This document shows positions 1-41,364 of a stretch of DNA of 41,364 nucleotides, piece by piece (positions within the stretch are counted from its first letter, which is position 1; each line of letters begins with the position of its first letter). The position numbers and the translations under genes are program-made. Source of the DNA: an uncultured Pelagibacteraceae bacterium (GTDB lineage Bacteria > Pseudomonadota > Alphaproteobacteria > Pelagibacterales > Pelagibacteraceae); the NCBI GenBank assembly GCA_902536305.1, contig CACAWX010000006.1, positions 1 through 41,364 on the forward strand, in the 5' to 3' direction. Under the pieces are notes generated by a model. The model saw only the letters and a list, made by a program, of their open reading frames with translations, was not told the DNA's origin and made no database searches.

Positions 1-597
1 TTTCCAACTTTTAATTGGGGTTTTTGTGAGGGTGAGGCTTTTAATTATTTAAAAACCAAATCACTTACAGGATCTCTTGGAAATTTAGCGCTAAAAAGAA
101 AAGATTTTTTGAGATCAATTAACCCAATTTACTCTTTTTCAATATTTGGAAAAGACAAAAAAAAAATAGCAAAGATGAGTCACAAGAGTTGTTTTGGGTT
201 AAATTCTCCGTTTGGTTTTCTCATTAAAAATGGTGGTAAAAATTTATTCATAGATCTAGATTATAAAGCAGCATTAACATATGCACATGTTGCTGAGGAA
301 ACAGTTGGAGTTAATTACAGATACCTCAAAACTTTTAATGGAGACTATTACGATATAAAAAATAAAAAAAGAAAAGTAAGCTACAAAATGTACGTAAGAA
401 AACTTAAGTTAGTAAAATCAACTCTTGTGCATAAAGATTTTGATAAACTTTTAAGGAGAAACCAAGCGCTCAAGAAAATCAATTTCAAAGGTCACCAGTT
501 TTCAATGATTGATATTAAAAAAACTTACATGCTAATGGTCAACGATATTTCTAAAAAGAAAGGCATGGTTTATCCGGTACTTTATAAGAACTTATGA
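1..597 (+). CDS. AAC(3)-family (Antibiotic_NAT) acyltransferase, 5' end outside window
   Basis: The reading frame is open from base 1, so this is the C-terminal 198 residues of a gene that begins outside the window; the internal TTG at 109 is not the real start. The pattern fits the aminoglycoside N3-acetyltransferase/YokD-like family: a TGSLGN block (about residues 24-29), RSINPIYSFSIFG (about 38-50), SPFGFLIKNGGK (about 69-80) and AHVAEETVGVNYRY, whose His is near residue 96. In the drug-modifying enzymes the second block usually reads RSxHPxHS; here both His positions are Asn and Tyr, so aminoglycosides are unlikely substrates. Located in a surface-sugar locus and overlapping the acyl ligase gene by 4 bases (ATGA), it more likely transfers an acyl group from CoA or ACP to an amino or hydroxy sugar. 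Family call firm, substrate inferred. Confidence 0.8.
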   Translation, partial: FPTFNWGFCEGEAFNYLKTKSLTGSLGNLALKRKDFLRSINPIYSFSIFGKDKKKIAKMSHKSCFGLNSPFGFLIKNGGKNLFIDLDYKAALTYAHVAEETVGVNYRYLKTFNGDYYDIKNKKRKVSYKMYVRKLKLVKSTLVHKDFDKLLRRNQALKKINFKGHQFSMIDIKKTYMLMVNDISKKKGMVYPVLYKNL

Positions 598-1973
598 AAT
601 TAGACTTTTATAAAATTGGAGGTAATAAAAAAAAAGTAATAATTGTTGATGAGAATCAAAAAAATATTTCTAAAGGAGAATTTGATAAAAAGATCAAAAC
701 TATTTCTAATTTTTTTTATGATTACTCAGTAATAGTAATTATAGCTGATAATTGTTTGGATTTCATCGCAGGTTATCTTGCTGCGTTAAACAAAAAAAAC
801 ACTATTACAATATTATTAGATAAGTCTTTCTCATTAAATTATATTGAAAAAGTAATAGGTTTGTATAAACCTAATATAGTTTTCTCTCCATTAAATCTTA
901 GTTTCTCAAAATTAAAGATTTTAAGTTTTTTTAATCTTCAAAATTACAAAATTTTAAATACTAATTTTAATTTAAGAAAAAATTATAATTTTTCAAATTT
1001 TCTATTGCTTTCAACCTCTGGTACAACTGAAAGTCCAAAATTTGTGAGACTTTCCAAAAAAAATATAGAGGATAACACTATTAAAATAATCAAATATTTA
1101 AATATCAAAAAAAATCAGACAACAATTACTACAATGCCAGCAGGTTACTCATATGGACTTTCAATTTTAAATTCACATCTGAAAGTTAGGTCAAAAATAG
1201 TTTTAAATAATAACTCAATTATAGAAAAAAGTTTTTGGGAAAAAATGAAAAAATTTAAAGTAAATTCTTTTGGAGGTGTTCCAGAATTCTATGAATTTTT
1301 AAGAAAATTGAATTTTAAAAAATATGTGAATAAAAATATGAAATATTTGACTCAGGCAGGCGGAAAACTTAACGAAAAAGATTTGGAATACTTTGGAAAA
1401 ATATGTAAAAAAAACAAAATTAAATTTTATGTAATGTATGGTCAAACAGAAGCGAGCCCAAGAATTTCTTTTTTAGAATGGAAATTTTTTTTTAAAAATC
1501 TGAACAGTATAGGCAAACCTTTAAAAGGATATAAATTAAAAATTTTTAATAGAGATAAAGAGATAAAAAGACCTAATAAAACTGGAGAACTAGTCTTATT
1601 TGGAAAAAATGTATGTCTTGGTTATGCGAATAACTTCAGTGATTTAAAACGTGGGGACGAGAATAAAAATATTCTAAGAACAGGCGACCTTGGATTTAAA
1701 GATAAAAAGAATTTTTTTTATATTACTGGAAGACTAAAAAAAATTGTAAAGATATTTGGAAAAAGATATGATTTAAATATTATTGAAAGTTTTGTGAGAG
1801 AGAAAGGTTATAAGATCAATTGTTATTTGATTGACAAAAAATTAAATATTCAAGTAGAAGATGTATATAAGGCAGATATTATAATTGACCTTATTTCAGT
1901 GAAATTTTCTCTAAATAAGAATCTCATTTTAATTAATAAAAACAAAGTCAAAACACTCAAAAGCTACAATTAA
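594..1973 (+). CDS. AMP-dependent acyl ligase (ANL superfamily)
   Basis: A 459-residue adenylate-forming enzyme that would activate a carboxylate as acyl-AMP and pass it to CoA or a carrier protein. Visible core motifs are STSGTTESPK near residue 140 (ATP-binding loop), YGQTE near 281, RTGDLG near 361, GRLKKIVK near 378, and a C-terminal NKNKVK resembling the A10 lysine motif. It is slightly shorter than typical acyl-CoA synthetases (500-600 residues), more like small ligases that load ACPs. It starts in an ATGA overlap with the upstream acyltransferase and ends sharing a base with the LuxE-like gene, so the set is probably translationally coupled. A discrete ACP is encoded at 8245. The acid it activates is unknown. 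Confidence 0.85.
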   Translation: MKLDFYKIGGNKKKVIIVDENQKNISKGEFDKKIKTISNFFYDYSVIVIIADNCLDFIAGYLAALNKKNTITILLDKSFSLNYIEKVIGLYKPNIVFSPLNLSFSKLKILSFFNLQNYKILNTNFNLRKNYNFSNFLLLSTSGTTESPKFVRLSKKNIEDNTIKIIKYLNIKKNQTTITTMPAGYSYGLSILNSHLKVRSKIVLNNNSIIEKSFWEKMKKFKVNSFGGVPEFYEFLRKLNFKKYVNKNMKYLTQAGGKLNEKDLEYFGKICKKNKIKFYVMYGQTEASPRISFLEWKFFFKNLNSIGKPLKGYKLKIFNRDKEIKRPNKTGELVLFGKNVCLGYANNFSDLKRGDENKNILRTGDLGFKDKKNFFYITGRLKKIVKIFGKRYDLNIIESFVREKGYKINCYLIDKKLNIQVEDVYKADIIIDLISVKFSLNKNLILINKNKVKTLKSYN

Positions 1974-2989
1974 TGATGGAAAATAAAAAATTTTTAGAAC
2001 AAATTAATTCTTTAACAGAATTGCATTATAAGAATTCTAAAATATTTAAGCTTGTAGTAGATAAAATTTATAAAAAAAAAGTTTTTTCATCTCATATAAA
2101 TGACGTTCCCTTCTTACCTGTAAGTTTATTCAAAGAATTTCATTTAAAAAGTATACCAGACAGTAAAATTTTTAAAATTCTTAATTCCTCTGGAACTAGC
2201 CAAACAAAACTTTCGAGTATTTATTTAGATAAAGAGAATGCGTATCAGCAGACAAAAGTTCTTAATCAAATAGTTGGTGAAATTCTTGGCCCAAAAAGAT
2301 TACCAATGATAATAATAGATGAAAAAGAAAATATAAAAAATCAAAAAAACTTCAACGCAAAAACTGCAGCTTATATTGGATTCTCTTTATTTGGTTCAAG
2401 TCATTTTTATCTCATTGAAAATGGAAAAGTCAATTATAAAGGTCTTAACTCATTTCTCCAAAAATTTGCCTCAGACAAATTTTTAATTTTTGGATTTACA
2501 AGTAAAATTTTTTTTCAATTTATAAATTTAATTGATCCCAAAAAATTAATAAGTAATTCTTTTAATAAAGCCATATTGATTCACGGTGGTGGTTGGAAAA
2601 AAATGGAAAGTAATAAAATTTCTAATAAAAAATTTAAAGAAATTTTAATGTCTAAATTTAAAATTTCCAATGTTTACAATTACTACGGGCTAGTTGAACA
2701 AACTGGATCAATTTTTTTTGAGAACAAAGATTGTGGTTTTTTTACCACTCACAAATTTTCAGATGTGTTAATTAGAGGTAAAAATTTTGAAGTTCTCTCA
2801 AAAAATAAGAAAGGATTTGTGCAATTAATCTCCACACTCCCAACTAGCTATCCTGGACATAGTATTTTGACCGAGGATGTTGGAGAAATAGTAGATGTTA
2901 AAAATTGCAAATGTGGAAAAAAAACGAAGCATTTTTATATACACGGTAGAGTTAAAGAGGCTGAAACAAGAGGTTGTAGCGATGTTTAA
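1973..2989 (+). CDS. LuxE-like acyl-protein synthetase
   Basis: 338 residues resembling the LuxE acyl-protein synthetase family, which in luminous bacteria activates a fatty acid with ATP and hands it to the reductase LuxC. The N-terminal third carries LNSSGTSQTK (about residue 70), the family's SSGTS nucleotide-binding loop. A YYGLVEQTGS block near 236 matches the ANL A5-type motif, and a Cys-rich stretch (CKCGKKTKHFYIHGR) lies near the C-terminus. The gene immediately downstream is LuxC-like, as in lux operons, but there are no luxAB genes. The pair therefore probably serves acid-to-aldehyde reduction for a sugar or lipid component of the surface glycan. Start: ATG overlapping the previous stop; a second in-frame ATG follows directly at 1976. 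Confidence 0.83.
   Translation: MMENKKFLEQINSLTELHYKNSKIFKLVVDKIYKKKVFSSHINDVPFLPVSLFKEFHLKSIPDSKIFKILNSSGTSQTKLSSIYLDKENAYQQTKVLNQIVGEILGPKRLPMIIIDEKENIKNQKNFNAKTAAYIGFSLFGSSHFYLIENGKVNYKGLNSFLQKFASDKFLIFGFTSKIFFQFINLIDPKKLISNSFNKAILIHGGGWKKMESNKISNKKFKEILMSKFKISNVYNYYGLVEQTGSIFFENKDCGFFTTHKFSDVLIRGKNFEVLSKNKKGFVQLISTLPTSYPGHSILTEDVGEIVDVKNCKCGKKTKHFYIHGRVKEAETRGCSDV
2968..2973 (+). promoter_or_regulatory. Ribosome binding site deciding the LuxC-like start
   Basis: AAGAGG, 8 bases before ATG 2982 and inside the end of the LuxE-like gene. It supports the short start over the upstream in-frame ATG at 2895. Confidence 0.55.
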
Positions 2990-4172
2990 AAACTTTCATA
3001 ATATAAAATTTTTAGTTGGCGACAGTAAATTCGAAAAGGTTTTACTTACTCCATACGATGATGAAATTTGCAATTTTTTAGGAGATTTTTCAAAAGAACT
3101 AAGCAAGAAAATTTATAATGATTTAATTGATCTAAAGTCTTTATCTTTTTGGTGTAGGAAAAATAATTTAAATAAAATAAAAAAATCTTTTTTTTCAAAC
3201 GAAATAAGAAGTGGAATTGGATTAATATTTCATGTCACACCCTCTAATGTTCCAACAAATTTTATGTATTCCCTTATTTTTGGCCTACTCACAGGTAATA
3301 GCAATATTGTCAAAGTTCCCTCTAAAAATTTTGAGCAAATAAAAATTATTTGTAAGATTATTAATAATTTATTAAATAAAAAAAAATTTAAAAAAATTAG
3401 AAAAATGATCAAAATAGTTAAATATGAAAATAATAATGATGAATTCACAAAATTTTTATCATCCATTTGTGACGTAAGAATAATTTGGGGAGGAGATAAA
3501 ACTATTGAAAAAATAAGAAAATTTCCAATTAATAGTCGCTCATTTGATTTAACCTTTGCTGATAGATACTCAATATGTATTTTAAATGCAAAAACGATAA
3601 AGAAAATTAGTAACAACGATTTAGAAAACTTAGTTAGAAAATTTTACAATGATGTTTTTATTTTTGATCAAAATGCTTGTTCTTCTCCACATTTAATTTT
3701 TTGGTTTGGATTGAATGAAAAAAATACAAGATTTAAATTCTGGGAGAAATTAAGCAAAATTATAGACAAGAGGTACAATATCCCAGATAAAGCAGTGGTC
3801 GATAAATTTAGTCAATTCTGCAGAGATACAATTAATCTTAAAGAAATAAAGTCACAAAATAAATTTGGAAATATGATCTACACAATTTTATTAAAAGAAA
3901 TTAATTCTGAAATTGAAAATTTGAGAGGAAAATGGGGTTATTTTTATGAAAAAGAAATTTCAAATTTGTCTGAAGTAAAAAATATTTTAACTAATAAATT
4001 TCAGACAATGACATATTTCGGAATTAATAAAAGACAACTCGAAACTTTTGCAAGAAGCAATTTAAAAGGTATAGACAGAATTGTTCCAATTGGTCAGGCT
4101 TTAGAAATTAGTTTAATTTGGGATGGATATGATATTAATAAAAAATTAACTAGAATAATAGATATTAAATGA
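2982..4172 (+). CDS. LuxC-like acyl-CoA/acyl-protein reductase
   Basis: 396 residues of the LuxC acyl reductase family, which reduces an enzyme-bound acyl thioester to an aldehyde with NADPH. The cofactor region reads GLIFHVTPSNVPTNF (about residues 79-93). The nucleophilic cysteine is probably Cys233 in DQNACSSPH, a strongly conserved LuxC motif. I chose ATG 2982 rather than the longer frame from 2895: AAGAGG at 2968-2973 sits 8 bases upstream, the overlap with luxE falls to 8 bases, and the longer N-terminus would only re-read the LuxE coding region. Partner of the LuxE-like protein just upstream. The aldehyde would be available to the two-part transketolase encoded at 6452-8243 (inference). 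Confidence 0.87.
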   Translation: MFKNFHNIKFLVGDSKFEKVLLTPYDDEICNFLGDFSKELSKKIYNDLIDLKSLSFWCRKNNLNKIKKSFFSNEIRSGIGLIFHVTPSNVPTNFMYSLIFGLLTGNSNIVKVPSKNFEQIKIICKIINNLLNKKKFKKIRKMIKIVKYENNNDEFTKFLSSICDVRIIWGGDKTIEKIRKFPINSRSFDLTFADRYSICILNAKTIKKISNNDLENLVRKFYNDVFIFDQNACSSPHLIFWFGLNEKNTRFKFWEKLSKIIDKRYNIPDKAVVDKFSQFCRDTINLKEIKSQNKFGNMIYTILLKEINSEIENLRGKWGYFYEKEISNLSEVKNILTNKFQTMTYFGINKRQLETFARSNLKGIDRIVPIGQALEISLIWDGYDINKKLTRIIDIK

Positions 4173-4636
4173 ATAAATTAGTTTTTGATATTAAATTAAT
4201 TAAAGAGTATCAACAAAACAGAGATCCATACCTATTGATTGATTATGCTACGGAAGTGGTACCTGGTGTGAGCGCTAAAGGTTACAAATTATTAAAAAAA
4301 GATGAATGGTTTTTTAAAGTTCATTGGCCAAATGACCCAAATATGCCTGGAATGCTTCAAATAGAATCCCTTGTTCAAATGTGTGCTTTATCTATTCTGA
4401 GCTTACCTGGTAATAAAGGAAAAGTATGTTACCTTACATCTGCGACAAATCTTAAATTTTTTAAAAAAATTTTACCTGATTCTAAACTGTATATTGATAC
4501 AAAAGTCAAAAGTTTCAAACGAGGTATGGCCTCTTGCTCAGGCATGGGTTCAATAAAAAATGAAATTGTTTGCAAAGCAGACTTTAACTTGATATTGCCA
4601 GAAGAAATTAAAAAGTATAGTTTAAACAAAATTTAA
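4169..4636 (+). CDS. FabZ-like 3-hydroxyacyl-ACP dehydratase (hot-dog fold)
   Basis: 155 residues with the signature of FabZ/FabA dehydratases: VHWPNDPNMPGMLQIESL, giving His52 and Glu66 with the same 14-residue spacing as the catalytic His/Glu of FabZ. The usual HFP is HWP here. It would remove water from a 3-hydroxyacyl-ACP to give a trans-2-enoyl-ACP. It is coupled to the LuxC-like gene by an ATGA overlap. A carrier protein, an acyl ligase and a FabG-like SDR lie in the same block, so it probably belongs to a dedicated acyl-chain or hydroxyacyl route, not housekeeping fatty acid synthesis (inference). A thioesterase of the same fold is possible, but the preserved His/Glu pair favours a dehydratase. 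Confidence 0.8.
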   Translation: MNKLVFDIKLIKEYQQNRDPYLLIDYATEVVPGVSAKGYKLLKKDEWFFKVHWPNDPNMPGMLQIESLVQMCALSILSLPGNKGKVCYLTSATNLKFFKKILPDSKLYIDTKVKSFKRGMASCSGMGSIKNEIVCKADFNLILPEEIKKYSLNKI

Positions 4637-4643
4637 TAAATTT

Positions 4644-5705
4644 ATGCCTATTGCATCATCATTACTTAACAAACCAAGATTAGTAAAAAAACTAAAAGAT
4701 TTTTACGATTACGTTCAGAAGAATGACGGTAAAGTAGGAACAAAAACTAGAGGAATAGATCTTAATTTTAACAACGCTTGTAATCTTAGATGTAAATACT
4801 GTTTTACAAATTCTCCAAAAGGGGACCATGTTAAAGAATACCTTGACTTAAAAGCTATAAAAAAACTTGCTGATGATGCTGATGAACTTGGTTATTTTGA
4901 ATTTGATTTGCAAGGTGGAGAACTTTTACTTCAGCCTAAAAAGTTATTTGAAGTTTTAGAAGCTATTCAACCTGAGAGATTTTATCTTTATTTAACTACC
5001 AATGGATATTATTTGGATAAAGAAATGGCAAAAAAATTGGCTGAACACAAAGTGAGCAGAGTTTCTGTAAGTATTGATAGCATGGACGAAAAAATTCATG
5101 ACGAAATTCGCGGAAGAAAAGATTCTTGGAGAAGGGCAATTGAGGGATTAGAACATGCAAAAGAAGCAGGGATGGATCCTTACTTGAATATCACAGTCGG
5201 ACATTACAATGCAAACACCGAGCACTTCAAACAACTATTAGATTATTCTAAAAACAAAAGATACAAAACTTTATTAAATGTAGCCGTACCATCAGGAATG
5301 TGGCAAAAAATGACTGAAATTATTTGTGATGACAAAGACAGAGAATATTTAAGAAAGATTAGAAAAGAATACAAGAATTTGGTTCGTAATATTTGGAACC
5401 CATTTGATAGAAATTTTGAGAAAATTTTAGGATGTACAACTGTTAATAGACTTTACGTAACTCCTATTGGAGATGTATTGGTATGTCCTTATGTTCATAT
5501 AAAAATTGGTAATATTTTCAAACAATCTTTAAAAGAAATTGTAGATCACGGTTTTAGTATCAAATATTTTAGAAACCACAGCGACCTGTGTCTTGCTGGT
5601 GAAGACAAAAGTTTTATTAAAAAATTTATGACTAAAAGTGGACAATCAATTTTTAAACCTGCTTTAGCTGAAGAGATCTTTTCAAAAGAAGATTACGTAA
5701 AATAA
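4644..5705 (+). CDS. Radical SAM enzyme with SPASM-type C-terminus
   Basis: 353 residues. CNLRCKYC supplies Cys46, Cys50 and Cys53, the CxxxCxxC ligands for the catalytic 4Fe-4S cluster that cleaves S-adenosylmethionine. A QGGELLL block follows near residue 90 (the GGE SAM-contact motif), and SVSIDSMDEKIHDEIRG near 134-150. Cysteines in LGCTT (about 262), VLVCPY (about 280) and SDLCLAG (about 316) fit a SPASM/twitch auxiliary-cluster domain. Such enzymes carry out dehydrogenation, epimerisation, C-C bond formation or sugar dehydration. Here it lies between an acyl dehydratase and an SDR in a glycan locus, with no precursor peptide nearby, so a small-molecule or sugar substrate is more likely than a peptide. 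Substrate unknown. No clear ribosome binding site precedes the ATG. Confidence 0.85.
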   Translation: MPIASSLLNKPRLVKKLKDFYDYVQKNDGKVGTKTRGIDLNFNNACNLRCKYCFTNSPKGDHVKEYLDLKAIKKLADDADELGYFEFDLQGGELLLQPKKLFEVLEAIQPERFYLYLTTNGYYLDKEMAKKLAEHKVSRVSVSIDSMDEKIHDEIRGRKDSWRRAIEGLEHAKEAGMDPYLNITVGHYNANTEHFKQLLDYSKNKRYKTLLNVAVPSGMWQKMTEIICDDKDREYLRKIRKEYKNLVRNIWNPFDRNFEKILGCTTVNRLYVTPIGDVLVCPYVHIKIGNIFKQSLKEIVDHGFSIKYFRNHSDLCLAGEDKSFIKKFMTKSGQSIFKPALAEEIFSKEDYVK

Positions 5706-5706
5706 G

Positions 5707-6450
5707 ATGCTTCTTAAAAATAAAAATGCAGTAGTCACGGGCTGCAATAGAGGAATTGGAAAAGAAATATTAGAAACATTTTCATCAAATGGAGCAAATA
5801 TTTTTGCTTGTGTTCGTAATTCAGACAATAATTTTATAAATTTTACTAAAGAGTTGGAGAAGAAATTTAATAATAAGATCTTTATTGTAGACTTGGACCT
5901 TAGTGATACAGAAAATATAAAAAATGCAGCAAACGAAATCTTGTCTAAAGAAAAATCAATTGATATTTTAATAAACAATGCTGGGATTATTCATACCGCT
6001 TTATTTCAAATGACGTCTGAAGTAAAGTTAAAAGAAATTTTTGATATTAATTTTTTTTCACAAACTGTCTTTACTCAATATATTTTAAAATCGATGATTA
6101 GAAAAAGGACAGGTAGCATCCTTTATATTTCCTCAAGTTCAGCAATAGACTCTAATAAAGGAAGAAGTGCCTACTCATCTGCAAAAGCAGCTTTGATTAC
6201 TCAAGCAAAAACTTTATCTAAAGAAGTTGGTCCATACAATATAAGAATTAATGTTATTGCCCCTGGACTTACCGATACAGATATGATGAATCAAAATACT
6301 GACAAAAAGATTATAGAGCAAGTTACATCTGAAATATCTTTGAAAAGAATAGGATTGCCAAATGAAATAGCAAAAGCAGCGTTGTTTCTTTCATCTGATT
6401 ATTCAAGTTATATAACTGGTCAAGTATTAAGAGTAGATGGAGGTATGTAA
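5707..6450 (+). CDS. Short-chain dehydrogenase/reductase, FabG-like
   Basis: 247 residues, standard classical SDR length. It has VVTGCNRGIGKE (cofactor glycine motif, residues about 8-19), LINNAGI near 94, a Ser block SSSSA, and Tyr156/Lys160 in YSSAK as catalytic pair. The C-terminus YITGQVLRVDGGM is typical of 3-oxoacyl-ACP reductases and related sugar or polyol dehydrogenases. It begins one base after the radical SAM stop codon. In this neighbourhood it could reduce a 3-oxoacyl-ACP before the FabZ-like step, or reduce the ketose produced by the transketolase pair (inference). Its last codons contain the GGAGGT that serves the next gene. Confidence 0.85.
   Translation: MLLKNKNAVVTGCNRGIGKEILETFSSNGANIFACVRNSDNNFINFTKELEKKFNNKIFIVDLDLSDTENIKNAANEILSKEKSIDILINNAGIIHTALFQMTSEVKLKEIFDINFFSQTVFTQYILKSMIRKRTGSILYISSSSAIDSNKGRSAYSSAKAALITQAKTLSKEVGPYNIRINVIAPGLTDTDMMNQNTDKKIIEQVTSEISLKRIGLPNEIAKAALFLSSDYSSYITGQVLRVDGGM
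6439..6444 (+). promoter_or_regulatory. Strong ribosome binding site before the transketolase N-terminal subunit
   Basis: GGAGGT, unusually strong for this window, lies within the last codons of the SDR gene and 7 bases before TTG 6452. It favours TTG 6452 over the upstream in-frame ATG 6437, which has no such site. Confidence 0.5.
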
Positions 6451-6451
6451 A

Positions 6452-7276
6452 TTGGAAATCGATAATTTAGATGATTTAAGAAAACTTTCTAAAAAAATGA
6501 GAAAAAAGATTTTAGAGATGGCGCTTTATGCTGGCGCAAGTAGCTCTCACTTTGGAGGCGCTTTATCATCTGTAGATATTCTTGCAACTCTTTTTGGTAA
6601 GATAATGAATTTCAACAAAGTTAATTTAAAAAATCCAGAAAGAGACAGATTTATTTTAAGTAAAGGACATGGATGTTTAGTATATTACTCAATTTTAAAT
6701 ATCCTAAATATAATTGACGATGATGAATTAAAAACTTTCGAAAAAGATGACTCAAAATTACTTGGTCATCCTGTAAAGAGTCAAAATATTGGTATTGATT
6801 TTTCAACTGGGAGTCTTGGTATGGGATTCTCTCTAGCAATTGGTGTCGCAATCGCTTTAAAAAAAAAAAAATTGAATAATAAAGTTTTTGTTTTACTAGG
6901 AGATGGAGAATGTAATGAAGGATCCATTTGGGAGGCAGCTCTTTGTGCTCCAAACCTAAAATTAAACAATTTAACTGTAATTATAGACAATAATAAGTTT
7001 CAACAAACTGGATCAAATAAAGAAATTATGAATATACATGATTTAGAAAAAAAATGGTCAAGTTTTAATTGGATAACAAAAAAAGTAGATGGCCATAATC
7101 ATAAAGAAATATTTGAAGCTTTAAACTTACCAGACGAACAACTTCCCAAAGCAATTATTTGTAGCACTATAAAAGGCAAAGGATTTTCTTTTTCAGAAAA
7201 TAACAATGATTGGCATCATAAGATTATGACAAAAGATAATTATGAACTGGCATTAAAGGAGCTAGAAAATGATTGA
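6452..7276 (+). CDS. Transketolase, N-terminal (TPP-binding) subunit
   Basis: About 275 residues, the usual size for the pyrimidine/pyrophosphate half of a split transketolase. The TPP/Mg motif is LLGDGECNEGSIWEA followed by IIDNNKFQQTG (GDG...NN). SKGHGC and GSLGMGFSLAIG match conserved cofactor-pocket regions. Start: TTG 6452 is supported by GGAGGT 7 bases upstream; ATG 6437 would add five residues and overlap the SDR by 14 bases. The C-terminal half is the next gene, overlapping by 8 bases. Transketolases move a two-carbon ketol unit between sugars. A dedicated split copy beside LuxC/LuxE-like genes suggests a special acceptor aldehyde (inference), although some bacteria also use split copies for pentose metabolism. 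Confidence 0.88.
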   Translation: MEIDNLDDLRKLSKKMRKKILEMALYAGASSSHFGGALSSVDILATLFGKIMNFNKVNLKNPERDRFILSKGHGCLVYYSILNILNIIDDDELKTFEKDDSKLLGHPVKSQNIGIDFSTGSLGMGFSLAIGVAIALKKKKLNNKVFVLLGDGECNEGSIWEAALCAPNLKLNNLTVIIDNNKFQQTGSNKEIMNIHDLEKKWSSFNWITKKVDGHNHKEIFEALNLPDEQLPKAIICSTIKGKGFSFSENNNDWHHKIMTKDNYELALKELEND

Positions 7277-8243
7277 CATAAATACTAAAAAAATTGACAT
7301 GTGGTCAAAAATTGGATCAAGAGCTACATTAGGAATTGCCATCTTAGAAATTGAAAAAAATTTAAAAAATTTATGTGTTGTGACTTGCGATGTTTCTACT
7401 TCTGCTGGATTAGATAGGTTTAGAAGACAAAAACCAGATAAATATTTAGACTTAGGAATTTCTGAACAAAACTTAATTGGTGTGGCTTCGGGCCTGTCTT
7501 CCGAGGGTTTTGATGTGATAACAACAACATTTGCACCTTTTCAAACTTTAAGATGCTGTGAACAGATTAAAGTAAACTTAGGTTACATGAAATCTAAAGT
7601 TATAATGGTAGGCCTAGCATCTGGATTAGTATTAGGGACGCTTGGATATACCCACTGCTCTATTGAAGAGGTAGGTGTTTTAAGATCTATACCAAATATT
7701 ACTATAATTTCTCCAGCTGATAGCTTAGAAGTTGTAAAGGCTTTAACAGCGTCAATTAATCATAATCAAAGTGTATACATAAGACTTACAGGAGGTGCTC
7801 CAATTGAAAAAGTATATAATGATGATTACAACTTCGTTATTGGAAAAGCAGTTCAGATTTTAAAAGGTAAAGATGTATCAATTTTTTCGTCTGGCGCGCT
7901 GGTTTCGAGTTGTATTAAAGCATCAAAAATTCTTGAAGAGCAAAATATATCTTGCTCAGTTACAAATTTTCATACCATTAAACCAATTGATGAAAATATG
8001 ATTAAAGAGGAATTAAAATCTAAAAAATTGATTATTACAGTGGAAGAGCACAATACAATTGGAGGCCTTGGTAGCGCTGTTTCAGAGGTATCTTCTAAAG
8101 TTTCTAACTCACCAAAAATAATCTCGTTAGGAATAAAAGACACATATAGTGACGGAGGATCTTATAATTTTTTATTAAAAAAACATGGACTTAATGTTGA
8201 AGGGATTGTAAAAAGCATTTCAGAAGAAATTTTTAAAATTTAG
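7269..8243 (+). CDS. Transketolase, C-terminal subunit
   Basis: 324 residues that complete the split transketolase. YLDLGISEQNLIGVASGL near residues 57-74 contains the Glu of ISEQN, which activates the TPP aminopyrimidine. GLASGLVLGTLGYTHCSIEEVGVL corresponds to the conserved His/Glu active-site stretch, and IPNITIISPADSLEV follows. It overlaps the N-terminal subunit by 8 bases and ends one base before the ACP gene. The same architecture occurs in DXP synthase and the E1 beta subunit of dehydrogenase complexes. The separate N-terminal partner with a transketolase-type motif set, and the lack of E2/E3 genes, support transketolase. Confidence 0.88.
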   Translation: MIDINTKKIDMWSKIGSRATLGIAILEIEKNLKNLCVVTCDVSTSAGLDRFRRQKPDKYLDLGISEQNLIGVASGLSSEGFDVITTTFAPFQTLRCCEQIKVNLGYMKSKVIMVGLASGLVLGTLGYTHCSIEEVGVLRSIPNITIISPADSLEVVKALTASINHNQSVYIRLTGGAPIEKVYNDDYNFVIGKAVQILKGKDVSIFSSGALVSSCIKASKILEEQNISCSVTNFHTIKPIDENMIKEELKSKKLIITVEEHNTIGGLGSAVSEVSSKVSNSPKIISLGIKDTYSDGGSYNFLLKKHGLNVEGIVKSISEEIFKI

Positions 8244-8244
8244 T

Positions 8245-8481
8245 ATGAGCTTAGATAAATATAAAAAAGTTTTTATTGAATCACTTTCAATTGACGCAAC
8301 AAAATTTAGTGATCAAATAAAATATAACGACATTCCCGAGTGGGACTCTATAGGACACATGACTTTAATCTCTGCATTGGAGGAAAATTTTTCAATTACA
8401 ATTGACACAGACGATATAGTAGACTTTAGTTCTTTTGAAGTTGGTAAAAAAATTTTATTAAAATATGGAGTCAAATTCTAA
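8245..8481 (+). CDS. Acyl carrier protein
   Basis: 78 residues, acidic, ACP-like. EWDSIGHM contains Ser35, the expected 4'-phosphopantetheine attachment site, followed by a helix-rich segment (LEENFSITIDTDDIVDF). It is divergent from fatty-acid AcpP (DSLDxVEL), as expected for a dedicated carrier. It lies directly behind the transketolase subunits and in the same coupled block as the acyl ligase, LuxE/LuxC, FabZ-like and FabG-like genes. It is therefore the likely carrier on which the acyl intermediate is activated, processed and reduced (inference). It needs a phosphopantetheinyl transferase, not seen in the window. Confidence 0.87.
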   Translation: MSLDKYKKVFIESLSIDATKFSDQIKYNDIPEWDSIGHMTLISALEENFSITIDTDDIVDFSSFEVGKKILLKYGVKF

Positions 8482-8490
8482 AACCATTTC

Positions 8491-9279
8491 ATGAAAAAAG
8501 AGCTTAATAAGCACATTCAAAACTTAAAAACAAAAGGCATTACATTTCTCGATAATGTTTTCTCAAAAAAAGACTGTAATAAGTATATTCAAAGGTTTGA
8601 AAAACTTTGTCATAATTTTGAAAAAAAAAATAAAAAATTAGGAGATTATGGTCAAACAATTCAGAATTATTTTTCCTACGATAAAAAATTACTTAAATTC
8701 CTATTTATTAAAGAAGTTGATGAAATACTTAAGAAATTAATTGATGATAATTATGTACTAATTAATTCTAGTTTAACGAATAGATTTAATAGAAAGAAAA
8801 ATTTTAAAAAAGTTTCATCCCACTTTGATAACTTAGGCGGTAAATGGCACCACGATTCAAGAATTATTGGAGGAAAAAGACTTGATAAAGGTTTTAGCTA
8901 TACGGTTGTTATAATGTTTGATAAGTTTACAAAAGAGAATGGATGTACAGAGTATGTCGAAAAATCGCATTTAATAAGAGATAAATTCCCTAAAAAAAAT
9001 AAATCTTACAAAAATTCAAAACTAATTCTTGGTGGACAAGGTACTGTAGCTATATTTGATACAGGACTATGGCATAGAGCTGGCTCTCCAAGTAGCAAAT
9101 TTTCAAGGTGGAGTATTTTTGCTTACTATGGACCATGGTTCATGAAACCTTACTATGATTTTCCAAATATGTTTAAAAAAAATAGCAAATTAAGCAAAAA
9201 CTTAAAAAAGTTATTACATTTCAACTCTATTCCTCCAAAAAATGAATTAGAGAGAACTTACACTCTTACAAAGATTTAA
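8491..9279 (+). CDS. PhyH-family Fe(II)/2-oxoglutarate dioxygenase
   Basis: 262 residues resembling phytanoyl-CoA dioxygenase-like enzymes. WHHDSR provides the HxD iron ligands (His120, Asp122), and the distal ligand is probably His195 in LWHRAGS. SRWSIFAYYGPW follows, with the Arg expected to hold 2-oxoglutarate. NGCTEYVEKSH matches the family's G.. ..vPGSH segment. It would hydroxylate an unactivated carbon, with 2-oxoglutarate and oxygen as co-substrates. It lies between the ACP gene and a CMP-sugar synthetase, so the substrate could be the acyl chain or the sugar. A second, distantly similar PhyH gene is at 20817. Confidence 0.82.
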   Translation: MKKELNKHIQNLKTKGITFLDNVFSKKDCNKYIQRFEKLCHNFEKKNKKLGDYGQTIQNYFSYDKKLLKFLFIKEVDEILKKLIDDNYVLINSSLTNRFNRKKNFKKVSSHFDNLGGKWHHDSRIIGGKRLDKGFSYTVVIMFDKFTKENGCTEYVEKSHLIRDKFPKKNKSYKNSKLILGGQGTVAIFDTGLWHRAGSPSSKFSRWSIFAYYGPWFMKPYYDFPNMFKKNSKLSKNLKKLLHFNSIPPKNELERTYTLTKI

Positions 9280-9296
9280 TAAATATTATTTTTAGC

Positions 9297-10004
9297 ATGA
9301 AACCTAAATTAAATAACATTGCAATTGTTCCTGCACGAATAGGTAGCAAAAGAATAAAAGAGAAAAATATTAAACTATTTCATGGAAAACCAATTATTAT
9401 TTGGACATTAGAAATAATTAGGAAATCAAAAATATTTGATAAGATTTTTATTTCAACAGATAGTGCAAAAATCGTTAATATTATAAAAAAATATAATTTT
9501 AACAACTTTATAAAAAGAGATAAAAAACTATCTGATGACTATACTGGCACAGATCAAGTAATTAATCACGCAATAAGACAATTGTCTGTTAAATATGAGT
9601 TAAAAAACATATGTTGTATTTATCCTTGTAATCCATTTTTAATTAAAAGAGATTTAAAACAGGCATTATATAAATTAAAAAAAAATAAAAAATTATTAAT
9701 TTTTTCAATATTAGAATACCCGCACCCAATAGAGCGAGCTTTTTTTCTTAAGAAAGATAATAAAATTAAATATCTTAATATTAATTATCAAAAAAAAAGA
9801 ACTCAAGATTTTAAAAAAAAATTCTTTGATGCAGGAAAATTTTATTTTGCTGAAAAAGAAACCTGGCTTAATATAAAAAAAAAAAATAAAATTGGTATAA
9901 TTCAAGATTGGTGGAATGCTGTTGATATAGATGATCCAAATGATTGGAAAAAAGCTGAGGAATTATCTAAAATATTCAATAAAAAAAATTTTTTTAAAAC
10001 GTAA
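9297..10004 (+). CDS. pseF: PseF-like CMP-nonulosonic acid cytidylyltransferase
   Basis: 235 residues of the CMP-sialic/pseudaminic acid synthetase family. The CTP-binding loop reads IVPARIGSKRIKEKNIKLF (residues about 9-27) with FHGKPIIIWT following and FISTDS near 51. CIYPCNPFLI near 103, FDAGKFYFAE near 178 and WWNAVDIDDPNDW near 205 are the PseF-type pattern. It would activate an ulosonic acid, by homology pseudaminic or a related nonulosonate, as its CMP derivative. PseB- and PseC-like genes lie at 15260 and 16275, in line with that assignment. The synthase (PseI/NeuB), PseG and PseH are not in the window and may lie to its left. Substrate choice among pseudaminic, legionaminic and related acids cannot be fixed here. 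Confidence 0.75.
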   Translation: MKPKLNNIAIVPARIGSKRIKEKNIKLFHGKPIIIWTLEIIRKSKIFDKIFISTDSAKIVNIIKKYNFNNFIKRDKKLSDDYTGTDQVINHAIRQLSVKYELKNICCIYPCNPFLIKRDLKQALYKLKKNKKLLIFSILEYPHPIERAFFLKKDNKIKYLNINYQKKRTQDFKKKFFDAGKFYFAEKETWLNIKKKNKIGIIQDWWNAVDIDDPNDWKKAEELSKIFNKKNFFKT

Positions 10005-10015
10005 TTCAAAAAAAT

Positions 10016-10044
10016 TTGACTAAAGAAATTTTTTGTTTTATGTT
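10016..10044 (+). promoter_or_regulatory. Sigma70-like promoter before the LIC12162-family gene
   Basis: TTGACT (10016-10021), a 17-base spacer, then TATGTT (10039-10044) in the 74-base gap between the PseF-like gene and the gene at 10079. The -10 is only moderate, but the -35 is near consensus and spacing is ideal. The -10 overlaps the left arm of the palindrome at 10041-10057, so a protein bound there would block it. Confidence 0.55.
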
Positions 10045-10057
10045 CAATTATTGAACA
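10041..10057. promoter_or_regulatory. Palindromic operator candidate (TGTTCAA-N3-TTGAACA), copy 1
   Basis: TGTTCAATTATTGAACA, seven-base inverted arms around TTA. Nearly the same sequence occurs once more, at 14935-14953, on the start codon of the MarR-type regulator gene. It overlaps the -10 element of the candidate promoter at 10016-10044. I infer that this is a binding site for that regulator. Confidence 0.65.
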
Positions 10058-10078
10058 CTTATGATTTAGTTTAATTTA

Positions 10079-11800
10079 ATGAGTAAGATTTTAGTAACTT
10101 TACAAAACTATGATTTTAAACCTAGCGAAAAATATTTTTTTTTAGGTTTTTGTAATTATAAAAAAAAAATTTCTTTAAAAAATAAAGACGTAAAGTTCTT
10201 TGATGAAAAATTATCAGTCGATGAGAAATATAAGATTTACAAATATTGTGAAGATATTTCTGAAAAAATCATAAATAATTTAACAAGCGTTCTTAACAAA
10301 CTACATAGTGAAAATTATCACCCTAGAATTTGGAAATTAATTTATGGAAGATGGTTAATGGATTTTATTTATGTTTCTTATAAAAATTTTTCTAGTCTAG
10401 AAAAAATTTGTAAAGAAAATTCATTTGAAAAGATAGTTACATCTGAACCAGATGATAATTTTTTTGTTACTTGCAGATCCAATTCAATTGCATTTGCTAA
10501 TATAAATTCGGACTGGAACTCAGATTTATGCGCTAGAATTTTAAAATTTTTTAATTACAAAATTGAACATAATTTTATAAAAAATAATCAAAAATCTAAT
10601 TACGAAAATACTCCGGCCCCTAAAAAAAATTTTTTTGTTAAAATAAAAAATATTTTAAATATTCTAATGGTAAAACTAAATATTATTAACAAAGAGATTT
10701 TTTTTTATGATACTGGTTTGAAAACTTTTTTTGAAAAAAAATGCGAGTTAATGGTAAATAAATCTCTCTCATTCTGGCAACTTCCATTAAATAAAATTTC
10801 GAATACTATTAACTATGAACTTAGAAAAAAAATATCATTAGATTTAAATTCTGTTAATAATTTTGAATTATTTCTGAAACAAAATATTTCCATAATTCTT
10901 CCAAGATTTTTAATTGAAGATTATAAGTCTATTAATCAATTATTAAATAATTTAAAACTCCCAAAAAATCCAAAGGCAATAGTTACTGGCATGGGCTATG
11001 CGAATGAAATATTTAATATATATACTGCTAAAATGGTGTCAAAAAAAACTAAATTTATAACATTGCAGCATGGAAATATTTCAGACTCTCATTATTGGCA
11101 TGATTTTATTATTGAATCTGGATTTCAAGATTTAAAATTAACTTGGGGAATTAAATCCAATAAGAGACAATTACCTTTATTTAATTTCAAAACTATCAAT
11201 TCAAAAATTGCTGCATCGAAAAATGGTAATTTAAGTATAGTTTGTAATAATTATTACTCAAGACCACATCCCTTTGAACTTAACTTAGAAAACATTTTAT
11301 CTGACACTATTGATCTAATCAAAAATATTGATAATAAAATTCAGGAAAAAACTTATTTTAAACTGTTTCCTGGTGACTTTAACAATACGAATGAATTTTT
11401 TAAAAAAATATTAAATAATAGTAATTTAAAATATTATCAAGACAGAATAAATTATCATCAAATGTTAGAAAAAAGTAGAATTACAATTTTCAATTATGAA
11501 TCATCCGGTTTTTTTGAAAATTTGGCATTAAATCTCCCTTGTTGCTATTATTCAACAAATGCTTATGAAGATATAAAAGATGATTATAAAAAATTTTATA
11601 AAAATTTAGAAATGAACAAAATTCTTTTTACTAGTAAATCAAAAATCATTAGTCATATTTTTAATATTTGGGATAATGTTGAAGATTGGTGGTTTAGTGA
11701 AAATGTTCAGAAATCTATAGAGTACTTTAATTCTAACTTAAATATTCCGTATAATAAAAATCAGAATAAATTAATTAATATTTTAAAAGAACAGGTTTAA
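10079..11800 (+). CDS. LIC12162-family putative transferase, surface carbohydrate
   Basis: 573 residues resembling the LIC12162 family of O-antigen-associated putative transferases. It has a short N-terminal block (ILVTLQN...YFFLGFCNY), a WKLIYGRWLMDFIYVSY segment near residues 95-111, and a C-terminal half with FITLQHGN (about residue 330) and ITIFNYESSGFFENLALNLP (about 468-487). The last resembles the donor-binding end of GT-B glycosyltransferases, with a Ser-Ser then Glu pattern. It directly follows a CMP-sugar synthetase gene and precedes another, which suggests a CMP-ulosonate transferase (inference). No signal peptide or membrane segment is apparent. First gene after the internal promoter at 10016. 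Confidence 0.72.
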   Translation: MSKILVTLQNYDFKPSEKYFFLGFCNYKKKISLKNKDVKFFDEKLSVDEKYKIYKYCEDISEKIINNLTSVLNKLHSENYHPRIWKLIYGRWLMDFIYVSYKNFSSLEKICKENSFEKIVTSEPDDNFFVTCRSNSIAFANINSDWNSDLCARILKFFNYKIEHNFIKNNQKSNYENTPAPKKNFFVKIKNILNILMVKLNIINKEIFFYDTGLKTFFEKKCELMVNKSLSFWQLPLNKISNTINYELRKKISLDLNSVNNFELFLKQNISIILPRFLIEDYKSINQLLNNLKLPKNPKAIVTGMGYANEIFNIYTAKMVSKKTKFITLQHGNISDSHYWHDFIIESGFQDLKLTWGIKSNKRQLPLFNFKTINSKIAASKNGNLSIVCNNYYSRPHPFELNLENILSDTIDLIKNIDNKIQEKTYFKLFPGDFNNTNEFFKKILNNSNLKYYQDRINYHQMLEKSRITIFNYESSGFFENLALNLPCCYYSTNAYEDIKDDYKKFYKNLEMNKILFTSKSKIISHIFNIWDNVEDWWFSENVQKSIEYFNSNLNIPYNKNQNKLINILKEQV

Positions 11801-12478
11801 ATGAATAAAAATATACTTAATAACTATACATTTATTATTGCAGTAAGAAAAGGCAGTCAAAGAGTAAAAAATAAAAATACAAGAAAATTTGGAGATAGTA
11901 ATTTAGTTGCAATAAAACTTAAGCAAATAAGAAGATTATCAAAAAAAGCAAATATATTATTAAGCTCAGATTGTCCTAAATCATTGAGTTTAGGAAAAAA
12001 ATATGGTGCAGAAATAGATGATAGGGAAAGAAAGTTTTGTAGCAACTCTATTCCCATGCCTCAAGTATATAAATATTTAGCAAAAAAAATTAAAACAAAG
12101 TTTGTCTGTTACCTACACGTTACATCACCTTTTTTAAAAGACGCTACTTTAAAGAAAGCATTAAAAACTTTTATAAGTAAAAAAAATAAATTTAGCTCAG
12201 TCGTAACTGTGACTTCAGTCAAAGAATATTTATGGAAAAATGATAAAGCCATAAATTACAACCCTAAAAGACATCCCAGATCCCAAGATCTTAAAGGTGT
12301 GATAGCACTAAATTTTGCAATTAACATTGTAGAAAAAAAGTTTATGGAAAAACAAGGCAGAATAACAAGTGATAATTTTTTTCCTATAGAGATAAATTTC
12401 CCAGAAAATATGGATATTGATACTAAATGGCAATTTAGACTTGGAAATTTTCTTAAGAAAACAAAAAATTATGATTAA
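11801..12478 (+). CDS. NeuA-like cytidylyltransferase (acylneuraminate type)
   Basis: 225 residues with the CMP-sugar synthetase N-terminal loop IIAVRKGSQRVKNKNTRKF (about residues 12-30), LLSSDC near 50, YLHVTSPFLK near 105 and RHPRSQDL near 160 in the substrate-binding region. It ends with IDTKWQFRLGNFL, as in the iD..-rich tail of NeuA proteins. This is the second nonulosonate-type cytidylyltransferase within 3 kb and is clearly different from the PseF-like one, so two CMP-sugars are probably made. It starts on the base after the previous stop and overlaps the following gene by 8 bases. Exact sugar unknown. Confidence 0.78.
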   Translation: MNKNILNNYTFIIAVRKGSQRVKNKNTRKFGDSNLVAIKLKQIRRLSKKANILLSSDCPKSLSLGKKYGAEIDDRERKFCSNSIPMPQVYKYLAKKIKTKFVCYLHVTSPFLKDATLKKALKTFISKKNKFSSVVTVTSVKEYLWKNDKAINYNPKRHPRSQDLKGVIALNFAINIVEKKFMEKQGRITSDNFFPIEINFPENMDIDTKWQFRLGNFLKKTKNYD

Positions 12479-13928
12479 ACTAAGTGATTTTGTTTTAGAT
12501 AGAAGTCAGGATAGTAATAAAATATTTTTAGATATAAAAGAATTTATAGACATATTTTCTGATCAAAAAGAGAATAAACAAAAATTAAACAAGTTTGCTT
12601 CCTTAGTGAATATTCCTGCTGAATTAATATCCTTAAAATTTAAAAGACTAATTTATGGACAATTTAATCCAAGTAAATCAAAGTTCATTTTAAATAATTC
12701 CATAGTTATGATTTTTTTTTATTTCATACTTAGCTTAATTTACCTTTTATTTTTAAAGATATTTGGTTTAAGGAAAATTAAAAACGTCATGCACTTTGAC
12801 GTGATAATTGAAAACGTAGATACAGTGAATACTTTTTACAGGTTTGAAAAATTATTAAATATGTTTAAAAATGTTTTAATAATCTCAAAAAATCCAAAAA
12901 TTATCGAAAAATTTAAATCAGACAAATTATATATTGTAAAGTCAAGAAATTTTGTACCTCATAAAAAATTTATTGATAACAAATTTAAGAATTTTCTTTT
13001 CTTTTTTTTATTATTGTTTTTAACTTCAATTAAATGTCGACAAAATTTATCTAAGATTTTTCTTATCATATTTTATACAGTGAGTAAAAGTGAAACAATT
13101 TTTAACAAATATAAAGGTAAAATACTTTTACAAGATAGATATTATCTTTCTTGTCCCATAAAAGATTTTATTTTCAAAAAATTGGAGGGAAAAGTTGTCT
13201 CTTTTCCTCAGTTGCATTTAGCTGAGTCTGGAATTCTTTTATTTTGTTATGTAGATAATTTATTAACATTTGGAGATGAAGTGAATACAAAAAAAAAGAT
13301 GGAAATTTTTGGTAGCAAAGTAAAATCCACATTTCCAGTAGGATCTCTATCAATGGAATTAAATTTTTACAGAAAAAAAAATGAACCAGAATTATTAAAT
13401 GATATTGATTTATTAATAATTGGTATTAATCCAAGTCATTGGATTCAAGTTTCCGATCGTATATTTGAAAATTATTACTTATATTTAAATTGGATGAAAA
13501 GATTTTCAGAGGAAAATAGAAATTTAAATATAGTTTATAAACATCATGAAACTTTTATTGGTGACGATTTAGAAAAAGAGATATTGAATGACACAAATAT
13601 AAAAATAGTTTCAAAAGACCCACATAACAAAAGTTATTCGTATTTAAACAAAGCAAAAACAAATATTTCTTACGGGTCAAGTATGGTTTTGGAAAGTTTT
13701 GGGCTAAACAAAAAAAGTTTTTTTGTTGATCCTAACCATGCAGCATCTACTTTTTATTCATATCATGAGTACAATGAAAGTTTATTTTTAAGAACTTATA
13801 ATAAATTTAGCTCAACTATAAAAAAAAGTTTAATTGAAAAAGAAAATAATTTTGATAGTAAAATCTGTCTTAGAAGCGATAGAACTTCAGAGAATATTTA
13901 CAATTACTTAAAAAAATATATAAATTAG
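12471..13928 (+). CDS. Unrecognised membrane-associated protein with GT-B-like C-terminus
   Basis: 485 residues from ATG 12471, which leaves an 8-base overlap with the cytidylyltransferase; a longer frame from 12417 only re-reads that gene. I do not recognise the family with certainty. Two strongly hydrophobic stretches (about residues 77-100 and 172-205) could be membrane-embedded or peripheral. The C-terminal third has YKHHETFIGDDLE near 360 and a TNISYGSSMVLESFGL stretch near 402. That resembles the Ser-Ser...Glu donor-site pattern of GT-B transferases such as CDP-glycerol or polysialic acid transferases. Placed straight after a CMP-sugar synthetase gene, it is a candidate transferase for that sugar (inference). 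Confidence 0.6.
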   Translation: MIKLSDFVLDRSQDSNKIFLDIKEFIDIFSDQKENKQKLNKFASLVNIPAELISLKFKRLIYGQFNPSKSKFILNNSIVMIFFYFILSLIYLLFLKIFGLRKIKNVMHFDVIIENVDTVNTFYRFEKLLNMFKNVLIISKNPKIIEKFKSDKLYIVKSRNFVPHKKFIDNKFKNFLFFFLLLFLTSIKCRQNLSKIFLIIFYTVSKSETIFNKYKGKILLQDRYYLSCPIKDFIFKKLEGKVVSFPQLHLAESGILLFCYVDNLLTFGDEVNTKKKMEIFGSKVKSTFPVGSLSMELNFYRKKNEPELLNDIDLLIIGINPSHWIQVSDRIFENYYLYLNWMKRFSEENRNLNIVYKHHETFIGDDLEKEILNDTNIKIVSKDPHNKSYSYLNKAKTNISYGSSMVLESFGLNKKSFFVDPNHAASTFYSYHEYNESLFLRTYNKFSSTIKKSLIEKENNFDSKICLRSDRTSENIYNYLKKYIN

Positions 13929-13933
13929 ATATA

Positions 13934-14848
13934 ATGAATTTGCTAAAAAAATTTTTACTTAATACATTTTTATTTTTTGGATTTGAATTAAAAGTAAAAA
14001 AAAAAGACGTTAAAAGTAATAATTTTGACTCAATAATCAAATTTTTATTAAAAATAGGTAAAGACAAAAATGATGATTCTAAAAATATTTTTTTTGATGT
14101 TGGGGCTAATATTGGACAATCAATCGAGAGGTTCAAAGAAATTGATAACAATTCAATAACACATTCATTTGAACCAACACCTGTTTTATATAATGAATTA
14201 GTGGAAAGATATAAATTAAAAAATTCCAAAGAGTTAGTAATAAATAATTTTGGATTAAGTGACACGAGCGGGGAGCTTTATCTAAATAGTTTTAAATATC
14301 ATAAAATAAATTCTTTTTTAGAAATAGATAAAAACTCTAAATTTGCAAAATCAAGAATTATGAATTACCGAAAACTTTACGAAAATGAAAACTTTAAAAC
14401 TGAATTGAATTTTAAAGATAATGATACTTTTGAAGATAAGATTAAAGTAAATGTAAAAACAATTGATGATTACTGTAAAACAAATAACATAAAAAAAATT
14501 AATTATATGAAAATAGATACTCAAGGATTTGAAGATAAAGTTTTAATGGGAGCAGAGGAAATGCTTGAAAGTGAAATGATTGATATAATAGAATTAGAAT
14601 TAATTCTCGGATATGCGTATATCAAACAGCTTACTTTTTTTGCTATAGAAGAAATATTAAACAAATATTCCTACAAATTAGCAGCAATAAATAATGGGGG
14701 GAATATAATTAGTTTTTCAAATTTTCAGACAGAACTCATTTATGTAAAAAAAAGTTTTTATGAGGAAGTAAAAAAAATACATGAGAGAAATATCAGTATT
14801 CCTGGGATTATGAATGCTACCAATAAGTCCAACCCAAAAAGCTACTAG
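13934..14848 (+). CDS. FkbM-family SAM-dependent methyltransferase
   Basis: 304 residues. FFDVGANIGQSIERF near residue 53 is the SAM-binding glycine motif, HSFEPTPVLYNEL follows near 78, then VKTIDDYC near 175 and MKIDTQGFEDKVLMGAEE near 192. These are the diagnostic FkbM blocks. Family members O-methylate polyketides, sugars and glycans. This copy is expected to put a methyl ether on the locus's glycan or one of its precursors (inference). It is the last gene before the 104-base gap that carries the second promoter and operator. Confidence 0.85.
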   Translation: MNLLKKFLLNTFLFFGFELKVKKKDVKSNNFDSIIKFLLKIGKDKNDDSKNIFFDVGANIGQSIERFKEIDNNSITHSFEPTPVLYNELVERYKLKNSKELVINNFGLSDTSGELYLNSFKYHKINSFLEIDKNSKFAKSRIMNYRKLYENENFKTELNFKDNDTFEDKIKVNVKTIDDYCKTNNIKKINYMKIDTQGFEDKVLMGAEEMLESEMIDIIELELILGYAYIKQLTFFAIEEILNKYSYKLAAINNGGNIISFSNFQTELIYVKKSFYEEVKKIHERNISIPGIMNATNKSNPKSY

Positions 14849-14907
14849 TATCAAAGCTAATTTACCCATCTAAATTTTGCTAAAATAATATTAAGTTTAT
14901 TTTTTCC

Positions 14908-14936
14908 TTTACGAATTATTTATAAAATACTATATT
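14908..14936 (+). promoter_or_regulatory. Sigma70-like promoter before the MarR-type regulator
   Basis: TTTACG (14908-14913), 17-base spacer, TATATT (14931-14936). The predicted transcription start would fall near 14942-14944, inside the palindrome at 14935-14953, leaving an untranslated leader of only about 10 bases. The rest of the gap 14849-14907 shows no gene and no convincing terminator. Confidence 0.5.
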
Positions 14937-14953
14937 GTTCAAATATTGAACAA
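14935..14953. promoter_or_regulatory. Palindromic operator candidate, copy 2, on the regulator's start codon
   Basis: TTGTTCAAATATTGAACAA: perfect eight-base arms around ATA. The right end is the A of ATG 14953. The core TGTTCAA-N3-TTGAACA is shared with 10041-10057. Its location over the predicted transcription start is what one expects of an autorepressor site. Confidence 0.7.
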
Positions 14954-15273
14954 TGAAAGAAAATCAGGATTTTTTTAACTTATTAAGGTCTATTTCCAAA
15001 CAACCTGGCCAGACACAGAGGGAACTTGCAAATAGTTTAGGTTTTAGTTTAGGTAAATTAAACTACTGCATGAAAGCTTTGAAAACAAAAGGCTTAATTA
15101 AAATTTCAAATTTTAAAAAGAATCCAAAAAAACTTAATTACATTTATATTCTTACTCCAAAAGGTATGACTGAAAAAACTAAACTTACAATTAATTTTAT
15201 GAAAAAAAAGATGAAAGAGTATGAAGAATTAAAACTTGAAATAGATCAAAGTAAGAAGAATGATGAAGTATAA
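14953..15273 (+). CDS. MarR-family EPS-associated transcriptional regulator
   Basis: 106 residues of the short winged-helix type found in exopolysaccharide loci (MarR_EPS family). The HTH reads TQRELANSLGFSLGKLNYCM (residues about 20-39), followed by KALKTKGLIKI (recognition helix to wing), IYILTPKGMTEKT, and a charged C-terminal helix (MKKKMKEYEELKLEI) for dimerisation. The palindrome covering its own start codon, and the second copy upstream of the gene at 10079, indicate autoregulation and control of part of the glycan locus (inference). Its stop overlaps the PseB-like gene by 14 bases, so regulator and sugar-synthesis genes are in one transcript. Confidence 0.88.
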   Translation: MKENQDFFNLLRSISKQPGQTQRELANSLGFSLGKLNYCMKALKTKGLIKISNFKKNPKKLNYIYILTPKGMTEKTKLTINFMKKKMKEYEELKLEIDQSKKNDEV

Positions 15274-16270
15274 ATCTATATTGATAACAGGCGGTACTGG
15301 TTCTTTTGGAAAAGCATTTACTAAAAATATTATTAAGCAAAAAGGGATTAAAAGATTAGTAATTTTTAGCAGAGATGAATGGAAACAATCAGAAATGGCT
15401 AAAGAATTTCCAACTTCAAAATATCCTTTCATACGTTTTTTTCTCGGAGATGTAAGAGATAAAGGCAGATTATTACGAGCATTTAAAGATATTGAATTAG
15501 TAGTACATGCTGCAGCATTAAAACAAGTTCCAGCCGCGGAATACAATCCGACTGAATTTATAAGTACAAATATTTTAGGTGCACAAAATATAATTGAAGC
15601 TGCAATCTTACAACAAGTAAAAAAAGTAATAGCCCTTTCTACAGACAAAGCTTCTGCTCCAATAAATCTTTATGGCGCAACAAAGCTATGTAGTGATAAA
15701 CTTTTTATATCAGCAAATAATATCTCGGGATCAAAAAATTTATCTTTTTCAGTGTGTAGATATGGCAACGTAATGGGCTCAAGAGGATCTGTAATACCAT
15801 TTTTTTTAAATGAAGCAAAAAAGGGTGTAATACCAATCACAGACAAAAAAATGACAAGATTTAATATTACTTTAAAGGAAAGTATTGATTTAGTTTCATA
15901 CTCAATCAATAATTCAATAGGCAGAGAAATATTTGTACCCAAGATTCCCTCTTACAACATAATTGATTTAGCAGAAGCAATCGGACCGAGTTGTAAAATA
16001 AAATTTATAGGGATTAGAGCTGGAGAAAAGATACATGAAGAAATGATAACTGATGATGAAAGTTTGAATACTTTTGAAAACTCTAAATCGTTTATTGTTT
16101 TTCCAACAATTGATAAAACTGAAAAAAAGAAAATAGAGAAACATTTTAATGCTAAAATTATAAAAAAAAGATTTAGTTATTGTTCAGGGACTAACAAATA
16201 TTTTTTAAAAGTGAGTGAAATAAGAGAGCTAATTAAAAAACATATTTTGAAAGAATTTAAGCCATATTAA
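15260..16270 (+). CDS. pseB: UDP-GlcNAc 4,6-dehydratase (inverting), PseB-like
   Basis: 336 residues. ITGGTGSFGKAF (about residues 8-19) binds NADP, FSRDEWKQSEMAKEF near 36 and VVHAAALKQVPAAEYNP near 82 are typical PseB blocks. LSTDKASAPINLYGATK gives catalytic Tyr138 and Lys142, and MTRFNITLKESIDLV follows. It catalyses the first step towards pseudaminic acid: UDP-GlcNAc to UDP-2-acetamido-2,6-dideoxy-4-keto-L-hexose. The PseC-like aminotransferase is next, 4 bases downstream. ATG 15260 and 15263 are both possible. The FlaA1/FnlA relatives that make other 6-deoxy aminosugars are an alternative, but the PseC neighbour favours PseB. Confidence 0.85.
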   Translation: MMKYKSILITGGTGSFGKAFTKNIIKQKGIKRLVIFSRDEWKQSEMAKEFPTSKYPFIRFFLGDVRDKGRLLRAFKDIELVVHAAALKQVPAAEYNPTEFISTNILGAQNIIEAAILQQVKKVIALSTDKASAPINLYGATKLCSDKLFISANNISGSKNLSFSVCRYGNVMGSRGSVIPFFLNEAKKGVIPITDKKMTRFNITLKESIDLVSYSINNSIGREIFVPKIPSYNIIDLAEAIGPSCKIKFIGIRAGEKIHEEMITDDESLNTFENSKSFIVFPTIDKTEKKKIEKHFNAKIIKKRFSYCSGTNKYFLKVSEIRELIKKHILKEFKPY

Positions 16271-16274
16271 AAAA

Positions 16275-17411
16275 ATGATACCTTACAGTAGGCAATATAT
16301 AGACAGTAACGATATAAAGCACGTTGTTAAAACCTTAAAAAGTAAATTAATCACTCAAGGACCTATTATTGAAAAATTTGAAAAATTAATATGTAAATTT
16401 GTAGGCGCAAAATATGCTGTTGCTGTATCTAGTTGTTCTGCTGGGCTACATATTGCTGCAATGGCTGGCAAATTAAACAAAACCAAAAAACTTTTAACAT
16501 CACCCAATTCCTTTTGTTCGACCGCAAATGCTGGAATTCATTGCAGTGCTAAGGTTGATTTTGCAGATATTAATATTGAAACAGGAAATATTTCTCTCAT
16601 AAATTTGAAGCAAAAAATGAGAAAAAATAAGTATAAAATGCTAATTCCAGTTCATTTTGCCGGTCTTCCAGTTGACATGAAACATTTAAAAAAAATAACT
16701 CCAAAAAAAACAATTATAATCGAAGATGCAGCGCATGCTTTAGGAGCAAATTATAAAGATGGATCAAAGATAGGATGTTGCAAATACTCTGACATGACTG
16801 TTTTTTCTTTTCATCCAGTTAAATCAATTACTACAGGGGAAGGAGGAATAGTTACAACTAACAATAAGGGATTATATGAAAATTTAAAGATACTAAGGAG
16901 CCATGGAATTGTCAAAAATTTTGCAAAGAAAAACAAAACAAATCCTTGGTATTACGAAATGCAAACTCTAGGTTTTCATTATAGAATTACAGATATCCAA
17001 TGCGCATTAGGTATTAGTCAATTAAAAAAAATCAATGGATTTATAAGGAGAAGAAGAAAAATCGCGGAATATTATGATAAATTTTTTATTAAATTCAAAA
17101 ATTGTAAACCACTTCAGCTACATCAAAGAAATTTAAGCGCTAATCATTTATATGTCCTAAAAATTAATTTTAAAAAAATTAAAAAAAGTCGGAAAAAAGT
17201 AATGGAAATTTTAAAAAAAAAAGGCATTTCCACCCAAGTACATTATATACCTATATACTCTCATCCTTTTTACAGAGAAAAAAGAAAAATTAATTTAAGT
17301 AATATGTCTTCTTATTACGAGCAATGTTTATCAATACCTATTTTTTATTCTTTGAATAAAAAACAGCAAAATTACATAATTAAATCATTTAAAGAAATAG
17401 TAGAAAATTAA
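16275..17411 (+). CDS. pseC: PseC-like PLP-dependent sugar aminotransferase
   Basis: 378 residues of the DegT/DnrJ/EryC1/StrS family. SRQYID at the N-terminus, SSCSAGLHIAAMAG near 53, IIEDAAHALGANY near 150 (Asp that holds the PLP pyridine) and FSFHPVKSITTGEGG with Lys183 as the Schiff-base lysine. Length and the PS-F-ST block (SPNSFCSTANAG) fit UDP-4-keto-6-deoxy-AltNAc 4-aminotransferases. With PseB it would yield UDP-4-amino-4,6-dideoxy-N-acetyl-L-altrosamine. PseH (N-acetyltransferase) is not seen; the AAC(3)-like protein at the left edge could substitute, but this is speculation. Confidence 0.85.
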   Translation: MIPYSRQYIDSNDIKHVVKTLKSKLITQGPIIEKFEKLICKFVGAKYAVAVSSCSAGLHIAAMAGKLNKTKKLLTSPNSFCSTANAGIHCSAKVDFADINIETGNISLINLKQKMRKNKYKMLIPVHFAGLPVDMKHLKKITPKKTIIIEDAAHALGANYKDGSKIGCCKYSDMTVFSFHPVKSITTGEGGIVTTNNKGLYENLKILRSHGIVKNFAKKNKTNPWYYEMQTLGFHYRITDIQCALGISQLKKINGFIRRRRKIAEYYDKFFIKFKNCKPLQLHQRNLSANHLYVLKINFKKIKKSRKKVMEILKKKGISTQVHYIPIYSHPFYREKRKINLSNMSSYYEQCLSIPIFYSLNKKQQNYIIKSFKEIVEN

Positions 17412-17418
17412 TTAAATT

Positions 17419-18177
17419 ATGAACATAAAAGAAAAAAATATTTTGATAAAAAAATTCAGGAATAAACTTAACAAAAAACATGTAATAAGTGGTTGGATGC
17501 AAATCTGTAGTGCTGAGATAGCTGAAATTTTATCTCAAAAAAATTTTGATTCTATAACTTTAGACTTAGAACATGGCTCTTTCGATATTCATAAATTAAA
17601 TAATATATTTAGAGCAATAGAAAGTGAAAAAAAAATTTCATTAGTAAGATTAGCTAATCATAAAACAAATGATCTTGGACTAATATTTGATGCAGGCTGT
17701 TCTGGAATAATTATACCCAATGTTTCAAGTTCTGGTCAAGTTAAGAAAATATATGAACAATGTGTGTGGCCTCCTAAAGGTAAAAGAGGTGTAGGCTTTT
17801 CAAGAGCAAATCAGTACGGAAACTTTTTTGAAAATTATAAATCACATAAACCTATTTTAATTGCAATGATAGAGCATATTAGTTCGATATCTAATTTAGA
17901 TTCTATTTTAGAATTAGATGAATTAGATGCAATTCTTATTGGCCCATACGACTTATCATCATCTCTTGGAAAACCTGGAAATTTTAAAAATATAAATTTT
18001 AAATTAGCTTTGCAAAAAATTATTAGCAAATGCAAAAAGTTTAAAAAGCCAGTGGGTATCCATGTTGTAGAACCTTCTGAAAAGTTATTAAAAAAGAGAA
18101 TTAAAGAAGGTTATAAATTTTTACCTTTTGGAATTGACACAGTATTATTAAATAAATCACTCAATATGAAATTTTGA
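17419..18177 (+). CDS. HpcH/HpaI-family class II aldolase
   Basis: 252 residues. SGWMQ near 26, DSITLDLEHGSF near 46, LVRLANH near 73, RGVGFSRANQYG near 120, LIAMIEHISS near 147 (metal-binding Glu) and ILIGPYDLSSSLG near 172 (metal-binding Asp) define the family. Known members (HpaI, GarL, YfaU) reversibly cleave 4-hydroxy-2-oxo acids to pyruvate or a related oxo acid plus an aldehyde. In a locus with a KdsB gene, it may run in the synthetic direction to build a 3-deoxy-2-ulosonic acid (inference). It starts 7 bases after PseC and ends the sub-block before the transporter. Confidence 0.85.
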   Translation: MNIKEKNILIKKFRNKLNKKHVISGWMQICSAEIAEILSQKNFDSITLDLEHGSFDIHKLNNIFRAIESEKKISLVRLANHKTNDLGLIFDAGCSGIIIPNVSSSGQVKKIYEQCVWPPKGKRGVGFSRANQYGNFFENYKSHKPILIAMIEHISSISNLDSILELDELDAILIGPYDLSSSLGKPGNFKNINFKLALQKIISKCKKFKKPVGIHVVEPSEKLLKKRIKEGYKFLPFGIDTVLLNKSLNMKF

Positions 18178-18200
18178 ATTAACAAGGATTAATAAAAGTT

Positions 18201-19937
18201 ATGTTTAAACATATTAATCAAATTTTCGAAAAAAAAGATTTATTTACATTTAAAATTCTTTTTTTTCTTAACTTTTTAATGTTTTTCTTAGAGTTTTTAG
18301 GAATTGGTTCTATACCTATTTTTATTGCTACATTGATTTCGCCAGAATTTATAATAGATAAATTACAATTTTTAGATCTAGAAAAATTGCTCTTAGATTT
18401 ATCGCATAATAAGATTATAATTTATTTCTCTTTTTTCGTTGTTTTAATTTACTTGTCAAAAAGTCTTTTTTTAATATTTCTTACGATTTACCAAAACAAA
18501 TTTTTAGAAAATGCCAAAATCAAAATTGCTACAAAAGTATTCAGTCATTATATTAATATGGAATACATCAATCATTTAGAAAAAGATCCAGCTGAACTTT
18601 CAAGAAAAATAACAGCAGATATTTCTATGCTTGGAATTTATATTCAACAATATTTAGCAGTCGTAAGGGAAGTCGCTGTTTTAGTTGTAATTTTGTTTTT
18701 ATTAATTTGGGCCTCTCCATCTATTGTATTATTAGTAGCATCAATTCTCTCTATTATTACTTATTTATACATTTCTAAAATAAAAAAAATTCTTGATGAA
18801 AAATCAAATACTAACAAATTAATTGGAGAGGAAAATTTTAAGATCGTTAACGAAATTTTTGGATCAATAAAAGATCTTAAAATTTTGATGAAAGAAAATG
18901 ATATGATAAGTTATTTTAATTCTAACGTAAAAAAAATAGAAAAAAATATTTTTTTCTTCCAGGTCGTTGAAAAAATTCCAAGAGTTGTTTTAGAAATATT
19001 TGCAATTTTAGTACTTACATCTTCTACAGTAATATTAGTAATCTCCTCCCAAAATTTTAATAATTTACTTCCATTTTTAGCATTAATTACATTTGCAGTA
19101 TTCAGGTTTATTCCTGCTTTTAGTGCTATTTCAACAGCAAAATACTATATGCAAATAAGCATACCATATCTTAACAGTTTAAACGAAGTTTCTAGTGAAA
19201 TTGCTGAAGATGAAAATATAAAAAAAAAAGACTTAAATAATTACTTAAATTCTGAAAATGAAAACGATAAAAACAAATATATAGATATTAAAAATCTCAA
19301 CTTTAGTTATCCGGGCAATAAAATCACTCAATTAAAAAATGTTAGTTTTGATATAAAAAAAAATACCACTACAGGTATTATTGGTAAAACAGGTGCTGGA
19401 AAAAGCACATTATTTTATATTTTATTGGGTTTAATAAAGCCAACTAGCGGTACAATTACAAATAATGGTGAAGACATATTTACCTCTTTAACTAGCTGGA
19501 GAAAGAAAATTGGAAGTGTTTCACAAAATATCTTTTTATTAGATAGTACTATTGAAAAAAATATCACTTTTAATTTAAATAATGAAGATGTTGATACAAA
19601 AAAACTTAATAAAGCAATAAAAGTTTCCCAACTAGAAAGTAAGATTAAAAACTTGCCCTTAGGACTTAAAACTAAAGTAGGAAATAACGGTATTAAATTG
19701 TCTGGAGGAGAAAGACAAAGATTAGCTATATCGAGAATTTTATATCAAGATCCTGAAATAATCTTTTTAGATGAGTCTACCAATTCATTAGACTTTAAAA
19801 CTGAAAAATTAATTCTAGATGGCATAAAAGAAAATTTTAAAGACAAGACAATTATAATGATAGCTCATAGACAAAATCTAGTAGAATATTGCGATAAAGT
19901 TTGGAGTCTTGAAAGTGGTAGCTTGATTGAAAATTAA
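18201..19937 (+). CDS. ABC transporter, fused permease-ATPase, PglK-like flippase
   Basis: 578 residues in the inner membrane. The N-terminal half has hydrophobic segments near residues 12-40, 72-95, 150-195 and 262-310, including LGIGSIPIFIATLI and IPRVVLEIFAIL. The C-terminal half is an ATPase with Walker A GKTGAGKST (about 395), signature LSGGERQRL (about 499), Walker B IIFLDES (about 520) and switch His IAHR (about 554). Size and layout match MsbA-type half-transporters. Several membrane-domain patterns recall PglK, the lipid-linked oligosaccharide flippase of Campylobacter. No wzx or wzm/wzt gene is seen in the window, so this is the best candidate for moving the lipid-linked glycan across the membrane (inference). 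Confidence 0.85.
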   Translation: MFKHINQIFEKKDLFTFKILFFLNFLMFFLEFLGIGSIPIFIATLISPEFIIDKLQFLDLEKLLLDLSHNKIIIYFSFFVVLIYLSKSLFLIFLTIYQNKFLENAKIKIATKVFSHYINMEYINHLEKDPAELSRKITADISMLGIYIQQYLAVVREVAVLVVILFLLIWASPSIVLLVASILSIITYLYISKIKKILDEKSNTNKLIGEENFKIVNEIFGSIKDLKILMKENDMISYFNSNVKKIEKNIFFFQVVEKIPRVVLEIFAILVLTSSTVILVISSQNFNNLLPFLALITFAVFRFIPAFSAISTAKYYMQISIPYLNSLNEVSSEIAEDENIKKKDLNNYLNSENENDKNKYIDIKNLNFSYPGNKITQLKNVSFDIKKNTTTGIIGKTGAGKSTLFYILLGLIKPTSGTITNNGEDIFTSLTSWRKKIGSVSQNIFLLDSTIEKNITFNLNNEDVDTKKLNKAIKVSQLESKIKNLPLGLKTKVGNNGIKLSGGERQRLAISRILYQDPEIIFLDESTNSLDFKTEKLILDGIKENFKDKTIIMIAHRQNLVEYCDKVWSLESGSLIEN

Positions 19938-19939
19938 TT

Positions 19940-20815
19940 ATGTTAAAAAAATATAAAAAAAATGTTCTTGTTTTAGGTGGTAGCGGCTTTCTTGGTTCAC
20001 ATGTTTGCGATGCCTTAACAAATTATGGCTATAAAGTTACAATTTATGATCTTAAAAAATCAAAGTGGATTAATGAAAAACAAAAAATGGTTATAGGATC
20101 GTTGTTGAATGTTAAAAAATTAAAAAATTATGTAAAGAAAAATAACATTATATTTAATTTTGCTGGTGTATCTGATCTTGATGAAGCAGTAAAAAATCCA
20201 ATATCTACTATTAAATTAAATATTTTAGCTAATATGCAATTACTAAAAATTTGCAGTCATTATAAGGTTTCAAGATATATCTATTCTAGCTCAATTTATG
20301 CTGGAAGCACTCAAGGTGGTTTTTATAGTGCAAGCAAAAGATCAGCTGAAGATTATATTAAAGAGTTTTGCACACTCTCAAGACTAGATTATACAATTTT
20401 AAGGTATGGAACTGTTTATGGTCCTAGAGCGACGGATACAAATAGTGTAAAAAATATAATTAAATATGCTATCAAAAATAAAAAAATTTTATATCCAGGT
20501 AATAAGAAATCTAAAAGGGAATATATTCACGTTAAAGATGCCGCGAAAGCTAGTGTAGAAATTTTGAATAAAAAATTTGTTAATAAATGCTTAATGTTAA
20601 CAGGAAAAAAATCTATAAAAATTATTAATTTTCTAAAAATATTGGCGAACAATCTAGATATCAAAGGTCAAATAAAATTTAAAAATAAAGAAAGATACGG
20701 CCATTATATATCAAAACCAAAAAATTATAAAATAATGAAAGCAGAAAAACTTCATTTTAAAAATCTACATTCTTTTAAAGAAGAAATTATAAATTTTAAA
20801 AAATGGGTATATTAG
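19940..20815 (+). CDS. NAD-dependent epimerase/dehydratase (extended SDR)
   Basis: 291 residues. VLGGSGFLGSHVCDAL (residues about 11-26) binds NAD, IYDLKK follows, YSSSIYAGS near 114 supplies the Ser, and YSASK gives Tyr129/Lys133. LRYGTVYGPRA near 154 and REYIHVKDAA near 193 are standard nucleotide-sugar epimerase motifs. It likely epimerises, dehydrates or reduces an NDP-sugar; the exact substrate cannot be read from sequence. It begins 2 bases after the transporter stop and ends 1 base before a PhyH gene. Confidence 0.83.
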   Translation: MLKKYKKNVLVLGGSGFLGSHVCDALTNYGYKVTIYDLKKSKWINEKQKMVIGSLLNVKKLKNYVKKNNIIFNFAGVSDLDEAVKNPISTIKLNILANMQLLKICSHYKVSRYIYSSSIYAGSTQGGFYSASKRSAEDYIKEFCTLSRLDYTILRYGTVYGPRATDTNSVKNIIKYAIKNKKILYPGNKKSKREYIHVKDAAKASVEILNKKFVNKCLMLTGKKSIKIINFLKILANNLDIKGQIKFKNKERYGHYISKPKNYKIMKAEKLHFKNLHSFKEEIINFKKWVY

Positions 20816-20816
20816 C

Positions 20817-21614
20817 ATGATAAAAAATGAATTAATAAGTGAAATCAAATCAAAAGGTATTATAAAAATTGATAATTTTTTAAATTCAAAAGAAACTTTA
20901 AAAGTACAAAATTTAATTAAATTTTACTCAGTTCCCAAAGATGATCCGGCAAGCTACTTTCCAACTAATTATAAATCAGCTTTTTTAAAGATATTAAAGC
21001 TTAATTTTAATAAATTTTATCACAGCATACAAATTATAAATATCGAAAAGAAAAAAAATCTTCTAAACTTTTCTAATAATTTTTTTGGAAAAAAATCAAA
21101 ACTACGTTACATCGATGCTTATTATAGCAAAATAAGCAATAAAGAAATTTTACCGTGGCACACAGACCAAGCTTACTCTGGCAAAATGAATATTTCAAAT
21201 TTTAATAACCCTAATGATTTTTTTTTAAAAATTTTTGTATATTTAACAGATGTAGGCCCAGGAAATGGTTGTATGAGTTACATACCCGAGTCTCATAAAA
21301 TTGGCTATGCTATTAGAGAAGGAATATTTAATAAAATAATTAATTATCAACCTTACTGGAGGCTAAAAGATTTTAAGAAAATTATTTATGATAATTTAGT
21401 TTATTTTGAAAATTATTTTAAAGAGACAAATATATTATATAATTTTTTAAAAAAAACTGATGATTTAGTGAAATTAGATTCAAATGACAGCTACAGTTAT
21501 GAGGCTAAAGCAGGTAGCGCAATAATTTTTAATGAAGGGGGCGTTCATAGAGGCTCAAAACCCCTGGTCAATGACAGAATGGTACTGAGATATATGTATT
21601 CGAGGGATAATTAG
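20817..21614 (+). CDS. PhyH-family Fe(II)/2-oxoglutarate dioxygenase, second copy
   Basis: 265 residues. PWHTDQAY gives iron ligands His115 and Asp117. NGCMSYIPESHKIG is the family's conserved middle block, and the distal ligand is probably His244 in GGVHRGS. RMVLRYMYS supplies the Arg for 2-oxoglutarate. It shares architecture with the PhyH protein at 8491 but little direct similarity, so the two likely hydroxylate different substrates. It sits between an epimerase and an SDR, consistent with hydroxylation of a sugar or its acyl substituent (inference). Confidence 0.83.
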   Translation: MIKNELISEIKSKGIIKIDNFLNSKETLKVQNLIKFYSVPKDDPASYFPTNYKSAFLKILKLNFNKFYHSIQIINIEKKKNLLNFSNNFFGKKSKLRYIDAYYSKISNKEILPWHTDQAYSGKMNISNFNNPNDFFLKIFVYLTDVGPGNGCMSYIPESHKIGYAIREGIFNKIINYQPYWRLKDFKKIIYDNLVYFENYFKETNILYNFLKKTDDLVKLDSNDSYSYEAKAGSAIIFNEGGVHRGSKPLVNDRMVLRYMYSRDN

Positions 21615-21622
21615 GATTTTAT

Positions 21623-22366
21623 ATGAAAAAAATTAAACAAAAAAATATTTTCATAACCGGCGTAGGTAAAGGTATCGGTGAAGATTTAGTTTATGCGTTA
21701 ATTAAAAAAGGATATTTTGTTTTTGGTATTACCCGATCTCAAAAAGATATAAAAAAATTTAAAAATTTAAAAAACTGTAAAATCCTTAAAGGTGATGTAA
21801 GAAATCTATCGAAAATTGATAAGGTATTTAAAGATTCAATAATTTTAAAAAGACCTATAACAGGCCTGGTAAACAATGCTGGCATTAGACAAAGAAAAGA
21901 ATTTAATAAAATTTCTAAGACTGATCTAAAGGAAGTATTTGATGTAAATTTCTTTTCAATATTTGAAATAATGAAAAATTATTTTAATTATTGTAAAAAA
22001 TATAAGTTAAATTCTTCAATAGTTAATATAGGTTCAATAGTTGGCACTAGGGGTTTTGAGGGATTGTGTGGATATGCATCTAGCAAAGGTGCTTTAAAAA
22101 GTTTAACGCAATCATTTGCTGTTGAAGCTGCTCCGTATAATATAAGAGCTAACGTAATTAACCCTGGTTTTATTAAAACTTCATATTTTAAAAAGTTTAA
22201 AAGCAAAAAACAAAAACTTTACTCTTGGACAATTTCAAGAATTCCTCAGAAAAAATGGGGCGACCCTAAAGATGTGAGTGGGTTAATTGCTTATTTATTA
22301 TCAGATGAGTCAAACTATATCACTGGTGAAACTATAAACATAGATGGAGGATGGATTAATTCATGA
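21623..22366 (+). CDS. Short-chain dehydrogenase/reductase
   Basis: 247 residues. FITGVGKGIGEDL (about residues 10-22), LVNNAGIRQ near 83, NIGSIVGTRG near 135 and YASSK with Tyr151/Lys155. The end YITGETINIDGGW is typical for classical SDRs. Four bases overlap with the KdsB gene (ATGA), a tight coupling that suggests the substrate is related to the ulosonic acid activated by KdsB. It might be an oxidoreductase that modifies the Kdo-like sugar before activation (inference). Confidence 0.84.
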   Translation: MKKIKQKNIFITGVGKGIGEDLVYALIKKGYFVFGITRSQKDIKKFKNLKNCKILKGDVRNLSKIDKVFKDSIILKRPITGLVNNAGIRQRKEFNKISKTDLKEVFDVNFFSIFEIMKNYFNYCKKYKLNSSIVNIGSIVGTRGFEGLCGYASSKGALKSLTQSFAVEAAPYNIRANVINPGFIKTSYFKKFKSKKQKLYSWTISRIPQKKWGDPKDVSGLIAYLLSDESNYITGETINIDGGWINS

Positions 22367-23112
22367 AAAAAAAAATTTTAGGTTTAATACCAACAAGACT
22401 AAATTCGAGAAGACTTCCAGCTAAAGCCTTGTTACCTATAAACAATATACCTCTTATAGTTCATGTTTATAGAAGAGCTAAGCTATCTAAAAACTTAAAT
22501 GAAGTTTTTATTTGTTGCGATGACTCAAAAATTTTAAAGGTTATCAAGAAATTTGGAGCAAAAGGAATTTTAACCTCAAAACATCATACTAATGGAACTG
22601 AGAGAATATGTGAAGGATATAAGAAGATAAAAAAAAAATACGATTACATAATTGATATACAAGGAGATGAACCACTAATAAGCCCGAACCACATCGATCA
22701 AGTAATAAATTATCACATCAAAAATTCCTCAGCTGATATTATTATTCCTAATTTGAAAGTACCTAATAGCAATAATACTAATTTGGTAAAGATAGTATCT
22801 AATAAGAAAAATGAAATTTTGTATATATCAAGAGCAAACGTGCCATACGAATTTAAGAACAAGAATAAAAATATAAAAAAACATTTGTCCATTATTTCTT
22901 TTTCACCAGAAGCCCTACTAAAATATTGTAAATCTAAGAAATCTGATCTTGAGAAAATTGAAGATATTGAACTATTAAGAGCTTTGGACATTGGTTTAAA
23001 ACTGAAAACAATCAACTTAAAGGGTGATAGTTTCTCTGTCGATGTTTTTGAAGATTATAAAAAAGCAAAGTCGCAAATGAAACAGGATAAATACTTTAAA
23101 TTATACAAATAA
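22363..23112 (+). CDS. kdsB: CMP-Kdo synthetase (3-deoxy-manno-octulosonate cytidylyltransferase)
   Basis: 249 residues. GLIPTRLNSRRLPAKALLPI (residues about 4-23) is the CTP-binding loop, VFICCDD near 47, TNGTERICEGY near 76, IIDIQGDEPLI near 97, ISRANVPYEF near 150, and EDIELLRALDIGLKLK near 206. These are in the order of KdsB. It couples CTP to a 3-deoxy-ulosonate to give the CMP donor. SAR11-type cells need Kdo for LPS, but its place between an SDR and a cyclase in the variable locus suggests a modified Kdo-like acid. Whether this is the only KdsB in the genome cannot be seen. Confidence 0.85.
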   Translation: MKKKILGLIPTRLNSRRLPAKALLPINNIPLIVHVYRRAKLSKNLNEVFICCDDSKILKVIKKFGAKGILTSKHHTNGTERICEGYKKIKKKYDYIIDIQGDEPLISPNHIDQVINYHIKNSSADIIIPNLKVPNSNNTNLVKIVSNKKNEILYISRANVPYEFKNKNKNIKKHLSIISFSPEALLKYCKSKKSDLEKIEDIELLRALDIGLKLKTINLKGDSFSVDVFEDYKKAKSQMKQDKYFKLYK

Positions 23113-23123
23113 AAAATTTTAAA

Positions 23124-24236
23124 ATGCAAATAAAATATAAACTAGAAAAAGAAGATCACTATGTCACTTTTTGCAGGACTAATTCTCTAGAAAAAATTTC
23201 AATTTTTTTTGAAAAAATTAATTCAGACAAAAACGTATTACTTTTATATGACAAAAATATTAGTAAAGAAATTATAAAAAAAATTTATAATGAATTAAAA
23301 ATTTCTGGGTGCAATATAATTTTGAAAGAGTGTAAAGGTGATAAAGTCAATAAAAACAAGAAATTTTTATTTGAATTAATTGATACTTTATTAATAAATA
23401 AATTTACAAAAAGATCAGCAGTAATTTCATGCGGTGGTGGTGTCGTGGGTGATGTATCTGCTTTGGCTAGTAGTTTGTATTTAAGAGGGTTATATTATTT
23501 TAATATACCTACAACTATTACTGCAATTATAGATAGTTCTATTGGAGGAAAAACTGCAATTAATTATAAAGGTATTACAAACTCCGTTGGCACTTATTAT
23601 CATCCTAAAAATGTTTTTATATTAGAGGAGATTTTAAAAACTTTACCAGAAAGAGAATTTATTTCTGGTGTGGCAGAAATTATAAAGTGTGGACTTATCG
23701 ATAATATCAAAATTATTAAATTCTTAATAAAAAATAAAAAACAAATTGTTGAGAGAAAGTTTAATTATTTGAACAAATTATGTGCAATGACAATTAATAC
23801 AAAAATTAAATACTTTAAGGATGATATTTACGAGAAAAATAAAAGATTATATTTGAATTTTGGACACACATTTGCGCATGCAATTGAAATGGCAATAGAG
23901 AATGTCTCAAAAAAAGATGTAATAAGACATGGAGAAGCTGTCTCATTAGGTATGTTAAGTGAAATATATTATGCGAATAATGGAAAATCTAAATTTTATA
24001 ATGAAACAAAAAAACTCTTAAGTGATTTTAAATTACCAACAAAAATTTTTCCAAAAAAAATTAACATCAGTCAAATAGAACTTCAAAATGATATTTACAA
24101 AAATATTTTTATGGATAAAAAAAAAATTGACAAATACCCAAGATATATTTCATTAAAAAAAATAGGAAATCCTAAAATAGTAAAAATAGAAAATTTTGAT
24201 TTTTTAAATGACACTATCTTGCAATTATTTGCTTAA
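23124..24236 (+). CDS. 3-dehydroquinate synthase-like sugar-phosphate cyclase
   Basis: 370 residues, the normal length for the dehydroquinate synthase superfamily. SCGGGVVGDVSALASSLYLR (about residues 105-124) binds NAD. IPTTITAIIDSSIGGKTAIN near 132-151, GVAEIIKCGL near 186, LNFGHTFAHAIE near 245 (Zn His) and RHGEAVSLGM near 268 (Zn His) follow. The DSSIGGKTA motif is like true dehydroquinate synthase rather than valiolone-type cyclases. No other shikimate gene is nearby, so it may be a recruited paralogue that makes a cyclitol or carbasugar, or simply aroB in an unusual place. Checking for a second aroB in the genome would decide. Confidence 0.78.
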   Translation: MQIKYKLEKEDHYVTFCRTNSLEKISIFFEKINSDKNVLLLYDKNISKEIIKKIYNELKISGCNIILKECKGDKVNKNKKFLFELIDTLLINKFTKRSAVISCGGGVVGDVSALASSLYLRGLYYFNIPTTITAIIDSSIGGKTAINYKGITNSVGTYYHPKNVFILEEILKTLPEREFISGVAEIIKCGLIDNIKIIKFLIKNKKQIVERKFNYLNKLCAMTINTKIKYFKDDIYEKNKRLYLNFGHTFAHAIEMAIENVSKKDVIRHGEAVSLGMLSEIYYANNGKSKFYNETKKLLSDFKLPTKIFPKKINISQIELQNDIYKNIFMDKKKIDKYPRYISLKKIGNPKIVKIENFDFLNDTILQLFA

Positions 24237-24244
24237 ACAAATTT

Positions 24245-25552
24245 ATGGAAAAAGTAAATTCACAAATCGATATGATAAAAACAGTAAAAGATTATATCAC
24301 GAATTTTAAAAACGATGGCAACGATTTTTTTTATTTTGTAACATCAGCAAATTCTATAGGTCACTTTTCTCTTCATGAAATTCTAAATTTTAAGACTAAC
24401 TTTTTTTTAAAAACAAAATATATTTTAAAAGATATATTTTATAGTTCTTATTATTTTTACTCATATTTAAATTATAAGAAAAAAATAAAAAAATATAATA
24501 AAATAATTGTAACGTGGGCATTTAAAGAACAATTTAACTCTGACGGTTCTTTTAATGATAAAACGCTTAATTATAGATCAAGCAACCTTAAAAATACGTT
24601 ATGGTTTGTAGTTTACTTATCAGACGATCTTCCCAAAAAAATTAATAATAATGTAGTCGTATTTAAAACAAGAGAAAAAAGAAATCGTAATTATTTGTTT
24701 TTAATTAAAAAAATTTTAAATTCTTTTAAATACATTTTTCTTGGTAAAACTTATTTTTTTAATAAAATATCTAATTTTAATATTTTTTCTGATGTTTTAT
24801 TTAACAAATATAAGATTTTTGTTACAAAAAATGTAAAATATTTATTGATACCTTATGAAGGCCAACCATTTCAAAATCAATTATTTAAGGAAACAAAAAA
24901 AATAAACCCTAAAATAAAAACAATAGGCTATGTTCATTCCTCGCCTTTATCAATGCCTTTCAATTTAATAAAAAAAAAAACTACTCCCGATGTGTTAATT
25001 GTAAATGGTAAATCTCAATACAATTGTCTTACGACTTCTCTTGGATGGAATAAAAAAATTGTGAGAATTCTACCATCAATGAGATTTGTTAAAGGAAAAA
25101 ATAATATGAAAAAATCCATATATTTACCTTTAGCTTTTAAATCAAAAGATAAAATTATTTTTTTGATAAAAACACTACTGGATGAAACAAAATTAAATAT
25201 TGCAAATTTTAAGATTAAAAATCATCCAGGTGCAGCAAACTCTAATTCTCACAAAGATTTGATCGCAAAAATTAAAAGAATAAAACAAAAAAATAAATTT
25301 TCAAAAACTAATTCTAAATCTTCAATTTTTATTGGTTCTTCAGGAGCTATTATAGAGGCTTTAGAAAGAGGAAACCATGTATTTCAAATTTGTGAAAGTC
25401 CTATTTTAGAAAGTTATTCTGATAAATTGTGGAAAGGGTTAAAAAAACAAATGATAACAAAAAATATTTTCAGTTATTCTTTAAAAAAGAAGAACAACAT
25501 TATTATTTTAGGAAAAAAAGATTATAGCATTAATAAATATTTAAGAGCATAA
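24245..25552 (+). CDS. Unrecognised protein with GT-B-like C-terminus, surface carbohydrate
   Basis: 435 residues, family not recognised with certainty. Visible are YEGQPFQNQLF near 203 and TIGYVHSSPLSMPF near 222. A DVLIVNGKSQYNCL stretch follows near 247, KIKNHPGA near 322 and SIFIGSSGAIIEALERGNHV near 360. The last block has the Ser-Ser...Glu-Ala-Leu pattern of donor-binding regions in GT-B transferases, and the HS/NGKSQ patterns recall the loops of Kdo- and capsule-type transferases. No signal peptide seen. It is two genes downstream of kdsB, so it may transfer the CMP-activated Kdo-like sugar (inference). Similar in general layout to the proteins at 10079 and 12471. Confidence 0.6.
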   Translation: MEKVNSQIDMIKTVKDYITNFKNDGNDFFYFVTSANSIGHFSLHEILNFKTNFFLKTKYILKDIFYSSYYFYSYLNYKKKIKKYNKIIVTWAFKEQFNSDGSFNDKTLNYRSSNLKNTLWFVVYLSDDLPKKINNNVVVFKTREKRNRNYLFLIKKILNSFKYIFLGKTYFFNKISNFNIFSDVLFNKYKIFVTKNVKYLLIPYEGQPFQNQLFKETKKINPKIKTIGYVHSSPLSMPFNLIKKKTTPDVLIVNGKSQYNCLTTSLGWNKKIVRILPSMRFVKGKNNMKKSIYLPLAFKSKDKIIFLIKTLLDETKLNIANFKIKNHPGAANSNSHKDLIAKIKRIKQKNKFSKTNSKSSIFIGSSGAIIEALERGNHVFQICESPILESYSDKLWKGLKKQMITKNIFSYSLKKKNNIIILGKKDYSINKYLRA

Positions 25553-25554
25553 AA

Positions 25555-26334
25555 ATGACAAGAAAATTTAAAAAATTATTCTACTTTTTATATTGTAGTT
25601 TGTTCTATGAAAAAGATAAATTTAAAAATCAACAAGAGGAGATTTTTAAAAGAAATAACCTTGATAGATTTATTGCTAAGAAAAATCTAGATACGATAAT
25701 TAAGAAAAATAATTTGTCAGTTTCAGAAATGGTTTCAGAACATGAAGTCATTTTTTCATCTTTAAGTTTAGATAAAAATATAAAAGTAGATAGAATTTTA
25801 GAAATAGGTACTTATGACGGTAGTAATGCTGTATTACTATCAGAATTATTTCCTAATTCTCAAATTATAACAATAGATCTTCCATCTAAAGATGATGAAT
25901 TTAATAAAACTTACAAGAGAAATAATTTAGACTTTCAAAATGAATTTATAAAATCTCGAAATGAAAAGTTGAGTAGGTTAAAAAATGTTGAGTTTATTGA
26001 AATGAATTCAATTAATTTAATCAACGAAAAAAAAACTTTTGATTTAATTTGGATTGATGGAGCTCATGGGTACCCTATAGTAACAATAGATATTATTAAT
26101 TCACTTAGACTATGTAATTTAAATGGTTTAATTTTGTGCGATGATGTTTATGTTAAAAAAATAAAAAATCAAGATCCTTATTATTTTTCGAATGCAACTT
26201 TTGAAACAATAAAAATTTTAAAAAGTCAAAAATTGATTAATTACGATTTATTTCTAAAGAGAATTGATAATAAATTTAATTATTTTCCAATAGAAAAAAA
26301 ATATATAGCTTTTATAAAAAAATTTAATATTTAA
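25555..26334 (+). CDS. Class I SAM-dependent methyltransferase
   Basis: 259 residues. RILEIGTYDGSNAVLL near residue 81 is the SAM-binding motif I. QIITIDLPSK near 102 ends with the acidic residue that binds the ribose, and FDLIWIDGAHGYPIV near 162 is motif II with the IDGAH pattern of Methyltransf_24-type O-methyltransferases. LILCDDVYV follows near 195. The N-terminal 75 residues are lysine-rich and may form helices covering the active site. It probably O-methylates a sugar of the glycan; target not identifiable. Begins 2 bases after the preceding stop. Confidence 0.78.
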   Translation: MTRKFKKLFYFLYCSLFYEKDKFKNQQEEIFKRNNLDRFIAKKNLDTIIKKNNLSVSEMVSEHEVIFSSLSLDKNIKVDRILEIGTYDGSNAVLLSELFPNSQIITIDLPSKDDEFNKTYKRNNLDFQNEFIKSRNEKLSRLKNVEFIEMNSINLINEKKTFDLIWIDGAHGYPIVTIDIINSLRLCNLNGLILCDDVYVKKIKNQDPYYFSNATFETIKILKSQKLINYDLFLKRIDNKFNYFPIEKKYIAFIKKFNI

Positions 26335-26337
26335 ATC

Positions 26338-27435
26338 ATGAAAAAATTTAAAAATTATAGTGTATTTTTAAGAAAGTATAAAAATCTTAAAGTATTAATT
26401 ACAGGCTCTACTGGTTTTAAAGGCGCCTGGTTATCTTATTGGTTATTTATTTTAGGAGCAAAAGTAGTAGGAGTAGGTCTAAGACCAGAAAAAAATTCTA
26501 TTATTTTCAAATCATTAAAATTAAATAAAAAAATCAAACAATATTACATTGACATAAGGGATCTCAAAAAATTAGATCGAGTTATAAAAAAAGAAAAACC
26601 GAGAATTGTTTTTCATTTAGCAGCTCAATCAATAGTCTCTCAAAGTTTTAAAAATCCTACAGAAACTGTAACCACAAATGTTATTGGAAGCACAAATGTA
26701 TTAGAGTCCGTAAGACTGAATAAGGTTCCTAATTTAGTCTATGTTACTTCTGATAAATGTTATTTAAATTTGGATAAAGCGAACGGTTACAAAGAAAATG
26801 ATACATTGGGTGGGTTAGATAATTATTCATCATCAAAAGCAAGTGCCGAAATAATATTCAATTCATACTATAATAGTTATTTTAAAAGTAAGTATTTAAA
26901 TGTTGCTAGTGTAAGAGCCGGAAATGTAATTGGAGGCGGTGATCTAAAACAAGATAGAATTATCCCTGATATAATTAAATCTATAAAACTCAAAAAGAAT
27001 TTAATTTTGAGAAATCCAAGCTCAACTCGTCCGTGGCAACATGTATTAGAGCCTTTATCTGGGTACTTACTTTTAGGTAACTTACTAATGAGTAAAAAAT
27101 TAGATAATAAAATAAAACCTAACTGGAACTTTGGGCCTTACGAAAAAAATTGTAAAAAAGTAAAAGAAATTACCAAAAAAATTTTAAAAAAAATTAAATC
27201 CAACATTAAGGTGATTATTAAAAAAAATAAAAACTTTCATGAATCTAATCTTTTGAGTCTGAATATTAATAAGGCTAATAAAGAATTAGGTTGGAAACCA
27301 ACACTTAATTTTGAAAATACGATGGATTTTACCGTATCTTGGTACAAAGCTTATTTAAAAGGTGAAAACTTGGAAAAAATGACATCAAACCAGATAAAAC
27401 TTTATACTTCCAAAATTAGGATTATTAAACAATGA
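26338..27435 (+). CDS. rfbG: CDP-glucose 4,6-dehydratase
   Basis: 365 residues. VLITGSTGFKGAWLSYWL (about residues 18-35) is the hallmark N-terminus of RfbG, followed by GVGLRPEK, VFHLAAQSIVSQSF near 97, VTSDKCY near 137, NYSSSKASAE with Tyr163/Lys167, and RAGNVIGGGD near 196. RPWQHVLEPLSGYL near 239 completes the pattern. It converts CDP-D-glucose to CDP-4-keto-6-deoxy-D-glucose. The enzyme making CDP-glucose is at 28646 and a C-methyltransferase lies between them, so the three form one cassette. No RfbH-type 3-dehydratase gene is present, which argues against 3,6-dideoxyhexoses. Confidence 0.9.
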   Translation: MKKFKNYSVFLRKYKNLKVLITGSTGFKGAWLSYWLFILGAKVVGVGLRPEKNSIIFKSLKLNKKIKQYYIDIRDLKKLDRVIKKEKPRIVFHLAAQSIVSQSFKNPTETVTTNVIGSTNVLESVRLNKVPNLVYVTSDKCYLNLDKANGYKENDTLGGLDNYSSSKASAEIIFNSYYNSYFKSKYLNVASVRAGNVIGGGDLKQDRIIPDIIKSIKLKKNLILRNPSSTRPWQHVLEPLSGYLLLGNLLMSKKLDNKIKPNWNFGPYEKNCKKVKEITKKILKKIKSNIKVIIKKNKNFHESNLLSLNINKANKELGWKPTLNFENTMDFTVSWYKAYLKGENLEKMTSNQIKLYTSKIRIIKQ

Positions 27436-28643
27436 GATGCAGAATTTGCAAAGGTAAACTTAAAACTATTATCGACTTTGGTAAAATTGGTTTGGTTGGA
27501 AATTTTTATAATAAAAAAAAAATTGACAAAAAATTTAAAATTTCTCTAAATTTTTGTAGTTTATGCAAACATGTTCAAATAGGAGAAAAATTAAATCCAG
27601 ATGCACTTTTTAAAAATTATCTATGGGAAACTGGTGTTTCAAAATCTAATATAACATTAATAAAAAGATTAATAAAAACTCTTAAAAAACTTAAAGCATC
27701 CAAGAAATCAAAAATCTTTGAAATAGCCTGCAATGATGGCATATTTTTAAATATATTACAAAGAAAACTAAATTGTTTTGCAGTGGGAATGGATCCAGCA
27801 AGAAATCTCGCTAAAAAAAACAAAACCAAAAATGTTTTAAGAATTGTCAATTATTTCAATAAAAAAACTTCTAAATATACAAGTATTAAGTTTGGTAAAT
27901 TTGACTTTGTGATAGCTAGGAATGTCTTAGCTCATGTCAAAAATCCTAATGAAATATTTAAAGGTGCTTTTAATATTCTTAATGATCATGGGATTTTAAT
28001 ATTAGAATTTCCAAGTTTGTTAAATATTATTAAAAATAATCAATACGATAACATTTTTCATGAACATATTGGATTTCATTCGCTTAAATCAATTCTAGAT
28101 CTTTGCAAAATAAATAATATGAAAATGATTAATTTCGATAAAATTGATTCACAGGGTGGTTCTTTACGTTGTTATGTTGTCAAAAAATCATGCAAAATCA
28201 AGATAAGCAATAAAATTAAAAATTTCGTTAAAGTTGAAAAAAATAATGGTCTTTACAGCAACAAAAAATTAATCAGTTTTAAAGATAAAATAAATGCCCA
28301 CCGAGTTAAAATAAACTCTTTTATAAAAGATTTGAAGAAGAAAAGGAAAAAAATATCTGCTTATGGAGCTTCAGGTAAAGGTTTAGCTTTGTTACAATAC
28401 TGTAAAATTGATAATAAACTTATTGATGAAATTTATGATAAAAGTAAATTAAAACAAAATAAATTTACGGCTGGAACACAAATTTTTATCAAAAACCCAT
28501 TAAAGATTAGAAAACAAAGAATTGATTACCTTTTACTCTTAAGCTGGAATCTTAAAAAGGAAATTATAAAACAAGAAAAAAAATTTAGAGTTAATGGGGG
28601 TAAATTTATAGTTCCATTTCCAAGTCCAAGGGTAATTAAATAA
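27432..28643 (+). CDS. NDP-sugar C-methyltransferase (TylC3/NovU-type)
   Basis: 403 residues in the three-part layout of sugar C-methyltransferases. An N-terminal zinc-binding domain carries CRICKG and CSLCKH (two CxxC pairs). The central SAM domain has FEIACNDGIFLNIL near 96, GMDPARNLAKKN near 117, and RNVLAHVKNPNEIF near 158. A catalytic segment FHEHIGFHS near 212 and DSQGGSLRCYV near 239 follow. The C-terminal domain has ISAYGASGKGLALLQYC near 310. This type methylates the carbon next to the keto group of 4-keto-6-deoxy sugars. With RfbG beside it, the product is probably a CDP-linked 6-deoxy-3- or 5-C-methyl-hexose (inference). Overlaps rfbG by 4 bases. Confidence 0.86.
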   Translation: MRCRICKGKLKTIIDFGKIGLVGNFYNKKKIDKKFKISLNFCSLCKHVQIGEKLNPDALFKNYLWETGVSKSNITLIKRLIKTLKKLKASKKSKIFEIACNDGIFLNILQRKLNCFAVGMDPARNLAKKNKTKNVLRIVNYFNKKTSKYTSIKFGKFDFVIARNVLAHVKNPNEIFKGAFNILNDHGILILEFPSLLNIIKNNQYDNIFHEHIGFHSLKSILDLCKINNMKMINFDKIDSQGGSLRCYVVKKSCKIKISNKIKNFVKVEKNNGLYSNKKLISFKDKINAHRVKINSFIKDLKKKRKKISAYGASGKGLALLQYCKIDNKLIDEIYDKSKLKQNKFTAGTQIFIKNPLKIRKQRIDYLLLLSWNLKKEIIKQEKKFRVNGGKFIVPFPSPRVIK

Positions 28644-28645
28644 AT

Positions 28646-29341
28646 ATGAAAGTTTTAATTTTAGCAGGTGGATTTGGTACAAGATTATCTGAGTACACAG
28701 ATAGTATTCCAAAACCTATGATACCAATTGGAAATAAACCAATAATTGAACATATAATTTCAATTTATTCAAAGTATGGATTTAACGAATTTATAATAGC
28801 ACTTGGTTATAAGGGAGATGTCATAAAAAATCATTTTAACAATTTTAAAAGTAAATTAAAAATTGAACTCATCGATACTGGATCTGAGACATTGACTGGC
28901 GGTAGGATTAAAAGGCTTAAAGATCATTTTAAGGAACCTTTTTTTCTAACTTATGGTGATGGGGTGTCAGATATAGATATTGGTAAGCTATTAAAATTTC
29001 ATAAAAGTCATAAAAAAACTCTTACTGTAACTGCAGTAAGACCTCCAGCAAGATTTGGATACCTATCACTTGAACATGATACTGTTACAAAATTTAGTGA
29101 AAAAGTTGATAGAGGAGAAAATTGGATCAATGGCGGTTTCTTTGTAGCCGAGTCAAAAATATTTGACTTTATTGATGGAGATAACACTATTTTTGAAAAA
29201 GAGCCTTTGGAGAAACTCGCAAGCATGGGTGAGTTAAAAGCTTTTAAACATGAGGGTTTTTGGCAGTGTATGGATCACAAAATCGATAAAATTAAATTAG
29301 ATGAACTTTGTCTTAAAAATAAAGCTCCATGGCTAAAATAA
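28646..29341 (+). CDS. rfbF: Glucose-1-phosphate cytidylyltransferase
   Basis: 231 residues. ILAGGFGTRLSEYT (residues about 5-18) binds the nucleotide, IPKPMIPIGNKPIIEHI follows, and FLTYGDGVSDID near 99 holds the metal-binding Asp. VRPPARFGYLSLE near 131 and GENWINGGFFVAES near 151 are specific for RfbF-type enzymes, and GFWQCMDHKIDK near 207 replaces the usual end. It makes CDP-glucose from CTP and glucose 1-phosphate for RfbG. It is about 25 residues shorter than typical RfbF (about 257), the tail being cut after APWLK, where the next gene overlaps by 13 bases. Confidence 0.9.
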   Translation: MKVLILAGGFGTRLSEYTDSIPKPMIPIGNKPIIEHIISIYSKYGFNEFIIALGYKGDVIKNHFNNFKSKLKIELIDTGSETLTGGRIKRLKDHFKEPFFLTYGDGVSDIDIGKLLKFHKSHKKTLTVTAVRPPARFGYLSLEHDTVTKFSEKVDRGENWINGGFFVAESKIFDFIDGDNTIFEKEPLEKLASMGELKAFKHEGFWQCMDHKIDKIKLDELCLKNKAPWLK

Positions 29342-30240
29342 AGAAAATTATAATTTTTGGAGGGACAGGATTTATTGGATACCATCTATGCAAAAAAGCT
29401 TTAAAAAATAAATTTAAAGTCTTAAGTATTTCTAAAAACCCACCGTTAATGAAAAGAAGATTAAATAAAATTAATTATATTAATATGGACGCAACAAAGA
29501 TAAGAAGTTTTAAAAAGATAAGCAGAGATTGCGATATAATTATCAATGCTGCAGGATACGGAAGTCACTTAAGAGGAAAAAAGGGCAAAGCTTTATACAA
29601 CGATCATATTTTGATTATTAAAAATATAATAAAATATTTTAATGGGAAAAATATAAAAAAAATTATTCAAATAGGCTCTTCATCCGAATACGCTAAATAT
29701 AATTCTAGAATAAATGAGAATTTTAAAACTAGACCTATATCGTATTATGGCAAAGCTAAACTTCGTATAACAAAACTTTTACAAAATGAGTACAGTAAAA
29801 AAAAATTACCAATTACAATATTTAGAATATTTCAAGCATATGGTCCAAAGCAAGACGAAAATAGACTGATCCCTTATGTGATTAAAAATCTCAAAAAGAA
29901 AAGGGATGTTTATTTAACAAATGGCAAGCAAATTAGAGATTTTTGTTTTATTGATGATTTAATAAATGCAATTTTTTTATCTATAAATAATAAAAATACA
30001 AATGGCTTAGTAATAAATTTAGGCTCTGGTAGAAAAATTAAAGTGGATCAAATAGTAAAAAAAATATTCAAAATAATAAAAAAAGGAAAATTAATATTTA
30101 ATGCAAGAAAATTCCACCATGGTGAACACAAAATAATTTTACCTAATATTTCCAAAGCAAAAAAATTGCTAAAATGGAAGCCAAAAATTTCACTAGAAAA
30201 TGGATTAAAGAGAACAATCAAAGAGAGACTACATACATGA
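29329..30240 (+). CDS. NAD-dependent epimerase/reductase of the CDP-sugar cassette
   Basis: 303 residues, extended SDR. IIFGGTGFIGYHLC (about residues 7-20), IINAAGYGSHLRG near 67, IQIGSSSEYAKY near 106 and SYYGKAK with Tyr140/Lys144. FRIFQAYGPKQDENRLIP near 162 and IRDFCFIDDLINA near 202 are typical of 4-ketosugar reductases and epimerases such as CDP-abequose or CDP-paratose enzymes. It would finish the CDP-C-methyl-6-deoxyhexose by 4-keto reduction (inference). It overlaps rfbF by 13 bases and the next gene by 4 (ATGA). Confidence 0.82.
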   Translation: MAKIKKIIIFGGTGFIGYHLCKKALKNKFKVLSISKNPPLMKRRLNKINYINMDATKIRSFKKISRDCDIIINAAGYGSHLRGKKGKALYNDHILIIKNIIKYFNGKNIKKIIQIGSSSEYAKYNSRINENFKTRPISYYGKAKLRITKLLQNEYSKKKLPITIFRIFQAYGPKQDENRLIPYVIKNLKKKRDVYLTNGKQIRDFCFIDDLINAIFLSINNKNTNGLVINLGSGRKIKVDQIVKKIFKIIKKGKLIFNARKFHHGEHKIILPNISKAKKLLKWKPKISLENGLKRTIKERLHT

Positions 30241-31112
30241 AAAAAATACATTTAATTATAAAATTTTTTTTTCTTAAGATTATTTATCTTGCCTCTATAA
30301 AATTAAATAAATTTTATATTTATGACTATTTTTCAAATAAATTAATACAATCTAATCATCCAAAAAGACTTGATTTAATAAAAAAGATTCTTGAAAATGA
30401 TAATTTAGAACCTAATAAAGATAAATTCTTTTTATTAGATGAACTAATTACAAACAAAAAAATAATTTTTCTAGGTGACTCTCATGTTGAATTTTTGAGT
30501 AGAGTTAAGTTTAAAAGACATAGTATTTATTCAAATCACATTAGATCAGTTTGGTTAGGACCTAGAACTATAATTGGACTGAACAATATTGAAAACTTGA
30601 GTTATTTAAGAAAAAAAATAGACTTGATAAATAAAAATAACCTGCAAGATTTAAGATTGGTTTTGTCTATTGGCAGTATTGACGTTAGGTGTTTATATTA
30701 TGAAATTCTCTTAAGAAAATTAGTTAGTTCTGAAGCTCAAGTGTATAAAATGTTTAAAGAAAATTTTAGACTTTTTTTGAATGAGATAAAAAAAGTAAAT
30801 ATAGATTTAAAGAATTGTTATATTTTAGGTTTATTTAATTCATTAGACAAAGGTTATGAGGTTAAAAATATTGACGAGCTGACAAGTATTAAAAAAAAAT
30901 TTGATTTTCCAACTTTTGGAAATATAGATGACAGAGCAAATTGGACGAATGCTACAAATGAAATAATAAAAGAAACTTTAAAAGATGTGCCGATAGGATT
31001 TATTCCTCTTGATGAAATTATCAAAAATACCTCCGATAGTGAGACTTTCGACAATAACGTACATATACTTTCAAAAAAAATTTTAGAGTATATTTATAAG
31101 GAAATAATTTAG
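30237..31112 (+). CDS. SGNH/GDSL-like hydrolase or acyltransferase-type protein
   Basis: 291 residues from ATG 30237, which overlaps the preceding stop as ATGA; the longer frame from 30174 reads into the epimerase. An N-terminal hydrophobic segment (about residues 4-20) could anchor it. IIFLGDSHVEF gives the Gly-Asp-Ser motif with Ser82, VLSIGSIDVRC near 140 resembles a later SGNH block, and DNNVHI near 272-277 provides His276. The usual DxxH has its Asp one position further away here (Asp272), so the triad is uncertain. It precedes FkbH and ACP genes, so it may release or transfer a carrier-bound acyl group (inference). Weak family call. Confidence 0.55.
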   Translation: MKKIHLIIKFFFLKIIYLASIKLNKFYIYDYFSNKLIQSNHPKRLDLIKKILENDNLEPNKDKFFLLDELITNKKIIFLGDSHVEFLSRVKFKRHSIYSNHIRSVWLGPRTIIGLNNIENLSYLRKKIDLINKNNLQDLRLVLSIGSIDVRCLYYEILLRKLVSSEAQVYKMFKENFRLFLNEIKKVNIDLKNCYILGLFNSLDKGYEVKNIDELTSIKKKFDFPTFGNIDDRANWTNATNEIIKETLKDVPIGFIPLDEIIKNTSDSETFDNNVHILSKKILEYIYKEII

Positions 31113-32822
31113 ATGATGAATAAAAATAACGATTATTTTAGTTTAATTGAAAAAAAAAATAATTTTTTAAAAAAAAAAATTAAACATAATTTAAACAACA
31201 CTATTAATGTAAAAATCTTAGGCGGGTATACTAATAATGAAATAGAGGATTGGCTTGGATATTTTTTATTAACTAAAGGTGTACATGCAAAAATAGATAC
31301 TAGTTTATGGGGCCCAGCTTATTCAGATCTAAATTATGTAAAAAAAAATAAAGAGGATTTCCTCGTAATAATTAATAGTTGGAGAGATCTTTTAAGTGAT
31401 AAAAGTTGGTTTGATCTAAAAATAAAACCTAGCGAAATAAATAAAATATTTGAAACTTTTTTTGGTAAAATTAAATCAAATGTAATTATTACATTATTTG
31501 ACAAGCCTAATATAAACATTAATACAAAATATGGAAACCTAGAAGAAGTTGTAGACCAAATAAATTTTTTTATAAAAAAATTAAAAGAAAATAACAAAAA
31601 AAATATGATTGAGATAATTGACTTTGATAGAAGAAATGAAGACGAATACGAGGTTACAAATTTTAGAGACTGGTATTCATTTGGTAAGCTGTTTGGTTTG
31701 CAACAAAATGTAAATTTTACAAATATTATAGCTAACAAAATTTCTAATAACTATATACCGCCGAAAAAATTAGTCATAATTGATTTAGACAATACAATTT
31801 GGGGAGGTGTAATTGGCGATCAAGTTCCAAGTAGCATTAAAATAGGTGATGAAAGTCCTGAGGGAAGAATATTTCGAGATATTCAGTCTTACCTCAAAAT
31901 GTTAAAACTAAACGGATGTCTATTAGCAATTGTCTCAAAAAATGAGGAAAAGATTGCTTTAAATTTTTTAAAAGACAAGAGAAATACACTAAAGATAAGT
32001 GACTTTGTTACATATCGTATAAACTGGGAAAAAAAATACAAGAATATATTATCGATAAAAAAAGATTTAAACATTGGATTAGATAGTATTGTTTTTTTAG
32101 ACGATAACCCCTCTGAAAGATCTGAAGTAATGAATTTTATTCCTGAAGTAAATGTTCCTGATTTAGGAAGTTCACCTGAGGAATACCTAAATATAATTAA
32201 TTTGCATAATTATTTTAATTTTAAAAATATTTCCTCAGAAGATAAAAATAGATCATCTTTTTACATTGTAGAAAAAAAAAGAGAGAAACTTAAAGCCAAA
32301 GCATCAAACTATAGTCAGTTTTTAAAATCTCTTAATACAAGTATAAATTTTATTAAATTAAATTCAGAAAATATAGATAGAGTGCATCAACTTACCAACA
32401 AAACAAATCAGTTTAATTTTACCTCAAAAAGAATGCAAATAAGTGAGATTAATAAGTTTAAATTAAAAGATAAAAAAATATTAATCATTAGCGCAAAAGA
32501 TAAATTTGGAGATTATGGAATTATAAGTGTAGTTTATATAAATGTTAAAAAAGAACTAGAAATTGAAAATTGGTTAATGAGCTGCAGAGTATTTAATAAA
32601 ACTATTGAGCACGGTATAATGAAAGAACTTACTAAAATAGCAAAAAAAAATAAAAAAACTTTTATTAAGTTAACTTATTTAAAAAATGATAAAAATAAAA
32701 TTTTAGAAAATGTAATTAAAACTTTAGGTTTTGCCAAAACAAAGAAAAAAAATAAATACATTTTTAACTTAAAGAAAAAATTTGATATGAACAAAATTTA
32801 TTGTCGGATTTTACATGGATAA
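31113..32822 (+). CDS. FkbH-like HAD-IIIC protein, glyceryl-ACP synthase type
   Basis: 569 residues. The N-terminal 200 residues resemble the SGNH-like domain found in many FkbH proteins. The HAD core begins with IIDLDNTIWGGVIG, where Asp224 and Asp226 are the nucleophile and acid/base. LLAIVSKNEE near 273 and IVFLDDNPSERSEV near 325 are motifs II-IV. The C-terminal part with NKTNQFNFTSKR and GDYGIISVVY resembles a GNAT-type domain. Characterised relatives take 1,3-bisphosphoglycerate and load a glyceryl group on ACP. Its ACP partner follows with an 8-base overlap. A glyceryl- or methoxymalonyl-type unit for glycan acylation is a reasonable inference. Confidence 0.85.
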   Translation: MMNKNNDYFSLIEKKNNFLKKKIKHNLNNTINVKILGGYTNNEIEDWLGYFLLTKGVHAKIDTSLWGPAYSDLNYVKKNKEDFLVIINSWRDLLSDKSWFDLKIKPSEINKIFETFFGKIKSNVIITLFDKPNININTKYGNLEEVVDQINFFIKKLKENNKKNMIEIIDFDRRNEDEYEVTNFRDWYSFGKLFGLQQNVNFTNIIANKISNNYIPPKKLVIIDLDNTIWGGVIGDQVPSSIKIGDESPEGRIFRDIQSYLKMLKLNGCLLAIVSKNEEKIALNFLKDKRNTLKISDFVTYRINWEKKYKNILSIKKDLNIGLDSIVFLDDNPSERSEVMNFIPEVNVPDLGSSPEEYLNIINLHNYFNFKNISSEDKNRSSFYIVEKKREKLKAKASNYSQFLKSLNTSINFIKLNSENIDRVHQLTNKTNQFNFTSKRMQISEINKFKLKDKKILIISAKDKFGDYGIISVVYINVKKELEIENWLMSCRVFNKTIEHGIMKELTKIAKKNKKTFIKLTYLKNDKNKILENVIKTLGFAKTKKKNKYIFNLKKKFDMNKIYCRILHG

Positions 32823-33063
32823 AAATCATTTACTAAATTTAAACGAGATATTTAAAAAATATTTCAATAGAAAAATTACTCTTAAAAAAACAACCTCTGC
32901 TAAAGATATTAAAGGTTGGGATAGTCTAGCACAAGTTGGCTTGATTTTAATGATAGAAAAAAAATATAAGATGAGGTTTTCTTTATCCGAAACTAGTAAT
33001 TTAAAAAATATTGGAGACATGATCAAAGTCTTGCAAAGAAAAATTAATGAAAAAAAAATATAG
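32815..33063 (+). CDS. Acyl carrier protein, second copy
   Basis: 82 residues. GWDSLAQVGLI holds Ser37, the phosphopantetheine site, with a helix III region (LSETSNLKNIGDMIKVL) typical of small ACPs. It overlaps the FkbH gene at its start (8 bases) and the MaoC gene at its end (17 bases), so these three are probably made in fixed ratio. FkbH enzymes need exactly such a discrete carrier. It differs from the ACP at 8245 beyond the WDS motif, so the two carriers probably serve separate routes. Confidence 0.87.
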   Translation: MDKNHLLNLNEIFKKYFNRKITLKKTTSAKDIKGWDSLAQVGLILMIEKKYKMRFSLSETSNLKNIGDMIKVLQRKINEKKI

Positions 33064-33433
33064 CTTTAAAACTATTATAACTAAAAAGGATTTAATCAAT
33101 TTTTCAAAACTGAGTGGCGATAATAATAAAATTCATATTGATAAAAAATATGCAATTAAAAAAGGTTTTAAGGGAAATGTGGTTCATGGTGCATTTATTG
33201 TTTCACTTTTTTCAAAGTTGATTGGAAATAAATTACCAGGAAATGGTGCTTTAATATTATTTTCTGAATATAAATTTCATTATCCCGCTTATCTAAATCT
33301 ATCAATCATAATTGGGGGAAAAATAATCTCGATTAGCAAATCAACGTCTACAACAACTCTAAAATTGTATGCAAAATATGAAAAAAATGGGAAAATAATT
33401 TCAACAGGCAAATCAATAGTGAGATTCAAATAA
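33047..33433 (+). CDS. MaoC-like (R)-hydratase/dehydratase
   Basis: 128 residues, hot-dog fold. LSGDNNKIHIDKKYAIKKG contains Asp25 and His30, the catalytic pair of (R)-specific enoyl hydratases such as PhaJ, in the usual GDxNPxHxD setting. VVHGAFIVSLFSKLIG near 48 is the following conserved helix. It would add or remove water at a carrier-bound enoyl or hydroxyacyl group. Together with the FkbH, ACP and SDR genes it suggests a short dedicated acyl pathway (inference). It overlaps the ACP gene by 17 bases and its stop shares a base with the next start. Confidence 0.84.
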   Translation: MKKKYSFKTIITKKDLINFSKLSGDNNKIHIDKKYAIKKGFKGNVVHGAFIVSLFSKLIGNKLPGNGALILFSEYKFHYPAYLNLSIIIGGKIISISKSTSTTTLKLYAKYEKNGKIISTGKSIVRFK

Positions 33434-34071
33434 TGGAAAAAATTATCTTAACCGGTGCTTCATCATCAATCGGAAAGAGAATACTTTTATCAAATAAAAT
33501 AAAAAAATTTAAAATTCTCTCACAAATAAATAAAGGAAAAAAAATAAAAAAAAAAAATATAAATTATATTAAATCAGATTTTCTCAATGAGAAATCATTA
33601 AAAAATTTTATTAAGATACTACTAAATCAAAGAACAAAATTTAGAACTTTAATACATTTAACTTCTGGAAAATTAGATTTAAAAAGATTTTCACAATATA
33701 AATGGAGCGAAGTTGAAGAACAAATTATAATTCAAGTTAAATCGCTATATGATATTTTGTCTTCTTTATATAAACATGGAAAATTAAAAAATAATTTTAA
33801 ATTAATAGTAGTTTCTTCTTATATAACTGAAAATAATAATTACCCTAAGGGTATGTCGGCATATTTTTTAGGTAAAACTCTTTTAGAGAACTATATTAAA
33901 GTTTTAAAAAAAGAAATTGTAGATTTAAATGTCACATATAAAATTATTAAGCCAAAAATTTTTATTAGTTCAATACATTCTAATTTACCAAAGTTTTATT
34001 TGGAAAAAAACTTAAAAAATAAAAACATAGAATTAGATATTGCGGTAAAAGAAATTATAAAAAATATATAA
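33433..34071 (+). CDS. Short SDR-like oxidoreductase
   Basis: 212 residues, about 35 shorter than a typical classical SDR. ILTGASSSIGKRI (about residues 5-17) is the cofactor motif, LIHLTSG near 76 replaces the usual NNAG, VVSSYI near 133 supplies Ser, and YFLGK gives Tyr144/Lys148. The C-terminal substrate loop and the usual DGG ending are missing, so substrate range may differ. In this sub-block it may reduce a ketoacyl carrier intermediate or a keto sugar (inference). Confidence 0.75.
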   Translation: MEKIILTGASSSIGKRILLSNKIKKFKILSQINKGKKIKKKNINYIKSDFLNEKSLKNFIKILLNQRTKFRTLIHLTSGKLDLKRFSQYKWSEVEEQIIIQVKSLYDILSSLYKHGKLKNNFKLIVVSSYITENNNYPKGMSAYFLGKTLLENYIKVLKKEIVDLNVTYKIIKPKIFISSIHSNLPKFYLEKNLKNKNIELDIAVKEIIKNI

Positions 34072-34077
34072 ACTTTA

Positions 34078-34989
34078 ATGAAAAATTATAATCCTAAGGT
34101 AAGTATAATCGTAAATTGTTATAACGGAGAGTTATTTTTAGAAAAATGCCTACTAAGTATATTGAGACAAACTTATAAAAATTGGGAATTAATTTTTTGG
34201 GATAACCGGTCTACAGATGATAGTAAAAATATTTTTGAAAAAGTAAAAAATAAAAAATTTAAATACTTTAAAGCAAAAAAATTTACTAATTTATATGCTG
34301 CCCGCAACCTTGCTTTAAAGGAAGCTAAAGGTGAAATTATAATGTTTGTTGATGTAGATGATGAATGGCTTGAAGATAAAATTGATCAACAAATTAAAAT
34401 TTTCAAAAAGAATAAAAAAATAAATATCGTATCATCAAATTTTTTTAGAGAAAAAAACATTTTTTTTTTTAAGTTTAAAAAAAAGTTTTTATCAAATAAG
34501 AATAAGAACATTTTAAATACTCTCGATTTAATAAAAAAATATCAGATAGGTTGGTCTACAATAGCAATAAAAAAAAGGTTATTTAATTTTAGATCTAAAA
34601 ATTTTAATGAAAAATCGTATATGATTTCTGACTTTGAATTCATAATAAATATATCAACTCGAAATAAAGTTTTTTTTATTAATGAACCACTTGTTATTTA
34701 TCGCGATCATGCCTCTCAACTATCAAGAAAAAATTTTTTTATACAAATAGACCAGTATTTAAAATGGTGTGAAAACGTAAATAAAAATAAAAGATTATCT
34801 AAGTACAAAAAACACATTTTTTCTAGTGAAAAATATTTTTTTTACAATAATTTAAACTATTTTAAAAAAAATGATAATATAAAAAAATTATTATCTATTT
34901 TATTCTCCTCAAAAAGTCTAAATTTTAAATTAAAGATTTTTTTATATTATTTATTTCCAAAAATATTTATTTATTATCTAGCAACATAA
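34078..34989 (+). CDS. Glycosyltransferase family 2
   Basis: 303 residues. VSIIVNCYNGELFLEKCLLS (residues about 7-26) is the N-terminal nucleotide-binding motif, TYKNWELIFWDNRSTDDS follows, and MFVDVDDEW near 89-97 contains the DxD metal site (Asp92-Asp94). LVIYRDHASQLS near 205 is often seen in family 2 enzymes that act on surface glycans. The C-terminal end is hydrophobic (YYLFPKIFIYYL) and may touch the membrane. It is the last gene of the variable locus and the only clearly recognisable GT-A enzyme in it; the next feature is tRNA-Val. Confidence 0.88.
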   Translation: MKNYNPKVSIIVNCYNGELFLEKCLLSILRQTYKNWELIFWDNRSTDDSKNIFEKVKNKKFKYFKAKKFTNLYAARNLALKEAKGEIIMFVDVDDEWLEDKIDQQIKIFKKNKKINIVSSNFFREKNIFFFKFKKKFLSNKNKNILNTLDLIKKYQIGWSTIAIKKRLFNFRSKNFNEKSYMISDFEFIINISTRNKVFFINEPLVIYRDHASQLSRKNFFIQIDQYLKWCENVNKNKRLSKYKKHIFSSEKYFFYNNLNYFKKNDNIKKLLSILFSSKSLNFKLKIFLYYLFPKIFIYYLAT

Positions 34990-34994
34990 TTATT

Positions 34995-35006
34995 TATAAT
35001 TATAAT
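34995..35006 (+). promoter_or_regulatory. Possible -10 region for tRNA-Val
   Basis: TATAATTATAAT, two abutting consensus -10 hexamers, ends 9 bases before the tRNA. No good -35 is seen at 17 bases (TTATTA at 34971-34976 is weak), so support is partial. Confidence 0.35.
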
Positions 35007-35015
35007 AATGTTTTT

Positions 35016-35090
35016 GGGCGTGTAGTTCAGTGGTAGAACGCTTCGTTGACATCGAAGAGGTCATAAGTTCAATTCTTATCACGCCCACCA
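35016..35090 (+). tRNA. tRNA-Val (anticodon GAC)
   Basis: 75 bases including an encoded CCA. Acceptor stem GGGCGTG pairs with CACGCCC. The D stem is GTTC/GAAC, the anticodon stem CTTCG/CGAAG encloses loop TTGACAT with anticodon GAC (valine), and the T stem is ATAAG/CTTAT with loop TTCAATT. It lies 26 bases after the last glycan gene and 63 bases before 5S rRNA, at the edge of the variable region. A tRNA at such a border is a common integration point, but no repeated 3' end was found in the window. Confidence 0.95.
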
Positions 35091-35120
35091 TAAAGCACTT
35101 AAAATGCTAATTTTATCCTA

Positions 35121-35149
35121 TTTACATACTATTTTAAAACTACTATAAA
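35121..35149 (+). promoter_or_regulatory. Promoter placed to start exactly at 5S rRNA
   Basis: TTTACA (35121-35126), 17-base spacer, TATAAA (35144-35149). Each hexamer matches the sigma70 consensus at five of six positions. The expected start is 35155-35157, at the 5' end of the 5S gene, so the 5S appears to be transcribed independently from 16S-23S. Confidence 0.7.
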
Positions 35150-35153
35150 ACAA

Positions 35154-35271
<118 letters not shown>

Positions 35272-35280
35272 TTAAAAATT

Positions 35281-35406
35281 ATGAAAATAGCTAGTTCTTT
35301 AAAATCATTAAAAAAAAGAGACCTTAACTCTAAACTAGTAAAGCGAAGAGGAAAGCTTTACGTAATAAATAAAAAAAATCCAAAATTCAAAGCTCGTCAA
35401 GGTTAA
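35281..35406 (+). CDS. rpmJ: 50S ribosomal protein L36 (cysteine-free type)
   Basis: 41 residues: [14 protein letters not shown] at the start, then [21 protein letters not shown]. This is the L36 form without the zinc-binding Cys/His residues, typical of alphaproteobacteria. It begins 10 bases after the end of 5S rRNA with no Shine-Dalgarno sequence visible, and it ends 2 bases before the next small gene. It may be transcribed together with 5S from the promoter at 35121 (inference). Confidence 0.93.
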
Positions 35407-35408
35407 AG

Positions 35409-35519
35409 ATGGACGAACAAGACTTCAAAAAAACTTATAATGGCTTCACTAAACTTGTATTGTGGGGAACAATAGCAGTTATTGCAATTTTAGTAATTCT
35501 TGCAATTACATTAATTTAA
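35409..35519 (+). CDS. aa3-type cytochrome c oxidase subunit IV (small bacterial form)
   Basis: 36 residues: MDEQDFKKTYNGFTKLVLW followed by one membrane helix (about residues 18-36, GTIAVIAILVILAITLI). This matches the short single-helix subunit IV of alphaproteobacterial aa3 oxidases, in which a Y/F-x-G-F-x-K/R segment precedes the helix. It lies 2 bases after rpmJ and 16 bases before pntAA, a neighbour relation known in alphaproteobacteria. Easily missed by gene callers because of size. Confidence 0.8.
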   Translation: MDEQDFKKTYNGFTKLVLWGTIAVIAILVILAITLI

Positions 35520-35535
35520 TCTAAGAATTTAAAAA

Positions 35536-36630
35536 ATGATAGTTGGCTCAATCAAAGAAGATTTAACAGTAGAAAAAAGAGTATCTCTTACACCTGAAAC
35601 AGTAAAGAATATTATAGGTTTGGGTTTAAAAGTATGTGTTGAGAAAGACTACGCTAGTCACTTGGGGATCGGAGATAATAATTATAAAGATGCTGGAGCT
35701 GAAATTAAAAGCTCATCAAGTGAAGTTTTAAATTTATGTAATTTACTTATTAAAGTCAATTGCCCACCTGAAAATGAAATTAGTCAAATAAACGAAAATA
35801 CAATTTTAATTGGGATGTTAAATCCTTCAAAAAATAAAGATCAAATTAATGAAATTTTAAAAAAAAAGATCAAACTTTTCTCATTAGAACTTTTACCTAG
35901 AATTACACGAGCACAATCAATGGACGTACTATCTTCCCAATCAAATTTAGCTGGGTATAGAGCTGTAATCGATTGTGTTGCAGAGTTTGAAAAAGCTGTG
36001 CCCATGATGATGACTGCCGCTGGTACTGTTCCAGCTGCAAAAGTTTTAGTAATCGGAGCTGGCGTTGCAGGTCTTCAAGCAATAGCTACCGCTAAAAGAT
36101 TAGGTGCAATAGTATCTGCAACTGACGTTAGAGCAGCCTCAAAAGAACAGGTAGAAAGTTTAGGAGGCAGATTTTTAACAGTCGAACAATCTGAAAACAT
36201 GGAAACTGCTGGTGGATATGCAAAAGAAGCTTCAGATGATTATAAAAAAAAACAAGCAGAGATGATGAAAGAAGCACTAAAAAAAAATGATATTGTCATA
36301 TGTACTGCATTGATTCCTGGTAAACCTGCACCAAGAATTTTAACTGAGAATTTAGTAAAATTGATGAAACCTGGTTCTATAGTTTATGATTTAGCAGCTG
36401 AACAAGGAGGTAACTCAGCATATTCAGAAGCAGGAAAAATCAATACAGTTAATGGAATAAAGATTATAGGAGTAAAAAGTTTAATGAATAGTTTACCACT
36501 TACCGCTTCTAATTTGTATGCTAAAAACTTATTTAGCTTCATACGTAATTTGTATAGTAAAGAAAAAAAAAATTTTAATATTAATTTAGAGGACGAAATA
36601 ATAGAAAAATCATTAATAAAAGAGGTTTAA
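35536..36630 (+). CDS. pntAA: Proton-translocating NAD(P) transhydrogenase, alpha subunit part 1 (NAD-binding)
   Basis: 364 residues, the soluble dI domain. KEDLTVEKRVSLTPETV at the N-terminus is the alanine dehydrogenase/PntA signature. AAGTVPAAKVLVIGAGVAGL near 154-173 is the NAD Rossmann motif, and SATDVRAASKEQVESLGG follows. DIVICTALIPGKPAPRIL near 254 is also typical. Together with PntAB and PntB it couples hydride transfer from NADH to NADP+ with proton entry. The three-gene split is characteristic of alphaproteobacteria such as Rhodospirillum. It ends 2 bases before pntAB. Confidence 0.95.
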   Translation: MIVGSIKEDLTVEKRVSLTPETVKNIIGLGLKVCVEKDYASHLGIGDNNYKDAGAEIKSSSSEVLNLCNLLIKVNCPPENEISQINENTILIGMLNPSKNKDQINEILKKKIKLFSLELLPRITRAQSMDVLSSQSNLAGYRAVIDCVAEFEKAVPMMMTAAGTVPAAKVLVIGAGVAGLQAIATAKRLGAIVSATDVRAASKEQVESLGGRFLTVEQSENMETAGGYAKEASDDYKKKQAEMMKEALKKNDIVICTALIPGKPAPRILTENLVKLMKPGSIVYDLAAEQGGNSAYSEAGKINTVNGIKIIGVKSLMNSLPLTASNLYAKNLFSFIRNLYSKEKKNFNINLEDEIIEKSLIKEV

Positions 36631-36632
36631 TT

Positions 36633-36944
36633 ATGGAAATAGATCCATTTATATTTAGATTAAGTATATTTATTCTATCGATTTTTATTGGTTATTATGT
36701 GGTTTGGAGTGTAACTCCATCTCTACATACTCCGCTAATGTCAGTAACTAATGCTATCTCATCAGTTATTATTGTAGGTGCTATCATTGCAGCTTTAGCA
36801 GGAAGTTCTGATAGCGTTTTTAATACGTCGAGTATTTTTGGATTTATAGCTATCATTTTAGCAGCGATAAATATTTTTGGTGGATTCTTGGTTACTCAAA
36901 GAATGCTTCAAATGTACAAAAAAAAGAAAGATAAGAACAAATGA
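36633..36944 (+). CDS. pntAB: NAD(P) transhydrogenase, alpha subunit part 2 (membrane)
   Basis: 103 residues with three hydrophobic helices: about 9-27, 40-60 and 67-88. VVWSVTPSLHTPLMSVTNAISS is the conserved segment between the first two helices, characteristic of the C-terminal membrane part of PntA. It overlaps pntB by 4 bases (ATGA). Confidence 0.95.
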   Translation: MEIDPFIFRLSIFILSIFIGYYVVWSVTPSLHTPLMSVTNAISSVIIVGAIIAALAGSSDSVFNTSSIFGFIAIILAAINIFGGFLVTQRMLQMYKKKKDKNK

Positions 36945-38344
36945 TAAGTGCAAATCTTGCAGCAGTTTTTTATTTAGTGTCGGGAATATTATTTATTCTT
37001 GCTCTGAGAGGATTATCATCACCAGATACATCTAGACAAGGAAATTATTTTGGAATTGTAGGAATGATAATCGCAATTGTTGTGACATTCCTATCGATTG
37101 GTAACTTTTCTATATCATTAGTTTATGTAATGTTATTTTTAGTTATTGGTGGAGCAATAGGTGCTTTAATAGCCTTTAAAATTCCGATGACGGCAATGCC
37201 AGAATTAGTGGCAGGCTTTCATAGTCTAGTTGGTTTAGCAGCTGTTTTTGTTGCAATAGCTGCTTTTTTAAATCCTTCAGCTTTTAATCTAGGAAAGGTT
37301 GGTGATATCAAATTAGCAAGCCTCATTGAAATGTCCATCGGTGCAGCTGTAGGAGCGATAACTTTTTCAGGATCTATAATAGCTTTTTTAAAATTAAGAG
37401 GAATAATGTCTGGTGCTCCTATTACATTTAGCGGTCAACATATTTTAAATTTGATACTTGGAATAGGTATTTTTGTTTTAATTTTTTATTTATGTAAAAC
37501 TCAGTCCACAAATATTTTTTGGACAGTAATTGTAATCTCATTTCTTGTCGGTGTTTTATTAATTATACCTATTGGCGGAGCAGATATGCCTGTAGTTATT
37601 TCAATGCTTAATTCTTATTCTGGGTGGGCTGCAGCTGGGATTGGTTTTACATTAGAAAATACTGCTTTGATTATAACAGGTGCTCTAGTCGGATCATCTG
37701 GAGCAATTCTTTCATATATAATGTGTAAAGCCATGAACAGATCTTTTGTTAGTGTAATACTTGGTGGTTTTGGAGCGGATAATTCTGCCGACAATAAAAA
37801 AGAAAAGAAGGATCAAAAACCAGTAAAAAGTGGCAATGCAGAGGATGCAGCTTTTTTAATGAAAAATGCGTCATCAGTGATTATAGTTCCAGGATACGGT
37901 ATGGCCGTAGCTCAAGCTCAGCATGCTCTTCGAGAGATGGTAGATAAATTAAAAAAAAATGATATTAAAGTTACATATGCTATACACCCAGTTGCAGGAA
38001 GAATGCCTGGACACATGAATGTATTGTTAGCAGAAGCAAATGTTCCTTATGATGAAGTATTTGAATTAGAAGATATAAATAATGAATTCGCTAACTCCGA
38101 TGTCGCATTTGTAATTGGAGCAAACGACGTAACAAATCCAGTAGCGAAAACAGACCCAAAAAGTCCAATATTTGGAATGCCAGTACTCGATGTTGAAAAA
38201 TGTAAATCTGTTTTATTTGTTAAAAGAAGTTTATCACCTGGGTATGCCGGTATAGATAATGAACTCTTTTATAAAGATAACACTTTAATGCTATTCGCTG
38301 ATGCGAAGAAGATGACAGAAGATATTGTCAAAAATTTGGAATAA
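36941..38344 (+). CDS. pntB: NAD(P) transhydrogenase, beta subunit
   Basis: 467 residues. The N-terminal 265 residues form the membrane part, with IPMTAMPELVAGFHSLVGLA near 84-103 (His probably in the proton path) and SGWAAAGIGFTLEN near 227. The NADP-binding domain starts with VIIVPGYGMAVAQAQHAL near 314. AIHPVAGRMPGHMNVLLAEA near 345, VIGANDVTNPVAK near 382 and VKRSLSPGYAGIDN near 426 follow. Complete and standard length. It ends at the base where the transaldolase start begins. Confidence 0.96.
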   Translation: MISANLAAVFYLVSGILFILALRGLSSPDTSRQGNYFGIVGMIIAIVVTFLSIGNFSISLVYVMLFLVIGGAIGALIAFKIPMTAMPELVAGFHSLVGLAAVFVAIAAFLNPSAFNLGKVGDIKLASLIEMSIGAAVGAITFSGSIIAFLKLRGIMSGAPITFSGQHILNLILGIGIFVLIFYLCKTQSTNIFWTVIVISFLVGVLLIIPIGGADMPVVISMLNSYSGWAAAGIGFTLENTALIITGALVGSSGAILSYIMCKAMNRSFVSVILGGFGADNSADNKKEKKDQKPVKSGNAEDAAFLMKNASSVIIVPGYGMAVAQAQHALREMVDKLKKNDIKVTYAIHPVAGRMPGHMNVLLAEANVPYDEVFELEDINNEFANSDVAFVIGANDVTNPVAKTDPKSPIFGMPVLDVEKCKSVLFVKRSLSPGYAGIDNELFYKDNTLMLFADAKKMTEDIVKNLE

Positions 38345-39042
38345 TGAGAACAAAAATATTTTGTGATATAGCCGACTATAAGATAATAAAATTATTTAAT
38401 AATAAATCTTTAGTAGATGGCTTTACTACCAATCCAAGTTTAATGAGATTAGCGGGAGCCAAAAATTATAAAGAATACTCTTTACAAATTTTAAAAGTTT
38501 GCAAAAAAAAGCCTATTTCTTTTGAGGTATTTGCAGATAATTTTAAAGATATGCTCAAACAGGCATACGAAATTAATTCTTGGGGCCAAAATGTTTATGT
38601 AAAAATTCCGGTTGTAAACTCTAAAGGAGTGTTTACAGGACCAGTTATCAAGGCGTTAAGTGATAAAGGAATTAAACTAAATATAACCGCGGTTTATACA
38701 TTTGAACAAACTAATAAAATCTATAAGATATTGAACAAAAAAACTAAATCTATCATTTCAATTTTTGCTGGAAGAATGGCAGATAAAGGAAAAGATCCTC
38801 TTCCCATATTTAAAAAAAGTATTTCTCTTACTAAAAAGAGCAAAAATATTGAAATTCTTTGGGCTAGTACCAGAGAAGCTTACAATTATATTCAAGCGAA
38901 ACAAATTAATTGTAATATAATTACTATGCCTCCTAAAGTAATAAATCAAATTAATGGTTTTGGGAAAAGCTTCAAATCGATGACACTTGATACTGTCAAA
39001 GGTTTTCTAGTTGATAGTGAGAAATCTAAATTCAGTCTTTAA
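38344..39042 (+). CDS. tal: Transaldolase (small, TalC/FSA-like type)
   Basis: 232 residues. FCDIADYKIIK at the N-terminus, GFTTNPSLM near 26, FEVFADNF near 60, VYVKIPVVN near 85-93 (Schiff-base Lys), LNITAVYTFEQ near 113 and SIFAGRMADKG near 138 are the expected motifs. It transfers a dihydroxyacetone unit between sugar phosphates in the pentose phosphate pathway. It belongs to the pntAB operon by spacing, a possible link to NADPH and pentose metabolism. Its stop codon overlaps that of typA on the opposite strand. Confidence 0.9.
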   Translation: MRTKIFCDIADYKIIKLFNNKSLVDGFTTNPSLMRLAGAKNYKEYSLQILKVCKKKPISFEVFADNFKDMLKQAYEINSWGQNVYVKIPVVNSKGVFTGPVIKALSDKGIKLNITAVYTFEQTNKIYKILNKKTKSIISIFAGRMADKGKDPLPIFKKSISLTKKSKNIEILWASTREAYNYIQAKQINCNIITMPPKVINQINGFGKSFKSMTLDTVKGFLVDSEKSKFSL

Positions 39043-40863
39043 GAGGCTTTTGCTCTAGACTGCCTTTTTCTTTCATGGGGATCTAGTACAAGCTTTCTAA
39101 GTCTACAAGACTTTGGAGTTATTTCTAGAGCCTCATCAGTATTAAGCATGCTTAGCTGTTCAGCTATAGCCATCTTCCTTACAGGGGTCAAAACAACATT
39201 CTCATCAGTACCCTGTGTTCTCATGTTTGTTAACTTTTTTCCTTTTAAAACATTAATTTCAAGATCTCCACTTTTTGATGAAAGCCCAACTATCATACCT
39301 TCATAAACTGGATCGTTATGGGTAACAAACATTTCACCCCGTGCTTGTAAATTAAAAATTGCAAAGGCTACTGCTTTACCATTCTCCATTGAAATTAGTG
39401 CTCCATTTCTCCTTCCTTCCATATCACCTGTATATTCTCCGTAAGAGTGAAAAATTCTATTAATTACACCAGTGCCTTTTGTTAAAGTTAAAAATCTACT
39501 TGTGTAACCCATAAGACCTCTTGTTGGAGCATGAAATATTAATCTTTTTTTATCTTTTCCAGTATCTTTTAGATCGATTAACTTTCCTTTCCTTCTATTC
39601 ATTGAGTCAATTATTTTTGATGAAAACTCCTCATCTAAATCCACAGTTATTTCCTCGATTGGTTCAAGTTTACTCCCTGTGTCATCTTTTTTAATTAGAA
39701 CTTTAGGAGGACTGACAGTCATTTCAAATCCCTCTCTTCTCATTTGCGTCAAAAGAATTTCCAACATTAATTCACCTCTTCCACTAATAACAAATGCATC
39801 TTTATTTTTATTTTCTTCAAAATTTATTCCTACATTATTTTCTGCTTCTAATATTAAGCGATCTCTAATTTGAGTACTTGTTAGTTTTTTCCCTTCTGTT
39901 CCAGCTAACGGAGAACTATTTACTGTTATGGTAATCGACATGGTTGGAGGATCTATCGGAGTTGCATCGATAGGATCGTTTACTTCTAAATTACAAATAG
40001 TATCTGCAACATTTGCCTTTTCTAATCCAGCAATAATCACTATGTCTCCAGCTTCTCCCTCTTCAATAGGAACTTTTTTTTGTACCCTCATATCTAAAAA
40101 TTTTTGTTAGCCTGCCTTCGTCGACTTTTTCTCCGCTTAAGTTAATTGCCTTGATTTGCTGATTTGCTTTTGCAGTACCCTGAGCAATTCTTCCTACTAA
40201 GCTTCTTCCTAAAAAACTATCAGCATAAAGAAGGGTAGATAGCATCGCGAATGGCTTAGTTTTATCAAAGGTTGATGGTTTGACGTGCTCAATTATTAAG
40301 TTTAATAGCGGTTGTAAATTTTCTCTTGGTCCATTAATTTCTTTTGAAGCCCAACCAGATCTACCACTAGCATATAAAACTGGAAAATCTAGTTGCTCTT
40401 CGTTTGCATCGAGACTTACAAATAAATCAAAAGTTTCATCTAAAACTTCATTAGCTCTTTGATCAGGTTTATCTAATTTATTTATTACAACAATTGGCTT
40501 TAGACCTTGTTTCAAAGCTTTTGATAAGACAAATTTTGTTTGAGGCATAACTCCTTCCGCAGAATCAATTAATAATAAAGCACCATCAGCCATATGCAAA
40601 ACTCTCTCAACTTCTGCAGCAAAATCTCTGTGTCCTGGAGTATCAATAATATTTATTCTAGAATTCTTCCAATTGATAGATGTAGGTTTTGCTAAAATTG
40701 TAATACCTCTTTCTTTTTCTAATTCTCCAGAGTCCATTACTCGATCCTCGACGTTTTCATTCTCTCTGAAAGTTCCACTTTGTTTCATTAAGTTGTCAAT
40801 CAAAGTAGTTTTTCCGTGGTCGACGTGAGCGATTATAGTTATATTTCTGAATGTGTTTGTCAT
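39039..40863 (-). CDS. typA: GTP-binding ribosome-associated protein TypA/BipA, interrupted by a one-base frameshift
   Basis: The first part (40863-40075) carries the GTPase domain: IIAHVDHGKTTLIDNL (G1), RGIT (G2), DTPGHRDF (G3) and NKLD (G4). It then reads into a stop at 40063. The second part, in the +1 frame, resumes at EEGEAGDIVIIAGL and runs to PHERKRQSRAKAS at 39039. The switch is at an A8 run (T8 on the + strand, 40074-40081); with seven A the product reads continuously (EGTKKVPIEEGEAGD). The total length of about 607 residues is normal for TypA, a translational GTPase that acts in ribosome assembly and stress. The frameshift may be a sequencing error, a real mutation, or corrected by slippage. 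It starts 2 bases after tRNA-fMet. Confidence 0.88.
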
Positions 40864-40865
40864 TT

Positions 40866-40942
<77 letters not shown>

Positions 40943-40947
40943 ATAAA

Positions 40948-41151
40948 TTATTTTTTCTTAATATTAATAGCTTGAAGTTTATCTTTCTCTTCTTTTATGT
41001 CGTAAAATATAATTTGTTCTTCTTTTAAAACCCTTAATTTTGACTCTTCTAATGCTGATACATGAAGAAAAATGTCTTTTTGTGTTTCATTATCAGTAAT
41101 AAATCCGTAACCTTTTTTGGCATTAAACCATTTTACTTTACCAGATGGCAT
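40948..41151 (-). CDS. Cold-shock domain protein
   Basis: 67 residues from ATG 41151: PSGKVKWFNAKKGYGFITD carries RNP1 (KGYGFI), and DIFLHVSALE carries RNP2 (IFLHVS). It is a single OB-fold RNA/DNA-binding protein of CspA type that melts RNA structure. GAGAGG 7 bases upstream favours this start. The ATG at 41166 would place that ribosome binding site inside the coding region and add residues not seen in the family. It lies 26 bases after rpsU and 5 before tRNA-fMet. Confidence 0.9.
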   Translation of the reverse strand: MPSGKVKWFNAKKGYGFITDNETQKDIFLHVSALEESKLRVLKEEQIIFYDIKEEKDKLQAINIKKK

Positions 41152-41158
41152 TGTTAAT

Positions 41159-41164
41159 CCTCTC
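41159..41164 (-). promoter_or_regulatory. Ribosome binding site of the cold-shock gene
   Basis: GAGAGG on the - strand, 7 bases before ATG 41151; it decides between the ATG codons at 41166 and 41151. Confidence 0.6.
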
Positions 41165-41177
41165 ATTTTTAATAAAT

Positions 41178-41364
41178 TTAATATCTGTTTTTTAGTTTTT
41201 GGAGTTTTTTTATTCTTTTAAGATTTTCTGTCTGCACTCGTTTCTTTTTTTCAGATGGTTTTTCATAAGTGCTTTTCATCTTCATTACTTTAAAAAAACC
41301 TTCTTTTTGAAGCTTTCTCTTTAAAACTCTAATTGCTTGCTCTACATTGTTATCTTTAACGTCT
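41178..41364 (-). CDS. rpsU: 30S ribosomal protein S21, 5' end outside window
   Basis: The last 61 residues are visible: DVKDNNVEQAIRVLKRKLQK near the start, then EGFFKVMKMKSTYEKPSEKK and a Lys/Arg-rich tail ending LKNRY. This is the S21 pattern (VKxNNVxQALRxLKRKxQREG...). Only the first few codons are beyond the window end. S21 is a small-subunit protein important for start-site selection. First visible gene of a - strand group that continues with the cold-shock protein, tRNA-fMet and typA. Confidence 0.93.
   Translation of the reverse strand, partial: DVKDNNVEQAIRVLKRKLQKEGFFKVMKMKSTYEKPSEKKKRVQTENLKRIKKLQKLKNRY

Follow-up and report, generated by a model that had tools for sequence, protein, structure and literature searches.

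A LuxE/LuxC-type gene cassette with a split transketolase in a SAR11 surface-glycan island and its predicted role in N-acylation of sugars

Gene content of the cassette

The window (the whole stretch of DNA analysed, 41,364 nucleotides) opens with a run of genes on the + strand in the order [AAC(3)]-ligase-LuxE-LuxC-FabZ-radical SAM-FabG-TK-N-TK-C-ACP-PhyH, where TK-N and TK-C are the two halves of a transketolase (TK). Every gene named in the preliminary description of positions 594-8481 was found, as the tight run it had reported, with overlaps of up to 14 bases and gaps of at most 7 bases. The first frame (1..597; PF02522, 68.7 bits) encodes an AAC(3)/Antibiotic_NAT-type N-acyltransferase with an open 5′ end, the gene being truncated because the window is its contig from base 1. 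A gene of this type stands at the same place in loci L041 and L042, and homologues occur in 8 of the 23 SAR11-family wide loci.

An acyl-AMP ligase (594..1973; PF00501, AMP-binding, 99.7 bits) follows, the ORF cluster of which was found in 37/43 wide loci. The LuxE-type acyl-protein synthetase (1973..2989; PF04443, 160.7 bits) carries its acyl-acceptor Cys near the C-terminus within RGCSD; this Cys is conserved in 58/58 aligned rows and the motif in 47. In the LuxC-type acyl reductase (2982..4172; PF05893, 113.7 bits) the Cys of NACSSP is present in all but one of 61 aligned rows, and that one has a gap. Since the start is taken as the ATG at 2982, 8 bases within LuxE, this residue is Cys233 (234 if numbered from 2979), and both it and His52/Glu66 of the FabZ/FabA-type dehydratase (4169..4636; PF07977, 63.4 bits) are as previously stated. 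The radical SAM/SPASM enzyme (4644..5705; PF04055, 111.4 bits; PF13186, 29.9 bits) shows 68-93% identity among 21 SAR11-family cassettes and 50% to that of a Clostridiales cassette; its predicted structure is poor (mean pLDDT 58.7).

Next come a FabG-type short-chain reductase (5707..6450; PF13561, adh_short_C2, 189.9 bits), the transketolase N-half, which represents the ThDP diphosphate side (6437..7276; PF00456, 134.4 bits), and the C-half (7269..8243; PF02779, Transket_pyr, 92.9 bits; PF02780, Transketolase_C, 86.8 bits). The acyl carrier protein (8245..8481) has a DSI motif and scores 20.2 bits against PF00550, just below the cut-off of 20.8, and E 6.6e-6 against the NCBIfam ACP model, also under the cut-off. 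Its phosphopantetheine motif reads EWDSIGH, and WDS is found in 42/42 aligned ACP rows, a number that includes some loci twice. A PhyH-type Fe(II)/2-oxoglutarate dioxygenase (8491..9279; PF05721, 51.1 bits), probably a tailoring enzyme, starts 9 bases after the ACP; PhyH- or TauD-type genes are present in 15 of the 23 SAR11-family wide loci (ORF clusters c17, c24 and c41 plus L041, with cluster representatives scanned).

The cassettes of Rhizobium and Pseudoduganella possess a GMC flavin oxidoreductase where the radical SAM gene stands here. In loci read by eye, a radical SAM or GMC gene accompanies the cassette FabZ in 10/10 cases and is found in 0/12 loci without a cassette FabZ, a count in which GMC was not sought by profile in L303 and L306, and in which the FabZ of L204, with LpxC and LpxA for neighbours, was scored as a housekeeping gene. 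This pairing is only a hint, because the loci amount to about three lineages. No weight was given to "gluconate 2-dehydrogenase subunit 3", a partner of GMC, because L189 has it but none of the three small neighbouring genes checked in L079, L083 and L094 is of this type.

Genomic setting

The island of glycan ORFs extends to position 34,989, with a tRNA-Val at 35,016 and a 5S rRNA gene at 35,156. The available text of PMC2217521 describes SAR11 hypervariable region 2 (HVR2) as a block of surface-glycan genes that stops at the 5S rRNA gene, and the window island fits this; the contig begins within the island, on the side where HVR2 would have the 23S rRNA. The host is a SAR11-type marine bacterium, and the cassette sits in a surface-sugar island upstream of the 5S rRNA gene. 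Acyltransferases, aminotransferases and nonulosonic-acid genes adjoin it. Elsewhere, many TK-containing cassettes are flanked by acyltransferases and sugar aminotransferases, several by DegT aminotransferases, and the sugar genes around them vary between loci (nonulosonic acid, Rml-like and others), with RmlA/RmlB-like genes next to both spirochaete cassettes (ORFs read by eye, no profile).

The names LuxE, LuxC, FabG, FabZ and ACP could point to a product of the bioluminescence kind, a fatty aldehyde or a chain resembling a lipid, by which the glycan would be anchored or lipidated; a paper on enterobacterial flagellin has suggested such a "liposugar" component. Fatty-acid machinery was, however, rejected as the identity of LuxE and LuxC. 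Against the NCBIfam fatty-acid equivalog models they score 55.8 (550 required) and 42.8 (750 required), respectively, and Pfam profiles revealed no ketoacyl synthase, LuxD transferase or LuxAB luciferase family among the window ORFs from 1 to 34,989. The spirochaete cassette L306 does carry a KAS III-type ketoacyl synthase, so that chain building by condensation is possible at that locus. Tetronate, which the most similar characterised genes make, is a hydroxy acid of four carbons, its acyl form being 2,4-dihydroxybutyryl (3-deoxy-glycero-tetronyl), and a lipid product is, on this evidence, highly improbable.

Distribution of the cassette and phylogeny of the transketolase

Both transketolase halves lie inside the cluster at 20 of the 21 SAR11-family LuxE loci uncut by a contig end; L030, also of this family, has a cassette with no TK within 20 kb. 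When the TK-C sequence was used as query, LuxE and LuxC were found at 14/16 top genome loci and at 0/64 of the next (best 80 of 592 relatives), a contrast with a Fisher p of 8e-14, relatedness not being corrected for. LuxE/LuxC were present at 0/26 further split-TK loci of Pseudomonadota, some of which are short stretches (L349, 4.5 kb; L341, 12 kb). Genome G164 has an extra split TK approximately 11 kb from its cassette, with no LuxE/LuxC in its stretch (L350).

The TK tree included 32 of the 64 loci L205-L268, three further loci, 10 of the 20 SAR11 TK loci, and L200. Lux-linked transketolases from five phyla form one clade of 31 lux rows plus L198 with support of 100/99; L198, the one such case, has a TK of the clade without Lux genes. 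On the LuxE tree (46 rows, including the same 10 SAR11 rows, L030 and L200), the presence of TK takes 3 changes vs 12.9 in shuffles, none of 500 of which was as low. The association of these genes is far beyond chance, they are inherited together, and the cassette is found in no fewer than five bacterial phyla. The earlier proposal that they form one module is thus borne out by their co-occurrence in SAR11 loci and by the shared TK clade.

Outside SAR11, wide loci were taken for 15/26 other LuxE genomes and 4/21 plasmid records; L092 and L098 have no cassette and were excluded. Of the 18 loci kept, 14 have ACP, ligase, LuxE and LuxC but no TK. This TK-less form is arranged ACP-SDR-ligase-LuxE-LuxC, and in L080 a hexapeptide acyltransferase comes next. 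Independent travel of the genes, raised earlier as an argument against a common pathway, therefore holds for the ACP-ligase-LuxE-LuxC core, whereas the cassette-type TK occurs without that core once, in L198.

Properties of the transketolase

Residue numbers were set by motif against SAR11 full-length transketolases, and the pocket positions carry their E. coli numbers. The ThDP-site residues and the donor-contact His are present (equivalents of H26, H66, H100, H473 and E411). In the C-half, Leu125 replaces Asp469 and Ala117 replaces His461 of ordinary transketolases, while His473 is retained as His129; the His461 and Asp469 of the housekeeping sugar-phosphate pocket are therefore missing from the cassette enzyme. 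The D469T variant of E. coli transketolase takes propanal and presents nonpolar acceptors with a hydrophobic surface (PMC10787763). As a control, split transketolases outside the clade were inspected: Asp469 is absent in 27/27 and His461 in 26/27, and no Lux genes adjoin any of them. The pocket was consequently dropped as a specific sign of a non-sugar acceptor.

The best match of both halves among solved structures is the split transketolase of Carboxydothermus hydrogenoformans (PDB 6yaj/6yak; E 1.5e-52 and 1.4e-60). According to the available account, this enzyme accepts bulky aldehydes with hydroxypyruvate and is the sole transketolase of that organism. It is two-chained like the cassette TK but, unlike it, retains both sugar-phosphate pocket residues, His and Asp, in alignment. 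That the cassette enzyme could be the cell's only pentose-phosphate transketolase, as the preliminary description had allowed, is false for the relatives: 20/21 chosen relatives carry a full-length TK, separate and distinct from that of the cassette. In the window's own assembly (73% complete), PF00456 matches only the cassette TK.

Because 31/32 rows of the clade are LuxE/LuxC-linked and the full-length TK is separate in 20/21 relatives, action of the split enzyme on the LuxE/LuxC aldehyde, as first suggested, is the most economical reading. The transketolase might instead work independently of LuxE/LuxC and provide either a glycolyl unit or a ketose or aldose from which another of the island's sugars is made. 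The frequency of TK-less cassettes and the existence of similar-pocket split transketolases without Lux genes speak for this, but the clade is almost restricted to lux loci in five phyla despite their differing sugar neighbours, and we consider such independence rather unlikely.

Comparison with known systems

In the tetronate set of Vibrio cholerae O1, an ACP, a LuxC part and an acyltransferase are assigned, and an iron alcohol dehydrogenase (RfbM) is used where the cassette has an SDR. That set is not known to possess TK, FabZ or radical SAM. The single Pfam match to iron alcohol dehydrogenase in the island lies below the cut-off, in a DHQ-synthase-like protein. In the available literature the V. 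cholerae genes (rfbKLMNO/wbeKLMNO, VC0248-VC0252) make 3-deoxy-L-glycero-tetronate as an N-acyl group, which becomes attached to perosamine at its amino group (PMC3441752); WbeL has 471 aa and a putative ATP-binding domain, and RfbN a LuxE domain (PMC3441752, PMC4772473). By gene description the TK-less cassette is alike, and the ACP, AMP-type ligase, LuxE and LuxC domains lie here in one cluster, as a tetronate-type pathway expects.

The preliminary description had envisaged that a carrier-bound acyl group is freed as an aldehyde, from which TK forms a long or branched ketose that, once aminated, enters the glycan as one of its sugars. This shares the TK-on-aldehyde step favoured above, and DegT aminotransferases adjoin several TK cassettes. 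The sister cassettes without TK would, however, yield a bare aldehyde, for which no partner gene was recognised; the tetronate precedent, in the available text of PMC3441752, yields an acyl group; and the RmlA/RmlB-like neighbours of the spirochaete cassettes would supply the aminotransferase with an ordinary nucleotide-sugar. The similarity of the TK-less form to N-acyl tetronate genes, and a location beside acyltransferases, aminotransferases and nonulosonic-acid genes, likewise argue against a ketose end product, which we regard as improbable. The initial interpretation is thus partly supported.

We found no worked-out pathway for the cassette in the literature. The earlier statement that no characterised pathway has this set therefore stands for function; the set itself, minus FabZ and radical SAM, had been listed before. 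Available papers on Dickeya list LuxC, LuxE, ligase, both TK halves, FabG (two copies) and ACP beside an aminotransferase and an acyltransferase, with no annotation beyond fatty-acid or sugar biosynthesis; FabZ, radical SAM and PhyH are not among the genes given there, and one of these papers judged a link to flagellar biogenesis unlikely. The locus of Dickeya oryzae (L190) holds a matching set. In Shewanella oneidensis, the available account makes the sfmABCDE proteins (among them a ThDP enzyme, a 3-oxoacyl-ACP-reductase-like protein and a NeuB-domain protein) necessary for modification of flagellin, which carries a 274 Da nonulosonic acid bearing a 236-264 Da unit; the ThDP enzyme is, however, annotated ilvB, and LuxE/LuxC are not among the five genes listed. 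With Shewanella as the model, a ThDP enzyme of acetolactate-synthase type was also considered for the TK-less loci.

The available descriptions of Aeromonas Group II flagellin islands place ACP, 3-oxoacyl-ACP reductase, AMP synthetase, LuxE and LuxC beside pseudaminic acid genes and, unlike the cassette, mention no transketolase. The island of A. piscicola AH-3 holds ACP, FabG, AMP ligase, LuxE and LuxC; the glycan of this strain has a pseudaminic-acid derivative of 376.14 Da and a 102 Da unknown, which the available text does not trace to the Lux-type genes. The calculated mass of monoacetyl-Pse plus tetronoyl, 376.148, is near this value; isomers such as O-methylglyceroyl fit as well.

The acyl group on Treponema denticola flagellin is reportedly 2-methoxy-4,5,6-trihydroxyhexanoyl, which together with monoacetyl-Pse gives a calculated mass of 450.185. 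This equals the 450.2 Da of the flagellin glycan (PMC9481697). Genome G851, assigned to T. denticola because a primer given in that paper matches it exactly (1/341 genomes), contains no LuxE and no cassette-type TK, its best TK match being a 675-aa frame with a motif read as DXS-like. While its acyl group would be the ideal product, this organism was accordingly rejected as a genetic precedent.

Proposed function

We predict, with a probability of about 0.5, that the cassette makes a short polyhydroxylated acyl group, which is then transferred to an amino sugar in the surface glycan. In the pathway that we infer, both in its reactions and in their order, LuxE would take a small acid, at its simplest a C4 diacid such as malate, and activate its free carboxylate (in a diacid, that of one end), first as acyl-AMP and then as a thioester on the LuxE Cys, which LuxC would reduce to the aldehyde with NADPH. 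The split transketolase would put a two-carbon ketol unit onto this aldehyde, and the FabG-type reductase would reduce the new ketone. In the present sub-type of cassette, FabZ and the radical SAM enzyme would further oxidise and dehydrate the chain, which PhyH may hydroxylate. The AMP ligase would then load the remaining carboxylate onto the ACP, from which an AAC(3)-, hexapeptide- or GNAT-type acyltransferase would move the acyl group to the amino group of a nucleotide-sugar. Conversion of the ketol product to a transferable acyl group requires a second carboxyl on the substrate, the presence of which is assumed; the C4 diacid, like a C6 (3-deoxyhexonoyl-like) product, is a guess modelled on tetronate.

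More tentatively, and with some doubt, the cassette may represent a candidate for an undescribed class of carbohydrate-like acyl group. Here LuxE/LuxC would turn a diacid into a semialdehyde, to which a dedicated split TK with a non-sugar-phosphate pocket would add a ketol C2 unit, and radical SAM (or GMC oxidase) and FabZ would edit the chain, for N-acylation of surface sugars from SAR11 to gut Clostridia and spirochaetes.

If right, the prediction would give a testable function to a gene set labelled "fatty acid biosynthesis" in several genomes, and would add the chain extension of glycan acyl groups to the uses of transketolase. Such enzymes would also be a natural source of transketolases for non-sugar aldehydes. 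For SAR11 itself, the cassette would explain part of the surface diversity, possibly an answer to phage.

Genomic context of the cassette

The window opens contig C6 of an assembly of 878 kb that is 73% complete, and its glycan island reaches position 34,989, where tRNA-Val and 5S rRNA genes follow. In having surface-glycan genes up to the 5S rRNA the island is like the SAR11 hypervariable region HVR2, which is described as lying between 23S and 5S and carrying surface genes (PMC2217521). The genes that the preliminary description listed, from the ligase to the acyl carrier protein (ACP), are present at its coordinates; they are preceded by a truncated gene for an AAC(3)-type acyltransferase and followed by a PhyH dioxygenase gene. 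A homologous cassette is found in a named Pelagibacteraceae single-cell genome (locus L200), and the host of the window is probably of SAR11 type.

Further down the island lies a second small acyl set (31113-34071), its genes in overlapping order, encoding a HAD/FkbH-like protein (FkbH-like being our reading of a weak PF12689 match below cut-off), an ACP-like protein of 82 aa without a Pfam match, a MaoC dehydratase and an SDR. Also in this island are a gene resembling dehydroquinate synthase and, for nucleotide sugars, a gene set that includes a C-methyltransferase (23124-24236 and 26338-29341).

Conservation within the SAR11 family

Of 297 family genomes, 24, our own among them, have a LuxE (PF04443) match above the cut-off, and 25 have one at E 0.001. 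Wide loci were examined from the 23 LuxE genomes besides that of the window; leaving out L038 and L044, which are cut before the transketolase (TK) side, FabZ, radical SAM and FabG are found near LuxE in 21/21. Both halves of the split TK, TK-N and TK-C, are there in 20 of these loci (exception L030), as is the ACP (exception L039). Locus L030 possesses a cassette with FabZ, radical SAM and ACP, TK being absent within 20 kb, and it is nested among TK-bearing rows on the LuxE tree. PhyH/TauD dioxygenases, of differing families in differing genomes, recur in the island, either next to the ACP of the cassette or at other places (window 8491-9279 and 20817-21614; L030, L042, L048-L051 and others).

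Strong radical SAM orthologues (E < 1e-150) occur in 27 of the 297 family genomes, comprising 23 of the 24 LuxE genomes and four others in which the gene starts at most 1.4 kb from the contig start. One of the 23 (G098) has radical SAM and LuxE on separate contigs; in the LuxE genome without a strong orthologue (G222) the locus is truncated where the contig ends. Identity to the proteins of the window, over the SAR11-family loci L029-L051, is 68-93% for radical SAM (4644-5705) and only 39-59% for LuxC (54 and 65% for L051, where it is in two pieces). The radical SAM gene is thus far more constant than cassette neighbours such as LuxC, yet co-inherited with them. Radical SAM homologues are also held by the cassettes of two Clostridia-type genomes (L202, 50% identity; L193, 41%).

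Distribution and inheritance of the TK-bearing cassette

In the phylum sample LuxE was matched in 27 of 397 genomes, our own counted (26 above cut-off). ACP, ligase, LuxE and LuxC stand together in 18 of 20 wide loci from this sample and plasmids, four of which also carry a split TK (L079, L083, L088 and L094). A reverse search with the TK-C profile alone was run against one genome per species (84,980 species). Among the best 80 of 592 relatives, LuxE and LuxC accompany 14 of the 16 best TK-C loci (exceptions L198 and L203) and none of the 64 lower-ranked ones. The phylum sample supplied 26 more split-TK loci, likewise without them. These 14 loci, within the same best 80, span five phyla, with hosts in the Pseudomonadota (Pseudoduganella, Dickeya, Rhizobium, Pantoea, Erwinia and Pelagibacteraceae), the Bacillota (Selenomonadaceae, two Oscillospiraceae, Lachnospiraceae and Clostridiales), the Planctomycetia, the Brevinematales (Spirochaetota) and the Synergistales. 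The Spirochaetota sample added two more TK-cassette loci (L303 and L306), and cassettes with the same core but no TK are found also in Deinococcus and Nonomuraea. On a single Oscillospiraceae contig (L197) the LuxE-LuxC pair and the TK pair are each present twice, next to one another.

In a TK-C tree of 95 rows, a single clade (support 100/99) unites every one of the 31 lux-linked rows with L198, a locus with a TK of this clade and no Lux genes. On the LuxE tree (46 rows) the presence of TK takes three changes to explain, where shuffled labels average 12.9. The single TK-C clade and the few changes on the LuxE tree reveal that TK is inherited together with its LuxE, losses or exchanges being rare.

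The cassette transketolase

Among 21 relatives picked for their completeness, 20 (all but G250) have a separate full-length TK (at least 420 bits, frames of 647-689 aa), and the cassette TK is distinct from this housekeeping enzyme. No full-length TK was found in our own assembly, perhaps because it is only 73% complete.

The cassette TK keeps the ThDP residues and the donor-contact histidines, and the sugar-phosphate-binding His and Asp are replaced in every cassette TK read (Ala117 and Leu125 in the window), residue 469 being Leu, Phe, Ser or Gln. The E. coli variant D469T is reported to take propanal, forming a hydrophobic surface for nonpolar acceptors, and a pyruvate-accepting variant has H100L (PMC10787763); unlike the latter, the cassette TK keeps H100. 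The pocket evidence is weakened by a control set of 27 split TKs that do not belong to the clade, taken from the phylum sample and from one SAR11 genome, all of which likewise have no Asp469; the residue is kept in most split TKs of Clostridia and archaea among the best 80 of 592 TK-C relatives. The Arg520 region reads YIRLTG in an ambiguous stretch of the alignment. Judged from its residues, the pocket indicates no more than that this is not a standard sugar-phosphate TK. A broad group of Pseudomonadota split TKs (L163-L188 and L120) is without Asp469 and has no Lux genes nearby; many members carry a GNGGG...PLGPTH motif, and one comes from a SAR11-family genome, away from the cassette.

Proposed product

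In the literature retrieved, LuxE/LuxC/ACP sets of flagellin islands are read as possible liposugar makers (PMC7874193, PMC4875605), and in Dickeya a set without radical SAM and FabZ is listed under fatty-acid or sugar biosynthesis (PMC7575072, PMC6206727, PMC4522980). The portions of these and other papers available to the search assign no pathway to the TK-bearing set.

The TK-less set has the order ACP-SDR-ligase-LuxE-LuxC, with a hexapeptide acyltransferase next in a Deinococcus locus, and by gene descriptions it resembles the tetronate genes of Vibrio cholerae O1. In V. cholerae, RfbN fuses LuxE with LuxC; RfbK is an ACP, RfbM an alcohol dehydrogenase and RfbO an acyltransferase. Aeromonas piscicola AH-3 is described as carrying a set of the ACP-SDR-ligase-LuxE-LuxC type and a pseudaminic derivative of 376.14 Da; monoacetyl-Pse plus C4H6O3 computes to 376.148, a mass that isomers fit equally. 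Nonulosonic-acid genes are found near the cassettes of SAR11-family and TK-less loci, and hexapeptide or GNAT acyltransferases and DegT aminotransferases around TK cassettes.

The simplest reading, by analogy with tetronate, is that the cassette is a tetronate-like line in which the aldehyde is lengthened by a ketol unit before reduction, so that the polyhydroxy acyl group passed on to N-acylation would be longer. The flagellin acyl group of Treponema denticola reportedly has just this shape, yet neither LuxE nor a cassette-type TK was found in the T. denticola genome (G851), which counts against it as a genetic precedent. Against the reading also stand a KAS III-type gene in the cassette of the spirochaete locus L306, the lack of TK in L030 and the lack of Lux genes beside the TK of L198. 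In spirochaete cassettes (L306, 12261-13202; L303, 9963-10673) a lactate/malate dehydrogenase-like gene directly follows LuxC, and a thioesterase gene lies between ligase and LuxE; both are possible hints to the substrate acid. With a C4 semialdehyde as substrate, the tetronate-like line would give a 3-deoxyhexonoyl group.
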